From Anaerocolumna sedimenticola (GTDB lineage Bacteria; Bacillota; Clostridia; Lachnospirales; Lachnospiraceae), in NCBI RefSeq assembly GCF_009931695.1, contig NZ_CP048000.1, positions 2,001,501 through 2,065,500 on the forward strand: a DNA stretch of 64,000 nt. Reading direction: 5' to 3'. The notes beneath the pieces are model-generated. The model worked only from the letters and a program-made list of their open reading frames with translations, ran no database searches and was not told where the DNA came from. This document shows positions 1 to 64,000 of this stretch, piece after piece (position 1 is the first letter of the stretch; every line of letters begins with the position of its first letter). Both the position numbers and the translations under genes were made by a program.

Positions 1-1
1 A

Positions 2-802
2 TTTAGAGAGGTATGTAAAAAGTTAACCAAAGGCGAAGGCCAGGATAAAGTATATGGTATGTTCTGGAACACTCAGCAAAACATTACTGAATATTGGCTG
101 TATCTGGCAATGCAGACTTTAGGCGGTAATCCTTTATACAAAGAAGGCGGTAAAGAAACTAATTTTGATAATGATGTTCTTAAGAAAACAGCTGAATTAG
201 TATACAATACAATGAATGTTGACAAAACAGCACCTACCCATGTGGACAGCATAACACAAAAATTAACTCAGGAAAGTATGTTTTTAACAGGACATTCGGC
301 TATGATAGTTGGAAATTGGGCAATTCGCAGCGTAAAAGATAAAGAGCAATATCCCCATGATTTTGTTACTGCATATGCACCTTATCCGGTTATTTCGAAA
401 GACCAGAGAAATTATGTATATGGTGGTTTAGGCGATGAGATCAGTATTAATCCCAAATCAGAAAATGTTGATGCCGCTTGGGAATTTGTGAAATGGTATA
501 CGCAAGATGGTGTGTCATCAATGGCAGCAGGCGGACGTATTGCATTGTGTAATAAAGTGGACAAGAATGTATTAGCTGAATCGTTCTCAAAAGGTGCAGA
601 GGATTTAATAGATATGGATTCTGCAAAAGCTCTCGTTTTCCCGGTAGGAGGTGAAAAACTTACGATACCGACGATAACAACCAGCTTACCGGAGATACAG
701 AAGATACTGGCAGAAGAAACAGAAGCTTATTTTACAGATCAAAAGGATCTTGATACAGCATTTGCGGATGCAAAATCCAGATCAGATGAATTATTAAAAT
801 AG
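2..802 (+). CDS. Sugar ABC transporter substrate-binding protein, C-terminal part (5' end outside window)
   Basis: The reading frame is open from base 2, so the gene starts upstream of the window and only about 266 C-terminal residues are visible. Phrases such as GDEISINPKSENVDAAWEFV followed by WYTQDGVSSMAAGGR are typical of the C-terminal lobe of family 1 extracellular solute-binding proteins, where the hinge helices follow a statement that the protein is run to the end of the list. The signal peptide and lipobox cannot be seen. It leads an operon with an esterase, two MalF/MalG-like permeases and an FAD oxidoreductase, so it probably captures an oligosaccharide or modified sugar at the outer face of the membrane. 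The substrate is not deducible. Confidence 0.88.
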   Translation, partial: FREVCKKLTKGEGQDKVYGMFWNTQQNITEYWLYLAMQTLGGNPLYKEGGKETNFDNDVLKKTAELVYNTMNVDKTAPTHVDSITQKLTQESMFLTGHSAMIVGNWAIRSVKDKEQYPHDFVTAYAPYPVISKDQRNYVYGGLGDEISINPKSENVDAAWEFVKWYTQDGVSSMAAGGRIALCNKVDKNVLAESFSKGAEDLIDMDSAKALVFPVGGEKLTIPTITTSLPEIQKILAEETEAYFTDQKDLDTAFADAKSRSDELLK

Positions 803-831
803 AAAAAAGGGAGGGGGTTCCCTCCTTTTTC
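803..831 (+). terminator. Hairpin with T-run after the binding-protein gene
   Basis: An A-run plus GGGAGG arm pairs with CCCTCC and a T-run immediately after the stop codon, with one bulged base. It probably causes partial termination so that the binding protein is made in excess over the downstream genes. Confidence 0.7.
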
Positions 832-867
832 TATTTTCACGAGAATCTTACAGAAAGGAAAATAACT

Positions 868-1692
868 ATGATACATGAGAAGATTGATATTAAAGTCAAT
901 AATAAAAAAGCCGCTTTGGTAACATATATACTTGATAATTTTGTGGAAATGGATTTAAACCGAAAACGGCCGGCGGTTATTATATGCCCTGGCGGTGGAT
1001 ATAGTTTTACTTCAAACAGAGAAGGAGAACCGGTCGCTATCGCTATGAATCAGAAAGGCTTCCATGCATTTATTCTGCACTATACAACAGAATACGGGAA
1101 TTTCCCTCAAGCCCTGTTAGAGTTGGCAAAAAGTATGGAATTAATTCGAGAGAATGCGGATAAGTGGCACATAGATAAAGAACAAGTGATAGTCTGTGGT
1201 TTTTCTGCCGGCGGTCATTTAGCAGCCAGTTTGGGGGTTTTCTGGAATAAAGATATCCTATATAATAAATTACATTGCCAGAAGGAAAAAATAAGACCGA
1301 ATGCTCTTTTACTCGCTTATCCCGTCATATCATCTGCTCAAAATAAACATCAAGCTTCTTTTCAGAATTTATTAGGAGAGGATAAAAGTAATCTCTTGGA
1401 AATGTTGTCTTTAGAGAAACAGGTTACAAAAGATGTTCCGCCTGCTTTTATTTGGCATACCTATACGGATAAGACGGTGCCGGTTGAGAATTCCTTATTA
1501 TTTGCAACGGAGTTGTGTAAGTATAAGATACCATTGGAACTTCATATTTATGGTGAGGGAAATCATGGGCTAAGCCTTGGAACAGAAGAAGTAAGTACTG
1601 AAAAGTTTGAGTGCAGACCAGAAATACAAAACTGGATTGATATGTTTTCAGTTTGGATAAAAAAATTAAAAGATATTAAAACAAATTCGTAA
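868..1692 (+). CDS. Alpha/beta hydrolase (esterase/lipase, possible sugar deacetylase)
   Basis: 274-aa alpha/beta hydrolase of the BD-FAE/Aes carboxylesterase kind. The oxyanion-hole loop is PGGGYSF (about residues 39-45). The nucleophile elbow is CGFSAGGHLA (Ser about 114). The likely acid is Asp in YTDKTVP and the likely catalytic His is in EGNHGLSL. There is no signal peptide, so it acts in the cytoplasm. It starts at ATG after AGAAAGGAAAA. Its place between a sugar-binding protein and the permeases suggests that it removes acetyl or other ester groups from the imported sugar; that role is inferred from position. The substrate is unknown. Confidence 0.85.
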   Translation: MIHEKIDIKVNNKKAALVTYILDNFVEMDLNRKRPAVIICPGGGYSFTSNREGEPVAIAMNQKGFHAFILHYTTEYGNFPQALLELAKSMELIRENADKWHIDKEQVIVCGFSAGGHLAASLGVFWNKDILYNKLHCQKEKIRPNALLLAYPVISSAQNKHQASFQNLLGEDKSNLLEMLSLEKQVTKDVPPAFIWHTYTDKTVPVENSLLFATELCKYKIPLELHIYGEGNHGLSLGTEEVSTEKFECRPEIQNWIDMFSVWIKKLKDIKTNS

Positions 1693-1744
1693 AATAATAA
1701 TTATTTTATAAAAAAGCGTACATCAATAAACAGATTATTATAAT

Positions 1745-1786
1745 AAAAAGACCATTTACTTCATGGATGTAAGTGATCTTTTTTTA
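1745..1786 (+). terminator. Imperfect hairpin with T-run between esterase and permease genes
   Basis: AAAAAGACC...TTACTT can fold against AAGTGATCTTTTTTT. The structure overlaps the upstream in-frame ATG at 1773 and is one reason for preferring the GTG at 1824 as start of the next gene. Confidence 0.5.
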
Positions 1787-1823
1787 TATACTTTTTATTA
1801 AGAAAAGAACAGGAGGTAAGATT

Positions 1824-2711
1824 GTGAAATTAAGCAGACAGACAAAAAAGGATATAGCAGGGTATGTTTTTATATTACCCAATTTAATAGGTGTCTTGCT
1901 ATTTACGTTTATTCCAATTGTATATTCCTTAATAATCAGCTTTACAGATTGGGATTTTACAAAAGGATTTGGTAATTGGAACTGGGTAGGATTTAAGAAT
2001 TTCCTGGATATATGGAAGGATAAGTGGTTTGTAGATTCCTTAAAAAATACAATCATTTTTGCGGTTTGTGTTGTATTATTCACCTTAGTAACAGCAATTA
2101 TATTAGCGGTTGTAATAGACCGATTCTGTTTCGCCAAAACGCCGATACGATTGGCATTATTTATGCCATACATCTCGAATGTTGTAGCGGTAGCGATCGT
2201 TTGGGTTATGATGTATTCACCCTGGGGGCCGTTTACGCAATTTGTTAAATCAATGGGTGTGAAAAATCCACCGCAGTGGCTGGGCGATTATAAATGGGCA
2301 CTGCCGGCGGTTATCATTATGACCGTATGGGGGGGAATTGGTTATGCAGTTATGATTTATACGTCAGCAATACAGGGATTACCTAAAGATGTGTATGAAG
2401 CAGCTGAGGTTGATGGTGCCGGAGAAATAACAAAATTTTTAAAATTAACCATTCCTTTTCTGTCACCAACAACATTTTTTCTAATAATAACAACACTGAT
2501 TTCTTCTTTTCAGGTATTTGCACCCATCCAGTTGATGACCAGAGGCGGCCCGGGTTCCTCTTCGTCCGTATTGGTATATTATATTTATCAATCTGCATTT
2601 AGCTTTTATAAAATGGGTTATGCATCGGCAATGTCATGGATTCTATTTATTCTCTTGTTTATAGTTACATTAATACAATGGAAAAATCAAAAGAAATGGG
2701 TTAGTTACTAG
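1824..2711 (+). CDS. Sugar ABC transporter permease, MalF/UgpA type
   Basis: 295-aa inner-membrane permease with six hydrophobic segments and the cytoplasmic EAA loop (YEAAEVDGAGEITKFLKLTIP) that docks on the ATPase. I chose GTG 1824 because AGGAGGT sits seven bases upstream. The longer frame from ATG 1773 would add 17 residues encoded in a terminator-like hairpin with no ribosome-binding site. It pairs with the next permease, eight bases after its stop. Family: MalF subfamily of carbohydrate uptake transporter 1. No ATPase gene is in the operon. Confidence 0.93.
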   Translation: MKLSRQTKKDIAGYVFILPNLIGVLLFTFIPIVYSLIISFTDWDFTKGFGNWNWVGFKNFLDIWKDKWFVDSLKNTIIFAVCVVLFTLVTAIILAVVIDRFCFAKTPIRLALFMPYISNVVAVAIVWVMMYSPWGPFTQFVKSMGVKNPPQWLGDYKWALPAVIIMTVWGGIGYAVMIYTSAIQGLPKDVYEAAEVDGAGEITKFLKLTIPFLSPTTFFLIITTLISSFQVFAPIQLMTRGGPGSSSSVLVYYIYQSAFSFYKMGYASAMSWILFILLFIVTLIQWKNQKKWVSY

Positions 2712-2721
2712 GAGGCAAGTG

Positions 2722-3609
2722 ATGATGGAAAAGAATAAGAAAAACAAAGAAATAATTTCATTAAAAAGCAAAGGTATATTAGTTAAAGTGCTTCTTACAA
2801 TAATCATAGCAATCATAGGAATTACAATGATTATTCCATTTATATGGATGTTAAGTGCTTCCATGAAAATATCGGCAGATGTAATGGAATTACCAATAAG
2901 GTGGATACCAAAAAGTTTTAATTTAAATAATTATAAAGAAGTATGGAACATTGGTGGAGGAGCAACAAGAGACTATCATTTTGGATTGGCTTATTTTAAT
3001 TCCTTAAAGATTGCATTTATAAATTTAATCGGTGCGGTTTTGACAAGTACTTTAGCTGGTTATGCTTTTGCAAAAATTGATTTTAGAGGACGAAATATAC
3101 TATTCCTTGGGTATCTTGCCACTATGATGATTCCATCTCAGGTTACATTAATACCTAAATTTGTAATGTTCAGTAAGATAAATTTACTGGGGACTCATCT
3201 TACTTTAATACTACCAGGAATTATTACAGTTACAGGAACATTTTTAATGAGACAGTATTTTATGCAGATTCCGGATGAGTTAAAAGAATCGGCATACATA
3301 GACGGAGCAAATGAATTCCAAATATGGGCACATATCATGGTACCTATTGCAAAACCATCTATGGCATCATTGGCCATGATTGTATTCCTGTGGAATTGGA
3401 ACAACTATCTGGATGCATTGGTATTCCTATCAAATTGGAGATTGTATACGATTCCGGTATCATTAACCAACTTCATTGAGGAAACTTCTACACAGTACAA
3501 TTTAGTTATGGCAGCATCAGCGTCAGCATTAATACCTGTTTTTATTGTATTTTTAGCGGGACAGAAATTCTTTGTAAAAGGGTTAATGTCCGGTGCAGTG
3601 AAAGGATAG
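2722..3609 (+). CDS. Carbohydrate ABC transporter permease, MalG/UgpE type
   Basis: Roughly 295-aa permease with about six membrane spans. The EAA loop reads KESAYIDGANEFQIWAHIMVP and the protein ends with the usual GLMSGAVKG. Three start codons (GTG 2719, ATG 2722, ATG 2725) follow GGAGG at 2711-2715; spacing favours 2722 or 2725. It forms the heterodimeric pore with the preceding MalF-type permease for the binding protein at the window start. Confidence 0.93.
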   Translation: MMEKNKKNKEIISLKSKGILVKVLLTIIIAIIGITMIIPFIWMLSASMKISADVMELPIRWIPKSFNLNNYKEVWNIGGGATRDYHFGLAYFNSLKIAFINLIGAVLTSTLAGYAFAKIDFRGRNILFLGYLATMMIPSQVTLIPKFVMFSKINLLGTHLTLILPGIITVTGTFLMRQYFMQIPDELKESAYIDGANEFQIWAHIMVPIAKPSMASLAMIVFLWNWNNYLDALVFLSNWRLYTIPVSLTNFIEETSTQYNLVMAASASALIPVFIVFLAGQKFFVKGLMSGAVKG

Positions 3610-3621
3610 TGGGTGATATAT

Positions 3622-5427
3622 ATGGATAAGAACAGAAATCATAACGAATATATTGTGAAAAAATACGATGTGGTAGTGGTTGGCGGAGGAATGGCAGGAA
3701 TCTGTGCAGCTATCGCTTCTGCCAGAAATGGAGCGCGTACAGTGCTTATTCAAAATCGGGCCGTACTTGGCGGCAATGCAAGCTCAGAGATACGCATGCA
3801 TATTTGTGGAGCTGATAGCCATATGAACCGTCCCAATGCCAGAGAAACCGGTATTATTGAAGAGATATTATTGGAAAACAGAAGCAGAAATCCATTGCAT
3901 TCATTTTCCATTCTTGATACGGTTAATTGGGAGATGGTAAAGTACCAGGAAAATCTGGAGTTATTTTTAAATACTCAAACGTTAGAAGTGATAACTCAAA
4001 ATAATGTAATTAAAAAAATATATGCTTTTCAGTGGACAACAGAAAAGTCTTATGAATTTCAAGGGAACATTTACATTGACTGCACAGGAGATGGGAATGT
4101 TGCTTATCAGGCAGGAGCAGAATGCCGAATGGGAAGAGAGGCAAGGAGTGAATTTGACGAAGAGTTCGCTCCGGAACAGGCAGATAAACATACGATGGGA
4201 AATACCATTATGTTCTGTGCTAAAGACACTGGGAAACCATCTAAATTTATAAAACCTTTCTGGGCATATGATATTACGGAAGAACAACTAAAGAACCGGG
4301 GACACAGTCATATGGTAAGTGCTATGGAAAACTATGGAGTGGATTCGGGTTACTGGTGGCTGGAACTTGGAGGAACCAAGGATGTCATTAAGGATGGAGA
4401 AGAAATACGGGATGAGTTATTAAAATATTTGTATGGAATTTGGGATCATATTAAGAATAAGGGCGATCACGGAGCGGAGAATTATGAATTAGAATGGGTT
4501 CAATTTCTGCCTGGTAAAAGAGAAAGTAGAAGAATTATGGGAGATTATATCTTAAAATATCAGGATCTTAAAGAATCCAGGGTATTTAAAGATGCTGTTG
4601 CTTATGGCGGCTGGCCGATGGATATGCATCCGCCGGAAGGGTTTATGTATTCAGGTGAAGCTACGAATTTTATTAAATTAAAAGATGTATACACCATTCC
4701 GTATCGGTGCTATTATTCAAAAAATATAGAAAATCTTATGATGGCCGGAAGAAATATCAGCGCCACACATATGGCATTTGGCTCAATCAGAGTTATGGCT
4801 ACTTGTGCAGTGGGCGGGCAGGCAGTAGGAACAGCGGCAGCCTTAGCAGTGGCTAAAGGATGTATACCAAGGGAAATAGGAGCTGACATTGAGAAACTTC
4901 AGCAAAAACTTTTAAAAGATGATTGTTATATTCCCTCTGTCTATAATAAAGATGAAAATGATATCGCACGGCATTCTAAAGTAACAGCATCCTCTTGGCT
5001 GAAAGGTTATGAGCCGGAACTTGTTATTAATGGAATGTCAAGGACGGTAAAAGATGAAAATAATTGTTGGAAATCAATGGAAATCTCTAAAACAGGGGAA
5101 TGGTTAACATTGGCTTTTAAACCGTTGGAAATATCAGAAATCATTTTAAAGTTTGACTCTAACTTATCTCAAGAAATCATGATTTCGCTTTCCAAGGTCA
5201 CAAGAGATATGCAAAGACCCGGAATACCGCAAACTTTGGTTAAAGATTATAGCATTCATTTTTATATGGATCAAAAGGAAGTTTTCTCACAAAAAGTTAA
5301 GGATAACCATCAGAGAGTTAATAAATTAACATTTACAGAATCAATTAGGGCAGATAAGATTACACTTTGTATAAATTCTACTCATGGATGTAAAGATGTA
5401 ACTATTTATGAAGTACGGATATATTAA
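3622..5427 (+). CDS. FAD-dependent oxidoreductase with C-terminal galactose-binding-like domain
   Basis: About 601 aa. The N-terminus carries a Rossmann FAD-binding motif (VVVVGGGMAGICAA, about residues 13-26) followed by GGNASSEIRMH, which is typical of the FAD_oxidored (PF12831-like) family found in sugar-utilisation operons. A second nucleotide-contact region is MAGRNISATHMAFGS. Residues about 435-601 look like a discoidin/F5-8-type carbohydrate-binding sandwich (TASSWLKGYEPELVINGMSR). ATG 3622 is taken as start; GTG 3613 in the same frame is an alternative. It is four to twelve bases after the permease, so it is the last gene of the operon. It probably oxidises the imported, de-esterified sugar; the substrate is unknown. 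Confidence 0.85.
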   Translation: MDKNRNHNEYIVKKYDVVVVGGGMAGICAAIASARNGARTVLIQNRAVLGGNASSEIRMHICGADSHMNRPNARETGIIEEILLENRSRNPLHSFSILDTVNWEMVKYQENLELFLNTQTLEVITQNNVIKKIYAFQWTTEKSYEFQGNIYIDCTGDGNVAYQAGAECRMGREARSEFDEEFAPEQADKHTMGNTIMFCAKDTGKPSKFIKPFWAYDITEEQLKNRGHSHMVSAMENYGVDSGYWWLELGGTKDVIKDGEEIRDELLKYLYGIWDHIKNKGDHGAENYELEWVQFLPGKRESRRIMGDYILKYQDLKESRVFKDAVAYGGWPMDMHPPEGFMYSGEATNFIKLKDVYTIPYRCYYSKNIENLMMAGRNISATHMAFGSIRVMATCAVGGQAVGTAAALAVAKGCIPREIGADIEKLQQKLLKDDCYIPSVYNKDENDIARHSKVTASSWLKGYEPELVINGMSRTVKDENNCWKSMEISKTGEWLTLAFKPLEISEIILKFDSNLSQEIMISLSKVTRDMQRPGIPQTLVKDYSIHFYMDQKEVFSQKVKDNHQRVNKLTFTESIRADKITLCINSTHGCKDVTIYEVRIY

Positions 5428-5745
5428 AGTTAATGATGTTTAATTCTGCATACAGGCTTTAAGAGAATATGTAAAACCGTTATTGTTCACGCCACTGAAA
5501 AAAGCAGCAGTTTCGTGAACAATAACACGTTTTTCGAAACACACAAAACGAGGAGACAGCGTTTCTATGCTGCAATTCTCCGGTTTTCTGTGACAATACA
5601 CACAAAAAAACACGTGACGTTGTTGCCTGTGAACAGTGACAAAAACCCAGTCATTTTATGCATAGTTGGAAAAATTTTCTTGATTTTATTAGCGGTTAAT
5701 TGTATACTCAACTTATAGTCCGTTTTTGTAAACGCTGTAAGCACT
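5428..5745. other. Intergenic region without a credible gene; inverted repeats
   Basis: About 320 bases between the oxidoreductase and the first repeat module. It holds a perfect 13-bp inverted repeat (5479-5491 and 5514-5526) and several weaker palindromes. The short frames here lack ribosome-binding sites and family features. Confidence 0.5.
5479..5526. repeat. Perfect 13-bp inverted repeat with 22-nt loop
   Basis: GTTATTGTTCACG (5479-5491) is matched by CGTGAACAATAAC (5514-5526). There is no T-run on either side, so it is not a standard terminator. It lies between an operon end and an IS91-type element and could be an element end or an operator. Confidence 0.6.
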
Positions 5746-5806
5746 ACTTGCCGATAGGCAAGTTTTTTATTTATTAGGAAAGTTCTCCTCCGGAGAACCT
5801 GTGTAT
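5746..5806 (+). repeat. Partial copy of the multi-hairpin repeat (left of the IS91-like element)
   Basis: ACTTGCC-GATA-GGCAAGT with a T6 run (a good terminator) is followed by TATTTATTAGGAAAGTTCTCC and a second hairpin, GTTCTCC-TCC-GGAGAAC. The order terminator, TAT..NTAGGAAAGTTC, hairpin matches the larger repeat loci at 25075-25341 and 50688-50996. Confidence 0.6.
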
Positions 5807-5811
5807 TAAAT

Positions 5812-5832
5812 ATGCCCGCTAAAAGCGGGCAT
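5812..5832. terminator. Strong hairpin at the 3' end of the IS91-like transcript
   Basis: ATGCCCGCT (5812-5820) and AGCGGGCAT (5824-5832) form a perfect 9-bp stem, 18 bases beyond the stop codon of the 59-aa minus-strand ORF. It may be a terminator for the minus transcript or the hairpin of the IS terminus (IS91 elements carry a hairpin near the terIS end). Confidence 0.55.
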
Positions 5833-5850
5833 AGGAAACAGACGATATTG

Positions 5851-6030
5851 CTAGAAGATATAAAAACCTTCTTCAAATTCGTCCTCATCAAGGTCCTCAT
5901 CCTCGGTAAGAAAATAATGCATGTCGAGCAGATCAGAATCAGTCATGTTCCGAACAAGCTTAGCCGTCATTCCTTCTGGAGGATTTTTGATATAGTTTTG
6001 TCTGAGTTCCTCTAGTTGTTTTGGATCCAT
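5851..6030 (-). CDS. Small acidic protein of 59 aa downstream of the IS91-like transposase
   Basis: A 59-aa frame on the minus strand, starting at ATG 6030 after a good GGGAGG site eight bases upstream. It begins MDPKQLEELRQNYIKNPPEG and ends in a strongly acidic run (TEDEDLDEDEFEEGFYIF). It lies 55 bases after the transposase in the same direction, so it is probably cotranscribed. I recognise no named domain. Its clean ribosome-binding site and position suggest a real accessory gene of the element, for example a transposition modulator or a DNA mimic, but this is inference. Confidence 0.65.
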   Translation of the reverse strand: MDPKQLEELRQNYIKNPPEGMTAKLVRNMTDSDLLDMHYFLTEDEDLDEDEFEEGFYIF

Positions 6031-6085
6031 TAGTAGTGCCTCCCATCTTAGAATGATTTAAGTATGGACCAGATGGGATAGAAAA

Positions 6086-7261
6086 TCAAGTAACTTTACC
6101 GCTGGAGCGGCAGTGAAACTTTGCCATTGCCCTTTCGTAAAGTTCAACTAGAGATACACGTTTGTGGTTAAAGTAGAGTTCCAGAAACTCCATGGTATGA
6201 TTGCACTTTGGACATTTTAAAGGATCGTAACCAAAGGACAAAAGAATAAGGTTACGCCATTTATTAAAATCCAGAATTATCTTGTGTTTGGATTTTGGTA
6301 CAGCTTTGGTAAGGCTTTTATCTAACTCGCGATGACGAGCATAAAGACCATAATAGCGCGTCATCTTAAAGTTCTTTTCGGGGATGTGTTGGATAAGAAG
6401 CTTAATAAAATCTAATACAGGAATTGTTTTCTGAACATAAGAATTATCCTCATGTTTGTTATAATGAAAAGTTACATTTTCACCATCGTAGGAGTCAATT
6501 CTTGAAGTAGCAATAACAGGACGACTAAGATAGCGACTGATATATTTTACAACGGTATTAGGGTCACAAAGATTTGGTCTTGCGTAAACATAGAAACCAT
6601 TTTTATCTTTCTTGTAGATGGCGGCCTTGGTTTTTTTGAAAGATGGACCGATATGCTTCTCCATTTCATTAAGAAGAGCGGTCTGAAAAGCTTTTCTAAA
6701 ATAAGAGTAATTAAAATGTTTTACAACACGCCAGAATCCATCATCGGAGAATCCACCTTCGGTAAGTAGACAGTGAATGTGAGGATTCCATTCAAGAGGA
6801 CGGCCAAAAGTATGTAGAACACAGACAAAACCGGGAACATAGTTCTTACTTTTGTTCATCTTGTGGAACAGTTCAAGAACAACGCTACGGACCGCCTGGA
6901 AAAGACAGTTAAGAAGGGAACGGTCTTCCAAAAAGAAGTGACGAAGTTCTTCATCAATAGTAAAAACACAGTGGCGGTGAGTGCAACGAATTAACTTAAA
7001 AGATATCGTGGTAGAACGATCGTTGGAGTATTTGCTGCCACAGGTAGGGCAAAACTTGGAGTGACAGCGGAAAGGAACGAATTTAAGTTCACCGCAATGG
7101 GAACAGCCGTACATGGCACCACCAAAGGAAGGATCGCCGCAGTTAATCATCTTTTCAATGTTTTCCATAACAACATGACGAGGATGAAGAGAATATTTAA
7201 TTATTTCATAATTGTCATTGAAAATCTTCTGTAATATATTCATATGACTATTATGAAACAA
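6086..7261 (-). CDS. IS91 family transposase (HUH, rolling-circle type)
   Basis: 391-aa transposase of the IS91/IS801 type. The N-terminus carries the zinc-binding region CSHCGELKFVPFRCHSKFCPTCGSKY (CxxC..C..CxxC). The metal-binding HUH motif is in EWNPHIHCLLTEGG (about residues 159-172). The catalytic tyrosine region is VVKYISRYLSRPVIA, with two tyrosines spaced as in Y2 enzymes. A further CPKC motif is near the C-terminus. Full length with no disruption. The enzyme would nick single-stranded ends and move the element by a rolling-circle mechanism. The start has no clear ribosome-binding site; M7 (base 7243) is an alternative. Confidence 0.9.
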   Translation of the reverse strand: MFHNSHMNILQKIFNDNYEIIKYSLHPRHVVMENIEKMINCGDPSFGGAMYGCSHCGELKFVPFRCHSKFCPTCGSKYSNDRSTTISFKLIRCTHRHCVFTIDEELRHFFLEDRSLLNCLFQAVRSVVLELFHKMNKSKNYVPGFVCVLHTFGRPLEWNPHIHCLLTEGGFSDDGFWRVVKHFNYSYFRKAFQTALLNEMEKHIGPSFKKTKAAIYKKDKNGFYVYARPNLCDPNTVVKYISRYLSRPVIATSRIDSYDGENVTFHYNKHEDNSYVQKTIPVLDFIKLLIQHIPEKNFKMTRYYGLYARHRELDKSLTKAVPKSKHKIILDFNKWRNLILLSFGYDPLKCPKCNHTMEFLELYFNHKRVSLVELYERAMAKFHCRSSGKVT

Positions 7262-7288
7262 AATGACAAAAAAAGAAACCCCCAGATT

Positions 7289-7306
7289 CCCCTCATGAAT
7301 GAGGGG
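7289..7306. repeat. Perfect hairpin CCCCTCAT-GA-ATGAGGGG upstream of the transposase
   Basis: 8-bp stem with a two-base loop, 27 bases upstream of the transposase start; outer CCCC/GGGG blocks can extend it. It may be the origin-side structure of the element or a block against read-through. Confidence 0.55.
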
Positions 7307-7320
7307 CTAGGGGAGTTGAT

Positions 7321-7350
7321 GTGTCGAAGACACTTTTTTATGCAATAGGA
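7321..7350 (+). repeat. Partial copy of the multi-hairpin repeat (right of the IS91-like element)
   Basis: GTGTC-GAA-GACAC with a T6 run is followed by ATGCAATAGGA. The stretch TTTTTTATGCAATAGGA is identical to 25116-25132, the core of the large repeat locus upstream of the heparinase-like gene. The remaining 190 bases up to the next gene hold nothing I can name. Confidence 0.6.
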
Positions 7351-7538
7351 GCGTGTAAAGCGAAGCGGAAAGGTGTGGTTTGGAACTGGAGAAGACCCTA
7401 CCTGCCAGCATATGATAGAGAAGATGCGTATAAGCAGTGCGACTTAAGGAAGATAAACATTATCAAAACAAGGATGGAACCTTTTTAACATCAGTGAAAT
7501 ATATTGGAGGATAAAAGCAGAGAGAATCTGAATCAAAT

Positions 7539-8591
7539 ATGCCATTACAACAGTCCGGTATTTTTAATTCACCAGAAGAAACTTTAGATTTTTGTCCAGG
7601 TACTTTCTACATAGATATATGCCGTATTGGTAATGCGGATTCTTTTTTACTTTGGAAGAATACCGATTTTATGCTTGTAGATACCGGTAATTCTATAAAT
7701 GCAGCAGATATCATAGGTCTATTGATAAAAAGGCAGGTTACCCGTTTAAAGGCTTTGACGATTACACATTTTGACAGTGATCATATGGGGGCATATCTGT
7801 CAATTATTGATTACATGAATTCTATAAAACGGAGTTTAACCGCACAAACCATAGAACATATCTATGCAAGAAAATATACAGCAGCGCAATTAGATATAAT
7901 TCCAAAAGACCGGTATAAAAATTATGTTAAGTTTATTAATGGTATTTTAAGATATCTAAATCGTTATGAAGAAGAATTTGATTTAGAGGTTTTACCGGAA
8001 CCGGGTACTTTAGCTGCCAAAGCAGAAGATTTATTTGGTGCAGGTGCCGGGTTATGGATCTTTCCGTATAAAACTAATTTAAACAGTCATTTAAGTCTTG
8101 ATGATACGGTTCAAATCTGGTGGCTCAACCGATTTGACTCCTATCTGAAAGCGGGGGTATCGGCAAAAACTATGGCTGGGAATATAAATAATGATTCTCT
8201 TATTTTCAAAGTAATCTATAGTGATAAATCGGTTTTATTTCTAGGCGATATGGGTCAAAGCGGTTTAAATGATCTACTTCTTTATAATTCGTTTTATCTT
8301 AGAAGTGACATTATAAAAATAGCACATCATGGTCATAAACTCAGTTCACCAAAATACTTTATAGAAGAAGTCTGTCCTGTTATTTCTCTGGTCACTACAA
8401 CGCTTAAATCGGCTCCGGATAATGCTGCATTTGGTAACAGGCTGGAAGAACTTATCTCTGAGAACATCAATTTCGGTACAATCGTTTTCTCCGGCGATGT
8501 AAGAGGAGATTATTCGACAATAGCAATCCGATATGTTGAGCCTAAAATCTTTACAGCTAATACATCCATTATAGGTTATCGGCCGTGGTAG
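7539..8591 (+). CDS. Metallo-beta-lactamase-fold hydrolase (ComEC/Rec2-like)
   Basis: 350 aa. The metal-ligand signature THFDSDHMGA (about residues 86-95) is HxDxDH, as in stand-alone ComEC-like hydrolases. Other ligands are Asp in LVDTGNS, LGDMG and the His pair in KIAHHGHKLSS. There is no membrane segment. ATG 7539 is the only start after an upstream stop at 7512, but GGAGG is about 30 bases away, so initiation is uncertain and the true 5' end may have been lost to the adjacent IS insertion. Function is unknown; related proteins are nucleases or phosphodiesterases. Confidence 0.8.
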   Translation: MPLQQSGIFNSPEETLDFCPGTFYIDICRIGNADSFLLWKNTDFMLVDTGNSINAADIIGLLIKRQVTRLKALTITHFDSDHMGAYLSIIDYMNSIKRSLTAQTIEHIYARKYTAAQLDIIPKDRYKNYVKFINGILRYLNRYEEEFDLEVLPEPGTLAAKAEDLFGAGAGLWIFPYKTNLNSHLSLDDTVQIWWLNRFDSYLKAGVSAKTMAGNINNDSLIFKVIYSDKSVLFLGDMGQSGLNDLLLYNSFYLRSDIIKIAHHGHKLSSPKYFIEEVCPVISLVTTTLKSAPDNAAFGNRLEELISENINFGTIVFSGDVRGDYSTIAIRYVEPKIFTANTSIIGYRPW

Positions 8592-8661
8592 AAATGGGGT
8601 TACTACATTAAGTCGTATCTCAATTGAGTAATGTTTCATAATAATAAAGGAGGTATTTTTT

Positions 8662-9519
8662 ATGAGCAATCTATTTCCGAGAACTGAGGTAGCAGGAATT
8701 TCATTATCAAGGATGATAATGGGAACTAACTGGTTACTTGGCTTTAGCCATACCGGTGCAGCTGCGGATAAGATGATTACAAGCTGTTATGATACAAAGG
8801 AGAAGATGTATCCCATTCTGGAAGCTTATTTGGAATATGGCGTTGACACGATTATGGCACCCTTCGGGTTAAGCCAGACCCTGGAAGATGGGGTAAAGGA
8901 TGTGGAGCAGAAAACAGGGAAACCGATTATTAGGATCGACACTCCCTGTATTAATGTGGATGATACACCGGAGGGCCGAAGAGAAGCAGAAGAGGTAATC
9001 AAGGCTTGCGGGAAAAGGGGATCTAAAATATGCCTCATCCATCATTCAAGTGTTGAACAGCTGGTAAATAAGAATAAGGGTGTTATAGACAGGCTTTCCG
9101 ACTATACCAAAATGATACGGGATGCCGGGATGGTACCGGGGCTTTCTGCGCATATGCCGGAATTAATTACCTATTCGGATGAAAACGGTTATGATGTGGA
9201 AACCTACATCCAAATATATAACTGTATGGGTTTTCTTATGCAGGTCGAGGTGGAAACCGTTGCCCGAATCATACATAATGCCAAAAAGCCGGTAATGACC
9301 ATCAAACCTATGGCCGCCGGACGGGTAACGCCATTTGTAGGTTTTAATTTTGTATGGAATACCATTCGTGATTGTGATATGGTTACCGTCGGTGCTTTTT
9401 CTGCAGACGAAGTGCATGAAGATGTGGAGATATCCCTTGCTGCCTTGGAACGAAGACTTCCGGATACGGAAAGGCGCTCAAGCCCTGTAAATGATCAGGC
9501 CGCTTTCGGCAGATCATAA
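8662..9519 (+). CDS. Uncharacterised TIM-barrel-like protein
   Basis: 285 aa preceded by a strong AAAGGAGGT site. It is soluble and has the alternating strand/helix pattern of a TIM barrel, with GVDTIMAPFG, KICLIHHSS, GMVPGLSAHMPELITY, KPVMTIKPMAAGRVTPF and DMVTVGAFSADEV as successive strand ends. The general look recalls aldo-keto-reductase-like folds but I do not see a catalytic tetrad that I would trust. It lies 70 bases after the MBL-fold gene. I do not recognise the family with confidence. Confidence 0.65.
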   Translation: MSNLFPRTEVAGISLSRMIMGTNWLLGFSHTGAAADKMITSCYDTKEKMYPILEAYLEYGVDTIMAPFGLSQTLEDGVKDVEQKTGKPIIRIDTPCINVDDTPEGRREAEEVIKACGKRGSKICLIHHSSVEQLVNKNKGVIDRLSDYTKMIRDAGMVPGLSAHMPELITYSDENGYDVETYIQIYNCMGFLMQVEVETVARIIHNAKKPVMTIKPMAAGRVTPFVGFNFVWNTIRDCDMVTVGAFSADEVHEDVEISLAALERRLPDTERRSSPVNDQAAFGRS

Positions 9520-9546
9520 CAATAATTTCTTGGATGGGAGTAGGAT

Positions 9547-9615
9547 ATGCTGAAAGTAATCATAGCCGATGATGAAGATAAAATATGTCAGCTAATATAT
9601 AAACAGACCGTCCAG
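9547..9615 (+). pseudogene. Fragment: N-terminus of a YesN-type response regulator
   Basis: After GATGGGAGTAGGAT an ATG opens MLKVIIADDEDKICQLIYK, which is the receiver-domain start of YesN-like response regulators with the acidic DDE pocket. After about 20 residues the homology ends and the frame runs into unrelated DNA, stopping at the TAG around 9703. Only the extreme 5' end of the gene is left. Confidence 0.65.
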
Positions 9616-9620
9616 GCTGT

Positions 9621-9899
9621 GTTGGACTATTTGGAGCAAATGAGGGATCAAGTGTCGGTATTGGTAATGCAATTCAGGAATCAGGAGACACTATCGTTGG
9701 TGTAGGTTTCGATAAATCCGATACAATCCTGGAATTAATCAAAGGCGGATATATTATTCTTTGTGCAACGGCACAGAACCCTGATGTTATGGGTTATGAA
9801 GGCATGAAAGAAGCAGCGAAAGCTTTGGCAGGTGAAGATACCGGAGCGGACTATGTAGATACCGGAGTATCCGTAATTACCAAAGCAAGTTTGGAATAA
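9621..9899 (+). pseudogene. Fragment: C-terminus of a RbsB-type sugar-binding protein
   Basis: In a different frame from the regulator fragment, about 90 residues read GLFGANEGSSVGIGNAIQES, then DTIVGVGFDKSDTILELIKG, and GYIILCATAQNPDVMGYEGM, ending in a normal stop. This is the C-terminal lobe of a ribose/galactose-type periplasmic binding protein (Peripla_BP_4). There is no start codon or N-terminal lobe. Together with the regulator fragment it marks a deletion that joined two genes of a former sugar locus. Confidence 0.75.
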
Positions 9900-9952
9900 C
9901 AAAGATAGTAAGCAACTTAAGTAAAAATCAGATTTATTTAATATTACTAATT

Positions 9953-9997
9953 AAAAAGTTCCATATCAGCCGGTCATTTGCTGATACGGAACTTTTT
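9953..9997 (+). terminator. Rho-independent terminator
   Basis: AAAAAGTTCC and TATCAGC pair with GCTGATA and GGAACTTTTT, with one mismatch, giving a 17-bp stem followed by T residues. It ends the transcript of the degraded binding-protein gene. Confidence 0.85.
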
Positions 9998-10000
9998 GTA

Positions 10001-10156
10001 TTACAATGGCCTGTGCCGGTCAGTGTACTTGGTGCTGCTTTTGGCAGAAAGATTAACAGAAAATGAAATAATATGGCTGTGAATCGGTTATTTCAGGGTT
10101 TACTTATTGTAATTATGGTTATTTATATGTATAATTTTAAAAAATATATGCCGTGA
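10001..10156 (+). pseudogene. Fragment: probable C-terminus of a TauE/SafE-type permease
   Basis: The frame reads PVSVLGAAFGRKINRK, a TGA stop at 10064, then NNMAVNRLFQGLLIVIMVIY and a natural stop at 10154. The pattern of a glycine-rich loop, basic stretch and final hydrophobic helix matches the C-terminus of sulfite-exporter TauE/SafE family permeases. No start, no N-terminus. The assignment rests on pattern memory only. Confidence 0.45.
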
Positions 10157-10192
10157 TAAAAATAATGTGCAGGGTAAGTGAGGAAATATAAT

Positions 10193-11311
10193 ATGCCACC
10201 AATGAGTGTTTTGATAAAACCGGCTTCCGGTAATTGTAATATGAAATGTGATTACTGCTTTTACTGTGATGAACAGAATAAGAGAAGTATTTCATCATTT
10301 GGAATTATGAGCGACCATACATTAAAAAATATAATGCGTAAAACCATATTGCATTCAGAAGGTTTTTGCTCCATTGCATTTCAAGGAGGAGAGCCTACCC
10401 TGGCAGGTATTGATTTTTTCCGCAATATCACCCAGTATGAGAAGCATTATAACAGAAAGCATATAAGAGTAGAATATGCCCTGCAGACCAACGGATTAAA
10501 TATAAATGAAGAGTGGTGCCGCTTTTTTAAAGAAAATCATTTTCTCATTGGTTTATCAGTTGACGGAATTCAGGATATTCATGATAAATACCGTCATACA
10601 AAGTCAGGAAATACGACCTATGAACAGATTATAAGAGCTGCCGGGCTGTTGGACCAATATGGTGTGGATTATAATGTCCTGACAGTGGTACATGGGGAAG
10701 TGGCCGGACGTATCGATGAGATTTATGATTTTTATAAAAATAAAGGCTGGCATTACCAGCAGTACATAGCCTGTTTGGATCCTTTATATGAAAAACCGGG
10801 AAAGTATGAATATTCTTTACTTCCGGCGGAATATGGCAAGTTTTTGGTTAAATTGTTCGACCGATGGTTTTGTGATTTGGAGATGAATCAGCAGCCCTTT
10901 ATCAGGCAGTTTGAAAATTATATAGGCATACTTTTAGGCAGGATGGCAGAAGCCTGTGATCAGCGGGGAACATGCGGAATTCAATATGTAGTAGAAGCGG
11001 ACGGCAGTGTTTATCCTTGTGATTTTTATATGCTGGATGAATATAAACTAGGAAATATGAATGATACCACAATAGCTGTTATGGATGAAAAGAGGAAAGA
11101 AATAAGATTTATAGAAGAATCCTTTAAATTAACGCAGGAATGCAAGCAATGTGAATTTTATGGAATCTGCAGAGGCGGCTGCCAAAGAAGCAGATTGAAA
11201 ACTGATAATGAAATGTATAAAAATTATCTGTGTGAGGGATATAAAGAATTTTTTGAAAAATGTCTCCCCAAGATGGTACAGATAGCAGATATGATAAAAA
11301 AAAGTAATTAG
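10193..11311 (+). CDS. Anaerobic sulfatase-maturase-like radical SAM/SPASM enzyme
   Basis: 372 aa starting MPPMSVLIKPASGNCNMKCD. The radical SAM cluster motif CNMKCDYC (CxxxCxxC) is near residue 14. FQGGEPTL follows the first strand. The C-terminal SPASM region has CGIQYVVEADGSVYPC, then CKQCEFYGICRGGC, for two auxiliary 4Fe-4S clusters. Family members turn an active-site Cys or Ser of sulfatases into formylglycine without oxygen. I chose ATG 10193 (AGGA eight bases upstream; families begin MPP) over GTG 10178. No sulfatase gene is in the window, so the target is elsewhere or different. Confidence 0.88.
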   Translation: MPPMSVLIKPASGNCNMKCDYCFYCDEQNKRSISSFGIMSDHTLKNIMRKTILHSEGFCSIAFQGGEPTLAGIDFFRNITQYEKHYNRKHIRVEYALQTNGLNINEEWCRFFKENHFLIGLSVDGIQDIHDKYRHTKSGNTTYEQIIRAAGLLDQYGVDYNVLTVVHGEVAGRIDEIYDFYKNKGWHYQQYIACLDPLYEKPGKYEYSLLPAEYGKFLVKLFDRWFCDLEMNQQPFIRQFENYIGILLGRMAEACDQRGTCGIQYVVEADGSVYPCDFYMLDEYKLGNMNDTTIAVMDEKRKEIRFIEESFKLTQECKQCEFYGICRGGCQRSRLKTDNEMYKNYLCEGYKEFFEKCLPKMVQIADMIKKSN

Positions 11312-11427
11312 AGGCAGTTTATGAATAAACGTAAAAACACCTGAGCAGGTAACAAGGGTTGGAATAAGCAGGCCTTACCTTAAGTTCACAAGCAAGTGAG
11401 GTTGAAGCAGTCCCAGGAAGGAATTGG

Positions 11428-11468
11428 GGCTGTTGCAAAATAGCCAAATGTACTCTTTTGCAACAGCC
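11428..11468. repeat. Perfect 13-bp inverted repeat; short member of the GGGGCTGTTGCAAAATAGCC family
   Basis: GGCTGTTGCAAAA (11428-11440) pairs with TTTTGCAACAGCC (11456-11468). It sits between convergent genes and can terminate transcription from both sides. The sequence GCAAAATAGCCAAATNTACTC recurs at 17126-17147, so it belongs to a dispersed family, perhaps a MITE. Confidence 0.75.
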
Positions 11469-11493
11469 ACGTTAACAGTAGCTTTATTGAACT

Positions 11494-12834
11494 CTATTTT
11501 AATTTAATAGTTTTCCATTTTCCGGTCAAATATCTTCCAAAAGATAACAGGTAATTCGCGGTCCACCCCATGGGAACCGCATACCAGACGGCAGCTATTC
11601 CCCAGACAGGGGCAAAATGAAAGGCTACAAAAACACGGATGGATAGATTCACCAGATTGGCAATGGTAAATACTTTCATGTCCCCGGCACCTCTGAGTAA
11701 ACCGTCCGTAATCATTTTCAGGCCAATCATCACATAGAAAAATCCCATAAATTTTAAATAAGCAGTACCTGTCTGTAAAGCCAGTGTACTGCTTTCTTTA
11801 TTTAAGAAAGCAGATATGATAGGGGTATGGAATAATTCCAGTATTAAGCAGGTTGCTATGGCAAACATGGCAACGATAAGATATCCGGCATGATATCCTT
11901 TCTTTGCACGGTCTTTCTGATTGGCGCCAATATTTTGCGCCGTAAAGGTTGAAACGGCATTTCCCATTGCCGTAAGGGGCACAACAACGATACTTTCAAT
12001 TCGTATTGCTGAAGAGTAGCCGGCAAGGACCTCGGAACCGAAACCATTAACGACGGATTGTACCAACATCATACCAATGGATACAATAGATTGCTGTAGG
12101 ATGGATGGAAGTGCAATCTTAAATATTTTACCTAAAGCAGATGTATCATATCTTTTTATGTTACCGGTATCCATATAAATCTTTAAATGCCTCATTAATA
12201 TTATAAAGGACATAATTGCAGAAATTCCCTGAGCTGTCAGGGTTGCCCATGCGACGCCTGCCACACCCAGGTGAAAAATACATACCATGATAAGATCCAA
12301 TACCACATTTAAAAGGGAAGAGAAAATTAGAAGATATAACGGTATATTTGATTTCCCCAGGGAATTAAATACGGAGGAAAGGACATTATACATAAATAAA
12401 AACGGTAATCCCATGAAATAGATACGTAAAAATAAAGAAGCCTGCTCTATAATATTATCCGGGGTGTTAAGCCATTGCATAATGGAGGAACTTAAAAAGA
12501 AACCGCATAGGCCAAGTATGATACTCAGACCTAAAAATGTAAACAGAGCGGTAAAGATGGAAGTTTTCATTTTTGAAAAATCTTTCCCGCCCAAATATTG
12601 ACTTGTCAGGACGGAAGCACCAACGCCGCCTCCGATTGCAATTGAGATAAAAACAGTTGTTAAGGCATAGGAGGCACCAACGGCCGCCAGCGCATCTTCC
12701 CCAACAAATCTTCCTACGATAACTGCATCGATCATAGTATAAAATTGCTGGAACAGGTTTCCAATCATCATGGGAAGTGCAAACAGGAATAAAGACTTTC
12801 CTGCACTGCCACGAAGCATATCGTTTGTTTTCAT
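11494..12834 (-). CDS. MATE family multidrug efflux transporter
   Basis: 446 aa with about twelve hydrophobic segments. The N-terminus (FALPMMIGNLFQQFYTMIDA) and the loop VGRFVGEDALAAVGASY are typical of NorM/DinF-like MATE antiporters. It lies 20 bases after the ArsR-type regulator and is surely cotranscribed with it. It would expel cationic drugs or other toxic compounds using a Na+ or H+ gradient. Complete. Confidence 0.92.
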   Translation of the reverse strand: MKTNDMLRGSAGKSLFLFALPMMIGNLFQQFYTMIDAVIVGRFVGEDALAAVGASYALTTVFISIAIGGGVGASVLTSQYLGGKDFSKMKTSIFTALFTFLGLSIILGLCGFFLSSSIMQWLNTPDNIIEQASLFLRIYFMGLPFLFMYNVLSSVFNSLGKSNIPLYLLIFSSLLNVVLDLIMVCIFHLGVAGVAWATLTAQGISAIMSFIILMRHLKIYMDTGNIKRYDTSALGKIFKIALPSILQQSIVSIGMMLVQSVVNGFGSEVLAGYSSAIRIESIVVVPLTAMGNAVSTFTAQNIGANQKDRAKKGYHAGYLIVAMFAIATCLILELFHTPIISAFLNKESSTLALQTGTAYLKFMGFFYVMIGLKMITDGLLRGAGDMKVFTIANLVNLSIRVFVAFHFAPVWGIAAVWYAVPMGWTANYLLSFGRYLTGKWKTIKLK

Positions 12835-12854
12835 TTATATTTTCTCCTTATAAT

Positions 12855-13175
12855 TTATCTGTCGCATGAATACTCACAGGAACAATTTTTTATTTCTTTT
12901 GAGGACTGTTCGGCTGATTGCAGCATTTTTGACATTTCATCCCGTATTCTTTGCAAAGTATCCGTTTTAACAATATAATGCATATGATAACCCAGCTTTT
13001 TTCCGTATACAATGCCAGCTTCTTTTAAAACACTCATATGTTGTGATACCGCAGATTCACTTATATTTAACTTTTTCGAAAGGATTCGGACACAGTAATG
13101 CCGCTCCAAAAGCAAACCAATTATTTTATATCTGGTGGGATCAGAAATAGCTTTTAATTGCATGGTAATATCCAT
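12855..13175 (-). CDS. ArsR-family winged-helix transcriptional repressor
   Basis: 106 aa. The HTH region runs LSKKLNISESAVSQHMSVLKEAGIV (about residues 31-55), preceded by AISDPTRYKIIGLL as usual for ArsR/SmtB proteins. The C-terminal tail NCSCEYSCDR has three cysteines, which could sense a thiol-reactive compound or metal. It is first in an operon with the MATE pump and very probably represses it; a matching palindrome overlaps the -35 box upstream. Confidence 0.88.
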   Translation of the reverse strand: MDITMQLKAISDPTRYKIIGLLLERHYCVRILSKKLNISESAVSQHMSVLKEAGIVYGKKLGYHMHYIVKTDTLQRIRDEMSKMLQSAEQSSKEIKNCSCEYSCDR

Positions 13176-13213
13176 GGCAGTATCCTCTTTTTCATTAAGT
13201 ATGTACGAATTAA

Positions 13214-13241
13214 ATTATAGTATCCTATTTGATTAAGTCAA
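13214..13241 (-). promoter_or_regulatory. Sigma-A promoter of the arsR-MATE operon
   Basis: On the minus strand TTGACT (13241-13236) and TATAAT (13219-13214) are separated by 16 bases, about 40 bases upstream of the ArsR start codon. Confidence 0.75.
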
Positions 13242-13249
13242 TACTTAAT
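13232..13249. promoter_or_regulatory. Candidate ArsR operator overlapping the -35 box
   Basis: ATTAAG-TCAATA-CTTAAT is a perfect palindrome with 6-bp arms and six-base spacer, the usual form of an ArsR/SmtB site. It covers the -35 element, so binding would block RNA polymerase. A related half-site (TTAAGTAT) lies near the start of transcription. Confidence 0.6.
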
Positions 13250-13416
13250 TAAAATTTTATCTTATTTTATTCAAATAAGAAAATTTCAAAATAATATCCA
13301 TTGTATAAGATGAATATTCCAACAATACTGTTGGTCATATTGTCTAAAAAACCCATAAAATATCAGGTTTTATAGCGAATAATCAAATGTGTCTGCAAAA
13401 AAATCATTTTTGTCAA

Positions 13417-13445
13417 TTGTTATATTGTGTAATGAGCTTTATAAT
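13417..13445 (+). promoter_or_regulatory. Promoter of the LplB/YtcP operon
   Basis: TTGTTA (13417-13422), 17 bases, TATAAT (13440-13445), 66 bases upstream of the permease start. The rest of the 335-base gap between divergent genes holds the arsR promoter and an AAAACC...GGTTTT hairpin near 13350-13372. Confidence 0.65.
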
Positions 13446-13510
13446 TCTAGGCATATCAGTTTTGTTTTGTGCTATTTGTACATTACAATAAAAATACAGG
13501 AGGCATTTCA

Positions 13511-14473
13511 ATGGTTTCAACTCACGGATTAAAGGCCAATAGTCATAAAACAGAGAGAGCCAGAGTTAAAAATCAAAAATGGAAGCAGGTCAAAAATGAT
13601 TATATACTTTATTTGATGCTTTTATTACCTATTATTTATCTGGTCATTTTTAAATATGTACCCATGACAAACATTGTTATTGCATTTAAAAATTATAATT
13701 TGTTTCAGGGCATGTGGGAAAGCCCTTGGGTAGGGTTAGACATTTTTAAGCAGGTATTTACAACGGATGGTTTTTACCGGGCATTAAGAAATACGATTGT
13801 ACTTAATTTTTTAGATTTAGTTGTAGGTTTTCCTGCTCCAATTATATTAGCACTTTTACTTAATGAAATTTGTTTTAAGAGATTTAAGAAAATTACACAG
13901 ACAGTAGTTTATATGCCGCATTTTTTATCCTGGATCATAATCAGTGGTATTGCATTACAGGTTTTTGCTCCCAATACAGGTCTTATTAATCTGGTCCTCA
14001 GAAAGTTTGGCATAGAAGCGATCCCCTTTTTAAACGAACCGGCACACTGGATAATCTCCTATATTCTGATTGGTGTCTGGCAAAGTGTAGGCTGGAACAC
14101 GATTATTTATTTGGCCGCAATTACCGGAGTAAATACGGAGCTTTATGAAGCGGCTGTTGTAGACGGTGCGAACCGTTTCAAAAAAATTTGGCATGTAACG
14201 CTGCCCGGTATTCGTCCAACAATTGTAACACTCCTGATTTTAAATTTAGGACGTATTCTGTCTATTGGTTTTGACCGGCCTTATGCACTGGGTAATTATT
14301 TCGTAACCAATGTGGCAGATGTTATCAGCACGTTTGTTTACCGGGTGGGTCTGCAATCACAGCAGTATTCCCTGGCAACGGCAGTAGGACTGTTCCAGTC
14401 GCTTGTATGCATTATTTTCCTGACCATTGCAAATGTAATTGCCGAGCGATTTGGAGAAGAGGGTATCATGTAA
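13511..14473 (+). CDS. Polysaccharide-type ABC transporter permease, LplB family
   Basis: 320 aa, six membrane segments. The signature KYVPMTNIVIAFKNYNLFQG is the LplB N-terminal periplasmic loop and the EAA motif is YEAAVVDGANRFKKIWHVTLP. ATG 13511 is preceded by AGGAGG seven bases upstream; the extra 14 residues from 13469 are not needed. It works with the YtcP-like permease and the lipoprotein downstream for oligosaccharide uptake. Confidence 0.93.
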   Translation: MVSTHGLKANSHKTERARVKNQKWKQVKNDYILYLMLLLPIIYLVIFKYVPMTNIVIAFKNYNLFQGMWESPWVGLDIFKQVFTTDGFYRALRNTIVLNFLDLVVGFPAPIILALLLNEICFKRFKKITQTVVYMPHFLSWIIISGIALQVFAPNTGLINLVLRKFGIEAIPFLNEPAHWIISYILIGVWQSVGWNTIIYLAAITGVNTELYEAAVVDGANRFKKIWHVTLPGIRPTIVTLLILNLGRILSIGFDRPYALGNYFVTNVADVISTFVYRVGLQSQQYSLATAVGLFQSLVCIIFLTIANVIAERFGEEGIM

Positions 14474-14487
14474 AGGGGGAGAAAGTT

Positions 14488-15357
14488 ATGATTAAATCAA
14501 AAAAGACAAAAACAGTGGATTGGATCATAGTAATATTTGCATTATTGGCAATTTGCATCTGTATATTTCCGGTTCTGAACGTTATGGCAGTATCATTAAG
14601 TTCAAATTCGGCAATTACCAATAACAAAGTGTTTTTATTGCCGGTGGAATTTACAACAAAAGCCTACTCCTATGTATTATCCGATGCAAGTGTTGTAAGA
14701 AGCCTGTTTTTTACAACATATCTGACATTGGTATGCACAGTTCTTTCTATGGTTATAACAATACTTTGCGCTTATCCTCTGGCACAGACAAAGCTTGTGG
14801 GAAAAAAGGCCATTAATATCGTAATTATTATAACCATGTATTTTAATGCAGGCATTATTCCGGATTATTTAAATGTGAAGAACCTTAACTTGTTGGATAA
14901 TTTTTGGGTACTTGTTATTCCATCCTGCCTCAGTGTATTTAATATGATCATTCTTAAAACATTTTTCAGGTCCATCCCTGAAAGTCTTAAGGAATCTGCC
15001 AAACTTGACGGGGCTACCCACTGGACAATATTGTCAAAGATTTATTTGCCCCTATCAACTCCCGTATTGGCAACACTGGCACTTTTTTATGCTGTGGGGC
15101 GGTGGAATGGTTTTCAGGATGCACTTTTTTACATATCGAACCGTAACCTTTATACGATCCAGCTCAAGCTTTATCAGATCGTAAATAATCTTTCTTCCAT
15201 AGACACACATGCGGAAGCTAATGTTGTATCTATGGTTACAAGTGAAAGCATGAAAGCAGCCACCGTTATGTTTGCAACAGTTCCGATTTTGCTGATATAC
15301 CCCTGGCTTCAAAGATACTTCATTGAAGGGGCTACCATCGGTGCGGTCAAAGGTTAA
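14488..15357 (+). CDS. Carbohydrate ABC transporter permease, YtcP/LplC family
   Basis: 289 aa. ATG 14488 follows AAGGGGG at good distance; the frame extends 27 codons upstream into the previous gene but this is not a real start. EAA motif KESAKLDGATHWTILSKIYLP; C-terminal GATIGAVKG as usual for YtcP. Forms the pore with the LplB-type protein 14 bases upstream. Confidence 0.93.
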   Translation: MIKSKKTKTVDWIIVIFALLAICICIFPVLNVMAVSLSSNSAITNNKVFLLPVEFTTKAYSYVLSDASVVRSLFFTTYLTLVCTVLSMVITILCAYPLAQTKLVGKKAINIVIIITMYFNAGIIPDYLNVKNLNLLDNFWVLVIPSCLSVFNMIILKTFFRSIPESLKESAKLDGATHWTILSKIYLPLSTPVLATLALFYAVGRWNGFQDALFYISNRNLYTIQLKLYQIVNNLSSIDTHAEANVVSMVTSESMKAATVMFATVPILLIYPWLQRYFIEGATIGAVKG

Positions 15358-15420
15358 GCTTACTTTGCAGATATATATCATATATTCAGCCATTTTGGCT
15401 TGTATATAAAACAAAAAACG

Positions 15421-15439
15421 TTGTGACTAACCGTCACAA
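15421..15439 (+). promoter_or_regulatory. Small hairpin in the permease/lipoprotein gap
   Basis: TTGTGAC-TAACC-GTCACAA, a 7-bp perfect stem without a T-run, 26 bases before the lipoprotein start. It may stabilise or process the mRNA so that the binding protein is made in excess. Confidence 0.4.
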
Positions 15440-15464
15440 AAATAATTAATATGGAGGAATTAGT

Positions 15465-17090
15465 ATGAGAAAGGTATTATGTAAATTGGGGCGTTTAGCA
15501 TTGGTGCTTACTCTAACTGTTGCTATGGTAAGCGGCTGTGGAGCAGGTACGAAGAATACGGCGTCCCCGGCAGAAACTACATCCCGCACATCGGATGGGG
15601 CATCCGGGGAGACATCTGAGGGAGCAGCAGAAGCTGTCACACCTCTTACGGTGGAGGTCTTTGACCGTGGCGCAACTGGTGCAAGCGATCCGACAAACAA
15701 CTATTGGACAAAATGGATACAGGAAAATGCGTTAAAAGACCTTAATCTGGATGTGAAATTTGTGAGCGTTCCCCGTTCACAGGAAATCGACCAGCTGAAT
15801 GTTTTAATGGCAGCCGGCACGGCTCCGGATATCTGCTTTACATATGATGTGGGTACGATATATAATTATTATAAGAACAACGGTATTGCAGATCTGACTG
15901 GAAGTTTGGAAAAGTACGGAAGCGACCTGAAAGCCTATCTCGGTGAGGATATTTTATCCAGAGGCCAATTCAAAGGAAGCCAATATGCAATTCCTGCAAA
16001 ACGTATTGTACTTGGCAAATACGGAACCTATATCCGTAAGGATTGGCTGGATGCTCTTAACATGCCGTTACCTACAACAACGGAAGAATATTATCAGGCT
16101 TTAAAAGCATTTAAAGAGAAAAATCCCGGTAAGGTTGAAAACGTGATTCCCCTTACGGCTACTTCGGATGTCGCCTGGCGTTGTGCAACAATTTTAGAAT
16201 CCTTTATTGAACCAAATCTTTCAGAAGAAACCATGTATGTAAACTGTCCGACAGGCAACTTCACCTTACTGCTTCCGGGTTATGCGGAAGGTGTACGTTT
16301 CCTGAATAAGCTTTACAACGAAGGTCTGTTAGACCCCCAGTTCGCGCTTTATAAGGATGATATACAAAGTGATGCGGATACTGCCCGGGGTATCGTAGGT
16401 TCCTATATTCATACCTATGACCAGCCTTTGCGTTCAAGCCCCGGGATTATGGACCAGTTAAAGGCCAATGTGCCTGCGGCGGAATTTGTTCCGATTGATA
16501 CCTTTCAAAATGCCGACGGTAAATATTTTAAAACGAATTATAGTCCAACCGGCATTAATATAATTGTTCCTGCATCAAGCAAAAATGTTGACGGTGCGGT
16601 TAAATATCTGAACTGGATGAGCAAACAGCCTGTCCGTTATTATCTTGAAACAGGTGAGGAAGGAGTAAATTATGATATGGTAGACGGTTTACCGATTATG
16701 AAAGCGGCAACCGGAGATATGATAATGAACTCCCCCAACAATTTTGACTATGTACTTGTTGTAAATGGCATGGAGATGGATGATCCTGCTAAAAATATTG
16801 ATGTAATCGCCAAATCTTATCCGGGATATGAAGAGGTATTCAGGCAGGCTTATAATATAAGTCTTAACGATGGGTATATTTTACCTACACTTATGGATCC
16901 TATTGATGCTGAAGCACAATTTTCCAATACTTTGAAAGAAAAGCAGAAGGAAATATTTGCAAAAGCAATTACTGCAAAACCGGAAGACTTTGATAATGTA
17001 TGGAATGCCGGCATTCAGGAATTTTTAGAATCAGGCGGTCAGGCAATTATAGATGAAAGACAAAAGGTTTGGAATGCGAACCATCAATAA
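15465..17090 (+). CDS. Extracellular solute-binding lipoprotein (LplA-like)
   Basis: 541 aa. A basic N-terminus, a hydrophobic stretch and the lipobox MVSGC (Cys about 25) mark a lipoprotein signal. A Ser/Thr/Ala/Glu-rich linker precedes the binding domain (VEVFDRGATGASDPTNNYWT...). Long LplA-type binding proteins such as this pair with LplB/YtcP permeases. GGAGGAATTAGT precedes ATG. Substrate unknown; the class takes up plant oligosaccharides. Confidence 0.9.
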   Translation: MRKVLCKLGRLALVLTLTVAMVSGCGAGTKNTASPAETTSRTSDGASGETSEGAAEAVTPLTVEVFDRGATGASDPTNNYWTKWIQENALKDLNLDVKFVSVPRSQEIDQLNVLMAAGTAPDICFTYDVGTIYNYYKNNGIADLTGSLEKYGSDLKAYLGEDILSRGQFKGSQYAIPAKRIVLGKYGTYIRKDWLDALNMPLPTTTEEYYQALKAFKEKNPGKVENVIPLTATSDVAWRCATILESFIEPNLSEETMYVNCPTGNFTLLLPGYAEGVRFLNKLYNEGLLDPQFALYKDDIQSDADTARGIVGSYIHTYDQPLRSSPGIMDQLKANVPAAEFVPIDTFQNADGKYFKTNYSPTGINIIVPASSKNVDGAVKYLNWMSKQPVRYYLETGEEGVNYDMVDGLPIMKAATGDMIMNSPNNFDYVLVVNGMEMDDPAKNIDVIAKSYPGYEEVFRQAYNISLNDGYILPTLMDPIDAEAQFSNTLKEKQKEIFAKAITAKPEDFDNVWNAGIQEFLESGGQAIIDERQKVWNANHQ

Positions 17091-17116
17091 TTAATTGAGA
17101 TATAAAATGTAGTAAT

Positions 17117-17190
17117 GGGACTGTCGCAAAATAGCCAAATTTACTCAATCCTATTGTTGAAGTTTTATTAAGGCTATTTTACAACAGCCC
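17117..17190. repeat. 74-bp imperfect inverted repeat of the GGGGCTGTTGCAAAATAGCC family
   Basis: GGGACTGTCGCAAAATAGCC (17117-17136) pairs with GGCTATTTTACAACAGCCC (17172-17190). The first 31 bases match the repeat at 11427-11455 with few changes. It could be a MITE that now acts as a terminator between the lipoprotein and the regulator. Confidence 0.7.
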
Positions 17191-17229
17191 CGTTGTTGTA
17201 TTTTGACTAATAAATAAGGAGGGGGCATT

Positions 17230-19554
17230 TTGAAGCGGTTTTATTTTTTTAAACTATTAATAGCTCTGATTCTGTTTGTAATCGTTCCAAGTAGTATTAT
17301 TACTACCATAAATAATTATGCTACGGCCCAGTTTTCAAAAGATATCATTGCAAGTTCAGAAATTCACCGCCTCCAAATGGTAAGCAATGCCAACAATTTA
17401 GTATTCGACAGCATTTTCCGTGATGCCATGCGCCTTTCCGTGGATACGTCCTTGCAGAGCTTAGGAAATAATAAAAAAATTGATGAAATAGTAAAAAGAC
17501 ACAATGACATGTTTGACTTATTAAAGTTTGAAACTTCAATCATAGATTATGCAAGGACAAATGATTTATTTTATTCCGTTTATTTTTATGTTAATGGCGC
17601 GGATTATATTATCTCATCCGATATTGGGATAGTGCGGATTAACCAGCTTACGGATATAAGGTGGATACAGGAGTATAAAAAGCTTGAAAATGGCACATCA
17701 GGTAATATAATTCTACCTTCTCATTTTGTTAAGTCCAATGTGATCTCCGTTTCCGACAAGGAGGAGGTTAAAGGCCAGAACTGTATTTCGTATATTTATA
17801 AAATTACTCCCTATACGTCCAACCTGAAAGGGGCATTGGTTTTCAACATTAACGAAGAGAAGCTGCGGAGTTTATACACCGTTAATAAAGGTGATGATGG
17901 GTTTGTGATAATAATCAATAACAGGGGAGAGGTAATATCAAATGCGGAGCAATCCAATAATCTGGAGCTCCTTAAAATGAATTTATTTCAGAAGATTCAA
18001 AAGAGTAAATCAGAACAGGGATATTTTTCATTGCTTGTAAATGGGAAAAGCCAGCTTTGTTCTTTTTATAAGTCACCAAATAGTAATCTTATTTATTATG
18101 GCGCCAATGATATGGATGTATTGTTCAGAAATCAGACGTCCGTTCAAATCAAGCTTGTTTTTGCCGCCTTTGCCATTTCTTTGGCCGGTCTGTTTGCTGC
18201 CTATTATATTTCAAGACGTTTATATAACCCAATTGCACTCTTGGTGAAAGAAATATATGCAAATGAAAGGTTGAATTTAAAAAATGGCAGTGATGAAATT
18301 CAGACAATATCAAAAGTATTAAATGAGCTTCTAAAGGAAGAGAACCGCATTTTTATTGATAACCGCTCAAATAAAATCCACGAAGCTTCGCTGCTTCGTA
18401 TCATTTCCTCCGTTAACGATGCCACAGACGATGACATTATGAAAATATTACCTTTCCCCTTTACGGCCTGTGCGGTAATTCTTCCCGGCAAATTGCAGGA
18501 AAGAATGGTCATTGATAATAATGAAAAATTTGAATATTATGCAAAAATTATTATACGTATCTGCGAAGAAATGTTAAGTGAGGGTATGTGTACATCGGGA
18601 ATCCGGTATCATGATGAGAGTATAGCACTTATCATAAGTATAGATGCCAATCTAAAAAACCCCATGGAAATTCTGCGGGAAAAGCTCAATAAAATTCAGT
18701 TGGAGCTATCCACAATGTTTAATTTTCCAATGACAATTACGGTAGGGAGCCTGCAAAAGAATAAAGATACGGCTTATAAATCCTTTGAACAGGCAAATGA
18801 GATATTACATTACCGGTTTATAAAAGGATATAACAGCATCATTTTTTATAGTGATGTATATCCGGAAGCTGCATATTATTATCCGGCCGAGGACATCAAT
18901 CTGATTGAAACCTGTCTTGAGCTGTGCGATAAAGATAAATTATTTGCCGCAACAGAAAAAATGTTTAAAGAAATAGCACAGCATGACCATATTGATTACA
19001 ATAATGTGATTCAAATATTAAACCAGTTGGTTACTAATTTAATAGATAAAATAGTTGAATCCCATCTGCGTATAACGGATATTTTTGAAGATAAGGACCA
19101 TTTATATAAGAGTTTATGGCTGAATGAAACATTAGACGATGCCTGTAACTGGTTGATTGAAAAGTATAACGCCGTTATAGATTATCAAAACAGGGTATTA
19201 AATAACGATGAAATATATTTTAATAATGCGATTCAATTTATTAAGCAAAACTACAAAAAGGACATTAATATTGATATAGTAGCGGAGAATATAGGAATCA
19301 GCTACTCCTATTTACGAAAGATCTTCAAAGAAAAAACAGATAAAAGTCTCGTTGACTATATCAATGAACTGCGTTTAAACGATGCGAAAAACATGTTAAG
19401 AAATACACGGTTAACTATAAAGGAAATTTCAAGCTTGTGCGGCTATAACCATGAACGCAGCTTTTCCCGTGTTTTTACACAATATGAGAATATTACGCCG
19501 GGAATGTACCGGAATACCTATAAGCAGGATAAGAAAGTAGAGGAAGTTTCATAA
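17230..19554 (+). CDS. Membrane-anchored AraC-family regulator (YesS/YtdP-like)
   Basis: 774 aa from TTG after AAGGAGGGGG. A transmembrane segment (about residues 8-30) and a second one (about 298-318, LVFAAFAISLAGLFAAYYIS) flank an extracellular Cache-like sensor region. A degenerate GGDEF/YesN-like middle follows, and a C-terminal double HTH (INIDIVAENIGISYSYLRKI ... TIKEISSLCGYNHERSFSRV). This architecture senses a ligand or the binding protein outside and activates its neighbouring sugar operon. Intact. Confidence 0.9.
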   Translation: MKRFYFFKLLIALILFVIVPSSIITTINNYATAQFSKDIIASSEIHRLQMVSNANNLVFDSIFRDAMRLSVDTSLQSLGNNKKIDEIVKRHNDMFDLLKFETSIIDYARTNDLFYSVYFYVNGADYIISSDIGIVRINQLTDIRWIQEYKKLENGTSGNIILPSHFVKSNVISVSDKEEVKGQNCISYIYKITPYTSNLKGALVFNINEEKLRSLYTVNKGDDGFVIIINNRGEVISNAEQSNNLELLKMNLFQKIQKSKSEQGYFSLLVNGKSQLCSFYKSPNSNLIYYGANDMDVLFRNQTSVQIKLVFAAFAISLAGLFAAYYISRRLYNPIALLVKEIYANERLNLKNGSDEIQTISKVLNELLKEENRIFIDNRSNKIHEASLLRIISSVNDATDDDIMKILPFPFTACAVILPGKLQERMVIDNNEKFEYYAKIIIRICEEMLSEGMCTSGIRYHDESIALIISIDANLKNPMEILREKLNKIQLELSTMFNFPMTITVGSLQKNKDTAYKSFEQANEILHYRFIKGYNSIIFYSDVYPEAAYYYPAEDINLIETCLELCDKDKLFAATEKMFKEIAQHDHIDYNNVIQILNQLVTNLIDKIVESHLRITDIFEDKDHLYKSLWLNETLDDACNWLIEKYNAVIDYQNRVLNNDEIYFNNAIQFIKQNYKKDINIDIVAENIGISYSYLRKIFKEKTDKSLVDYINELRLNDAKNMLRNTRLTIKEISSLCGYNHERSFSRVFTQYENITPGMYRNTYKQDKKVEEVS

Positions 19555-19614
19555 ATGATCAATAGAGGTGGAGGATAAGATTTTAGGAATAAATTTAATA
19601 CATAGGGTCCGCAA

Positions 19615-19662
19615 GGGGTTTCCCGGCATTGAATGTAAAATCGATGTTGGGAAACCCTGTTT
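19615..19662 (+). terminator. Rho-independent terminator after the AraC gene
   Basis: GGGTTTCCC (19616-19624) and GGGAAACCC (19649-19657) form a 9-bp stem followed by TGTTTTATT. Confidence 0.75.
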
Positions 19663-19788
19663 TATTACATAAGAATCATCCCCAAAATGACAGTGCAGGA
19701 GTCTGCCAGGCCAGATTCTTTTTGTACAATAGAAAATTTTATCCTATAAGTTTGAGAAATAATTTATAAAATTATAATATTTTACTAA

Positions 19789-19816
19789 TTGACTTTTTTA
19801 TAATAATATTTATAAT
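19789..19816 (+). promoter_or_regulatory. Promoter of the TetR-YhgE operon
   Basis: TTGACT (19789-19794), 16 bases, TATAAT (19811-19816), 48 bases before the TetR start codon. Confidence 0.75.
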
Positions 19817-19822
19817 GAACTA

Positions 19823-19847
19823 ATGACTTGAATTGTCATATAGTCAT
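19823..19847. promoter_or_regulatory. Candidate TetR operator just downstream of the -10 box
   Basis: ATGAC-TTGAATT-GTCAT (19823-19839) is a perfect palindrome, followed by a further AGTCAT half-site. It overlaps the expected transcription start and would suit autoregulation by the TetR protein. Confidence 0.55.
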
Positions 19848-19863
19848 TTTGGAGGGATTTAAA

Positions 19864-20441
19864 ATGGATGGGAAAGAAATAAAAAGGAAAGAAATTGCGG
19901 AAGCTGCCAAGGAACTTTTCACAGATTACGGCTATAAAGCGGTCAGTATGGATCAGATAGCACAGAAATCCAATGTGGCAAAGGGTACGCTTTACTTATA
20001 TTTTAAGGATAAAGAAGATTTATTTATGTACCTGATCAACGGCTTCATTAAAGAATTCGACTCCTATGTAGTGGATATAGTGAATAAAAAGTTATCGCTT
20101 GTGGATGAAATACATGAAGTGATTTACAATATGTTGATGTATCGGAAAAATCAGGAGTTTCTATATAAAATCGTGAAAGAAGCAAAAGAATTCCGGACCC
20201 AGGTTTCCTGTAAAGTTGTTGATATGCTGGATGACACCATAAGTGTCTATCTGGAGAAACGTTTGAATAATGCGGTGGAAAAAGGCTTAATTAAGCCTTG
20301 TAATACAACACTGCTTACTTTTTTGGTAATAAAGGTATATACGGCGCTGGCTTTTGAATGGGAAGAAAACACGAGGCGTTAAATGAACGTGAAATTGCAG
20401 ATTCGGTAGGAAGGTTTTTAAAACAAGGTTTGTTTCTGTGA
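19864..20441 (+). CDS. TetR/AcrR-family transcriptional regulator (frameshifted near its 3' end)
   Basis: About 192 aa if read across a frameshift. The N-terminal HTH is KELFTDYGYKAVSMDQIAQK followed by SNVAKGTLYLYFKDKEDLF, the standard TetR signature. ATG 19864 follows GGAGGGATTTAAA; an upstream TTG at 19828 lies in the operator. The uninterrupted frame stops at 20382, but one added A in the A4 run at 20366-20369 restores a natural C-terminus (HEALNEREIADSVGRFLKQG) ending at 20441, ten bases before the next gene. It probably controls the following membrane genes. Confidence 0.85.
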
Positions 20442-20450
20442 GGTGATTCT

Positions 20451-21692
20451 TTGAAAATTAAAAAAAGACTGGTTATTATTATAATTACAGCGGCAGTATT
20501 GATTACTTACATGGCCGGCCATATTTCAAAATTTGATTTGGGATTGATTTATTTACCTAAAAGTTATGTGCAGTTTTGTATGGAAGATACCCTGTTAGAC
20601 GGGTGGAGAGAGCTTAAATCCCTGTATAATTCTCCTTTAAGTCTTACGGTAAATACCTTTGAGGATGAAAATAGAGTATTTTCCCTGACGGCTTATAATG
20701 ATAAAAATAAAATAATTTTTTCCTCAAATAATTTACATGGGGATTATATAGGCCTTACGAAAAACAAAAATATTAAGAATAAGAATGACAATAGCAAGAA
20801 CAACAATAACAAGAACGATAATAGCAACAATAATATTGACGAAAACAGCAATCAAAAGGATAGTACTGATAAAATAAACGGGAAAAAAGATCAGATACTT
20901 ACCTTAATTGAGATATATAATAAATATGCCAGAGTTAGTAAGAGCGGCCATAAATCCTTTGCAGTAACGGGAGGCAAGGACAGTATGTGTGATACCGACG
21001 AATACGAAGCGGTCCTTAATAGAGAGATAATAGAAATATTGCCGGATTATTTTAAGAATTACATAGGGGATGAAAAGGTATTAAAAAATATAAATACTTT
21101 CCTGAACCGATTGGATTCCGATATTCTTTTACATATTTATATAGATGATTCCGATAAAATACGAAGTATAAATGTATCCTTTCGTTATAACGGACAGAAC
21201 GTTTATATGGAAGTGATATTTAATAATGCGGTTAAGATATGGGATGATCTGACCATTACCTGTATTTTAGGTGATAATGCGGATACCACGGTATCTATAA
21301 AATCCAAAGGAAATCACAGCCGTGACGGAAATATATTTACAGATGAAACAAACCTCCTTGTTCTTTCCGGTGCTGCGACCACCCTGCAATTAAAAGCAGT
21401 TACGGAAGTAGATTTCAATAAACAAAAAGATAATATCAGTTTCGGTATGAAAGGTGATATTTTTGGCATGCCGGTTAATCTGAATACGGTTGGAGATTTA
21501 GGCAGTAAAAATGGGTGGGATATTCATACGAATACGGATTTAGAATTAAAATTTGTGGATTACCGGTCTGAAATGAATTTTAGTGAGAATAAAAATTACC
21601 TGAACGATGTTAATTCTTTTCAAAGTATGGGAAGTTTCTATAATGAGAAAAAGGCTGCCATAAAAGATGGTTTTTTGAAAATATTACAATAA
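20451..21692 (+). CDS. Membrane-anchored protein with Asn/Lys-rich low-complexity segment
   Basis: 413 aa from TTG after GAGGTGATTC. A single N-terminal membrane helix (about residues 6-24) makes it extracellular or anchored. Residues about 103-147 are a low-complexity run of Asn, Lys, Asp and Ser. The rest looks like a beta-rich domain with amphipathic strands and may bind lipid or a surface polymer. I do not recognise a family. It lies between the TetR and YhgE genes with short gaps, so it belongs to the same unit. Confidence 0.75.
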   Translation: MKIKKRLVIIIITAAVLITYMAGHISKFDLGLIYLPKSYVQFCMEDTLLDGWRELKSLYNSPLSLTVNTFEDENRVFSLTAYNDKNKIIFSSNNLHGDYIGLTKNKNIKNKNDNSKNNNNKNDNSNNNIDENSNQKDSTDKINGKKDQILTLIEIYNKYARVSKSGHKSFAVTGGKDSMCDTDEYEAVLNREIIEILPDYFKNYIGDEKVLKNINTFLNRLDSDILLHIYIDDSDKIRSINVSFRYNGQNVYMEVIFNNAVKIWDDLTITCILGDNADTTVSIKSKGNHSRDGNIFTDETNLLVLSGAATTLQLKAVTEVDFNKQKDNISFGMKGDIFGMPVNLNTVGDLGSKNGWDIHTNTDLELKFVDYRSEMNFSENKNYLNDVNSFQSMGSFYNEKKAAIKDGFLKILQ

Positions 21693-21767
21693 TTAATCGG
21701 GAAAGAGGACACCGCTTATGGAGTACCGTGATTGAAAATGTGATTTAAAACCAAAGGAGTGATATAA

Positions 21768-24700
21768 GTGAAAAAATCAAATGCAGTTCGTATACATATA
21801 AAAAAGAATCATAATGCTTTACGCCAGGCAATTGGGATCTTCCGGTCGGATATAGGTAAAATAACGACCAGCTGGGTAACTGTAGTAATATTGTTTGGAC
21901 TTACCATATTACCGCCGGTTTATGCCTGGTTAAATATTTATGCCTCCTGGGACCCCTATGGCAATACCGGAGGACTTAAGGTAGCCGTAATAAATGAAGA
22001 TGCCGGAGGAACCATATTTAATATGGACTTTAATATCGGTACGGAAATAATGTCGACACTTAAAACCAACGATAAATTAGGGTGGATTTTTTGTGATAAT
22101 AAAGACGAAGCTTTAAAAATGGTGGAGGACGGTAAAGTTTATGCCGCCATTATCATACCGGAAGATTTTTCTCTTTCTCTTTCTACCATTTTGGATGAAC
22201 ACCCAAAAAAATTAAGTATCGATTATTATAAAAATCAGAAATTAAACGCTATTGCTCCCAAAATTATTGATTCGGCTACCAATACCCTGAAAACGGAAAT
22301 CAGCACTAAGATTATTCAGACTGCGGTATCCAAGGTTTTGGAACAGATTAATACAATCGGTACGGATTTAAAAGAAAATTATCCCGACCTGGAGGATTCG
22401 GTTAGCCTGTTAAAGCATATTGATGAAAATGTAAAAGAACTTCCGGGCAGATTAAATAACCTGACTGACAATATTGAAAATGGGGTTGTTAAAATTGATT
22501 CGGCCAGTGAAGATTTTGTATTTGTTCAGGAAACCATTGATGATTTAGTTGAATTTAATGACAATATGTCGGATATGATTACAGATACCGGTGAAGATAT
22601 TGATAAGTATTCACCGAAAGTAAGAGCTGATTTGGCTTCCGTTCAATCCCTATTTATGGATATATCGAAAGATGCCGAATATCTTTCCGGTGAGGTCACA
22701 GCCAATAAACCTGAATTTATCAATGATATCGATCAGTTAAACAGTAATCTGACCATATTGAAAGAAGATATGAATGATATAAGCGGGGATATGCTGAAGT
22801 TAAATAGCGACGGAATATCTGATATTATAGATCTGAATAATGATATTTCAAATGATATTGATGATATGCAGGAAGTTTTAACGGATTTAAGGGATGGTTC
22901 CGATGATTTATCCAAAGCAGAATCTCTTATCAGGAAGTTTGGAAATCTGTGTGATGATGTGGGAGACAGCCTGGATGATTTAGCGGATCAGCTGGATGAC
23001 CTTTATAATTCCGGGGACGACGTCCTGGCCGGCCTTGAGAATATAAGCAAGGAATTAACAACTCTTGTAGATACTATTAATAACGAAGATAACATTAAAA
23101 ACATATCCGGGACTATTAATACATTGATAACCAGTTTAAATACCATTAATGGAATACTGGAAAAGAATCAGAAGCTATTTGCAGATATTATAGCAATAAA
23201 TAATAAAATTATTAAAGATCTGGATAATTTATCGAAAGGTTTCATTACGGAGGAAGCCATAACAAGCCTGGATAACCACTTAAAACAACTAAGTTCATCC
23301 CTGGATACGATTTCAGGCAATCCTCCGGGCGGGATTGACGGCCGGATGGCAGAAGCTTTAAAAGACCTTGAAGGTATACTAACCCAACTGGAAAACCTGT
23401 TGGCTCAGATTAAAAACAGCAATACCGGTGAAAATATTGCCGCTGTTATCCTGTCTTTGGAGAACAGCCTGAAAAATATTAACGGTGTATTAGAGAATTC
23501 TTCGGGTATGTTCGGTGCTATTATAACTACCAATAATGCAATTCTGAAAGATTTGCAGGTCTTATCCAAATCACTGAACGAAAACGGGCTTAACGATCTG
23601 GAAAATGATATGGAAAAACTAAGCCGGCAGATAAGTGACATCAGGCAGACGCTGGAGAACAGCAGTGATGATGTAAAGGATGAACTAAATAATGCCAAAA
23701 GGCTTTTACGCCAAATTGATGATTTGAGCGATGATCTGGCGGATGGTTTGTCAGAGCTTAATTCCGATATCAGTAAGTATTCCGGAAGTATCAGCACTAC
23801 GTTAAAAGACATACAGGATATTCTGTCAAAAACGAATACGGAATTGGCTAAAAACCAGGGAGACGGAAATCAGAAGATAAATACCTTTATCTGGAATATG
23901 AATGAACAGATTGATACGGTTAATTTAAGATTAAGTGATCTCAAAGATGAGATAAAAACAGCAGCCGTATGGTTACCCTGCTTGATGATATAAAAGAAGT
24001 GTCTTTTAATGCCGCTTCCGCAGTCGGTACCGTATTAAACGGTATAAATGATGAAGCACTGGAGAACCTGGAAAATAATTTATCTAATGGTTCGGCATTG
24101 TTTCAGGACATTAACAACATACTGGCAAGCACCAAAGCCACAGTAAATGATTTAAGCGATTTCTCCGATGATGTTGCTAAAAGCGGTAAAACCACCATAA
24201 GCAGGATAGAGGAAGTGAAAAAAGAAGTACCGGCGGTACAATCGGGCTTTACCATGATTACCGATAAAATCGATAAATTAAACGGCAAAGTAACTTATGA
24301 TGATTTGGTTAAACTAATTCACCGGGATGTGGAAGAAGACAGTGATTATTTTTCTTCTCCGGTAGTATTATCCTCTCATGATGTATATGTATCGGAGAAC
24401 TATGGTAAAGGCCTTGCTCCGTTTTATTCCATTCTTGCCCTTTGGGTCGGAGGTATGTTTTTAGCAGCGCTGCTTCAGACAAAAGTGGATCGGACCGGAG
24501 TTACCTATTCACCGAAACAAGTTTATTTTGGGAGATACTTTTTATTTGGAACAGTGGCATTGGCGCAGGGACTTGTAACAGCCCTGGGAGATCTGCTGAT
24601 ATTGCGGATACCAATACATAGTCCGGTGCTGTTTACTATGTTATGCTGTTTTTTCAGTTTAATATTCTCCATGATAATCTATTCCCTGGTTACAACTTTA

Positions 24701-25012
24701 AATAATGTTGGTAAGGCACTTGGTATTATTTTACTGCTTCTTCAGGTTACCGCATCGGGCGGAACTTTTCCGATTCAGGTTACACCGGTATTCTTCCGGA
24801 TAATTAACAAATTTATGCCATTTACCTATGCTATAGGTGGTCTGAGAGAAGCAATCTATGGTGTTACTTATGATAACCTGACGAAAGATATTGCCGCACT
24901 CTGCCTTTTTGGCATAATCTTTACCTTGTATGGTGCTCTGTTTAAGAAACGTTTAAATGAAATATTCGAAAGATTTTCATTAAACTTAAGAAAATCGGGA
25001 ATTATTCATTGA
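21768..25012 (+). CDS. YhgE/Pip-family membrane protein (one frameshift near 23969)
   Basis: About 1,081 aa when read across one frameshift. The N-terminus (PPVYAWLNIYASWDPYGNTG then LKVAVINEDAGG) is the hallmark of YhgE/Pip (phage infection protein) family. A long central helical/coiled-coil region of repeated DDL/NDIS-like heptads (about residues 200-800) is extracellular. Five or so membrane helices of the ABC-2 permease type are at the C-terminus (FYSILALWVGGMFLAALLQT onwards). The frame breaks in GCCGTATGGTT; one extra A joins AAV to MVTLLDDIKEV. Family members are linked to type VII/ESX-like secretion and to phage receptors; the job here is unknown. Confidence 0.85.
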
Positions 25013-25074
25013 AAATAGAAAATCCCTTAAGGAATGGAATCTTATCAGATTAAATATATTTATAAAGATGGAGG

Positions 25075-25341
25075 ATGTCCCAAAATAATGATTTTATTTC
25101 ATTATTTTGGGACATTTTTTTATGCAATAGGAAATTGCGCCCTATTGCATAAAAAGCCCTGCCGGGCGGGATGCGCATGACGCGCTAGCAGAAATTGTCA
25201 CTGGAGTGACAGCGCGTCAGCGCCAGAGTCTGGCAAGCCAGACTCTTTCTTATCTCATAGGAGCAAGCCAGACTCTTTCTTGTTTACCAGGAAAGTTCTC
25301 CGAACTTAAGCGCCAGGATTCGGTTTGTCAGGCGCTTTTTT
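25075..25341 (+). repeat. Multi-hairpin intergenic repeat, locus A
   Basis: The order is: a 17-bp perfect terminator stem (25075-25091 with 25099-25115) and T6; hairpin TATGCAATAGG (25121-25131) with CCTATTGCATA (25141-25151); a two-level stem TGACGCGC/GCGCGTCA (25178-25185, 25212-25219) around TGTCACT/AGTGACA; and AGAGTCTGGC-AA-GCCAGACTCT (25225-25246) with a T-rich tail. It is followed by a shortened unit (TATCTCATAGGA fused to GCAAGCCAGACTC at 25251-25281) and a last terminator (AAGCGCC/GGCGCTT, T6). It is much more GC-rich than its surroundings. It fills most of the 517-base gap after yhgE. Confidence 0.8.
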
Positions 25342-25490
25342 GTTAATTATCCATGAATTTACTCCGTATTGCCATAATTTATGCTATTTGAGAGCCAAAA
25401 CTGAAAATGAGAGTATCTGATTCTTACGATTTGATAATAGTTTTAAAGATTGAGACTGTTAAACAGGGGTATAAAGTTATATAAAGATTA

Positions 25491-25504
25491 TAGGTCCGGA
25501 CCTA
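25491..25504. promoter_or_regulatory. 14-bp perfect palindrome before the heparinase-like gene
   Basis: TAGGTCCGGACCTA lies eight bases before the AAAGGAGGAG ribosome-binding site. A perfect palindrome this close to the start suggests an operator or a translation-blocking hairpin. Confidence 0.5.
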
Positions 25505-25529
25505 AAATAAAAGGAGGAGTTTAATTTAT

Positions 25530-27328
25530 ATGATTTATGAAATAGCAAAAGGATATAAAGGTGATTATACCATATTTAGGCCTTATGCCCCTGAGAACAA
25601 CAGGGAAAGCTGGGAAGCTTTACCCCAAAAATTAAAAAAGGATTTGTTAACTTGGGGAGAAAAGCATCTTGGATATGAGTATCCATGGATACCGGCCACC
25701 AGGTATATGGAGTTTTGCCGTATAGGTAACAGAGCAAATTTTGAAAGCCTGTATTTTGCCAGAAGACGTGCTTTAAATGCTCTGGTAATGGCTGAATGTA
25801 CGGAGGGAAAAGGAAAATTTCTGGATGAAATTATAAACGGCATTATGAGTATATGTGAGGAAAGCGGCTGGCAGCTGCCTGCTCATAATCATAATGGAAA
25901 AGGCGAGTTTGAATGTCTGCCGGATAACAGTAACCCCGTCATGGACTTATTCGCCTGCGAGACAGGAGCCCAGCTTTCTATGGTTGCTTATTTATTGAAA
26001 AGTCAGCTTGATGCTGTAAGCCCGCTGATTATAAAACGCATTTACAATGAGCTCACTGTCAGAATACTGAATCCTTACTTAAGCACTCACTTCGGGTGGA
26101 TGGGGGAGTATGGAGAAAGTGTTAATAATTGGACGCCCTGGTGTACTCAGAATACCCTGATTACCATATTCTCCATGGAAGGAATTGAACGGGAAATAAA
26201 GCAGAGAGTGTTAGAACAGGCAGCAAAAAGCCTGGATATTTTTTTAAATGTATATGGGGAAGACGGATGCTGTAATGAAGGTGCCAGCTATTACCGTGCA
26301 GCAGGCCTATGCCTGTTTAATGCCATTGAGGTTATGAATGCAGTGACGACAGACGAATTTGTATCTTTGTATCAGAATAATAAAATACGCAATATTGCCC
26401 CTATATTCTGAATGTGCATGTGGCGGACAAATATTATGCAAATTTTTCGGATTGTGCGCCTGTATGCGAAAGGCCGGGGGTAAGGGAATTTTTGTTTGCC
26501 AAGAGGGTTGGAAATGAAAATATGATGCGTTTTGCGGCGGCAGAACATAAAAAGGATGAAAATTACCTGCTTCCTAATTCGGAAAATTTATTTTACCGTC
26601 TTCAGGCAGCCTTTACGGAAAATGAAATATCTTCATTTGATACTGCAAAACCTGTTCAAAAGCCGGATATTTATTATGAAAGTGTGGGAATTCTGCTGAC
26701 AAGAGATTCCAGCTATTTTTTGGCTGTTAAGGCCGGCTGCAATGGTGACAGTCATAACCATAATGACACGGGCAGTATAACCGTGTATAAAAAAGGTAAG
26801 CCGTTTCTGATTGATGTGGGGGTGGAAACCTACAGCAGAAAAACATTTTCGTCCAGCAGATATGAAATTTGGACTATGCAGTCCGCTTTCCATAATGTGG
26901 TTAATTTTGGAAACAAGATGCAGAAAGATGGTGCCATGTATGCGGCTAAAGTTTCTGAGGTAATACTGGAAAAAGAAAAAGCCGGTATTACCATGGAGTT
27001 GGCAGGTTGTTATCAGGAAGGAACCGTTAATAGCTATGTAAGGAAAGTAGAGTTTATTAAAGAACAGGAAATTCGTGTTACGGATACTTGTAATCCACTT
27101 CCGGAAGATACTTATTTAAGCCTTATGACTTTAGAACAGCCGGAACTGCAAGGCAAAACCTTAGTAATCGGAGAGTTGGGGAAAATATATTTTGAGTCAG
27201 AGTTTTCTGCCGAAATAGAGGAAATTAAGCTTACGGATCCTAAGCTGATGAAAGAATGGGGCGAGAAGTTATACCGGACTAAAGTCTACATAAACGATTC
27301 AAAGTTAACCTTTAGTATAAAAGATTAA
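25530..27328 (+). CDS. Heparinase II/III-like polysaccharide lyase or hydrolase (one frameshift at 26398-26401)
   Basis: About 599 aa when read across one frameshift. The N-terminal half is an alpha-helical toroid (MEFCRIGNRANFESLYFARR ... GEYGESVNNWTPWCTQNTLI), the C-terminal half a beta-sandwich with NGDSHNHNDTGSITVYKKGK, the conserved His/Asn patch of heparinase II/III and alginate-lyase families. One extra C in CCCC (26398-26401) joins NIAP to YILNVHVADKYYANF. There is no signal peptide, so it acts on imported oligosaccharides in the cytoplasm. First gene of an uptake operon; the likely substrate is a uronic-acid-containing glycan. Confidence 0.82.
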
Positions 27329-27338
27329 GGAGGACTAT

Positions 27339-29069
27339 ATGGAAGATAACAAAAGCCATGTAAATTATAAAAAAAGAATTACGGCAGCATTTGTATCGGT
27401 GGTACTGGTACTGACAGTGGTTTTAACAGGGTGCGGCGGTAAAAGTTCTTCGGATGTACAGACATCCTTAACGGAAAATAGCAGGGATGGCAGCAGTGCA
27501 GCCGACAGCGACAGCTCAGAAAAGGAAACAATCACCATTGCCTTGCAAACCGACAGTTTTATTACCGATTATAATGATAACTATCTGACCAACCTGATAG
27601 AAAAGGAACTGGGAATCAATCTTGAAATTTACCAGCTTCCCAGTGATTCCACAGAATTAAAATCTAAGGTTTCTATCATGGTTGCTGCGGGAAAAGACAT
27701 GCCGGATGTATTCTCCGTTAAGGCATTATCTAATGAAATGATTTTGGATTATGGAAGTAAAGGCGCATTCATTCCGTTAAATGACTATGTGAATGATCCG
27801 TCAAAAGCAGTTAATTTTAGTGCCATTCCAGGAGAAGATAAAGATATTATGTTAAAAGCCATGACCAGTGCGGACGGCAATATCTATACTCTTCCGGCCT
27901 ATGAGCCGGAAACCTGGAATCTCACGCCGTATCGTCTTTATATTAATGAAACATGGCTAAATAAGCTGGGGCTTAAAATACCTGCTACTACGGATGAATA
28001 TTATGAAGTATTAAAAGCATTTGTAAACCAGGATCCCAACGGAAACGGCATAAAGGATGAAATCGGTGTATATGGTTATTCTACCGGCGGCTATGGTGAA
28101 AATATCATACAGGCCTTAATGAATGCATTTACATTTTATAATAGCAGTGTGAACGGAGGATTGGCCTTAGATGGGGACGGCAGTACAGTAATTGCACCTT
28201 TTACTACAGATGAATGGAAGAATGGTATGGAATATATGAATAAACTTTATTCGGAAGGTTTATTGACCGCATCCATTTTTACCGATGATATAACCCAATT
28301 TAAGGCAACGTTAAACAATGAGGCAGTCAATCTCATCGGTTCGGTAACGGCAGGGAGTACCGGTAACTGGACAGATGCCGATAATAATCCGAATTTTCAG
28401 GACATGACCCTGATCAGCCCGTTACAAGGCCCTGAAGGAATTGCATATACGCCTTATGCCGAATATTCTCCCACACCTGCCTGGTTTATAACATCAGCCT
28501 GTAAGAACCCGGACCTGGCCTTTAAACTTGGAGATTTATTCTACCGTCAGGACATGAGTATGACAGTCCGGTTCGGTGAAGAAGGCGTAGACTGGACTAT
28601 GGATGAAGCAACCTGCGAAGCGAGTACAAATGCATTTGTCGATGCGGGGCTCTATGACAAGATCGGTTTGGTTTATTTAACAAATATCTGGGTAGAAAAT
28701 AATAATAAATTCTGGCGTAACTGCCAGCCGAGATATGCATCTTTATCCACAGGTAATACCTATGGAAACGGTACGGCAGAATATAATCCGGAACTGAAGA
28801 CGGCAAAATTAGGTGCATACAACTATCAGCATTATTATAATGCCCATCCGGAAAAAGTATTGCCGGTTTTACACTACACTGCGGAAGAAACCGGAAAAAT
28901 TTCCGAAACCACAACCAATATTCCGGAGTATGTGAATCAGAGTCTTGCGGAATTTATAACAGGTGCAAGAAGTATGGATGAATGGAGTGATTATCTGGAT
29001 ACATTAAATGGTATGGGGCTTAAGCAGTGGTTGGAATGTGCCCAGACAGCATATGACAGAATAAAATAA
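27339..29069 (+). CDS. Extracellular solute-binding lipoprotein (LplA-like)
   Basis: 576 aa. Signal VSVVLVLTVVLTGCGG with a clear lipobox (Cys about 31), then a Ser/Asp-rich linker. The binding domain starts TITIALQTDSFITDYND. Positioned ten bases after the heparinase-like gene and before LplB/YtcP permeases. Family: extracellular solute-binding proteins of long oligosaccharide type. Substrate probably the same as that of the heparinase-like enzyme. Confidence 0.9.
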   Translation: MEDNKSHVNYKKRITAAFVSVVLVLTVVLTGCGGKSSSDVQTSLTENSRDGSSAADSDSSEKETITIALQTDSFITDYNDNYLTNLIEKELGINLEIYQLPSDSTELKSKVSIMVAAGKDMPDVFSVKALSNEMILDYGSKGAFIPLNDYVNDPSKAVNFSAIPGEDKDIMLKAMTSADGNIYTLPAYEPETWNLTPYRLYINETWLNKLGLKIPATTDEYYEVLKAFVNQDPNGNGIKDEIGVYGYSTGGYGENIIQALMNAFTFYNSSVNGGLALDGDGSTVIAPFTTDEWKNGMEYMNKLYSEGLLTASIFTDDITQFKATLNNEAVNLIGSVTAGSTGNWTDADNNPNFQDMTLISPLQGPEGIAYTPYAEYSPTPAWFITSACKNPDLAFKLGDLFYRQDMSMTVRFGEEGVDWTMDEATCEASTNAFVDAGLYDKIGLVYLTNIWVENNNKFWRNCQPRYASLSTGNTYGNGTAEYNPELKTAKLGAYNYQHYYNAHPEKVLPVLHYTAEETGKISETTTNIPEYVNQSLAEFITGARSMDEWSDYLDTLNGMGLKQWLECAQTAYDRIK

Positions 29070-29103
29070 GCTGATCTCAAAACTGTGAACTTAAAAAAAT
29101 AAA

Positions 29104-29136
29104 ATGGCGGCGTGGAGTTTTATTCTGAGCCGCCAT
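29104..29136 (+). terminator. Intercistronic hairpin (attenuator or mRNA stabiliser)
   Basis: ATGGCGGC (29104-29111) pairs with GCCGCCAT (29129-29136), followed by A residues rather than T. It sits between the binding-protein and permease genes, a position where hairpins commonly protect the upstream mRNA and lower permease levels. Confidence 0.55.
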
Positions 29137-29165
29137 AAAAAATAAAATATAAAGGCGGAGTACTA

Positions 29166-30122
29166 TTGAATAATAAAGTTACAACAAATATGATAATGTT
29201 AAATAAACCCAAATCACTTGGTAAAAAAATTGCTGACCGATGGCAGATTTATCTGCTATTGCTGATACCGGTCACTTATATGGTGATTTTTGCGTATGTT
29301 CCCATGAGCGGTCTGGTTATTGCATTTAAGAAATATGATTTTTCAAAAGGGATTCTTGGAAGCCCATGGGTAGGTATGGATAATTTTATAAAGTTTTTCA
29401 ATTCCTATAAATTTACGTTGATACTAAAAAATACATTGACTATTTCTCTGTACAGCCTATTTATAACCTTTCCGGTTCCAATACTTTTTGCCTTGATTTT
29501 AAATGCTTTTCCGGGAAAAAGATACAAAAAAATGATACAAACAACAACTTATATTCCCTACTTTATATCAACGGTAGTAATGGTAGGATTACTATTTCAG
29601 ATTCTTGATTACCGTACCGGAATTTACGGCAGTTTTTATACTCTACTTACAGGTGCCACCGCACCCAATATTTTAACAAACGGAAAACTATTCAAACATA
29701 TCTATGTATGGTCAGGGGTATGGCAGGGTACGGGATACAGCGCAATCATTTACATAGCGGCTTTGGCCAATGTAGACCAGGCCCTTCATGAAGCCGCCAG
29801 AATTGATGGAGCCAGCCGGTTCCAGTTGTTAAGATACATAGATGTTCCAAGCATATTGCCAACCGCAAGTATAATGTTAATTTTGGCGGTGGGCAACATT
29901 ATGAATGTAGGATTTGAAAAGGTATTGCTGATGCAAAATAATTTAAATATAAACTATAGTGAAATAATTTCCACATATGTTTATAAGGTAGGGCTTGCCA
30001 GCGGAGTAAATGACTTTTCCCTGTCTACGGCAATCAGCATGTTTAATTCAATAATCAATTTTATTCTGCTTCTTATTGCCAACTGGGGCAGTAAAAAACT
30101 GAATGGAACAGGAATTTTTTAA
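29166..30122 (+). CDS. ABC transporter permease, LplB family
   Basis: 318 aa from TTG after AAAGGCGGAG. The signature FAYVPMSGLVIAFKKYDFSK and EAA motif HEAARIDGASRFQLLRYIDVP identify the LplB-type subunit. Six membrane segments. The C-terminus overlaps the beginning of the region used by the next gene's leader but not the gene itself. Confidence 0.92.
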   Translation: MNNKVTTNMIMLNKPKSLGKKIADRWQIYLLLLIPVTYMVIFAYVPMSGLVIAFKKYDFSKGILGSPWVGMDNFIKFFNSYKFTLILKNTLTISLYSLFITFPVPILFALILNAFPGKRYKKMIQTTTYIPYFISTVVMVGLLFQILDYRTGIYGSFYTLLTGATAPNILTNGKLFKHIYVWSGVWQGTGYSAIIYIAALANVDQALHEAARIDGASRFQLLRYIDVPSILPTASIMLILAVGNIMNVGFEKVLLMQNNLNINYSEIISTYVYKVGLASGVNDFSLSTAISMFNSIINFILLLIANWGSKKLNGTGIF

Positions 30123-30165
30123 CGAATATCAAATCAAAGATTCAATATTCAGGAAAGAGGAAACT

Positions 30166-31059
30166 ATGCATAAATTTAAAAACTATAGTAGAAATGATAA
30201 ACTTTTTTATATCATTATTGGATTTATCCTCACTGCTCTTTTTATTCTGGTACTTTATCCCTGTATTTTTGTATTGGCTGCTTCTTTTTCCTCAGGTTCG
30301 GCAGTGCAGGCAGGAAAGGTTTTTCTATGGCCGGTCGATTTCAGCCTGGAAGGTTATAAGGCGGTATTTAAAACTTCCTCTGTATGGACAGGTTTTCGAA
30401 ATTCTTTATTTTACACCCTTGCAGGAACCTTTATCAATATTTTTATTACCATTATTACGGCTTACAGCCTTGCAAGAGCCGACCTACCCGGGAGGAACGG
30501 CATAATGCTGTTCTTTACTTTTACCATGTTTTTTAACGGAGGTATGATTACTACCTATATACTGGTAAAAAATCTGAATATGATAAATACCGTCTGGGCA
30601 ATGCTGATACCCGGTGCTCTTGGGGTTTACAATATGATTATAGCCAGGACCTTTATCCAGTCCAATATTCCTCTTGAATTACTGGAGGCTGCAAAAATGG
30701 ACGGCTGCAGTGATATTAAATTCTTAACCGGTATTGTAGTGCCCTTATCCAAAGCAGTAATTGCAGTTCTTGTATTATTTTACGGAGTAGGTCATTGGAA
30801 TGCTTATTTTAATCCTATGATTTATCTGAATACGAAAGAGCTGTATCCTTTAACCTTATTCTTAAGGGAAATCCTGATGGCGGATCAGATTGATCCTTCA
30901 ACCATACAGGATCCCGAGTTACAGGCGCAGCTGGCAAGGATGGCAGGCGTTATAAAGTACTCGTTAATCGTAGTCAGTATGGTTCCGATTTTGATTATTT
31001 ACCCATTTATACAGAAGTATTTCGTTAAAGGTGTTATGATTGGATCCGTTAAAGGGTGA
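30166..31059 (+). CDS. Carbohydrate ABC transporter permease, YtcP family
   Basis: 297 aa. ATG 30166 follows GGAAAGAGG; the frame is open for 21 more codons upstream but without a better site. EAA motif LEAAKMDGCSDIKFLTGIVVP and the C-terminal KGVMIGSVKG are normal. Partner of the LplB protein upstream. Confidence 0.92.
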   Translation: MHKFKNYSRNDKLFYIIIGFILTALFILVLYPCIFVLAASFSSGSAVQAGKVFLWPVDFSLEGYKAVFKTSSVWTGFRNSLFYTLAGTFINIFITIITAYSLARADLPGRNGIMLFFTFTMFFNGGMITTYILVKNLNMINTVWAMLIPGALGVYNMIIARTFIQSNIPLELLEAAKMDGCSDIKFLTGIVVPLSKAVIAVLVLFYGVGHWNAYFNPMIYLNTKELYPLTLFLREILMADQIDPSTIQDPELQAQLARMAGVIKYSLIVVSMVPILIIYPFIQKYFVKGVMIGSVKG

Positions 31060-31105
31060 GAATTTTAAAAATCTGTTAATCCTGATACAAGAAAGGAGAG
31101 AAAAT

Positions 31106-33398
31106 GTGAAATTAACTAGTATTTTTTTAAAATACTGTCTCAAATATTTTCTTGCATTTCTTATCGTTTTAATTTGCTGTATTCCCATTGCTAAGCTTTC
31201 CTATAAGATTGTCGAACAACAGGTAATGAAAATGAATGAATTAAAGCTTAAGGAGGGTGTTAATGAAATTGAACAAAATATTTCAAAAATGTATTTGCTG
31301 GCACAAAGTATGAGTCAGGATCTTCACTTTGATACATTAATCCGAAATAAAGGCAAATTGTCATCAAGTGAATATCTCCAATTGGGATATGCCAGGCAAA
31401 ACCTGGTTAATACAAGACTTATTTATACGTTTCCCTGCTTTAGTTTTATGTTATTCCGCGATAACGATTTGTTTGTATCCTCCAGCCAATGCAGTGAACA
31501 GTTTTCTGCTTATTACGGTAAATTCTTTAAGGTATATGACCATGGTCTGATTGAAGCAGATAAATTTAAAAGCAGCCTTTTATCCAAGAATAGTATCTAC
31601 TCTTTCTGGACCGTAGACAGGCTGGAATATTGTTTGGATGATAAGACACAGATATTGGAAAATGCGATCCTTTTTATGGTGAAAGCCAATTCGAAGATGA
31701 CAGTCAGTACTTCCCATGTAATGACTTTTGTAATACAACCGGCAGAATTAATTGAAATGCTGCTTACAGAAGAATGCAGGAAGGAAGGATTTGTACAAGT
31801 GATCAATACCTCTGATGGTGAGATATTATTAAATTATGGGGAGAATGCGGAAGTGCTAAAAGATGCGGCAGATAAAGACCAGGTCCGGTATGGGGTAATA
31901 CCTATTGGCTTTTAACCTATGAAACGAAAGAAGCCGGATTAAAGGCCACCATTGGATTTCCCAAATCTATAATAGACAGTCAGGTCAGGAGTATCACCAA
32001 TATAATTATAATTTACAGCTGTACAGGAATTATTTTAGTATTATGCTTAACATTATTTTTTAGCTATAAGCAATATTCCGCAGTAAGAAAACTGTTTGTT
32101 TTGGTTTCTGATGAAAACAGTGCTTTTGTCAAAGGTCAGAATGAATATGAGGTACTAGGACGTATTTTACATGATATTACGGAAAATAAAAATGAGTACA
32201 GGAATCAGCTGGAACTTCTTAATCAGCAAAAACAGGCGCTTGTATTGGAAAATCTTATTGTAAAAGGAATTAATACCAAAGAAGAACGCAAGGAATTTGA
32301 AAAATGTTTTAAAAAGCCCATAGAGTACTTTTGCGTTGTTTTACTGCAGATGAAGCTGAAAGATTCTGAAGATTACCAGATTGCTTTATTATGTATTGCA
32401 GAATACTTAAAAGAAAGTTATCCCAATGATTTTGCCAATGTACATACCGGTATCCGGGATGAGCTGTTTTTATTTTCTTTAAGTCCGAAAGATCCCTCCA
32501 ATGTTCAGAATATCAAAGAAATCTTTGAAAGAATAACCTTAGCATTAACCGTAGATATGAATATTACTTTTAATGTGGGTATCAGTGCCATTGGAACGGA
32601 TATTTCCAATATAAATATATGTTATAATCAGGCACAGCAGGTTACCCAGGCATTTTACCGTGAACATGAAAACTCGGTGGAAATTTATAATATTAATATT
32701 AATTCTGCTAAAGAAAATATAGTAGGGATGGAATTCTTAACAAAACTATATAATTTAATTCTGTGCGGAGAAAGGGAAACCATTGGTGAACAATTTTCAA
32801 AGCTCCTGAACTATTACCAGAAAATGCCCTTCCAGTATGAGACACAAAAGCAGCAGATATTTTTTCTATCAGAAACGTCATATATAGCGCATGTCTTCAG
32901 TTAATGGAAATATCCCAGGGTAAGGATATACTTCCAGGTTATAATAATCATTATACAATCCGGGAAATGGTCGAATCCCTGCAAAATTCTTCCTATAAGC
33001 TGTGTGATTTTCTAAATGAAAAGAAAAAGAGCAGGAACAACGAACTCAAAGAGAATATAATACATTATCTGGAGGAAAATTATACGGATTCTTCCCTGAC
33101 AATGGCAGCCGTAAGTCATAAAATGCGGATATCCGAAAAATATTTATGCAACTTTATTAAAGAACAGACTGGGGAGACTTTTGCGGTTTATTTGGAGCGG
33201 ATTCGGATCCAGCATGCGAAAGAATATTTGATAACAACTAATTGGAGTAATGAAAAAGTTGCAGAACAAACAGGATTTGCTGCCGTTAATACTTTTTACC
33301 GTGCATTTAGTAAGCAGACGGGAGTATCGCCGGGAATATACAGAAGTTCTTACCAACAATACCAAAAAGAAACAATTAATAGGAATGAATTACAATAA
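31106..33398 (+). CDS. Membrane-anchored AraC-family regulator (two frameshifts)
   Basis: About 764 aa when read across frameshifts at 31901-31902 (one C missing; restores PYWLLTYETKEAGLKATIG) and near 32875-32885 (restores YSACLQLMEISQGKD). GTG 31106 follows AAGGAG. There are two membrane helices (about residues 10-30 and 290-315) around an extracellular sensor, a YesN-like middle domain and a C-terminal AraC HTH (SLTMAAVSHKMRISEKYLCN ... NEKVAEQTGFAAVNTFYRAF). It closes the heparinase-like operon and probably regulates it. The breaks look like sequence errors. Confidence 0.85.
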
Positions 33399-33556
33399 TG
33401 GTGAAAAAAGTAAAATAAATTACTATTTTATTGCTGTTTGTAATAATGATTTAAAGAAAACTTAATTAAAATGCCTAAAAAAAAACACCTTTTTATGTTA
33501 CAATGTTTATATGAAACATATTCTTTACAAAATAAAGAAATTTAAGAAGGTGCATT

Positions 33557-35098
33557 ATGACAAATACAACTGTAACTAAGAATAGAAATGCTAATAACAG
33601 AAGCAGAAGCAATAACAGAAGCAGAAACAAAAGCAGCAACGATAAAATTCTGCCTTATGTAGCTTTGGGGTTATTGATACCTTTTGTTATATTATATTTT
33701 TTCCTGTCGTTTTATTATAGTACCCATTTTTATCATAATACGGTTATTAATGGAGTAAATGCTTCCAATAAGACAGCGGATCAGGTGGAAGAGGCTATTA
33801 ATTCCCAGGTTAACTCCTATGTATTAACCTTGGAGGAGCGAAACGGTGTGGAGGATTCCTTTAACGGTGAGAATATTGGATTACATACCGTTTATGATGG
33901 AAGTATTAAAGATTTATTAAAGAAGCAAAATGGTTTTATCTGGCCTGTTTCTTTTTTTAAGACTCATGAATTGGAAATGAACGCCATACTTGAGTTTGAT
34001 GAATTTTCTATGAATAAGATGTTGGATAAACTTAATTGCTTTAAGGACTCTAATGTTATAGAACCCGTAAATGCACATATTTCCGAATACGGAGAGAACG
34101 GTTTTGAGATAGTAAAAGAGGAGCAGGGAGCGAAAGTAAATAAAGAAAAATTATATGAAGCAGTGAAAGAAGCCGTTACCTCCCTGCAGCCGACTTTATC
34201 TTTAGAGGAAGCAGGCTGTTATGAGGAACCGAAAATAAATTCCGAGAATACCAAATTGCTGAAAGCTTTGGAGCAGATGAATAAAATAGCCGGGGCAAAA
34301 ATTACTTATCAATTCGGGGATGTAACGGAAGTTTTAGATGGTAACCAAATCAGTAAATGGCTTTCCGTTGATAAAAAATATAAAGTTAAATTAGATACTA
34401 ATGGTATAAAAGAATATGTAGATTACATAGGTAAAAATTATAATTCCTTTGGCAGGGTCCGAAATTTTAAAACTTCTTATGGTGATGTTCTGCAGATCAA
34501 AGGCGGAGATTATGGCTGGTGGCTAAACAGAACCCAGGAAGTAACTGATCTTACGGAATTGATTAAGAATGGAGAACAGCTGGTAAGAGAACCTGCTTAT
34601 TACCAGACTGCCCAGCAATATGGTGATGATGATATAGGCAATACTTATGTGGAAGTAAACTTAACGGCTCAGCATTTGTTTTTCTATAAAGAGGGTAATC
34701 TTATTCTGGAAACAGATTTTGTATCCGGCAATGTTTCAAAAGATTGGGGAACTCCGGTGGGTACTTATCCGGTCCAATATAAAGAAAATGATGCCACCCT
34801 GAATGGAGAAGACTACTCCACACCGGTTAAATACTGGATGCCCTTTAATGGTAATATAGGTTTCCATGACGCACCCTGGAGGGATAAATTTGGTAAAGAT
34901 ATTTATATGACAAGTGGTTCCCACGGCTGTATTAATATGCCTCCGGCTGCTGCAAAGAAAATGTTTGAAAACATTAAAAGAGGTGTAGCAGTTGTCGTAT
35001 ATGAACTGCCAGGTACGGAAAATTATGATAAGGATAAAGGAAAAGAAGAAAATAAAAAAACTGATGAGAAAAATAAAAAAATAGAGGAAGAAAATTAA
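33557..35098 (+). CDS. L,D-transpeptidase (YkuD) with peptidoglycan-binding domains
   Basis: 513 aa. Asn/Arg/Ser-rich basic cytoplasmic head (about 1-32), one membrane helix (about 36-55), two putative PG_binding_4-type domains, then the YkuD domain with the catalytic motif SHGCINMP (about residues 456-463, Cys nucleophile). The C-terminus is a Lys/Glu/Asn-rich tail. It makes 3-3 crosslinks or anchors proteins in peptidoglycan outside the cell. AAGAAGGTG precedes ATG. It is a single-gene unit with its own terminator. Confidence 0.9.
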   Translation: MTNTTVTKNRNANNRSRSNNRSRNKSSNDKILPYVALGLLIPFVILYFFLSFYYSTHFYHNTVINGVNASNKTADQVEEAINSQVNSYVLTLEERNGVEDSFNGENIGLHTVYDGSIKDLLKKQNGFIWPVSFFKTHELEMNAILEFDEFSMNKMLDKLNCFKDSNVIEPVNAHISEYGENGFEIVKEEQGAKVNKEKLYEAVKEAVTSLQPTLSLEEAGCYEEPKINSENTKLLKALEQMNKIAGAKITYQFGDVTEVLDGNQISKWLSVDKKYKVKLDTNGIKEYVDYIGKNYNSFGRVRNFKTSYGDVLQIKGGDYGWWLNRTQEVTDLTELIKNGEQLVREPAYYQTAQQYGDDDIGNTYVEVNLTAQHLFFYKEGNLILETDFVSGNVSKDWGTPVGTYPVQYKENDATLNGEDYSTPVKYWMPFNGNIGFHDAPWRDKFGKDIYMTSGSHGCINMPPAAAKKMFENIKRGVAVVVYELPGTENYDKDKGKEENKKTDEKNKKIEEEN

Positions 35099-35117
35099 AT
35101 CTAAATGGAATTTATAT

Positions 35118-35155
35118 AGGACCTGTAAAGAAATATCTTTATGGGTCCTTTTTTG
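35118..35155 (+). terminator. Rho-independent terminator after the L,D-transpeptidase
   Basis: AGGACC and TAAAGA pair with TCTTTA and GGTCCT around a short loop, followed by six T. Confidence 0.85.
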
Positions 35156-35285
35156 CATTTGATTGTCTTCCCAGGGAAGTATGAGAGTAAGGAATTAACC
35201 GAAAACTGAGTTTGAATGGTAATATACGGCAGATTTAGTAATATAATTATAAAAAATGGAATCGGTTATTTGGAAAGGAAGTAAG

Positions 35286-37025
35286 ATGGCAGAGCCAAAT
35301 TATCAGGTAACCGCAGCGGCGAAAGATCCGGGTGACGTCTATCCTAAAGTCCCGGGGATTGACTATAATGATTTTAAGCTGTCTTCGGAAAGAATGCCGC
35401 AGGAACAGAGAAACCGTGCCTTAGAGCAGCTGTACAGGTATGAATCCGTACAGAAAGAAAATTTTATGGGATACCAGTCCAATCAGAAACTGGATTTTAA
35501 GGATGATTTGTCAACATACCTGAATTATCATATTAACAACATAGGAGATCCCTTTGTTTCGGGAAATGATACTCTCAATACAAAATTCGTGGAACGGGCC
35601 GTCCTGGATTATTTTGCGGCATTGTGGAATGCACAGTGGCCTCATGAATACACCCCTGATTCCCCGGACAAAACCTGGAGGGATAGTTATTGGGGATATA
35701 TTGTTTCCATGGGCTGCACGGAAGGTAATATTTATGGTCTGTGGAATGCAAGGGATTATCTTGCCGGGAAATTTATTCTGGAGGATCCCGATGTCTGGGA
35801 AAAAGCCAGGCTTGCAAGCCTGAATGGCCGCAGAGCAGCCGTAGAGCCGCGTCTTATATATTATCAGGCAAAAGCACCGGAGGATGCGCCTAATAAATAT
35901 ACTCCCATTGCTTTTTATTCACAGGATACCCATTATTCCATCATAAAAGCCATGAGGGTACTGGACATTGTCACTTTTAACGAGGAAGGCAGCGGTAAAT
36001 TTGACTGTCCGCTTATTTATCCGGATGATTATCCGCCCGGTTATTCCGTACATTATCTTGATAAGAACGGATGGCCTCTGGAGGTCCCTTCCGATCAGGA
36101 TGGCTGCATCTACATTCCCGCTTTAAAAAAACTGGCTGAAGCTTTTCTAAAACGGGGTTATCCCATCATTGTGAATTTTAATTACGGTACCACATTCAAA
36201 GGAGCTTATGACAATGTGGCCGGAGCAATAAGCGAAATAGTACCTATCCTGAAACAATACGGCTTTTATGAACGGGAAGTGGAGTATGATCCGGCCCATA
36301 AAAAGTCCGATATCCGGACAGGATTTTGGTTTCATGTGGACGGCGCATTGGGGGCTGCCTATATGCCATTTCTTGAAATGGCAGAAAAAAGCAAGGATTT
36401 TCCGGTCTTTGATTTCAGGATTAAGGAACTGCAGTCCATTGCCATGAGCGGGCACAAGTGGATTGGGGCACCGTGGCCCTGCGGTATTTATATGACAAAA
36501 GTAAAGTATCAGCTTTTACCCCCTGACAATCCCATGTATATTGGTTCGCCGGACAGTACCTTTGCCGGCTCAAGGAACGGTCTTTCTCCCCTGGTTTTAT
36601 GGGATTATCTTTCAAAGCACTCCTATCAGGATTTAATCAACAAGGTAATGTATACCAAAAACCTGGCGGAGTATGCCTTAAAGAGACTTAAGGAACTTGA
36701 AAAGCATTTGGGAAAGGATCTATGGGTGGAATATTCGCCCCGTTCCCTTGCCCTCCGCTTTAAACAGCCGAATGCTTCCATTACCTTTAAATATTCTTTA
36801 TCGGAAGAGATCCTTTATGTGAATAATGAGAAACGTGCCTATTGCCATATCTATATGATGGAGTCCGTGACTCCTAAGCTCATTGATGACCTGATAACTG
36901 ATTTAGAGGCACCGGATGCTTTTTTAGACCAGCCGGATGAAGAAATAGCATATCGGAAAGAAATAGTTGCTCCTGATGCAAAACGCGGGATCTTCATACC
37001 CCAAAACGGCCGGGGATTTAAATAA
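35286..37025 (+). CDS. Pyridoxal-phosphate-dependent decarboxylase (group II type)
   Basis: 579 aa. The PLP-lysine motif is MSGHKWIGAPWPCG (Lys about 391) and the aspartate that contacts the pyridine nitrogen is in WFHVDGALGAAYMP. These are features of the glutamate/histidine/aromatic-amino-acid decarboxylase superfamily. ATG 35286 is preferred (AAAGGAAG five bases upstream); ATG 35256 has no ribosome-binding site. The amino acid substrate cannot be assigned; an antiporter partner is not present, unlike in typical acid-resistance loci. Confidence 0.85.
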   Translation: MAEPNYQVTAAAKDPGDVYPKVPGIDYNDFKLSSERMPQEQRNRALEQLYRYESVQKENFMGYQSNQKLDFKDDLSTYLNYHINNIGDPFVSGNDTLNTKFVERAVLDYFAALWNAQWPHEYTPDSPDKTWRDSYWGYIVSMGCTEGNIYGLWNARDYLAGKFILEDPDVWEKARLASLNGRRAAVEPRLIYYQAKAPEDAPNKYTPIAFYSQDTHYSIIKAMRVLDIVTFNEEGSGKFDCPLIYPDDYPPGYSVHYLDKNGWPLEVPSDQDGCIYIPALKKLAEAFLKRGYPIIVNFNYGTTFKGAYDNVAGAISEIVPILKQYGFYEREVEYDPAHKKSDIRTGFWFHVDGALGAAYMPFLEMAEKSKDFPVFDFRIKELQSIAMSGHKWIGAPWPCGIYMTKVKYQLLPPDNPMYIGSPDSTFAGSRNGLSPLVLWDYLSKHSYQDLINKVMYTKNLAEYALKRLKELEKHLGKDLWVEYSPRSLALRFKQPNASITFKYSLSEEILYVNNEKRAYCHIYMMESVTPKLIDDLITDLEAPDAFLDQPDEEIAYRKEIVAPDAKRGIFIPQNGRGFK

Positions 37026-37188
37026 TAACAAAATAACTTCGCTTTTATAATTAAGAAAAACTCAGGGGTATTTTTCCGGAGTTTTTCTTAAATTTCTTGA
37101 AAATAAATGCAAATAATAGTAATATTAAAATGGTTGGAAAAAATAATTGCATATTGCAAAAATAATACATAAAGGTGAGGTATAGCTT

Positions 37189-38211
37189 ATGAAGAGTGCA
37201 GTATTTTATGGGAAACATGATTTAAGGATTGAGGAATTACAAAAACCGTCACCAAAAGACCGCGAGGTATTAATTAAAGTTATGGCCTGCGGCGTATGCG
37301 GAACGGACGTACATATTTATGAGGGGGATAAAGGTGCGGCAGACTCTCCGTCCGGAACCGTATTGGGCCATGAATTTTCCGGTATAGTAGAAGCGGTCGG
37401 CGCATCTGTTACCAATTATAAACTTGGTGACAGGGTTTGTATTGATCCCAATGCTTTATGCGGAGAATGTTATTATTGCAGAAACGGAATCGGACATTTT
37501 TGCGAAAAAATGATAGGAATCGGTACAACCTGTAACGGTGGATTTTCCGAGTATTGTGTTGTTCCACAATCCCAGGTATATAAAATAGGGGATACAACTA
37601 CTTTTGAAGAAGCAGCCATGACAGAACCGGTTGCCTGCTGCCTCCATGGAATTGATATGTGTAATATTAAACCGGGAAGCACTGCTTTAGTGATCGGCGG
37701 CGGTATGATCGGCCTTATTATGTTACAGCTGGCAAAACTAAACGGAGCTTCCACCGTAGTACTTATGGAGCCGGTTGAAGAGAAAAGGGAAATGGGAAGA
37801 AAATTAGGTGCTGATCTTTGTATCAATCCCTCCGATGACATTCACTCCCTGTTAAAAGAAAATAAGATTAACCGTTTTGATGTCGTTATAGAATGTGTCG
37901 GATTAACTAAAACAATTGCCCAGGCTATAGAGCTTGCAGGTAAGAAATCCACCGTTATGATGTTCGGACTTACCAAACCGGACGATACGGTATCCATTAA
38001 ACCTTTTGAAATCTTTCAAAAAGAAATTGATATTAAAGCTTCCTTTATTAATCCGTATACTCAAACCAGAGCGATCAATTTAATAGACACCAAAAAGATT
38101 GATGTTACCTCCATGGTTCATAGAGTTGCATCCTTAAATGAGTTAAAGGATATCTTAAGTAAACCGGAATTACGGGCTAAGGGTAAATACATTATTAATC
38201 CCTGGATGTAA
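37189..38211 (+). CDS. Zinc-dependent alcohol dehydrogenase (sorbitol/threonine dehydrogenase-like)
   Basis: 340-aa MDR-family enzyme. Catalytic zinc ligands are in CGVCGTDVH and GHEFSG; the structural zinc loop is CGECYYCRNGIGHFC; the NAD(P)-binding motif is VIGGGMIGLI (about residues 165-174). AAAGGTGAGG precedes ATG. Probably oxidises a polyol or sugar alcohol. The gene stands alone between a decarboxylase and a terminator; substrate unknown. Confidence 0.9.
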   Translation: MKSAVFYGKHDLRIEELQKPSPKDREVLIKVMACGVCGTDVHIYEGDKGAADSPSGTVLGHEFSGIVEAVGASVTNYKLGDRVCIDPNALCGECYYCRNGIGHFCEKMIGIGTTCNGGFSEYCVVPQSQVYKIGDTTTFEEAAMTEPVACCLHGIDMCNIKPGSTALVIGGGMIGLIMLQLAKLNGASTVVLMEPVEEKREMGRKLGADLCINPSDDIHSLLKENKINRFDVVIECVGLTKTIAQAIELAGKKSTVMMFGLTKPDDTVSIKPFEIFQKEIDIKASFINPYTQTRAINLIDTKKIDVTSMVHRVASLNELKDILSKPELRAKGKYIINPWM

Positions 38212-38242
38212 TTCATATATAGGGTAATAAATTATATAAATA

Positions 38243-38302
38243 AAAGCTAATGGATAAATCACGTATAAATTAATTCTTTGATTTATCCGTTAGCTTTTTT
38301 TT
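38243..38302 (+). terminator. Terminator; member of the AAAGCTAA...ATAAATC hairpin family
   Basis: AAAGCTAATGGATAAATC (38243-38260) pairs with GATTTATCCGTTAGCTTT (38280-38297), with one T-G wobble, then a T-run. A sister hairpin with compensatory changes is at 48433-48489. Confidence 0.85.
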
Positions 38303-38427
38303 GCCTTACAAATAAGTCCCCGTTTACAAGCAGCAGATTTAGACTTACTTGTTTTAAGTCGGAGGCAGAGTTTAGACAGGATTTCCGCTGAAATGCCTGC
38401 TAGCAGGTATCAGTTCAGGTGTTTTTC

Positions 38428-40290
38428 TTATCTGGGTTGGTAAAAGGCTTCTTTGAGATAAGGATTATCATATCTGTCATAGTTATTTATTATAATTTCT
38501 TTTCCATTTATCATTAGCGGTAAATTCCAGCCAAAGGTTATAGTACCCTGGGAGGGAGAATGATAAGTAAAGTGGAAGGTATCTCCTGTTAGAGCAGCGT
38601 TTTCAAATTGATTTATAAAGTCTGAAAAACTGCCGTTTTGCGCCTGACTGCCCAATTCGGTAATCCATATATTAGCATGACCGTTGGCATGATAAAAATA
38701 AGGCCTTGCATTATTCCAATAGGATTCCCACTCCTCTTTATAAACTGCCTTATATAAAGCGGGATCCGGTTCTTTCCAATGGGCGGGAACGAGGGACCTA
38801 AGAGCAATGTAAGCACTCTCCTTTTTACCGAAAATCCAACCCCATTGTTCTGCTACCTCATCAAATTCATGCTGAGGGAAATAAGCATGGGTCTCCAGCA
38901 TTCTGATACAATCTGCCGGAATCCGGTAAATACATAATAGTACATTTTCGTGCTGGGCAGCTCTGGGCAGAATCCAGTTTCCCGCAATCAAGTTCGGCCG
39001 GTCTTCAAATTCCTGGGAACCAGGATGGTTTGTAAATACCACCGCACGCCCTCCGAGGGTTGCACCCCATGGCATTTGCTGATAACCCTGTTTGCCTTTT
39101 CTGTAATCCTGGGCACAGCTCAGACCGTAATCAGGCGTTCTGTATGTATAGATATCTGCCTGCGTAAGGGCGGTAAAATCAGGGTCAGGATCATAAGGTA
39201 TTCCTGCCATATCACATAACTTATATTTTTCTTTATATGCATTGATTCGTTCATTCATCCAATTAGAGGGTTTGATAACCCGGGTGGAATTTTCGATAAC
39301 TTCTTTCGCATCAAAAGTCTGATTTCCCCAAAAAAACATAATATTATCAAAATCAGCCGGGTCGATGCCGTAGTACCTGGCATCCGCGGTATTTATTCCC
39401 ATTCGTTCTTTATTGATCATTACGGAAGGTTTATCAAGGGCAATTTTTACGATTTCTTCGGGGCATTCATATTGATAAACCGCCAGCATAATGGCACAGT
39501 CGGCCAGGTCGCCGTCAATATTTCCTTCTCCCCAGTACATACGGCATATCGGACTGATGGAATCAAAGGCAGGTTCAACAACATAGTGGGTGTAGGTACG
39601 CCCGTGAGTACCGATCCATTGACCGCGGAAACTGTTAAGTGCAATTTCTAACAACAACGTATTTATTAATTTACCTGCTTTCTTTTTCAATATCACATCC
39701 TCAGCATAATAATAGATGCCAAGCAGGGCAATCATATCTTCCGCATAGTAATTGGTACACCATTCACTGAACCCGAATTTAATACGCCAGTCCATCCAAC
39801 GATTCAGATAAGTATATGCATGCTGCTTATGCCACTCGCCGCTTTTCCCGTTAGATGGGAAAGTAGTATCAGGGAAAAGGCTTCCTGCCAAATATTCACC
39901 GCTATGGTAAAGCGGCTGATGATTTTCTGAAAAATAGCAGGCGTGAATTTCCCCCGGCTCATCCAGCCAATAGCGGAATCCGGTTAAGGTTTCTTCTATT
40001 TCAGATATGATTTCTGACGGAAGCATATGGCGGTATTCTTTTAAAATCCTGACTAAGGACGGAATACCGAATTCAGCCATATCCTGACGGTTTTTAAGCC
40101 GGTTTAGCGTATGGGACAGATGTTCGTAACAGAAGTCCTCCGATTCCAATCCCCGTAATTTTAATTCCAATTTTACCACCTCGTAGTAGGCGGCATGGAA
40201 ATCCTTAAGAGTTTTTTTAACAAAAGGATTTTTATGCCCGGAATTAAGGACATGGAGTAAATATTCGTTGCTGCTCATTTTTTGACTCAT
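38428..40290 (-). CDS. Large uncharacterised protein of the aldouronate locus, possible glycan-active enzyme
   Basis: 620 aa, soluble, no signal peptide. The N-terminal half is helical with many Trp/Tyr/His residues (KQHAYTYLNRWMDWRIKFGF, GTHGRTYTHYVVEPAFDSIS), suggestive of an alpha/alpha-barrel; the C-terminus looks beta-rich and ends with SPSQGTITFGWNLPLMINGK. I do not recognise a family. It lies 29 bases after the AraC regulator on the same strand and opposite the glucuronidase operon, so a role in the breakdown of uronic-acid-containing oligosaccharides is likely but inferred. Confidence 0.7.
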   Translation of the reverse strand: MSQKMSSNEYLLHVLNSGHKNPFVKKTLKDFHAAYYEVVKLELKLRGLESEDFCYEHLSHTLNRLKNRQDMAEFGIPSLVRILKEYRHMLPSEIISEIEETLTGFRYWLDEPGEIHACYFSENHQPLYHSGEYLAGSLFPDTTFPSNGKSGEWHKQHAYTYLNRWMDWRIKFGFSEWCTNYYAEDMIALLGIYYYAEDVILKKKAGKLINTLLLEIALNSFRGQWIGTHGRTYTHYVVEPAFDSISPICRMYWGEGNIDGDLADCAIMLAVYQYECPEEIVKIALDKPSVMINKERMGINTADARYYGIDPADFDNIMFFWGNQTFDAKEVIENSTRVIKPSNWMNERINAYKEKYKLCDMAGIPYDPDPDFTALTQADIYTYRTPDYGLSCAQDYRKGKQGYQQMPWGATLGGRAVVFTNHPGSQEFEDRPNLIAGNWILPRAAQHENVLLCIYRIPADCIRMLETHAYFPQHEFDEVAEQWGWIFGKKESAYIALRSLVPAHWKEPDPALYKAVYKEEWESYWNNARPYFYHANGHANIWITELGSQAQNGSFSDFINQFENAALTGDTFHFTYHSPSQGTITFGWNLPLMINGKEIIINNYDRYDNPYLKEAFYQPR

Positions 40291-40319
40291 AGTAAGCCTC
40301 CTTATTTATGAAAAATTAT

Positions 40320-42509
40320 TTATGAACTATAATTAGCCGGGTTAATCCCGAAATTTCTTTTAAATGCCCTGCGGAACGAGTGGGCACTGGTATATCCGAC
40401 AGATTCTGCAATGGAATCTATACTTAAGGAATGTTCTTTTAATAATATGCATGCCTTGGTAAGCCGTTTTGTTTCTATATAGGATATAAAATTAATGCCT
40501 GTCTGTTCTTTAAAAAAAGCGGATAAATAGGCTTCTGATATATGAAAAGTATCTGCAACCAGGGACAGGCACATATCATTTTCATGATAATGACTGTCAA
40601 TGAATTCTAATATATTCTGTTTCAGCTGATTGCTTCGTATGGTCTGCGACATAGAAGTGATACGGCATATGGCTTCAAACGTCTCTTTGATTTTATTGTA
40701 GGTTTGTTCCTTAGGGTTATTACCCTCAGAGGAAAAAATAAATGAAATGGTATCCTGATATAACACTCCGTTTAATGCCTGGATTTCACTGCAGGCTGAC
40801 AAAAGGGTAGTTTTTATTTTCATAACCAATAAATCGCTCATATTGTCCGGGATTTTTGTTTTTAAATAATTCTCTGCATATATTAATTCCAGGGATTCTT
40901 TAATTGCAGCATAATCACCGCATCTGGCACTGATAAGGATACGCTGTTCAATCTCAAGGGGATAGAAAAACATAGGTATCAGATTTTGGTCATTATACCA
41001 GAAAACTAAATTATTACCCTGGCTTATCCGGCTTTTAAAGGAAAAAACGGCTTCGGAATAAGAATCTCTTATTTGGGTGATATCCTCATAAAAACAGCCG
41101 CATCCTGCAAGAACCGAAATATGGTGTAATGACAGATGGGATTGAATTTCCTCTATTACGGAAATAATTTTTTCTTTACACCGGTCAATGTTTGATTCGG
41201 AGAATTCAAAGATCAATGAGAGGCAGTCCAGTCCGGTATCTACAGCATAAATATGATTATCTGCTGTAAATTCAATAATTCGTGCTTTAATCCCTATGTA
41301 ATCAGTTAATTCCTGCTGGCTGTCGTTTTGCATGACAATATTAACTACATTGTAGAGTTTATTGGAGGAATCAATGCCAACTAGTCCTAAAGATAATTTA
41401 ATTTCCTGTTTACTGCTGTAAAATCCCGTAAGAAGGCGGCAAAAGATAGAAACCTGAACCTGTTTTGTCTGCTCTTTTATGCGGGAGTTTAAATCATGAT
41501 TATCATCCAGAAGACTCTTAACAGGTTTGTTTATCTTAATAAGAATTACGGCTGCGGCGGAAAGGCAGGCTGCAAAGCTGAAAGCGATCATAAAATAAAA
41601 AATATTCTTTAAATAATATGCCTGGGACATGACTTCTTTATATGGTGTTACCGTAACAAAAACCAGTCCTTCGTTAGAACGGGCATAGGTTATAATCTGA
41701 TTTTCCTGATTAATTTTTTTAATAAGGCTGCCTGCATTCTTATTCTCCGGTATTTCGATGGGATAATCGGCAAGGTCTATGTCCCGGTAAGAATATAAAA
41801 GTTCCGAGTTTTGGTTTGTAATATAGTAATTTTTATAAGAATTGGAATCCAAAAACCCGGTAAACAGTTTCTTACAATTTATTAAAACACATACATTTCC
41901 AATATTATGTGTTTTACTTCCCAGGGGCAGCTTTTGTATAAGGGGCAGTACTCTTACGGGTACACTATTCGTGTAATAGAGTTGTTCGGGATAAATTCTG
42001 CCGGGTGTATTATTTATTAATAATTGTCTCCACTGCTCTAAAGCATTGCTGCTATTTTTTTTGAAAGTGTCTTTATGCCAGTCATTTAATGTCTTTACTC
42101 CTTTTGAAGTAAAGACTTCGTCATTAGATAAAGAATAGACGGATAATTCTGCTATCAGATCATTAGCAAGGGACAGCGTACCAATATAATCAATATAATC
42201 CTTTGCATAAATCATATCCATCGGTTCACATTCCGCCAGAGGAGTTTTCAAATTTAACAGATAATTTGTTTTATAATAAGAACCCAGATTATTAATCGTA
42301 TTAATTATTTTGTTCAGTCGTTCGTCTACAATATCTTTCATCTGAATTGCCATTTTCTCGTTGTTTGTTTCTAAATTAGTTTCCAGGTTTTTAATTGTTC
42401 CGTAGTAGGAAATTCCAATTAGTAATGTGGAAAAAACAATGGTAAACAGAAAAAAAATAAAATACTTCAATAAAAAATAACTCGAAAAAAATGTCTTGTT
42501 CTTAATCAT
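40320..42509 (-). CDS. Membrane-anchored AraC-family regulator of the aldouronate locus
   Basis: 729 aa. N-terminal membrane helix (about 12-34), extracellular sensor, second helix (about 297-320), degenerate middle domain and C-terminal HTH pair (LSLVADTFHISEAYLSAFFK ... SIDSIAESVGYTSAHSFRRA). It is divergent from the permease operon, 263 bases away. It probably activates that operon on sensing xylan-derived acid oligosaccharides. No disruption. Confidence 0.9.
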   Translation of the reverse strand: MIKNKTFFSSYFLLKYFIFFLFTIVFSTLLIGISYYGTIKNLETNLETNNEKMAIQMKDIVDERLNKIINTINNLGSYYKTNYLLNLKTPLAECEPMDMIYAKDYIDYIGTLSLANDLIAELSVYSLSNDEVFTSKGVKTLNDWHKDTFKKNSSNALEQWRQLLINNTPGRIYPEQLYYTNSVPVRVLPLIQKLPLGSKTHNIGNVCVLINCKKLFTGFLDSNSYKNYYITNQNSELLYSYRDIDLADYPIEIPENKNAGSLIKKINQENQIITYARSNEGLVFVTVTPYKEVMSQAYYLKNIFYFMIAFSFAACLSAAAVILIKINKPVKSLLDDNHDLNSRIKEQTKQVQVSIFCRLLTGFYSSKQEIKLSLGLVGIDSSNKLYNVVNIVMQNDSQQELTDYIGIKARIIEFTADNHIYAVDTGLDCLSLIFEFSESNIDRCKEKIISVIEEIQSHLSLHHISVLAGCGCFYEDITQIRDSYSEAVFSFKSRISQGNNLVFWYNDQNLIPMFFYPLEIEQRILISARCGDYAAIKESLELIYAENYLKTKIPDNMSDLLVMKIKTTLLSACSEIQALNGVLYQDTISFIFSSEGNNPKEQTYNKIKETFEAICRITSMSQTIRSNQLKQNILEFIDSHYHENDMCLSLVADTFHISEAYLSAFFKEQTGINFISYIETKRLTKACILLKEHSLSIDSIAESVGYTSAHSFRRAFKRNFGINPANYSS

Positions 42510-42635
42510 AGGGGTATCCTCACTCCTTATTTATTTATGGAGATGTTAATTATTACCATAATGCAATACTTTATGGCGTGGATTTATTGTATTATTATAT
42601 TTGAATCATCCTATGAAATCAAGGAAAGTAAAAAA

Positions 42636-42663
42636 TATGTACTATAAATTAATTATGTACTAT
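42636..42663. promoter_or_regulatory. Direct repeat TATGTACTAT, 18-bp period, in the divergent promoter region
   Basis: TATGTACTAT occurs at 42636-42645 and 42654-42663. AraC-type regulators bind such tandem direct repeats on one face of the helix. A -10-like TATATAGAAT follows at about 42679. It is a candidate activator site for the permease-glucuronidase operon. Confidence 0.4.
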
Positions 42664-42772
42664 CAATTTTTGTGTATTATATAGAATTGATTACCCCTAA
42701 AAAAGAAATGTACCTTGCTGATTTTCACTCCTTAAATTAAGATGCAGTTATCAACTTGAAAGGAGGTATTAA

Positions 42773-43717
42773 ATGGAGGTACAGACAACTAAAAAAGGCA
42801 GGAAAGAAATTCTTTTTCCCGTTTCAGGAAAAATTTTATCAGGGACCGGTATTTATATCTGATGATTCTTCCGGGAATCGTACTGCTGATATTATTTCGT
42901 TACCTGCCAATGGGGGGTTGATTATTGCATTTAAGGATTACTCATTTAAGAAAGGTATTCTGGGCAGCAGCTGGGCCGGATTGGAAAATTTCAAATTTAT
43001 TTTCAATAATTCGGACTTTTATACCGTAGTAAAAATACACTTGGGATTAATATCCTGAAATTACTTTTCTCTTTTCCGGCACCAATATTTTTTGCGTTGT
43101 TAATTAATGAAATAAAGGGAAAGAAACTTAAAAAGTGTATCCAGACATCAATCTATCTTCCTTATTTCGTTTCCTGGGTTGTATTCGGAGGAATTGTAAT
43201 TCAATTCTTAAATCCGGGAACAGGTATCATAAATCAACTTATCGGGTTTTTCGGAGGGGAACCTATTGCATTTATGCAGGAAGGAAAGTATTTTAAAGGA
43301 ATTGTGGTATTAAGTGATATTTGGAAAAGTGCCGGCTGGGGAACCATTATGTATTTATCCGCACTCACTTCTATAGACCAGGAGATCTATGAGGCGGCCA
43401 AAATAGACGGTGCCGGCCGTCTTGCAATTATCCGCCACATATCCCTGCCCGGAATATCGGAAACCATCGTTGTATTATTACTTTTACAGATCGGTGCCAT
43501 GATGGATGTAGGTTTTGAACAAATATACGTATTATGTAAACCTATCTTATACGGAGTAGGTGACGTTATCAGTACCTATGTATACCGGGTGGGAGTCGGC
43601 AATGCACAATTTTCTATTACAGCGGCCATCGGATTGTTCCAGTCCATAATAGGCCTGATTCTTATCATGATATCCAATATGGTATGTAAGAAATTATTTG
43701 ATAAGAGTTTGTGGTAG
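42773..43717 (+). CDS. ABC transporter permease, LplB family (three frameshifts)
   Basis: About 315 aa when read across three minus-one frameshifts: at 42859-42861 (restores IYILMILPGIVLLILF), in the G6 run 42912-42917 (restores YLPMGGLIIAFKDYSF) and in the A5 run 43031-43035 (restores VVKNTLGINILKLLFSFPAP). ATG 42773 has a perfect AAAGGAGGT. EAA motif YEAAKIDGAGRLAIIRHISLP. It forms a transporter with the next two genes. All three breaks are in or near homopolymers. Confidence 0.87.
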
Positions 43718-43732
43718 ACATGGAGACAAATT

Positions 43733-44605
43733 ATGAAAAGAAAAAATGTAAGAAAAAAAATGTCACTTTCCTACTTAATTATTGTTATTATATTAATTAG
43801 TTTTGCGATTATTTGTATACTTCCTTTCTGGTATGTATTAATATGTTCCTTAAGCAATCCCCAGTTAATACAGGTGGGGGAAGTCAGACTGTTTCCGAAA
43901 GGATTTTCACTGCAGTCTTATAAAATAGTATTAAGCCAATCAAAATTTTATCAGGGTTTTTTGATTACGGTTACCAGAACCGTCCTGGGTACGGTACTCG
44001 GCCTGCTGGTCCAATCCATGGCAGCTTATGTACTCGCTTATAAGAATTTCCAGGGCAGAAGCTTTTTTACTAAAATGCTCGTATTTACAATATTATTCAA
44101 TGGTGGGATTATTCCTACCTATCTTGTAATACAAAAACTGCATTTATTAAATACTATTTGGGCACTTATACTGCCTATGGTTTTAAATCCCTGGAATGTT
44201 ATGCTTTTAATCAGTTTTTTTTCGGCAATACCGGATTCCATTACGGAATCGGCAAAGATAGACGGTGCGAATGAATTTGTAATTTACAGGAAACTTGCCC
44301 TGCCCTTATCAAAACCGGCGATCCTGACAATTTTGCTGTATATTGCCGTGCGTCATTGGAATGAATTAATGGATGGCGTAATTTATATTAACAGTGATGC
44401 CCTAAAACCGCTGCAGGTATATTTAATTGAACTTATTATGAGATCCTCCGTTCAGAATATGGTGGAACCTGCAGAGAATTTTGTATCCCTGCTGTCGATA
44501 CAGACAACTGCGATTTTTGTATCCTGTATTCCTATTTTATTGGTATATCCGGTGATACAGAAGCATTTTGTGAAAGGCATTATGGTCGGCGGAGTAAAGG
44601 GGTAG
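43733..44605 (+). CDS. Carbohydrate ABC transporter permease, YtcP family
   Basis: 290 aa, uninterrupted. EAA motif TESAKIDGANEFVIYRKLALP; C-terminal KGIMVGGVKG. Lies 15 bases after the LplB-type gene. Part of the likely aldouronate importer. Confidence 0.92.
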   Translation: MKRKNVRKKMSLSYLIIVIILISFAIICILPFWYVLICSLSNPQLIQVGEVRLFPKGFSLQSYKIVLSQSKFYQGFLITVTRTVLGTVLGLLVQSMAAYVLAYKNFQGRSFFTKMLVFTILFNGGIIPTYLVIQKLHLLNTIWALILPMVLNPWNVMLLISFFSAIPDSITESAKIDGANEFVIYRKLALPLSKPAILTILLYIAVRHWNELMDGVIYINSDALKPLQVYLIELIMRSSVQNMVEPAENFVSLLSIQTTAIFVSCIPILLVYPVIQKHFVKGIMVGGVKG

Positions 44606-44653
44606 TGGAATAATGATTAAATGAGCCGTATATTATGGCAGAATGGAGAGTTT

Positions 44654-46231
44654 ATGAATAGGAAAAATTCTTTAAGTAAATTATTATCTTTATTGATGGT
44701 ATTGGTTTTTGTGATATCTTTATCTTCCGGATGTTCCGGAAACAAGAAAGTAAATTCTGATAATACAGGCGCGGAATCAGCAGATACCTCGTCAGGAGGA
44801 GAAGCTTCCGAACGTCCCAAAGTAACCATATTGACGAATATTAATGTAGATACGGAAGGAAGTGACGTAAATGATAACGATTACGTAAAATATATTGAAG
44901 ACCAGACAGGTATTGATATTGAATTTATAAATGATACCTCTTCGGTTTATACTCAGAAATTAAATACGATCATGGCTTCCAACGATTTACCGGACGCAGT
45001 TATGCTTATGGGAGATACCCAACGTTCTGATCTGGCCCGGTTTGCAGAGGAAAAGATGTTAATTCCACTGGATGACTATATTGATTCTTATCCTAACCTG
45101 AAAGCAAATATTAAACAGGAATCCTGGGATGTGACGAAATACGACGGTAATATTTATGCGGTCCCTTTTCAGAGATATGATTCAAGTCCTTATATGACTT
45201 TCCTGAATAAAAGCTGGCTGGAAGCGCTGGGGATTAATCCGGAAACGGATCTGGTCACCGTAGATGACTGGTATAATATGCTGAAACGATTTGTCACGGA
45301 CGACCCTGACAAAAACGGACAAGAAGATACTTTCGGTATTACCGCTACCTCTTCCGGTACTCATTTCACAAATTTTACATTCCTGGATTCTTTTGGTGCG
45401 GCGAAAGCAAAATATGTCAACGGGGAATTGCTGCCGAATTATATCCTTCCGGAATACAAAGAATGGCTTATTTTCATGAATAAATTGTATGAGGAGAAAA
45501 TCCTTGATACGAATTTTATTGTGGATGATCCCTCTACAATCTGGGATAAAATAAATTCCGGTAAAGCCGGTGCTTTCCTATGGTTCTGGGGATTAACCGA
45601 ATATCAGAGCATGGGTTATGACCGTTCAAAACTGGTTGCGGTGAAACCTCCCGTACATAAAGACGGAAGTGAAGCTTCTTATGTCTATTCATCCCCTAAC
45701 CGCCATATGATGGCCATAACAAGTGCCTGTGAACATCCGGAATATCTGCTGAAGCTTTGGGATTGGGCATGCTCGGAAGAAGGAGGTATCTTTACATTTG
45801 CAGGACTGGAAGGAAAAGATTATGATTTAGACAGCAGTGGCTCCATTGTCTTAAGGGATGACAGAAAAGGTAAAAATATAGGCTGGCGTCAGTTAACGTT
45901 GGGAGTGCAACTTCCCAATGTTGATAAAGAGCCGATTTATGGCATTATGACACAAAATTTCGGAGAACAGGGAATACACGATTTAATGCTGTCCAACGAA
46001 TACGGTTCTTATGATGACCTTTCCTTATATTGCCCGGTATTTAATGAATTATTAAAATATGATTTTACGAAATCAGTTCAGGAATTTACGGATAAAGCGA
46101 TTACCGGAGCGATTGATATTGAAGCAGAATGGGATAATTATGTTGCCAACTGGAGAAAAGAAGGCGGAGATGAGAAAATCAAATTGTCAACGGATTGGTA
46201 CGTAAACTCGGATTACTATACCGGCGAATAA
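44654..46231 (+). CDS. Extracellular solute-binding lipoprotein, likely aldouronate-binding
   Basis: 525 aa. ATG 44654 follows TGGAGAG; the frame goes 11 codons further up without support. Signal LLMVLVFVISLSSGCSG has the lipobox with Cys about 28. A Ser/Asp-rich linker leads to the binding domain (KVTILTNINVDTEGSDVNDN). Its operon partner is a GH67 enzyme, so the bound ligand is probably methylglucuronoxylo-oligosaccharide; that is inference. Confidence 0.9.
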   Translation: MNRKNSLSKLLSLLMVLVFVISLSSGCSGNKKVNSDNTGAESADTSSGGEASERPKVTILTNINVDTEGSDVNDNDYVKYIEDQTGIDIEFINDTSSVYTQKLNTIMASNDLPDAVMLMGDTQRSDLARFAEEKMLIPLDDYIDSYPNLKANIKQESWDVTKYDGNIYAVPFQRYDSSPYMTFLNKSWLEALGINPETDLVTVDDWYNMLKRFVTDDPDKNGQEDTFGITATSSGTHFTNFTFLDSFGAAKAKYVNGELLPNYILPEYKEWLIFMNKLYEEKILDTNFIVDDPSTIWDKINSGKAGAFLWFWGLTEYQSMGYDRSKLVAVKPPVHKDGSEASYVYSSPNRHMMAITSACEHPEYLLKLWDWACSEEGGIFTFAGLEGKDYDLDSSGSIVLRDDRKGKNIGWRQLTLGVQLPNVDKEPIYGIMTQNFGEQGIHDLMLSNEYGSYDDLSLYCPVFNELLKYDFTKSVQEFTDKAITGAIDIEAEWDNYVANWRKEGGDEKIKLSTDWYVNSDYYTGE

Positions 46232-46337
46232 AGGCCGTTATACTCTGAGCAGATAATTTGTTGCAGCCTTTTATATTTCCTGTTATGATGTAGAAGATAA
46301 TATTTCTATCAGATTAATACAAGTTGGGAGGAAAGTA

Positions 46338-48356
46338 ATGGAATACACACAATGTTGGTTGCAATATAAAAAAATATCAGATGTGAATAAACTCGATGTT
46401 AACGTCTACTGCGGGGAAACCGGCAGACTAATCGACAGAATTTATGAAGAATTAGCATTAGGATTTTGGGACATGTATCATAGAAAGATAAAGATAAGCG
46501 GCGGTGCAGCCAATACCGGAACAGGCAATGGAATTGTTCTTACTGTAAATGAGAAGTCATCCTTAGGGCCGGAAGGATATTCCTTAAAAAGCAACAGGGG
46601 AAGATGTATAATAGAGGCCGACACGCAGGTTGGATTACTGTACGGTACATTTGCATTATTAAGGAATCTGCAGACTGGGGAGAGTAAAGCTCCTAAACCT
46701 GCGGCAAATTTTGATAACTGGTCCTGGGAAGAGGAAAAAATCCCGTCTAATCCGTTAAGAATGCTGAATCATTGGGATAATATGGACGGTTCCATAGAAA
46801 GAGGATATTCAGGAGAATCGTTCTTCTTTCATGATAATGAAATCATTGTTAATGACCGGACCAGGGCATATGCCAGGCTGATGGCTTCCGTAGGAATTAA
46901 TGCGGTTGTAATAAATAATGTTAATGTTAAAGATGCTGCGACAGAGTTAATAACAGAAAGATATTATACGCAATTAAGGAAGCTGGCCGATATTTTTGAA
47001 AGTTATGCAATAAAGTTATACCTTAGTATTAATTTTGCGTCTCCCGTAGAACTGGGCGAACTGGATACTGCAGATCCGTTGGATGAGAGGGTCGGCAAAT
47101 GGTGGAGAGAAAAAGCAGAAGAAATATGGAAGAACTTGCCCGGACTTGGCGGGTTTTTGGTAAAGGCAGACTCAGAAGGCAGGCCGGGACCTTATACCTA
47201 TGGAAGAACTCACAGCGAAGGCGCCAATATGCTGGCGGAGGCAGTAAAACCCCATGGAGGAACAATTATATGGAGGTGTTTCGTATATAACTGCAGACAG
47301 GATTGGCGGGATAAAATCACAGACAGGGCTAAAGCCGCTTATGATAATTTTAAGCCGTTGGACGGAACTTTTGCCGATAATGTTATATTGCAAATTAAAA
47401 ACGGTCCTATGGATTTCCAGGTGCGGGAACCGGTATCTCCCTTACTTGGCGGATTAAGTAAAACAAACATGATTCTTGAGTTTCAGATAGCTCAGGAATA
47501 TACCGGACAGCAAAAGCATGTTTGTTTTCTGATTCCGTGGTTTAAGGAGGTGTTGAACTTTGATATGTATTGTAAGGAAAAGCTGTCTACGGTTGGGGAT
47601 CTGGTCAGCGGTAAAACCTATCACCAAGTAAAGTGCGGGATAGCTGCGGTAGCGAATACTGGGAATGATAATAACTGGACCGGACATGATCTGGCGGCAG
47701 CCAATCTTTATGGTTTTGGAAGACTGGCTTTTGATACAGGTTTGTCCTCTGAAAGAATTGCTAAAGAATGGATCGCCTTAACCTATGGATTTGAGGAAAA
47801 GGTAGTAAAGAATATCAATAAGATTTTACAGATGTCCTGGCCGGCTTATGAGAAATATACCTCACCCCTGGGAATCGGCTGGATGGTGACGCCCCATACC
47901 CATTACGGACCAAGTGTAGACGGATATGAGTATGATAGTTGGGGTACCTATCACCGGGCGGATCATTTTGGAATAGGTGTTGACAGAAGCAATAAGGGAA
48001 CCGGTTATTGCAGCCAGTATAATCCGCCGCTTGATACAATATATGGAGATAAGGAAACTTGTCCTGAGGAGTTACTTTTGTTTTTTCATTATGTTGACTA
48101 TAGTTATACATTATCTTCGGGAAAGACACTTTTACAGCATATCTATGACTCCCATTTTGAGGGTGTGGAAGACGTAGAAAAAATGATTTGTCTTTGGGAA
48201 GAAATAAAAGAAGCAATGGATATGGATTCCTATAACAATGTGATCTTAAAACTGAATGAACAACTGAACAGTGCTAAAGAATGGAGAGATGTGATTAATT
48301 CCTATTTTTATAGAAAAACCGGAATCCCGGATGTGAAAGGCAGAAATATTTATTAA
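46338..48356 (+). CDS. aguA: Alpha-glucuronidase, GH67
   Basis: 672 aa, the usual length for GH67. Family signatures: GFLVKADSEGRPGPYTYGRT (the Glu of SEG is the likely general acid), IIWRCFVYNCRQDW, KNGPMDFQVREP with its Asp, and ILEFQIAQEYTG with its Glu, matching the positions of catalytic carboxylates known from this family. The enzyme has no signal peptide and cleaves 4-O-methyl-glucuronic acid from short aldouronic acids inside the cell. It follows the importer in the same operon. GGAGGAAAGTA precedes ATG. Confidence 0.92.
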   Translation: MEYTQCWLQYKKISDVNKLDVNVYCGETGRLIDRIYEELALGFWDMYHRKIKISGGAANTGTGNGIVLTVNEKSSLGPEGYSLKSNRGRCIIEADTQVGLLYGTFALLRNLQTGESKAPKPAANFDNWSWEEEKIPSNPLRMLNHWDNMDGSIERGYSGESFFFHDNEIIVNDRTRAYARLMASVGINAVVINNVNVKDAATELITERYYTQLRKLADIFESYAIKLYLSINFASPVELGELDTADPLDERVGKWWREKAEEIWKNLPGLGGFLVKADSEGRPGPYTYGRTHSEGANMLAEAVKPHGGTIIWRCFVYNCRQDWRDKITDRAKAAYDNFKPLDGTFADNVILQIKNGPMDFQVREPVSPLLGGLSKTNMILEFQIAQEYTGQQKHVCFLIPWFKEVLNFDMYCKEKLSTVGDLVSGKTYHQVKCGIAAVANTGNDNNWTGHDLAAANLYGFGRLAFDTGLSSERIAKEWIALTYGFEEKVVKNINKILQMSWPAYEKYTSPLGIGWMVTPHTHYGPSVDGYEYDSWGTYHRADHFGIGVDRSNKGTGYCSQYNPPLDTIYGDKETCPEELLLFFHYVDYSYTLSSGKTLLQHIYDSHFEGVEDVEKMICLWEEIKEAMDMDSYNNVILKLNEQLNSAKEWRDVINSYFYRKTGIPDVKGRNIY

Positions 48357-48432
48357 TTAAAATAAGTTAAAAAATTAATCTAATATTATTCCGCCAATAT
48401 AATTATTGTTAAAAATGATTTAGAAGAAATAG

Positions 48433-48489
48433 AAAGCTAATTAATAAATCCGTATTAAACAATCTTAAGATTTATTAGTTAGCTTTTTT
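48433..48489 (+). terminator. Terminator; second member of the AAAGCTAA...ATAAATC hairpin family
   Basis: AAAGCTAATTAATAAATC (48433-48450) pairs with GATTTATTAGTTAGCTTT (48469-48486), then T6. Compared with 38243-38302 the arms differ at matched positions (GG/CC becomes TA/TA), so base pairing is kept. Confidence 0.85.
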
Positions 48490-48606
48490 ATTGTTTTTAA
48501 ATATCCGTAATGGTAAAATTAAGAAATATAAGGAAATACCGATTGTTTTATAGTAAAAAGAAAAATAGTCACATAGCTGAATGAATTGTCGGTGAAAGGG
48601 CATTTT

Positions 48607-49290
48607 ATGAGATTATTAATGATCGAAGATGATGAAGAATTATGTGAAGCAGTGTCAGTCCATATAAAAAAAGAGAGTTATGAATTAGATATCTGCCATA
48701 ATGGAGATGAGGTGTCCTATTATCTTAACGGGTCGGCTTACGATGTGATTATTCTGGACCGGATGCTGCCGGGGGTGGACGGACTGACTATATTAGAGAA
48801 TATAAGGAAAAAGGGGAATACAACCCCGGTGATTATGGTAACCGCCATGAACGGTATAAATGACAGAATAGACGGATTGGACGGAGGCGCAGACGATTAT
48901 CTGGCAAAGCCTTTTGAAGTTCAGGAATTAATGGCGAGAATCCGGGCACTTTTAAGACGGCCCAGAAAGATAGAAGATCTAACTGTTCTTAAATTTATGA
49001 ATGTCGAATTAAATACCAATACATATGTAGCAGCTTGCGGTGATAAGAGTCTTTCATTATCAAAAAGGGAAGGGGCATTACTTGAATTTTTTCTCCTGAA
49101 CAAAGAACAGATATTAACAAGGGAACAGATTCTTGGCAGAGTATGGGGACCGGATTCCTTTGTAGAAGACGGTAATATTGATAACTATATATTTTTTCTG
49201 AGGAGAAGGCTGAAAGCCCTTGATGCGAAAGTGAGTATCAAAACAATACACGGTATTGGTTATCGAATGGAGAGAAAAGAAAATGCTTAA
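48607..49290 (+). CDS. OmpR/PhoB-family response regulator
   Basis: 227 aa. Receiver domain with acidic pocket (MIEDDEEL), phospho-Asp in VIILDRMLPGVDGL (about residue 51) and Lys in YLAKPFE; C-terminal winged helix with NIDNYIFFLRRRLKALDAKV. ATG 48607 follows GAAAGGG; the TTG at 48586 is too far from any site. It overlaps the kinase gene by eight bases. It probably controls the transport block downstream. Confidence 0.92.
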   Translation: MRLLMIEDDEELCEAVSVHIKKESYELDICHNGDEVSYYLNGSAYDVIILDRMLPGVDGLTILENIRKKGNTTPVIMVTAMNGINDRIDGLDGGADDYLAKPFEVQELMARIRALLRRPRKIEDLTVLKFMNVELNTNTYVAACGDKSLSLSKREGALLEFFLLNKEQILTREQILGRVWGPDSFVEDGNIDNYIFFLRRRLKALDAKVSIKTIHGIGYRMERKENA

Positions 49291-50578
49291 TTCCATAAAA
49301 AACAGGCTAATCTTATTATATACCTGCTCCACAGGACTTATTTTAACAGCGGTAATTATTTTTGTAGCAGTAATCACCAATGAACAGTTACAAAGAAGTC
49401 GAATGGAGTCCTTTCGGAATAATTATATTACCATAAATCAAAATGTACATATGAGTCAGGAAATCAGCAACTTATGGATGGCGGAGATGGAAACCAGCAA
49501 TCATTTAATTATCCATATTGAAGATAATGGGACCCCTTTTTTATTTAAGGGTTCCTGGCAGACGCCCACCAAACGGGAAGTACTGGTTGATAAAATAAAA
49601 GAACTTGCACTTAAGGATAATATCAATACCAATATCCGGCCCGTTTCCCTGAATGAAGTACAGAGTAAGGTATATGAAATAAGAGGCAATAAAAACGACC
49701 GGTACCTTGGGGAGGTCTTTATTGTTCCAATAGACAGAGGATTTCGAAGTGTTGCAGCACTCCAGTATATATCAGGAAATGAGGCTTCTGTTTTAGAACA
49801 AAGGCTTTTATTGGTTTTCCTGGATTTATTGGGAATCACTGCGTTATTTTTTGTAAGCAGATTTATGGTAAGTAAGTCCTTAAAGCCGGTGGAAGAAAGC
49901 AGGAGGCGTCAGACTGAATTTATAGCAGCGGCTTCTCATGAACTAAAATCACCCTGGCAGTGATTCGGGCAAATGCTTCCGCATTAATTGTGGAACCAGA
50001 GAGGGCGGAGCATTTTACAAAAGGAATTGATAAGGAATGTAAACGTCTGGCAGCTTTGATTGAAGACATGCTGTTATTAGCTTCTGTGGACGCAAAAAGC
50101 TGGAAAATTAAGAAAGAAATACTGGACATGGATACTCTGCTGCTTGAAGTTTATGATCTGTTTTATCCATTCTGCAAGGAGCAGGGGAAAGAACTTAAAC
50201 TTAAGGTACAGGATGATATACTTCCGAAAGCAGAGGGGATGGAGAACGGATCAAACAGATACTGGCTGTCCTTATTGATAATGCGGTAACTTATACGGTG
50301 GAAAGAGATACCATCCTGCTTCGCGGTCACTGTAAGAAAAACCGTTTATGGCTTGAGGTGGAAGATCACGGACCGGGTATACCGGAGGATAAAAAGAAAG
50401 AAATTTTCGAAAGATTCTACCGGGAAGATAAATCCAGAAAGGATAAAACCCATTTCGGACTGGGACTTAGTATAGCCAAAGAGCTTACTGTGCTGCACGG
50501 GGGAGCATAGAGGTGAAAGATACGGACGGCGGAGGAGCAACCTTTAGTATCTCATTTCCCATATATACCAAAAACTAA
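49283..50578 (+). CDS. Sensor histidine kinase (three frameshifts)
   Basis: About 432 aa when read across three minus-one frameshifts. It has two membrane helices (about 7-30 and 170-190) around a short extracellular loop, the H-box AAASHELKSPLAVIRANAS (restored by an extra C at 49952-49954), the N-box region ILAVLIDNAVTYT (restored by a G at 50235-50238) and G-boxes DHGPGIPEDKK and FGLGLSIAKELTVLHGGSIE (restored near 50499-50505). ATG 49283 overlaps the regulator gene. Together they form a two-component system. Confidence 0.87.
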
Positions 50579-50586
50579 AAAGTAAA

Positions 50587-50627
50587 ATGATAGCCCGGCA
50601 AAAGCCCTCACAAATTCGGGCGAACCA
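50587..50627. repeat. Degenerate copy of the ATGATNNGCCCGRCAAAA hairpin repeat
   Basis: ATGATAGCCCGGCAAAA then GCCCTCACAAATTCGGGCGAA repeats the element at 63121-63174 (ATGATTTGCCCGACAAAA then GCCCTCACAAAATTGGG), but its right arm is shortened. It follows the kinase gene. Confidence 0.6.
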
Positions 50628-50687
50628 AAACCAGTATGACAGTACACCATTACAATGTTCCTGAATAACTTGATAAATAGGTCCGCC

Positions 50688-50996
50688 AGTCAAATAAAAT
50701 ACAGCAATTTACTGTATTTTATTTGACTTTTTTATCTCATAGGAAAGTTCGTCCTATGAGATAAAAACCCTCCGGGAGGATCGCACTGCGGCGGCAGGGA
50801 TGGATGTCGCAGAGGCGACCCGCCGCAGGCGGAGAATCCTGCAAGCAGGATTCTTTCTTATTTCATAGGAAAGTTCTCCGAATTTTCCTATGAAATAAAA
50901 AGCCCTCCTGGCAGGATGCACATGACGCGCTAAGGAAAATCGTCACTGAAGTGACAGCGCATCAGCGCCAGAGTCTGGCAAGCCAGACTCTTTTTC
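50688..50996 (+). repeat. Multi-hairpin intergenic repeat, locus B (two tandem units)
   Basis: A 17-bp terminator stem (50688-50704 with 50712-50728) and T6 begin the array. Unit 1: TATCTCATAGGA/TCCTATGAGATA (50733-50763), CTGCGGCGG/CCGCCGCAG around GTCGC/GCGAC (50786-50828), AGAATCCTGC-AA-GCAGGATTCT (50833-50854). Unit 2: TATTTCATAGGA/TCCTATGAAATA (50859-50897), TGACGCGC/GCGCATCA around GTCACT/AGTGAC (50923-50964), AGAGTCTGGC-AA-GCCAGACTCT (50970-50991). The last 90 bases of unit 2 are nearly identical to locus A. It fills the gap between kinase and binding-protein genes. Confidence 0.82.
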
Positions 50997-51077
50997 ATTG
51001 TATAAGGATTCTTAAAGATTTTTTAGAGATTTGCCTGTTAAGTTTATTATAGTAATATGAAAAGTGGAGGAATAGTA

Positions 51078-53346
51078 ATGAGGAGAAAGATAACCGTATT
51101 TTTTCTGCTCCTGACATTGGTAATAACCTATTTGCCAGGCTGCAGTAAGGAAAACCGAAAGGAAGCCGGACAGCCAGTGACCGGTGCCCAAAGCGGGCAA
51201 ATTGAAAAGGAAAATAAACCGGATAAATCAAAAGAGAAGACAATGGGAAGGTATATGGAAAAAGAGGTAACATTACCGGAATTGTCATCCGGTGAAGTTA
51301 TTATTAAAATCCTGGAAAATGCGGATAAGCAGATAGAAGTATATACTTTAAAGCATAGTGATGAACCGAAATATTTCTGTTATCAGTTACAAGAGGATAT
51401 GACCTGGAAGTCTGATACACCCGGATGGTTAAATGACGGTTCGGCCGGAAAAAATAACTATGCGGCGGATATCTGTTTAGGGAGGGACGGAAATTATTAT
51501 GCGTCTTTTATAGATTATGGTGAGAATACCGTTAAATCCTTTATCATAAGGTCGGAGGACGGAAAAAAAAAGGCAAAGAAATTAAAAATTCCATACCTGG
51601 AGAAAGAAACACATACCATAGAGAATTATCATTATTACCCCAGTATTGAGAAAATGGGAATATTAAAGAATGGAAACCTGGTATTATATGACACGTGGGA
51701 TACCGGCTCTTTACATATATATTCTGAAAAGGAAGATCAATTGGATAAACTTTCAATTGGGGAGGAGCAGAATTTCATAACCTCTGATGAGGATATTATT
51801 ACGGTAAACGGGGACGGTACCGGCGTCATGTTCTATGATACGGCCACAGGGAAAGCAGAAAGAACTATAGAATTTAATAATACGGGAAGTGCCAACGCCT
51901 ATGCCTTAAAAGATGACGGCACTCTGTTATTAGGCAATTCCGGCGGAATACACCGCCTCCGGAATAACGGTACCCTATGGGAAACCGTGGTAGATGGTTC
52001 CCTCAATTCCATGAGTATGCCCTCCCTTCAGTTTAATGGGCTGTTTGTAATGGAAGGAGAGGAGGAAGAGTATTATGCGGTATATACCAATAATGACGGG
52101 GATATGAACTAAAACACTATGTATTTGATGATAAAGTAGCTTCGGTACCGGAAAAAGAAATCACCGTATATTCCTTGAAAGAAAATAAAACTATAAGGCA
52201 GGCAATTTCCCTTTATCAGGCGGAAAATTCCGACACAAAAGTAAACTATGTGGTTGCTATGGGGAAGAGGAGGGAAATATCTCAGATTACATCCGTGCAC
52301 TTAATACGGAATTATTAGCCGGAAACGGTGCCGATGTATTGGTACTGGATGGATTGCCGGTGGATTCCTATATAGAAAAGGGAGTGCTGTCAGATATAAC
52401 GGATATCATAAATCCCTTGGAAGAAGCAGGAAAAGTGCTTTCCAATATAACGGATTATTATCATAAGGACGGGAAAGTTTATGAAATGCCCCTCCGGTTT
52501 TCCATTCCTGTTATTGCAGGAAAAAAAGAAGCCATTAAAGCCGCAGATAATACCGGTAATATTGTAAAATACATAGAGCAGGCCAATATACCCTACTGTG
52601 AATCAACCAGCTACCAGGCGCTGCTAAGTGATTATCTGGCATTGTATTCCGGGGAAATATTCATAAATGGCAAACTGAATGAGGAGAATTTTACTCTGTT
52701 TTTAAAAAATATAAAAATAATAGCCGACAATATAAAGGCAGAAGAAAATGATGTGAATCCAATAAACTATTCGAAACCATCCCGAATGTTTTTTGACAAC
52801 CTGTTCTCAGGTAATGTTGTGTCTCTGGGGAAAAAAGTTGCCACTTCCACGGAACAGGTCAAAAACATAATGGATACCATGTTGCTGTTTGAAGTATTAA
52901 AAGACAAAGATTTTGAATACAAATCCATCAATCAGATGTATATACCAGGCAGTGTTGTTGGCCTTAACAGCAAAAGCAGGGAAAATGATATTGCAAAAAA
53001 ATTTATCGGCTTTTTGTTTGAGGAAAAGGTTCAGAATACCAATCTTTATGATGGATTTCCGGTAAACAGCGGTTCCATAAAGAAGTGGGCCGCCGAGGAA
53101 AACACCGATCTTATGATTGGGATCAGTGATGCCGATGGAAATCAGGTATCTGCCGAATGGCCAGAAAAGGAAGAGCGGGAAGCCTTTTTAAATACAGTTT
53201 TGGAGGTTAAGATACCAATTGAGATAGATCCGATCTTGATTAATATGATCGTAGAGGAAGCCGTGCCGTATCTTAAAGGTGAGACCGGAGAGGGCCAGGT
53301 AGTGGCGGCGGTCAAAGCGAAAGTAAATACTTATCTGGCGGAATAG
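51078..53346 (+). CDS. Lipoprotein with beta-propeller-like N-terminus and solute-binding C-terminus (two frameshifts)
   Basis: About 756 aa when read across two frameshifts (G4 runs at 52098-52101 and 52261-52264). ATG 51078 follows TGGAGGAA. Signal LVITYLPGCSK with lipobox Cys about 23. Residues about 80-350 carry repeated blade-like pieces (AADICLGRDGNYYASFIDYG, GILKNGNLVLYDTWDTGSLH, YALKDDGTLLLGNSGGIHRL) suggestive of a beta-propeller. Residues about 360-756 resemble an extracellular solute-binding protein (TIRQAISLYQAENSDTKVNY ... GADVLVLDGLPVDSYIEKGV). This fusion is unlike the other binding proteins in the window. Operon with two permeases. Confidence 0.8.
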
Positions 53347-53354
53347 TAAAAATT

Positions 53355-54215
53355 ATGAAAAGGATTAAAAAAAGGAAAAAAGGGGAGGCAGGAAAGGCCT
53401 GGATTTTTTTGCTTCCAAGTTTAACAGGGGTGACCGTATTTGTATTACTTCCGTTTATGGATGTTATAAGACGATCCTTTTATGAAGCTATGAGCGGTAA
53501 GTTTGTAGGAATGGATAACTATAAACTGGTTTTTCATAATGAGGCTTTTTTGCTGGCGGTAAAAAATACGGGACGTTTTTTAATTACCTGTATTCCGTTA
53601 CTGATGATAATCTCTTTGATTTTATCCCTGCTTTTATATAACCAGAGAAAATACGGCGGCTATTTTAAGACATCATTTTTATTTCCTATGGCAATACCGG
53701 TGGCTTCCATGGTATTACTCTGGCGGTTGTATTTCCACGAAAATGGTCTGCTCAATGTTTTACTTGCGCATATGGGAAAAGAAAAGATAGATTTTATGAA
53801 TACGGATCATGCCTTTTGGGTGTTAATTTTTACTTACCTATGGAAAAATACAGGGTACGATATGATTTTATGGCTGACCGGTTTAAACGGAATACCTGTA
53901 ATTCTATATGAGGCAGCCAGTGTGGATGGCGCCGGGACCTGGGCTAAATTCCGCTATATTACATTGCCAAGGCTTCGGACATCCGTATATATAATTGGAA
54001 TTCTGTCTTTTGTAAATTCTTTTAAGGTATTTAGAGAGGCTTACCTGATTTCGGGAGATTATCCACAGGAAAGTATTTATATGCTGCAGCATTTATTTAA
54101 CAATTGGTTTGTCTCATTGGATATTCAGAAAATGTGTGCTGCGGCAGTTCTGTGTATATTTTTGTTTGTTATTATCATGTTAGTATTTAAGAAACTTGAT
54201 ATGGAAGAGGATTAA
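53355..54215 (+). CDS. ABC transporter permease, MalF/UgpA type
   Basis: 286 aa, six membrane segments; starts eight bases after the binding-protein stop. EAA motif YEAASVDGAGTWAKFRYITLP. It has a very basic N-terminus (MKRIKKRKKGEAGKAW). Works with the MalG-type permease after a 98-base gap. Confidence 0.9.
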   Translation: MKRIKKRKKGEAGKAWIFLLPSLTGVTVFVLLPFMDVIRRSFYEAMSGKFVGMDNYKLVFHNEAFLLAVKNTGRFLITCIPLLMIISLILSLLLYNQRKYGGYFKTSFLFPMAIPVASMVLLWRLYFHENGLLNVLLAHMGKEKIDFMNTDHAFWVLIFTYLWKNTGYDMILWLTGLNGIPVILYEAASVDGAGTWAKFRYITLPRLRTSVYIIGILSFVNSFKVFREAYLISGDYPQESIYMLQHLFNNWFVSLDIQKMCAAAVLCIFLFVIIMLVFKKLDMEED

Positions 54216-54243
54216 AACAGCTGTCGTAAAAACCAAAGGCAAT

Positions 54244-54280
54244 CGCTGCATGCAGCGTAGCGGACCTAAGAATATCCGCT
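54244..54280. repeat. Two hairpins in the permease-permease gap
   Basis: CGCTGCATGCAGCG (54244-54257) is a 14-bp perfect palindrome; AGCGGA (54259-54264) and TCCGCT (54275-54280) form a second stem. Tandem hairpins inside a transport operon suggest mRNA processing or a small inserted repeat. Confidence 0.5.
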
Positions 54281-54313
54281 TTGACTTAGACTTATTACTG
54301 GAGTTGATTCGAT

Positions 54314-55162
54314 ATGAAAATTAAATTGGGAGTAAAAACCTGTCTGTTGTTTATCCTTACCCTGTTTATATGGGTGCCATTGTGGATGTTATTTACCGGG
54401 TCTTTTATGGGAGGGGATGAATTATATAAATACATATGGTCCGTATTAAACCAAAGGGAAAGTATGGCCTCCTGGACGGGTTTTCCCAGGTACCCTACAT
54501 TGCGGCATTACGTGGAATTACTACTGGATTCACCTGAATTTTTTGTTATGTTCTGGAATTCCTGTATTCAGGTAATACCGGTGCTTCTGGGGCAGATAGG
54601 AATCGCGGTGCCGGCTGCCTGGGCTTTTGCCAGATTTGAATTTAAGGGAAAGAAACTTCTGTTTTTTATTTACATGATTCTTATGGTGCTGCCCTTTCAG
54701 GTCACGATGGTATCCAGTTATCTGGTATTATACCGGTTGGGGTTTGTGGATACCCATCTGGCCTTAATCCTCCCTAATATTTTTTCTACGTTTCCTGTAT
54801 TTATTATGGTTAAGTTTTTTAAAGAAGTACCTAAGTCACTGATTGAAGCGGCAAAACTTGACGGTGCCGGTGAATTTATTATATTTACACGGATCGGGAT
54901 ACCCATTGGTTCCCCCGGTATTCTTTCCATCATAACATTAGGGTTTTTAGAATATTGGAATGCCATTGAGCAGCCGCTTACTTTCCTGGTCAGAAGAAAG
55001 GAACTCTGGCCTTTGCCGCTTTATTTGCCTGATATTTCATCGGATAATGCAGGAGCAGCCTTTGGGGCATCTGTTATTATGATGCTTCCGGCATTGTTAT
55101 TGTTTCTGTACGGACAGAAGTATCTGGAACAGGGTATCGCAGCCTCTGGTTTAAAAGAATAA
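54314..55162 (+). CDS. ABC transporter permease, MalG/UgpE type
   Basis: 282 aa, six membrane segments. EAA motif IEAAKLDGAGEFIIFTRIGIP. ACTGGAG precedes ATG. The C-terminal end (YLEQGIAASGLKE) lacks the usual GxxxGAVKG tail of the other MalG-like proteins in this window. Confidence 0.9.
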   Translation: MKIKLGVKTCLLFILTLFIWVPLWMLFTGSFMGGDELYKYIWSVLNQRESMASWTGFPRYPTLRHYVELLLDSPEFFVMFWNSCIQVIPVLLGQIGIAVPAAWAFARFEFKGKKLLFFIYMILMVLPFQVTMVSSYLVLYRLGFVDTHLALILPNIFSTFPVFIMVKFFKEVPKSLIEAAKLDGAGEFIIFTRIGIPIGSPGILSIITLGFLEYWNAIEQPLTFLVRRKELWPLPLYLPDISSDNAGAAFGASVIMMLPALLLFLYGQKYLEQGIAASGLKE

Positions 55163-55181
55163 GAAAGGCAAAAGGACTATT

Positions 55182-57224
55182 ATGGAAAATAAATTAAGGA
55201 GACTATTATTCATATTTTTTATACTAATGGCATTTTTTACAGTTGTATCCAGAGCAGCAGCCTCTGTAATGGTTGCCAGGGTAGAAGTGACTGGGGCGAA
55301 AGAAGGGGAGTTGTCTTATGAGATTTCAGGGACAGGGACAGTAAAAGAAAATGCACAAAAATACATAACCTTATCCGATGGGCTGAAAATCGGAAAGGTT
55401 TCCATAAAGACGGGGCAGCAGCTGGAAAAAGGAGATTTACTGTTCCAATATGATTTAACGAGTTTGCTTAAGAAAAAATCCTCCCTGGAAAATGAATTAA
55501 CAAAATTGCAGCTGCAATATGACAAAACAGGATTAACCGGTGAGGAAGGGGACGGTTTATCCGAAGTTAAAGCAGCACAAATGGCTAAAGAAAATGCCGA
55601 AGAGGATTTAAAAGCAGCCGAACGCGTTTTGGCAGATATAAAGGAGAATACAAAAAAAGAGAAAGAAAAGGAATTTAAGGAGGCTTCTTTAGCGTGGGAA
55701 GATTTAGAAATATCAAAGGAAGAAGCCAAAAAGGAAACTGAAAGGGCAGTTACTGATGCCAAAAGGGAACTGTCGGAATTAAATAAACCACAGCAAAACC
55801 TGATGGAAAAACTGGAAGAATATAAAGAAGCGGTAATAAGTAAGAAAGAAAAAAATATAGAAGATGTCTTATATGAAATCTATGATTTTTATTATAAAGG
55901 GAAATATGAAGAACATCTGGCTGAAAAAAGTGAAACGAATGAAAAATTAAAAAGAGCCAAAGAAGATCTGAAAGATATTAAAAAGAAATGGGACACAGCC
56001 ATCAATGAAGATGATAAGGATTCGGACGAGGAAGCTGTTAGAAAAGCTTATGAACAACAGTTATTATCCAAAAAAGAAGAAATAAAAAATGCGGACCGGG
56101 CGGTAGAGGATGCCAAAGATTCTCTTTTGCGGCTATCGGAAAAGGATGATGAACTGAACGGCGCTATCAATAATTACAGAGAAGATTTGGAGGAAAATGA
56201 TAGAAACAATATGGGTAAAGCCTATGCCGCATTATACCAATTCCTTTATGATACGCTGGAAGTGAATGAAGAGAAAATCAGTACGGCAGAAACGAAATTA
56301 AGCCGCGCCAAAGAAGATGAAGCTCAGGTAAATAAGCAGTGGGATTCTAAATTAAAGGATGCCTTTCATAAAAAAGAAGAGCTGAATCATGTTTTAAAAA
56401 ATATAGAAAATGGAACCTATGATTATAAGGAAGAATTAAAAGAAGGAAAAAAAGCGGTAACGGATGCGAAGAGGGCTCTTATGAATGCGGAACTTTCCTT
56501 GGCGGAGGCAAAGGAAACCCGGCAGTTAGGGGAAGAAAACAAATACATTCAGCAAAAATCCATAGAAATTGATCAAAGTATACTTTTATTGGATTTGAAT
56601 GGGAAACAGGCTGAAATAGACGAGCTGCAAAGGATTATCACAGATAAGGGAAAAGTAACCGCACCGGTGGCAGGAGTGGTTACAAAAAATGATCTGGAAC
56701 AGGGCGGTATCTTAACAGGCCAGGAAAAACTGGTTCTGGCAACCGGAGGTTATGAACTTTCCATGAATGCCGACAAAGAGGATATGAAACGGTTCGCGGT
56801 TGGAGATGAACTGCAAATAGATACCGGTACGGATAATGATAAGATAACCTCCAGGATTGAGAATATCGGTTTACCGGATCAAGACGGTAAGGTTAAATTC
56901 TCTGCACTTTTACCGGAAGGAAATTATAGTGTGGGAGGAAGCCTGGATTATGAAATAAGTAAGGAGTCCCAGGCCTATCCAAGATGTATTCCGGTTCAGG
57001 GACTTCGTGAGGATTCCAAAGGTACTTATATTCTTCTTGTGAAAGAAAAGGACAGTGTACTTGGTAAAAAAGATACGGCATTCCGGTTAGATATAACCGT
57101 AATATCGCAGGATACCAAATCTGCGGCGATTGATGCTTCTTTGTCGGACGAGGATCAGATTATTACCGGCAGTAATAAAAACATCTCAGAAGGAGATCGA
57201 GTAAGGATTTATGAAATGGAATAA
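55182..57224 (+). CDS. HlyD/MacA-like periplasmic adaptor with long coiled coil
   Basis: 680 aa. N-terminal membrane helix (about 6-25). Split lipoyl/barrel domains: GTGTVKENAQKYITLSDGLK and GQQLEKGDLLFQYD first, KVTAPVAGVVTKNDLEQGGI second. Between them a very long charged coiled coil (about residues 95-470) rich in Lys/Glu with heptads. C-terminal barrel and membrane-proximal regions follow (DELQIDTGTDNDKITSRIEN). This is the adaptor of RND/MacAB-type efflux systems, used in Gram-positives with ABC exporters. It follows importer-type permeases by 19 bases and overlaps the next gene by 14. About 370 coiled-coil residues is longer than most. Confidence 0.85.
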   Translation: MENKLRRLLFIFFILMAFFTVVSRAAASVMVARVEVTGAKEGELSYEISGTGTVKENAQKYITLSDGLKIGKVSIKTGQQLEKGDLLFQYDLTSLLKKKSSLENELTKLQLQYDKTGLTGEEGDGLSEVKAAQMAKENAEEDLKAAERVLADIKENTKKEKEKEFKEASLAWEDLEISKEEAKKETERAVTDAKRELSELNKPQQNLMEKLEEYKEAVISKKEKNIEDVLYEIYDFYYKGKYEEHLAEKSETNEKLKRAKEDLKDIKKKWDTAINEDDKDSDEEAVRKAYEQQLLSKKEEIKNADRAVEDAKDSLLRLSEKDDELNGAINNYREDLEENDRNNMGKAYAALYQFLYDTLEVNEEKISTAETKLSRAKEDEAQVNKQWDSKLKDAFHKKEELNHVLKNIENGTYDYKEELKEGKKAVTDAKRALMNAELSLAEAKETRQLGEENKYIQQKSIEIDQSILLLDLNGKQAEIDELQRIITDKGKVTAPVAGVVTKNDLEQGGILTGQEKLVLATGGYELSMNADKEDMKRFAVGDELQIDTGTDNDKITSRIENIGLPDQDGKVKFSALLPEGNYSVGGSLDYEISKESQAYPRCIPVQGLREDSKGTYILLVKEKDSVLGKKDTAFRLDITVISQDTKSAAIDASLSDEDQIITGSNKNISEGDRVRIYEME

Positions 57225-58287
57225 ATACAGGGTACTGCTTGTCTTGTTAATTGCAATAACTGTTTGGTTTACTGCTTCAAAAATAAAAGAAGCTTCCTTT
57301 ATAAAAAATGAGTATTCTACCGTAAGTGTCCGGTACGGTACGGGCGGAGTCAATGAACAGATAATAAGTAATGCACTTAAAAATGAAAAACTTCAGGGTA
57401 ATTCCGACATTCCTGAGGTAACGGCCTGGTTTTGGATAAAGGAAGCCGAAATAAAAAATAGGAATTTTAACCGGACTCAAAAGGTATCCGTGGTTATTAC
57501 ATCCGGAAATATGGCTTTAACGACCCCTATGAAGTTAGTAAGGGGTAATTACGTATACCGGCAGGATAAGGTGGGATGTGTTATTGATACAAACACGGCA
57601 TATCTTTTATTCGGCACGGAATTTGCAGTTGGCAATACGGTAACTTACGACAAAAAAGACTACGTGATCCGAGGTGTGGTCAGAGCAGATTACCCGGTTT
57701 TTTTGATCCAGGGGTCCGGTGATAAAATGGAATATTCCAATTTGGAGTTGGGGTTTATGGATAAAGAAAGGGGAGAAACACTTGCAGAAGAGTTTTTGTT
57801 GGGAAATGGACCCACCGGAAATTATGTGATTATAGATGGATATTTTTACGGAAGAATCATTTATTCCTTAATAAGTCTACCGGTTTGGCTTTTTTTCTTT
57901 TTTGGCGGTTATGAGATTTTCAAGATTTTTTATAGTTATATGAATAAACAAAAGCCAGGGCATTTTATCCTTTATAGCAGTATTCTGTTGCTTATTCTGG
58001 CGGGTTACGGCTTTATTCTTTTCCGTATTACAGGCAATCCCCTTTATATACCTGAAAAACTGATTCCGACCAAATGGTCGGACTTTGATTATTGGTCTAA
58101 ACAGTATCAGTTAATTCAGAATCAGATACTAAAGATACGGTATTTAACTCCTAATCCTAAGGATGTGTATTTGGTGGACAAAATATCAAATCTATTGCTT
58201 AACACAATTGTTATGTTTCTTTTATATATGTTTATTATTACGGATATACATATTCTTAGGTTAAAAGGTAAATCCAAAAATAATTAA
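57211..58287 (+). CDS. MacB/FtsX-like membrane protein without ATPase
   Basis: 358 aa. A membrane helix (about 6-24), a MacB-like extracellular core (MALTTPMKLVRGNYVYRQDK ... GTEFAVGNTVTYDKKDYVIR, like the MacB_PCD pattern of a stated 'lock, gap, pairs'), then three more helices (about 216-236, 250-270, 330-350). So it has the N-terminal helix, core and three helices of a MacB-type permease. It overlaps the adaptor gene by 14 bases, so the two are translationally coupled. No ATPase gene follows. The family assignment is by pattern only. Confidence 0.6.
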   Translation: MKWNKYRVLLVLLIAITVWFTASKIKEASFIKNEYSTVSVRYGTGGVNEQIISNALKNEKLQGNSDIPEVTAWFWIKEAEIKNRNFNRTQKVSVVITSGNMALTTPMKLVRGNYVYRQDKVGCVIDTNTAYLLFGTEFAVGNTVTYDKKDYVIRGVVRADYPVFLIQGSGDKMEYSNLELGFMDKERGETLAEEFLLGNGPTGNYVIIDGYFYGRIIYSLISLPVWLFFFFGGYEIFKIFYSYMNKQKPGHFILYSSILLLILAGYGFILFRITGNPLYIPEKLIPTKWSDFDYWSKQYQLIQNQILKIRYLTPNPKDVYLVDKISNLLLNTIVMFLLYMFIITDIHILRLKGKSKNN

Positions 58288-58399
58288 AATACAGTGGGAA
58301 TCTCAAACAACTTTTACTCATAGCTTACCGAATGAAAATAATATTTCGTTTACAAGAATTAACCTTAATCCATGACAGACTTTTTTGTAAAAAAGTTTA

Positions 58400-58458
58400 G
58401 GCAGCTTATAGCTGCCTCTGACTATAGACAAAGTCCAGGACTTTTGCCCTGGACTTTA
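58400..58458. terminator. Twin hairpins between convergent genes
   Basis: GGCAGC-TTATA-GCTGCC (58400-58416) and AAAGTCCAGG/CCTGGACTTT (58430-58439, 58449-58458). Both are symmetrical and can end transcription from either side. Confidence 0.7.
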
Positions 58459-58490
58459 CACCATAAAGAGCCTTTAAAGTCAATATTTAC

Positions 58491-58880
58491 CTATGTTAGC
58501 AGTACCAAACATCCATCCCAGTAATGGTCAGTCCCAGAGTGTAAAAAAGAGCAGTTTAACGACTTACTCCCAAGGTCGATAAAATCTCGTCTGACTTCAG
58601 CTTTAATCTTTCTGATATCTTCCATATCAAGAAATGTTTGGGTGACTTTTGACTTTTGTACATTTTCTTTCACCTTATTCCAGAATTCACTTCCAGTCTA
58701 ATAGCTTTCCCAGATTGTATAATCAAATGGTTTCAGGTCATAAGGTTATTCTTTATACTTGTTATCATCTTCTAAACTCTCATTGAATGAGTCAAGGCAA
58801 TCTTTAGCATAATAATTTAAATCCACAAGAGCTAGCTGGCAAGTGTACACTCTTCTGCCAAAACTATTCATATCTCTCAA
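58491..58880 (-). pseudogene. Nonsense-broken partner gene of the nucleotidyltransferase
   Basis: From TTG 58880 (after AAAGGAGGT) one continuous frame of 130 codons is broken by TAA at 58748-58746 and TAG at 58700-58698. Pieces: NSFGRRVYTCQLALVDLNYY, DLKPFDYTIWESY, FWNKVKENVQKSKVTQTFLD and SLNCSFLHSGTDHYWDGCLV. The frame overlaps the end of the nucleotidyltransferase by four bases (TTGA). The breaks are point stops in frame, not frameshifts, so unlike the others in the window they look like true decay. Family not recognised; no RxxxxxH HEPN toxin motif is seen. Confidence 0.6.
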
Positions 58881-59323
58881 GATGAATACCTCCTTTCTAA
58901 TTCACATCGATATAAAAAATTAGCGTTATCCGAAAATTCGTAAAAGTCACGTCTCTTTATAGCTAAATTGGCGATATACTCTTGCAAATCTACAGGGAAA
59001 TAATCAGTCATCTTATATCTGCTAGTGCAGGCATCAATATCAACAAAAGCATCCATACCGGTATCAATTAATAATACATCGCAATCAATTGCCAAGACTT
59101 CAGAACAATACTTTTCTACAAAGTTAGATATTTTCACACCAACCCTTACATCTTTACAGAATACAGCAACGTCTATATCGCTCTTATCTGGTTTAAATTT
59201 ATCTGTAACAAAGCTTCCAAAAATAAATACATTATAATCCATGTCTTTGAATTTTTCTGATAAAGTTTCCTTAAAACCTGTTAAAAAAGTTTTTCTTTTT
59301 TCCAATGTACTTAAGTCGATCAC
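58877..59323 (-). CDS. Small nucleotidyltransferase-domain protein (MNT-like)
   Basis: 148 aa. The polymerase-beta-like motif is IFGSFVTDKFKPDKSDIDVA (GS then DxD, about residues 34-54), with a further Asp in IDCDVLLIDTGM. GTG 59323 follows AGGAGGTGCTAAT; the annotated longer frame from 59344 overlaps this site. Such proteins are antitoxins of HEPN/MNT pairs or stand-alone transferases. Its downstream neighbour is broken by nonsense codons, so it may be the surviving half of a two-gene system. Confidence 0.75.
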   Translation of the reverse strand: MIDLSTLEKRKTFLTGFKETLSEKFKDMDYNVFIFGSFVTDKFKPDKSDIDVAVFCKDVRVGVKISNFVEKYCSEVLAIDCDVLLIDTGMDAFVDIDACTSRYKMTDYFPVDLQEYIANLAIKRRDFYEFSDNANFLYRCELERRYSS

Positions 59324-59796
59324 ATTAGCACCTCCTACCAGCAATGAATTCTATTCCACTTTATGCAAAGCTTTCCATCTCACAATCACCAAACACGGTC
59401 CCGCTCATTCAAGAAAATACTTAACCTGATCGTAAGACCATTTTTGTTTTTTTTAGAGTAAGAAAATAATACTTTCGAATATAAATCAAATAAAATAAAA
59501 ATGTAATAAAATGTTACAATTTCTATCTTTAGCCTATCACTTGGGACATATCGTGTCAACACTTTTATATCATCTTGAAAGTTCTCTTGAAAGGACGATG
59601 ATAACTTAGAATTCTTACTAAAAAACTGGTTTTAAGCATTAAAGTTCGCTTTGGACACAGAAAATTTTACGCTCTCAGGTATTCCCCTGTGGAACTCCCC
59701 TACTCGCCGTGTGGCAGGGATTCGGGGAATCCTGCGGGTCAGTGTGAGGCTTCGGCTTATGTCAATGGCACGGCAAAAATCCAGCCAGCCAAGGTT
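59324..59796. other. Intergenic region; AT-rich then abruptly GC-rich
   Basis: The first 300 bases are very AT-rich with no gene. A promoter-like TTGACA on the minus strand at about 59555 could serve the nucleotidyltransferase. From about 59650 the base composition shifts to GC-rich, marking the edge of foreign element debris. Short frames here are not supported. Confidence 0.4.
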
Positions 59797-59867
59797 TCAA
59801 GAGTGGAGATTTTGCGTCAGCAAAATACGACTCGTCCCTTGACTGGCTGGATAGGCGCAGCGGCCGG

Positions 59868-60039
59868 ATTTCGCCAGCGTTACAATGCTGGTGTGGCTGA
59901 TGTCCTTGTAATCTTCCGTTTCATAGTTGCCTAAAGCGGATTTTGAAATGCCTGTCCGCTGTTTCAACTGCTCCAGCGTCAGGCCGTGTTCCACCCGCAA
60001 ATCCTTTAACCGTTCCTGTATCGTCAAGGCCACATTCAT
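59868..60039 (-). pseudogene. Truncated XRE-family regulator of an integrative element
   Basis: From ATG 60039 the frame reads LTIQERLKDLRVEHGLTLEQ and LKQRTGISKSALGNYETEDY, a Cro/C1-type HTH, then KDISHTSIVTLAKSG, after which the sequence diverges from the expected continuation and runs through unrelated DNA. It is probably a remnant of the control region of a conjugative transposon. GC content is higher than that of the surrounding genome. Confidence 0.6.
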
Positions 60040-60164
60040 AGCTGTATCCCGCCTTTCTCCCCATGGGTTTTCTCTGTATTTTCATTATACCATACCTTTC
60101 CACAAACGTGGAAATTTTCGGTTTTCGTCCTGTTTTCCAACCTTGTGGATATACGGGAGGGAGG

Positions 60165-60489
60165 TCAAAAAAGTATACACTTGGTGGATATTGCCCATGT
60201 GGAAAGCGAAATTGAAAAGCTGGTGGACAGCCTGACCGGGGCAAACAATGTCCTGCTCTCCCATATGAATGTGAAGATAGCAGAGCTTGACAGCCGCAAG
60301 CAAGCCCTTGTCAAAGAGATTGCGGAATTGACGGTGGAAACCATATCCCCGGAACAGGTACGGCAGATTTCCGGCTACTTGGACACATGGGAAACCGTCA
60401 GCTTTGATGATAAGCGGCGGGTGCTGGATTTGCTGGTTATGACTGTGGAAACCACCAGCGAAAAGATGAACATCACATGGAAAATCTGA
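60165..60489 (+). pseudogene. C-terminal remnant of a large serine recombinase
   Basis: The frame from 60165 contains LDSRKQALVKEIAELTVETI, ISPEQVRQISGYLDTWETVS and FDDKRRVLDLLVMTVETTSE, ending KMNITWKI. This is the typical C-terminal tail of Tn4451/TndX-like serine integrases. The catalytic domain, recombinase domain and zinc ribbon are missing. It is close to the truncated XRE gene on the other strand. Both are remains of an excised or decayed element. Confidence 0.7.
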
Positions 60490-60957
60490 CGGGCAGTACA
60501 CCCGTCAGACCGTTACTCGGTGTAGTCCCTTGTAAACTGCACTTTAGTATAATATTAATTAATTTTATCTGAATATCTATCTTTCAATTGATTTTAGTTT
60601 ACCAAAAACCCAAAAAAACTTTCCGCCAACTTCCATTGGTAATATATGTAGTCTAAATATATCACTATATGGATAATATTTCAAATTATATATACTGATT
60701 TAAAGAGTTAATAGATGGTTAAAGTTTTGTTATTATTTTTTGGTTTTCATAACGGTTTTAATGGGTACTTATAAGTGTAAAACTTATAAAGGCGTCCTTT
60801 TTCGTGTGATAAAGTCACTGATTACAATAAATAAATGAGTATAATGAAACTAACATTGATAAACTTCAATAAAGGAACTTTGCAGGAAATTATGAAAGGC
60901 ATGGTTTTCTGAAGATTTTATTAGAGAGGTTTAAAATATCAGTTAGGAGAGTTTGTA
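60490..60957. other. Intergenic region, AT-rich, no gene seen
   Basis: About 470 bases between the recombinase remnant and the ferredoxin-like gene. No terminator, RNA gene or credible frame. CGGGCAGTACACCCGTCAGACC just after the remnant may be part of the old element end. Confidence 0.4.
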
Positions 60958-61611
60958 TTGAAAAATTTATTGGTTCTTTGGAAAAAGTATTCTTTTATAC
61001 TGTTGATAGGGTTTATCTTTTTCAATTTGTTTGATTTAAGATTTGCATTGGCAGCAGTAATCTGTATGGCGGCACCGATTATAGTATCCTTTTTCAAAGG
61101 GAGATTCTGGTGCGGAAATCTATGCCCAAGGGGAAGTTTTTATGATAATGTAGTTATAAAATTCAGCAAGAACCGGAAAGTGCCAAATTTTTTAAAATCT
61201 ACCTTTTTCAGAACTTTTATGGTTATATTTATGTTGACAATGTTTGCGGCAGGAATAAAAAATAACTGGGGCAATCCTTATGGTATTGGTATGGTTTTTT
61301 ATCGGTTAATTGTTATAACCACCATAGCAGGTGTGCTGCTTTCTCTTCTGTATAACCATCGCACCTGGTGCCACTTTTGCCCTATGGGAACTCTTGCATC
61401 CCTGGTTGCCGGATTCAGAAAAAGTAAAAAAGTTCTGCATGTTACATCCGCTTGCGTTTCCTGTAAATTATGTGAAAAGAAATGTCCCCTGGGCATTGTA
61501 CCATATGATTATAAAGGAAATATCTTAAGCCATCCGGATTGTATTCAGTGCGGTAAATGTTTAAATGTCTGTCCGAAAAACGCAATCGGTTATAATAAAA
61601 ACAGTTTTTAG
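60958..61611 (+). CDS. NapH-like membrane polyferredoxin (4Fe-4S)
   Basis: 217 aa from TTG after AGGAGAG. Several membrane helices (about 10-45, 88-105, 120-137). Two CxxxCP motifs (CGNLCPRG, CHFCPMG) are those of NapH/CcoG-type proteins. Two classical ferredoxin motifs (CVSCKLCEKKCP and CIQCGKCLNVCP) bind two 4Fe-4S clusters. It moves electrons across or to the membrane. It precedes a CcdA-TlpA fusion by 115 bases, so it may supply electrons for thiol reduction outside the cell. Confidence 0.88.
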   Translation: MKNLLVLWKKYSFILLIGFIFFNLFDLRFALAAVICMAAPIIVSFFKGRFWCGNLCPRGSFYDNVVIKFSKNRKVPNFLKSTFFRTFMVIFMLTMFAAGIKNNWGNPYGIGMVFYRLIVITTIAGVLLSLLYNHRTWCHFCPMGTLASLVAGFRKSKKVLHVTSACVSCKLCEKKCPLGIVPYDYKGNILSHPDCIQCGKCLNVCPKNAIGYNKNSF

Positions 61612-61726
61612 ATATGTGCTATTCCTGTTATAATAAGAATATGCTTGTAATAGATAAAAAATCAATTATGTAAATATTGTTCATAATCTTAATATATGGC
61701 AATATAACATCAATAAGGAGGAGATA

Positions 61727-63112
61727 ATGATAGTTGGGGTTATAACGTCGGAACATATCAGCTTTGTACTGGTATTCTTGGAAGGCCTGCTTTCTTTTTT
61801 CTCTCCCTGCGTTATTCCGTTGATACCGGTTTATATGAGTTTTTTAGCAGGTAATGCGAAAAAAGTAGCGGAGGAGGGAGTGATACAGTACGAGAGAAAG
61901 AAAGTATTTCTTCATACTTTATTTTTTGTTCTTGGGATATCTTTTGCTTTTTTCATCTTGGGTTTGTCTTTTACCGCATTAGGCAGATTTTTTAACGATA
62001 ATAAAATGTTATTTACCAGACTCGGCGGTATTCTTATTATTGCTTTAGGTTTGTATCAACTTGGAATATTAGAATTTTCTTTTATGCAGAAAGAGAAAAA
62101 AATACATCTTGATTTAACAGAGAAAAAAGTGAATCCTTTGATTGCATTATTACTAGGTTTTACTTTTAGTTTTGCCTGGACTCCCTGTATTGGACCTATT
62201 CTTTCTTCCGTACTAATTATGGCATCCGGTGCTAAAACAGCCCTGGCCGGAAACTTCCTGGTACTTGTTTATACAATAGGATTCGTATTGCCTTTTTTAC
62301 TGCTTGGCTTATTTACCACCCAGGTATTGGATTTTTTAAAGTCAAAACAGAATCTGTTACGGTATGCCATTAAAGCAGGCGGAATACTGTTACTTATTAT
62401 GGGGATCATGACTTTTACCGGGTGGATGAACGGAATATCCGGTTATCTGAACTCCATCAGCAGCAGTCAGCAAAACAAATTCTCGGAGGCGGCAAAAAAT
62501 AATGCCGGAAACGATAATCAATCCAATAATACGAACAAATCGGATTCTGCCAATAATACGGCTGATAATGCAAGTAATTCCAATAACAGAGATAATACCG
62601 ATACCGGAGACACTTCTAACACACAGGATTCGGAAAATGAGAATACGAAAAATACCATCATTCCTGCCTTTGATTTTACCCTAACCGATCAATACGGCAA
62701 TGAGCATACCCTTTCTGATTACAAGGGAAAGGTCGTATTTTTAAATTTCTGGGCTTCCTGGTGTCCGCCCTGTAAGGAAGAACTGCCCCATATCGAGGAG
62801 CTTTACCAGGAGTATAGTAAAAATGAAGATGAAGTGATATTTTTAGGTATCACCAATCCAAAGAATGAGGATTATCCTTATAATCAGGATGAAGAAAAGG
62901 ATAAGATTATAAGTTTTATGGATAAGAACGGATACACATTTCCCACCCTGTTTGACGAGACGGGGGAAATTCTGCATGATTATTACATTTCGGCATTCCC
63001 GACTACCTTTATGATTGATAAAGAAGGCAATATATATGGTTATGTCCCTGGAATGATGACTAAAGACATGATGAAAAATGTCATTGACCAGACACTTAAA
63101 TCAACGGATTGA
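61727..63112 (+). CDS. CcdA-TlpA fusion: cytochrome-c-biogenesis-type thiol transporter with extracellular thioredoxin
   Basis: 461 aa. Residues about 1-250 form a CcdA/DsbD-beta domain with six helices and the paired cysteines in FSPCVIPLIPVY and AWTPCIGPILSS. A low-complexity Asn/Asp/Ser/Thr linker (about 255-310) follows. The rest is a TlpA/ResA-type thioredoxin with FWASWCPPCKEELP (CPPC active site). The two halves, usually separate proteins, make a relay carrying reducing power from cytoplasmic thioredoxin to surface proteins. GGAGGAG precedes ATG. Confidence 0.92.
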   Translation: MIVGVITSEHISFVLVFLEGLLSFFSPCVIPLIPVYMSFLAGNAKKVAEEGVIQYERKKVFLHTLFFVLGISFAFFILGLSFTALGRFFNDNKMLFTRLGGILIIALGLYQLGILEFSFMQKEKKIHLDLTEKKVNPLIALLLGFTFSFAWTPCIGPILSSVLIMASGAKTALAGNFLVLVYTIGFVLPFLLLGLFTTQVLDFLKSKQNLLRYAIKAGGILLLIMGIMTFTGWMNGISGYLNSISSSQQNKFSEAAKNNAGNDNQSNNTNKSDSANNTADNASNSNNRDNTDTGDTSNTQDSENENTKNTIIPAFDFTLTDQYGNEHTLSDYKGKVVFLNFWASWCPPCKEELPHIEELYQEYSKNEDEVIFLGITNPKNEDYPYNQDEEKDKIISFMDKNGYTFPTLFDETGEILHDYYISAFPTTFMIDKEGNIYGYVPGMMTKDMMKNVIDQTLKSTD

Positions 63113-63120
63113 CATTTAGT

Positions 63121-63174
63121 ATGATTTGCCCGACAAAAGCCCTCACAAAATTGGGTTTTTGTCGGGCGAATCAT
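63121..63174 (+). terminator. Terminator, ATGATNNGCCCGRCAAAA repeat family
   Basis: ATGATTTGCCCGACAAAA (63121-63138) pairs over 18 bases with TTTTGTCGGGCGAATCAT (63157-63174), one wobble. The motif recurs in degenerate form at 50587-50627. Confidence 0.8.
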
Positions 63175-63334
63175 AGTATTGCAATAGTAATATTTTTATG
63201 GAATTAATGTCATAAGAAGTAATAAATACTATCAGGTGATAGCCTTTCATGCCATGAAGCTTTGTAAAATTAACTTGCTGATTCTCCGGCTATGGAATAA
63301 AATAATATATAAATCGGACAAGGAGTGTATTGGA

Positions 63335-63790
63335 ATGAAAATAGCAGTTGGAAGTGATCATGCAGGTTATGAATTAAAAATAAAACTATTGGATGGAATT
63401 AAAAAATTGGGGCATGAGATAACGGACTTCGGAAGTTTTGACCCGGAACCGGTAGATTTTCCCGACATTGCAAAACTGGTATGTGAAGAAGTTTTGGAGG
63501 GAAAAGCGGAAAGAGGGATCATGTTCTGTGGAACCGGTGTCGGCGCCGGTATAGCCTGCAATAAAGTGCCGGGTATCCGTGCCAGTGTATGCCATGATAT
63601 CTATACGGCACATCAATGTGTTGAACACGATAATGTTCAGATCATGTGCCTGGGTGCACAGATTATCGGACATACTGTGGCTTTGGAATTAATCGACCTG
63701 TTTCTGAAAGCAGAGTTTTCCACCAGCGAAGAATTCAGGCGGAGAGTAAAAAAGCTTGAAATGATGGACGGAAGTTATCATAATGTATGA
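63335..63790 (+). CDS. rpiB: Ribose-5-phosphate isomerase B
   Basis: 151 aa. MKIAVGSDHAGYELK and GIMFCGTGVGAGIACNKVPG IRAS are the RpiB/LacAB signatures, with the catalytic Cys in FCGTG. ATG 63335 follows AAGGAG; the frame open from 63236 lacks a ribosome-binding site. It interconverts ribose 5-phosphate and ribulose 5-phosphate in the non-oxidative pentose phosphate pathway, or a related allose/galactose phosphate. The length is normal. Confidence 0.93.
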   Translation: MKIAVGSDHAGYELKIKLLDGIKKLGHEITDFGSFDPEPVDFPDIAKLVCEEVLEGKAERGIMFCGTGVGAGIACNKVPGIRASVCHDIYTAHQCVEHDNVQIMCLGAQIIGHTVALELIDLFLKAEFSTSEEFRRRVKKLEMMDGSYHNV

Positions 63791-63821
63791 TATTGAATAA
63801 TCAATATAGGAGGAACTAAAG

Positions 63822-64000
63822 ATGTTAATTTATATTATTTTGTTCCTGACAGGATGTATATTGGGGATATCATTCATTATCACAGGCATTATCTTCAGAA
63901 ATCGTATGCAGCCCTCAATAATGATATCTATGATATTTTTTGGGATATTTATAACTATAGGGTGCAAAACTATGGCTCTGGCATGTAGTGCTGCTGTTTT
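63822..64000 (+). CDS. Membrane protein, N-terminal part (runs off window)
   Basis: After TAGGAGGAACTAAAG an ATG opens a frame of at least 59 codons that is still open at the end. Two hydrophobic helices (LIYIILFLTGCILGISFIIT and MISMIFFGIFITIGCKTMAL) are visible. No family can be named from this piece. It lies 31 bases after rpiB. Confidence 0.65.
   Translation, partial: MLIYIILFLTGCILGISFIITGIIFRNRMQPSIMISMIFFGIFITIGCKTMALACSAAV

Follow-up and report, generated by a model that had tools for sequence, protein, structure and literature searches.

What can a MacB-like membrane protein do without an ATPase domain, and what would power the machinery it belongs to? This question is raised by a locus in Anaerocolumna sedimenticola, where the gene for a MacA-like adaptor runs into the gene for a four-helix MacB/YknZ-like protein, here called MacBL. 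For this study, we analysed a stretch of 64,000 nucleotides (the window), covering positions 2001501-2065500 of the 5.5-Mb single-contig genome. A previous, sequence-only reading of the window had reported MacA-like and MacB-like genes overlapping by 14 bases, and both ORFs and their overlap are indeed present (Table 1). The overlap is more than a chance arrangement, because the same 14-base overlap with an ATG start recurs among closer relatives. It was found in 14 of 72 adaptor/MacBL pairs, all of them from closer relatives, while an overlap of four bases with a possible start was found in 21 of the 72. The sequence-only reading had missed the genes just upstream, which encode a solute-binding lipoprotein and two permeases (PermF and PermG) and are nearly always linked to the pair.

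Table 1. Features of the locus, in window coordinates.
Feature	Position	Strand	Remarks
OmpR/PhoB-type response regulator	48586..49290	+	Assigned by Pfam
Sensor histidine kinase	49256..50572	+	Three frame changes; single ORF in relatives
Solute-binding lipoprotein	51057..53346	+	Two frame changes, near 52100 and 52265
PermF, MalF-type permease	53355..54215	+	EAA loop at ~53910-53969
PermG, MalG-type permease	54314..55162	+	EAA loop at ~54845-54904
Adaptor, MacA/AcrA/BesA-type membrane fusion protein	55182..57224	+	680 aa; multi-helix insert at residues ~92-487
Overlap of adaptor stop and MacBL start	57211..57224	+	14 bases
MacBL, MacB/YknZ-like 4-helix protein	57211..58287	+	358 aa; without ATPase domain and coupling motif
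IPTKWSDFDYW motif	58063..58095	+	Predicted extracytoplasmic TM3-TM4 loop of MacBL

Importer-type genes upstream of the pair

Both permeases matched the Pfam family BPD_transp_1 above its cut-off of 26.4 bits (39.8 and 40.9 bits). EAA loops of permeases dock MalK-type ATPases, and a simple pattern detected an EAA-type loop in 56 of 65 PermF and 57 of 66 PermG sequences, leaving nine of each without. Permeases of the cassette scored 364-474 bits, against at most 160 bits for other MalF/G-type permeases on the same stretches. The divergent permease pair of a second, intact cassette in the same genome (L120, at ~3356388-3364437) scored 337 and 260 bits.

No binding-protein match was found by Pfam in the fragments of the frame-broken binding-protein gene of the window. 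An intact binding lipoprotein of 759 aa in a relative (L065:3835-6114) matched SBP_bac_1 over residues 371-656, with 38.6 bits at a cut-off of 26. The binding protein often carries an extra N-terminal region of some 330 residues, which weak matches suggest is perhaps a beta-propeller. Using a 22-protein profile, the best solved match of the binding domain was CbpC of Clostridium thermocellum (7x0o, E-value of 1.9e-24). The available sections of one CbpC report describe a blocked pocket that bound no tested sugar (PMC9601137), while a table in the available part of a review lists sub-micromolar CbpC values (PMC11212667), in conflict with that report. Because these reports of CbpC binding conflict, a sugar ligand is not assured, and the ligand may be something other than a sugar.

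Conservation and distribution of the cassette

The solute-binding lipoprotein, PermF, PermG, the adaptor and MacBL make up a cassette that often has a two-component system near it. Loci were gathered by MacBL alone, and each part was then searched for with its own profile, constructed from relatives, in six-frame translations of 88 stretches. This resulted in 77 non-identical loci with a MacBL match, 60 of them with at least 7 kb upstream. The count of 60 leaves out L120, whose MacBL missed the E-value threshold, ten loci recognised as duplicates by the identical end of their protein, and 17 with an upstream stretch shorter than 7 kb.

Both permeases and the adaptor were present at 58 of the 60 loci (PermF at 58, PermG at 58, adaptor at 59), the binding protein at 57, and all four partners accompanied MacBL at 56. 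A kinase and a response regulator were found within 12 kb at 44 loci, a count based on generic profiles in which some may be unrelated; at the remaining 16, no such pair was in view within that distance. The exceptions are a lone MacBL gene in Paenibacillus monticola (L101), a locus with no permeases nearby (L106) and two loci where the binding protein was not in view (L072 and L105). Gene order varies by group, for example adaptor-MacBL-PermF-PermG in L092, L094 and L154, with the genes still together. When 34 stretches were clustered all against all, no neighbour family other than the cassette and the two-component system recurred in more than four loci.

Across 64 cassettes, the distances of the parts correlated at 0.76 to 0.92, with a contribution from shared species history; for MacBL, the correlation was 0.87 with the adaptor and 0.78 with PermF. 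None of 500 label shuffles, which leave shared species history in, reached the MacBL-PermF value (maximum 0.15). Paralogues were compared in four genomes that have two or three cassettes each, nine cassettes in all. In four of these cassettes (the window, L031, L044 and L047), all four parts had the same nearest relative, which was not a paralogue from their own genome, and in five (L043, L050, L052, L058 and L120), nearest relatives were mixed across parts. Mean identity was 21-25% in the extracytoplasmic parts, which diverge fast, and 48-50% in the permeases. By sequence, the cassette genes are shown to belong together.

MacBL matches were found in 11 of the 14 other genomes of the genus and, besides its own genome, in 28 of 97 relatives. 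A phylum-wide profile search matched 130 of 398 genomes, own included. Of 25 weak matches that were read further, 24 (L129-L153 without L150) had the ordinary YknZ/MacB coupling motif. Cassettes from the phylum-wide search are present in genomes G474, G411, G239, G237 and G299. Carriers are mostly Lachnospiraceae and Oscillospiraceae, among them several gut genera by name.

MacBL has a MacB fold and lacks the coupling motif

The 358-aa protein had been proposed to hold a MacB-type core between its first helix and three others, and to be free of Walker motifs. The first part agrees with a match to the Pfam family MacB_PCD at residues 12-162 (32.4 bits, cut-off 27) and with a structure model predicted from 47 sequences (mean pLDDT 93.9, pTM 0.88), in which a helix at 5-34 is followed by the extracytoplasmic core and by helices at 210-242, 249-274 and 316-356. 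The second is borne out by Pfam, which gives no ABC ATPase match in MacBL. The top structure match of the model was the extracellular domain of YknZ (5f9q; Z 14.9, rmsd 3.1, 163 aligned). Further matches were MacB (3ftj; Z 14.2, rmsd 4.8, 191 aligned, and 5gko_A; Z 13.9, rmsd 8.4, 263 aligned) and Spr0695 (5xu1_M; Z 13.8, rmsd 5.2, 200 aligned), and chains of BceAB and BceAB-S are among the Foldseek matches.

Near-invariant residues of MacBL are found both in the extracytoplasmic core and in the TM3-TM4 loop, where the consensus is IPTxWSDFxFW. In 25 aligned proteins chosen independently of the motif, the loop residues P, W, S, D and F each occurred in at least 90%. The motif also seeded one scan of relatives, so its invariance in that set is partly by construction. 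By pattern, an IPTKWSDFDYW-type motif is absent from the divergent second cassette (L120).

Ordinary YknZ/MacB proteins carry ERTREIGIRxALGA or a near variant after TM2 (core REIGIRxALG), as found in 26 of 26 relatives; 27 control rows were read, of which the sole motif-less one (L150) proved to be a cassette member. At this post-TM2 site, the core motif was found in none of 83 family members (77 and a further six), including L109 and L119, which have a partial coupling motif. The pattern does occur in L059 and L089, where it falls in extracytoplasmic parts, away from the post-TM2 site. According to the part of PMC5985334 available, the major coupling helix of MacB sits between TM2 and TM3; in the MacBL model, these helices are about six residues apart. 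Hydropathy suggests that the TM2-TM3 pair is missing altogether from L059, L155, L156 and L157, which seem to have the first and last helix only.

A YknY-type ATPase, fused to MacBL or encoded directly beside it, was found at none of 83 loci (the 77 above plus L120, L154-L157 and L160). As a control, 24 ordinary YknZ/MacB loci from the same profile search were inspected, and in 20 of these an ATPase ORF of 229-287 codons adjoins the MacB gene. The nearest same-strand ATPase of YknY size (256 aa) lies 3.0 kb from MacBL in L155, beyond a MalK-type gene, and belongs to an apparent amino-acid importer. The next, of 289 aa, lies 5.7 kb away on the same strand in L113. A canonical MacB operon is present separately in the genome of the window (L159). 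Judged by these sequences, MacBL has kept the body of MacB and lost the means of being driven by a MacB-type ATPase.

The adaptor and its helical insert

In structure comparisons, the adaptor model matched BesA (4kkt_C; Z 14.7, rmsd 14.0, 237 aligned) and MacA (5nik_D; Z 12.8, rmsd 29.0, 321 aligned), and fold matches to BesA, AcrA and MacA spanned residues ~30-680. The barrel, lipoyl halves, helical insert and membrane-proximal domain were all recognised in the model, with large rmsd values and a pTM of only 0.43 at a pLDDT of 87.3. The NCBIfam model RND_mfp (TIGR01730) scored 49.3 bits on the adaptor, under its curated cut-off of 94.9.

A coiled coil of about 370 residues had been claimed for the adaptor. 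That length holds as a count of helical residues (92-487), but the model predicts several helices, at 92-118, 126-220, 223-237, 242-273, 284-338, 341-356, 363-409 and 416-487, and not a single two-helix coil. The longest outward helical run comprises about 129 residues and, if straight, would reach no further than about 19 nm, as calculated from helix lengths and not from coordinates. Among 42 adaptors including that of the window, the insert between the lipoyl halves ranges from 109 to 470 residues (median 281, window 400). A long insert is not a family trait. It is possible that the insert crosses the wall.

Candidate ATPase partners

Inside the cassette, a MalK-like ATPase was found at no fewer than 11 of the 83 loci (L047, L090, L091, L092, L094, L100, which is cut by a contig end, L104, L119, L155, L157 and L160), and some cassettes run off their contigs. 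These in-cassette ATPases are ~48-65% identical to the stand-alone MalK-type protein of the window's own genome, and all six that were put to Pfam contained OB_MalK or TOBE_2. Several other candidates were not counted. A pattern match of 373 aa in L036 is unlike MalK, larger ABC proteins near L044, L075 and L095 are only ~25% like MalK, L114 has a peptidase-C39 exporter, and a 471-aa pattern match in L052 lies 5.3 kb off. A 625-aa ORF in L091 was considered as a permease-ATPase fusion and rejected, as its first ~290 residues look out-of-frame before the ATPase start.

For the cassette of the window, MalK-type candidates are located elsewhere in the genome. The genome has one OB_MalK match, a stand-alone MsmX/MalK-type protein (ORF at ~1658831-1659943) whose closest permease pair is 4.6 kb and three ORFs away. 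Nor is it the only MalK-like ATPase there: at least one other, 43% identical, is encoded beside a permease pair of its own (L122), so the MalK-type partner is not unique. Sharing of a stand-alone ATPase is known from MsmX (PMC7658222). An OB_MalK ATPase was found in 25 of the 28 relatives with a MacBL match, including 16 of 16 good-quality genomes (the three without are 63-78% complete), and in 30 of 34 relatives without a match, searched out of 69. Genome-level MalK presence thus failed as a discriminator. The sequence-only reading had looked instead to an orphan MacB/LolD-type ATPase elsewhere in the genome as the driver. Such a partner is unlikely, because the docking motif is gone and the in-cassette ATPases of relatives are MalK-like.

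Proposed function and alternatives

We propose that the cassette encodes an importer run by a shared MalK-type ATPase, together with an unpowered wall module derived from MacA and MacB (probability roughly 0.6). Its core would be a type I carbohydrate-type importer made of the binding lipoprotein and the two MalF/MalG-type permeases, powered by an ATPase of the MalK/MsmX type; in most cases, this ATPase would be a shared one with its gene elsewhere. The MacA-type adaptor and MacBL would have been added to this core as a stably linked module. MacBL might then serve as an unpowered base beneath an adaptor oligomer, and together the adaptor and the MacBL core might enclose a vestibule in the inner zone of the wall, which would either direct ligand towards the binding protein and permeases or gate them. 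The two-component system might adjust expression to the ligand or to the state of the envelope. Among the separate parts of this proposal, power from a MalK-type ATPase is very likely. Import as the net direction is somewhat favoured, and whether the importer and the adaptor/MacBL module form one physical complex is evenly balanced. A bolder version, which we put forward tentatively, is a new class of composite transporter, in which an importer of the MalFGK2 type has merged with a tripartite MacA-MacB-type unit. In this merger, a single MalK-type ATPase would drive the whole machine, the MacB half would be an unpowered scaffold, and the adaptor, with inserts of 109-470 residues, would be a conduit in the wall zone whose length varies and which takes ligand inward, opposite to the efflux direction usual for adaptor tubes.

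The strongest rival is that the adaptor and MacBL form a sensing module, reading ligand or wall state for the linked kinase with the importer as effector. BceB-type permeases work with the kinase BceS, and the BceAB and BceAB-S chains among the Foldseek matches fit this idea, as do the fast divergence of the extracytoplasmic parts relative to the permeases and the kinase and regulator near 44 of 60 loci. However, the pair was not in view near the other 16, and BceB itself is ATP-driven. We consider a purely sensory role unlikely. It is less probable still that two machines share one control, namely the importer and an adaptor/MacBL efflux unit with an ATPase acting in trans. In its favour, ABC ATPase matches in the genome number at least 150, and two papers describe MacB-type pumps and their adaptors as efflux systems (PMC5985334, PMC5768738). 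Against this stand the absence of the coupling motif from its site in all 83 family members, the lack of a YknY-size ATPase directly beside any MacBL gene (3.0 kb away at the nearest) and the fact that the adaptor/MacBL pair stays with the permeases.

The frame-broken kinase and binding-protein genes upstream could also hint at a MacB pump decaying after the loss of its ATPase. Yet MacBL matches recur in most genomes of the genus and in 28 of 97 relatives, the MacBL frame is intact with its motifs kept, and the canonical MacB operon of the same genome is a separate one. A standard MacB with an ATPase domain directly downstream was looked for in relatives and not found. Conservation and the intact frame rule out a broken MacB copy for practical purposes, and we give this explanation almost no weight.

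Comparison with known systems

The known settings of adaptors and MacB-type cores are systems for efflux or mechanotransmission that have an ATPase of their own. Like the cassette, the MacAB-like pumps YknWXYZ of Bacillus and Spr0693-0694-0695 of Streptococcus pneumoniae have an adaptor and a four-helix MacB-type protein encoded by separate genes, and MacBL has a fold like YknZ (5f9q) and Spr0695 (5xu1_M). Unlike these pumps, the cassette has no YknY/Spr0694-type ATPase gene beside MacBL, has lost the coupling motif and includes two MalF/G-type permeases and a binding protein. MacAB-TolC shares the adaptor fold (5nik_D) and the membrane and extracytoplasmic fold of MacB, whereas MacBL is without both the ATPase domain and the coupling motif.

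With the MsmX-powered carbohydrate importers of Bacillota, the cassette shares a binding lipoprotein, MalF/G-type permeases and EAA loops. In both, most operons lack an ATPase gene; the MsmX importers use a stand-alone MalK-type ATPase encoded elsewhere (PMC7658222), for which the genome of the window has a candidate. The cassette differs in its adaptor and MacBL genes, in the binding-protein extension of ~330 residues that is often present and, often, in a two-component system. The CbpC system of Clostridium thermocellum provides the closest solved relative of the cassette binding domain (7x0o), and that CbpC chain is too short to include the additional N-terminal region. The CbpC operon consists of four genes, Cthe_2125-2128, according to the section of PMC8303734 that covers it.

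In the literature searched, mainly open-access and on the cassette, ATPase-less MacB-type proteins, MsmX and CbpC, we found no description of the cassette. The parts are known individually, and it is their combination in transport that was not found described. That an importer-tied cassette has shed the coupling element suggests a use for the MacB fold that needs no ATP coupling. The cassette also offers a tractable case for ligand passage through the Gram-positive wall, and is a warning that genes of this kind should not be labelled as macrolide or drug efflux.

State of the cassette in this strain

Compared with L065, the kinase gene of the window has three frame changes and the binding-protein gene two, with flanking pieces that are 52-89% identical. 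These frame changes may be assembly errors or recent mutations. In the same comparison, the reading frames of PermF, PermG, the adaptor and MacBL are intact in the window.

Variation among cassettes

Among solved structures, the closest to the binding domain of the cassette is CbpC of Clostridium thermocellum (PDB 7x0o), whose sugar pocket is described as blocked in one study (PMC9601137). Some cassettes have two binding-protein-like genes, or have one 3' of the MacB-like gene: loci of this kind are L085 and L154 and, with the gene 3' of the MacB-like one, L055, L056, L060, L061 and L156.

The window's own genome holds a second, intact cassette (L120), with a 526-aa binding protein and a short adaptor of 471 aa. 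After it lies an ORF that by eye resembles an SH3-NlpC/P60 wall hydrolase.

A simple hydropathy scan of the MacB-like proteins of L059, L155, L156 and L157 showed only the first and last membrane helices. Paenibacillus monticola carries a lone MacB-like family member at L101, with no adaptor or permeases found nearby.

Frame changes in the genome assembly

The kinase and binding-protein genes together contain five frame changes, with high identity on either side; these are possibly assembly errors. A further hint of frame errors in this assembly comes from two adjoining ORFs at L121, 3' of an FtsE/FtsX-like pair, which by eye resemble a single split wall-hydrolase partner. A late-starting MalF-type permease ORF from a different sugar operon may also be frame-broken.

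Coordinates of the features discussed
Feature	Stretch	Position	Length
Second cassette	L120 (G000:C1:3354000-3373000)	2389-10438	
Hydrolase-like ORF	L120	10681-11862	
Lone MacB-like protein	L101	10004-10954	316 aa
Sensor histidine kinase	window	49256-50572	
Binding-protein gene	window	51057-53346	
Split-looking ORF pair	L121	12971-14346	
MalF-type permease ORF	window	43097-43717	206 aa
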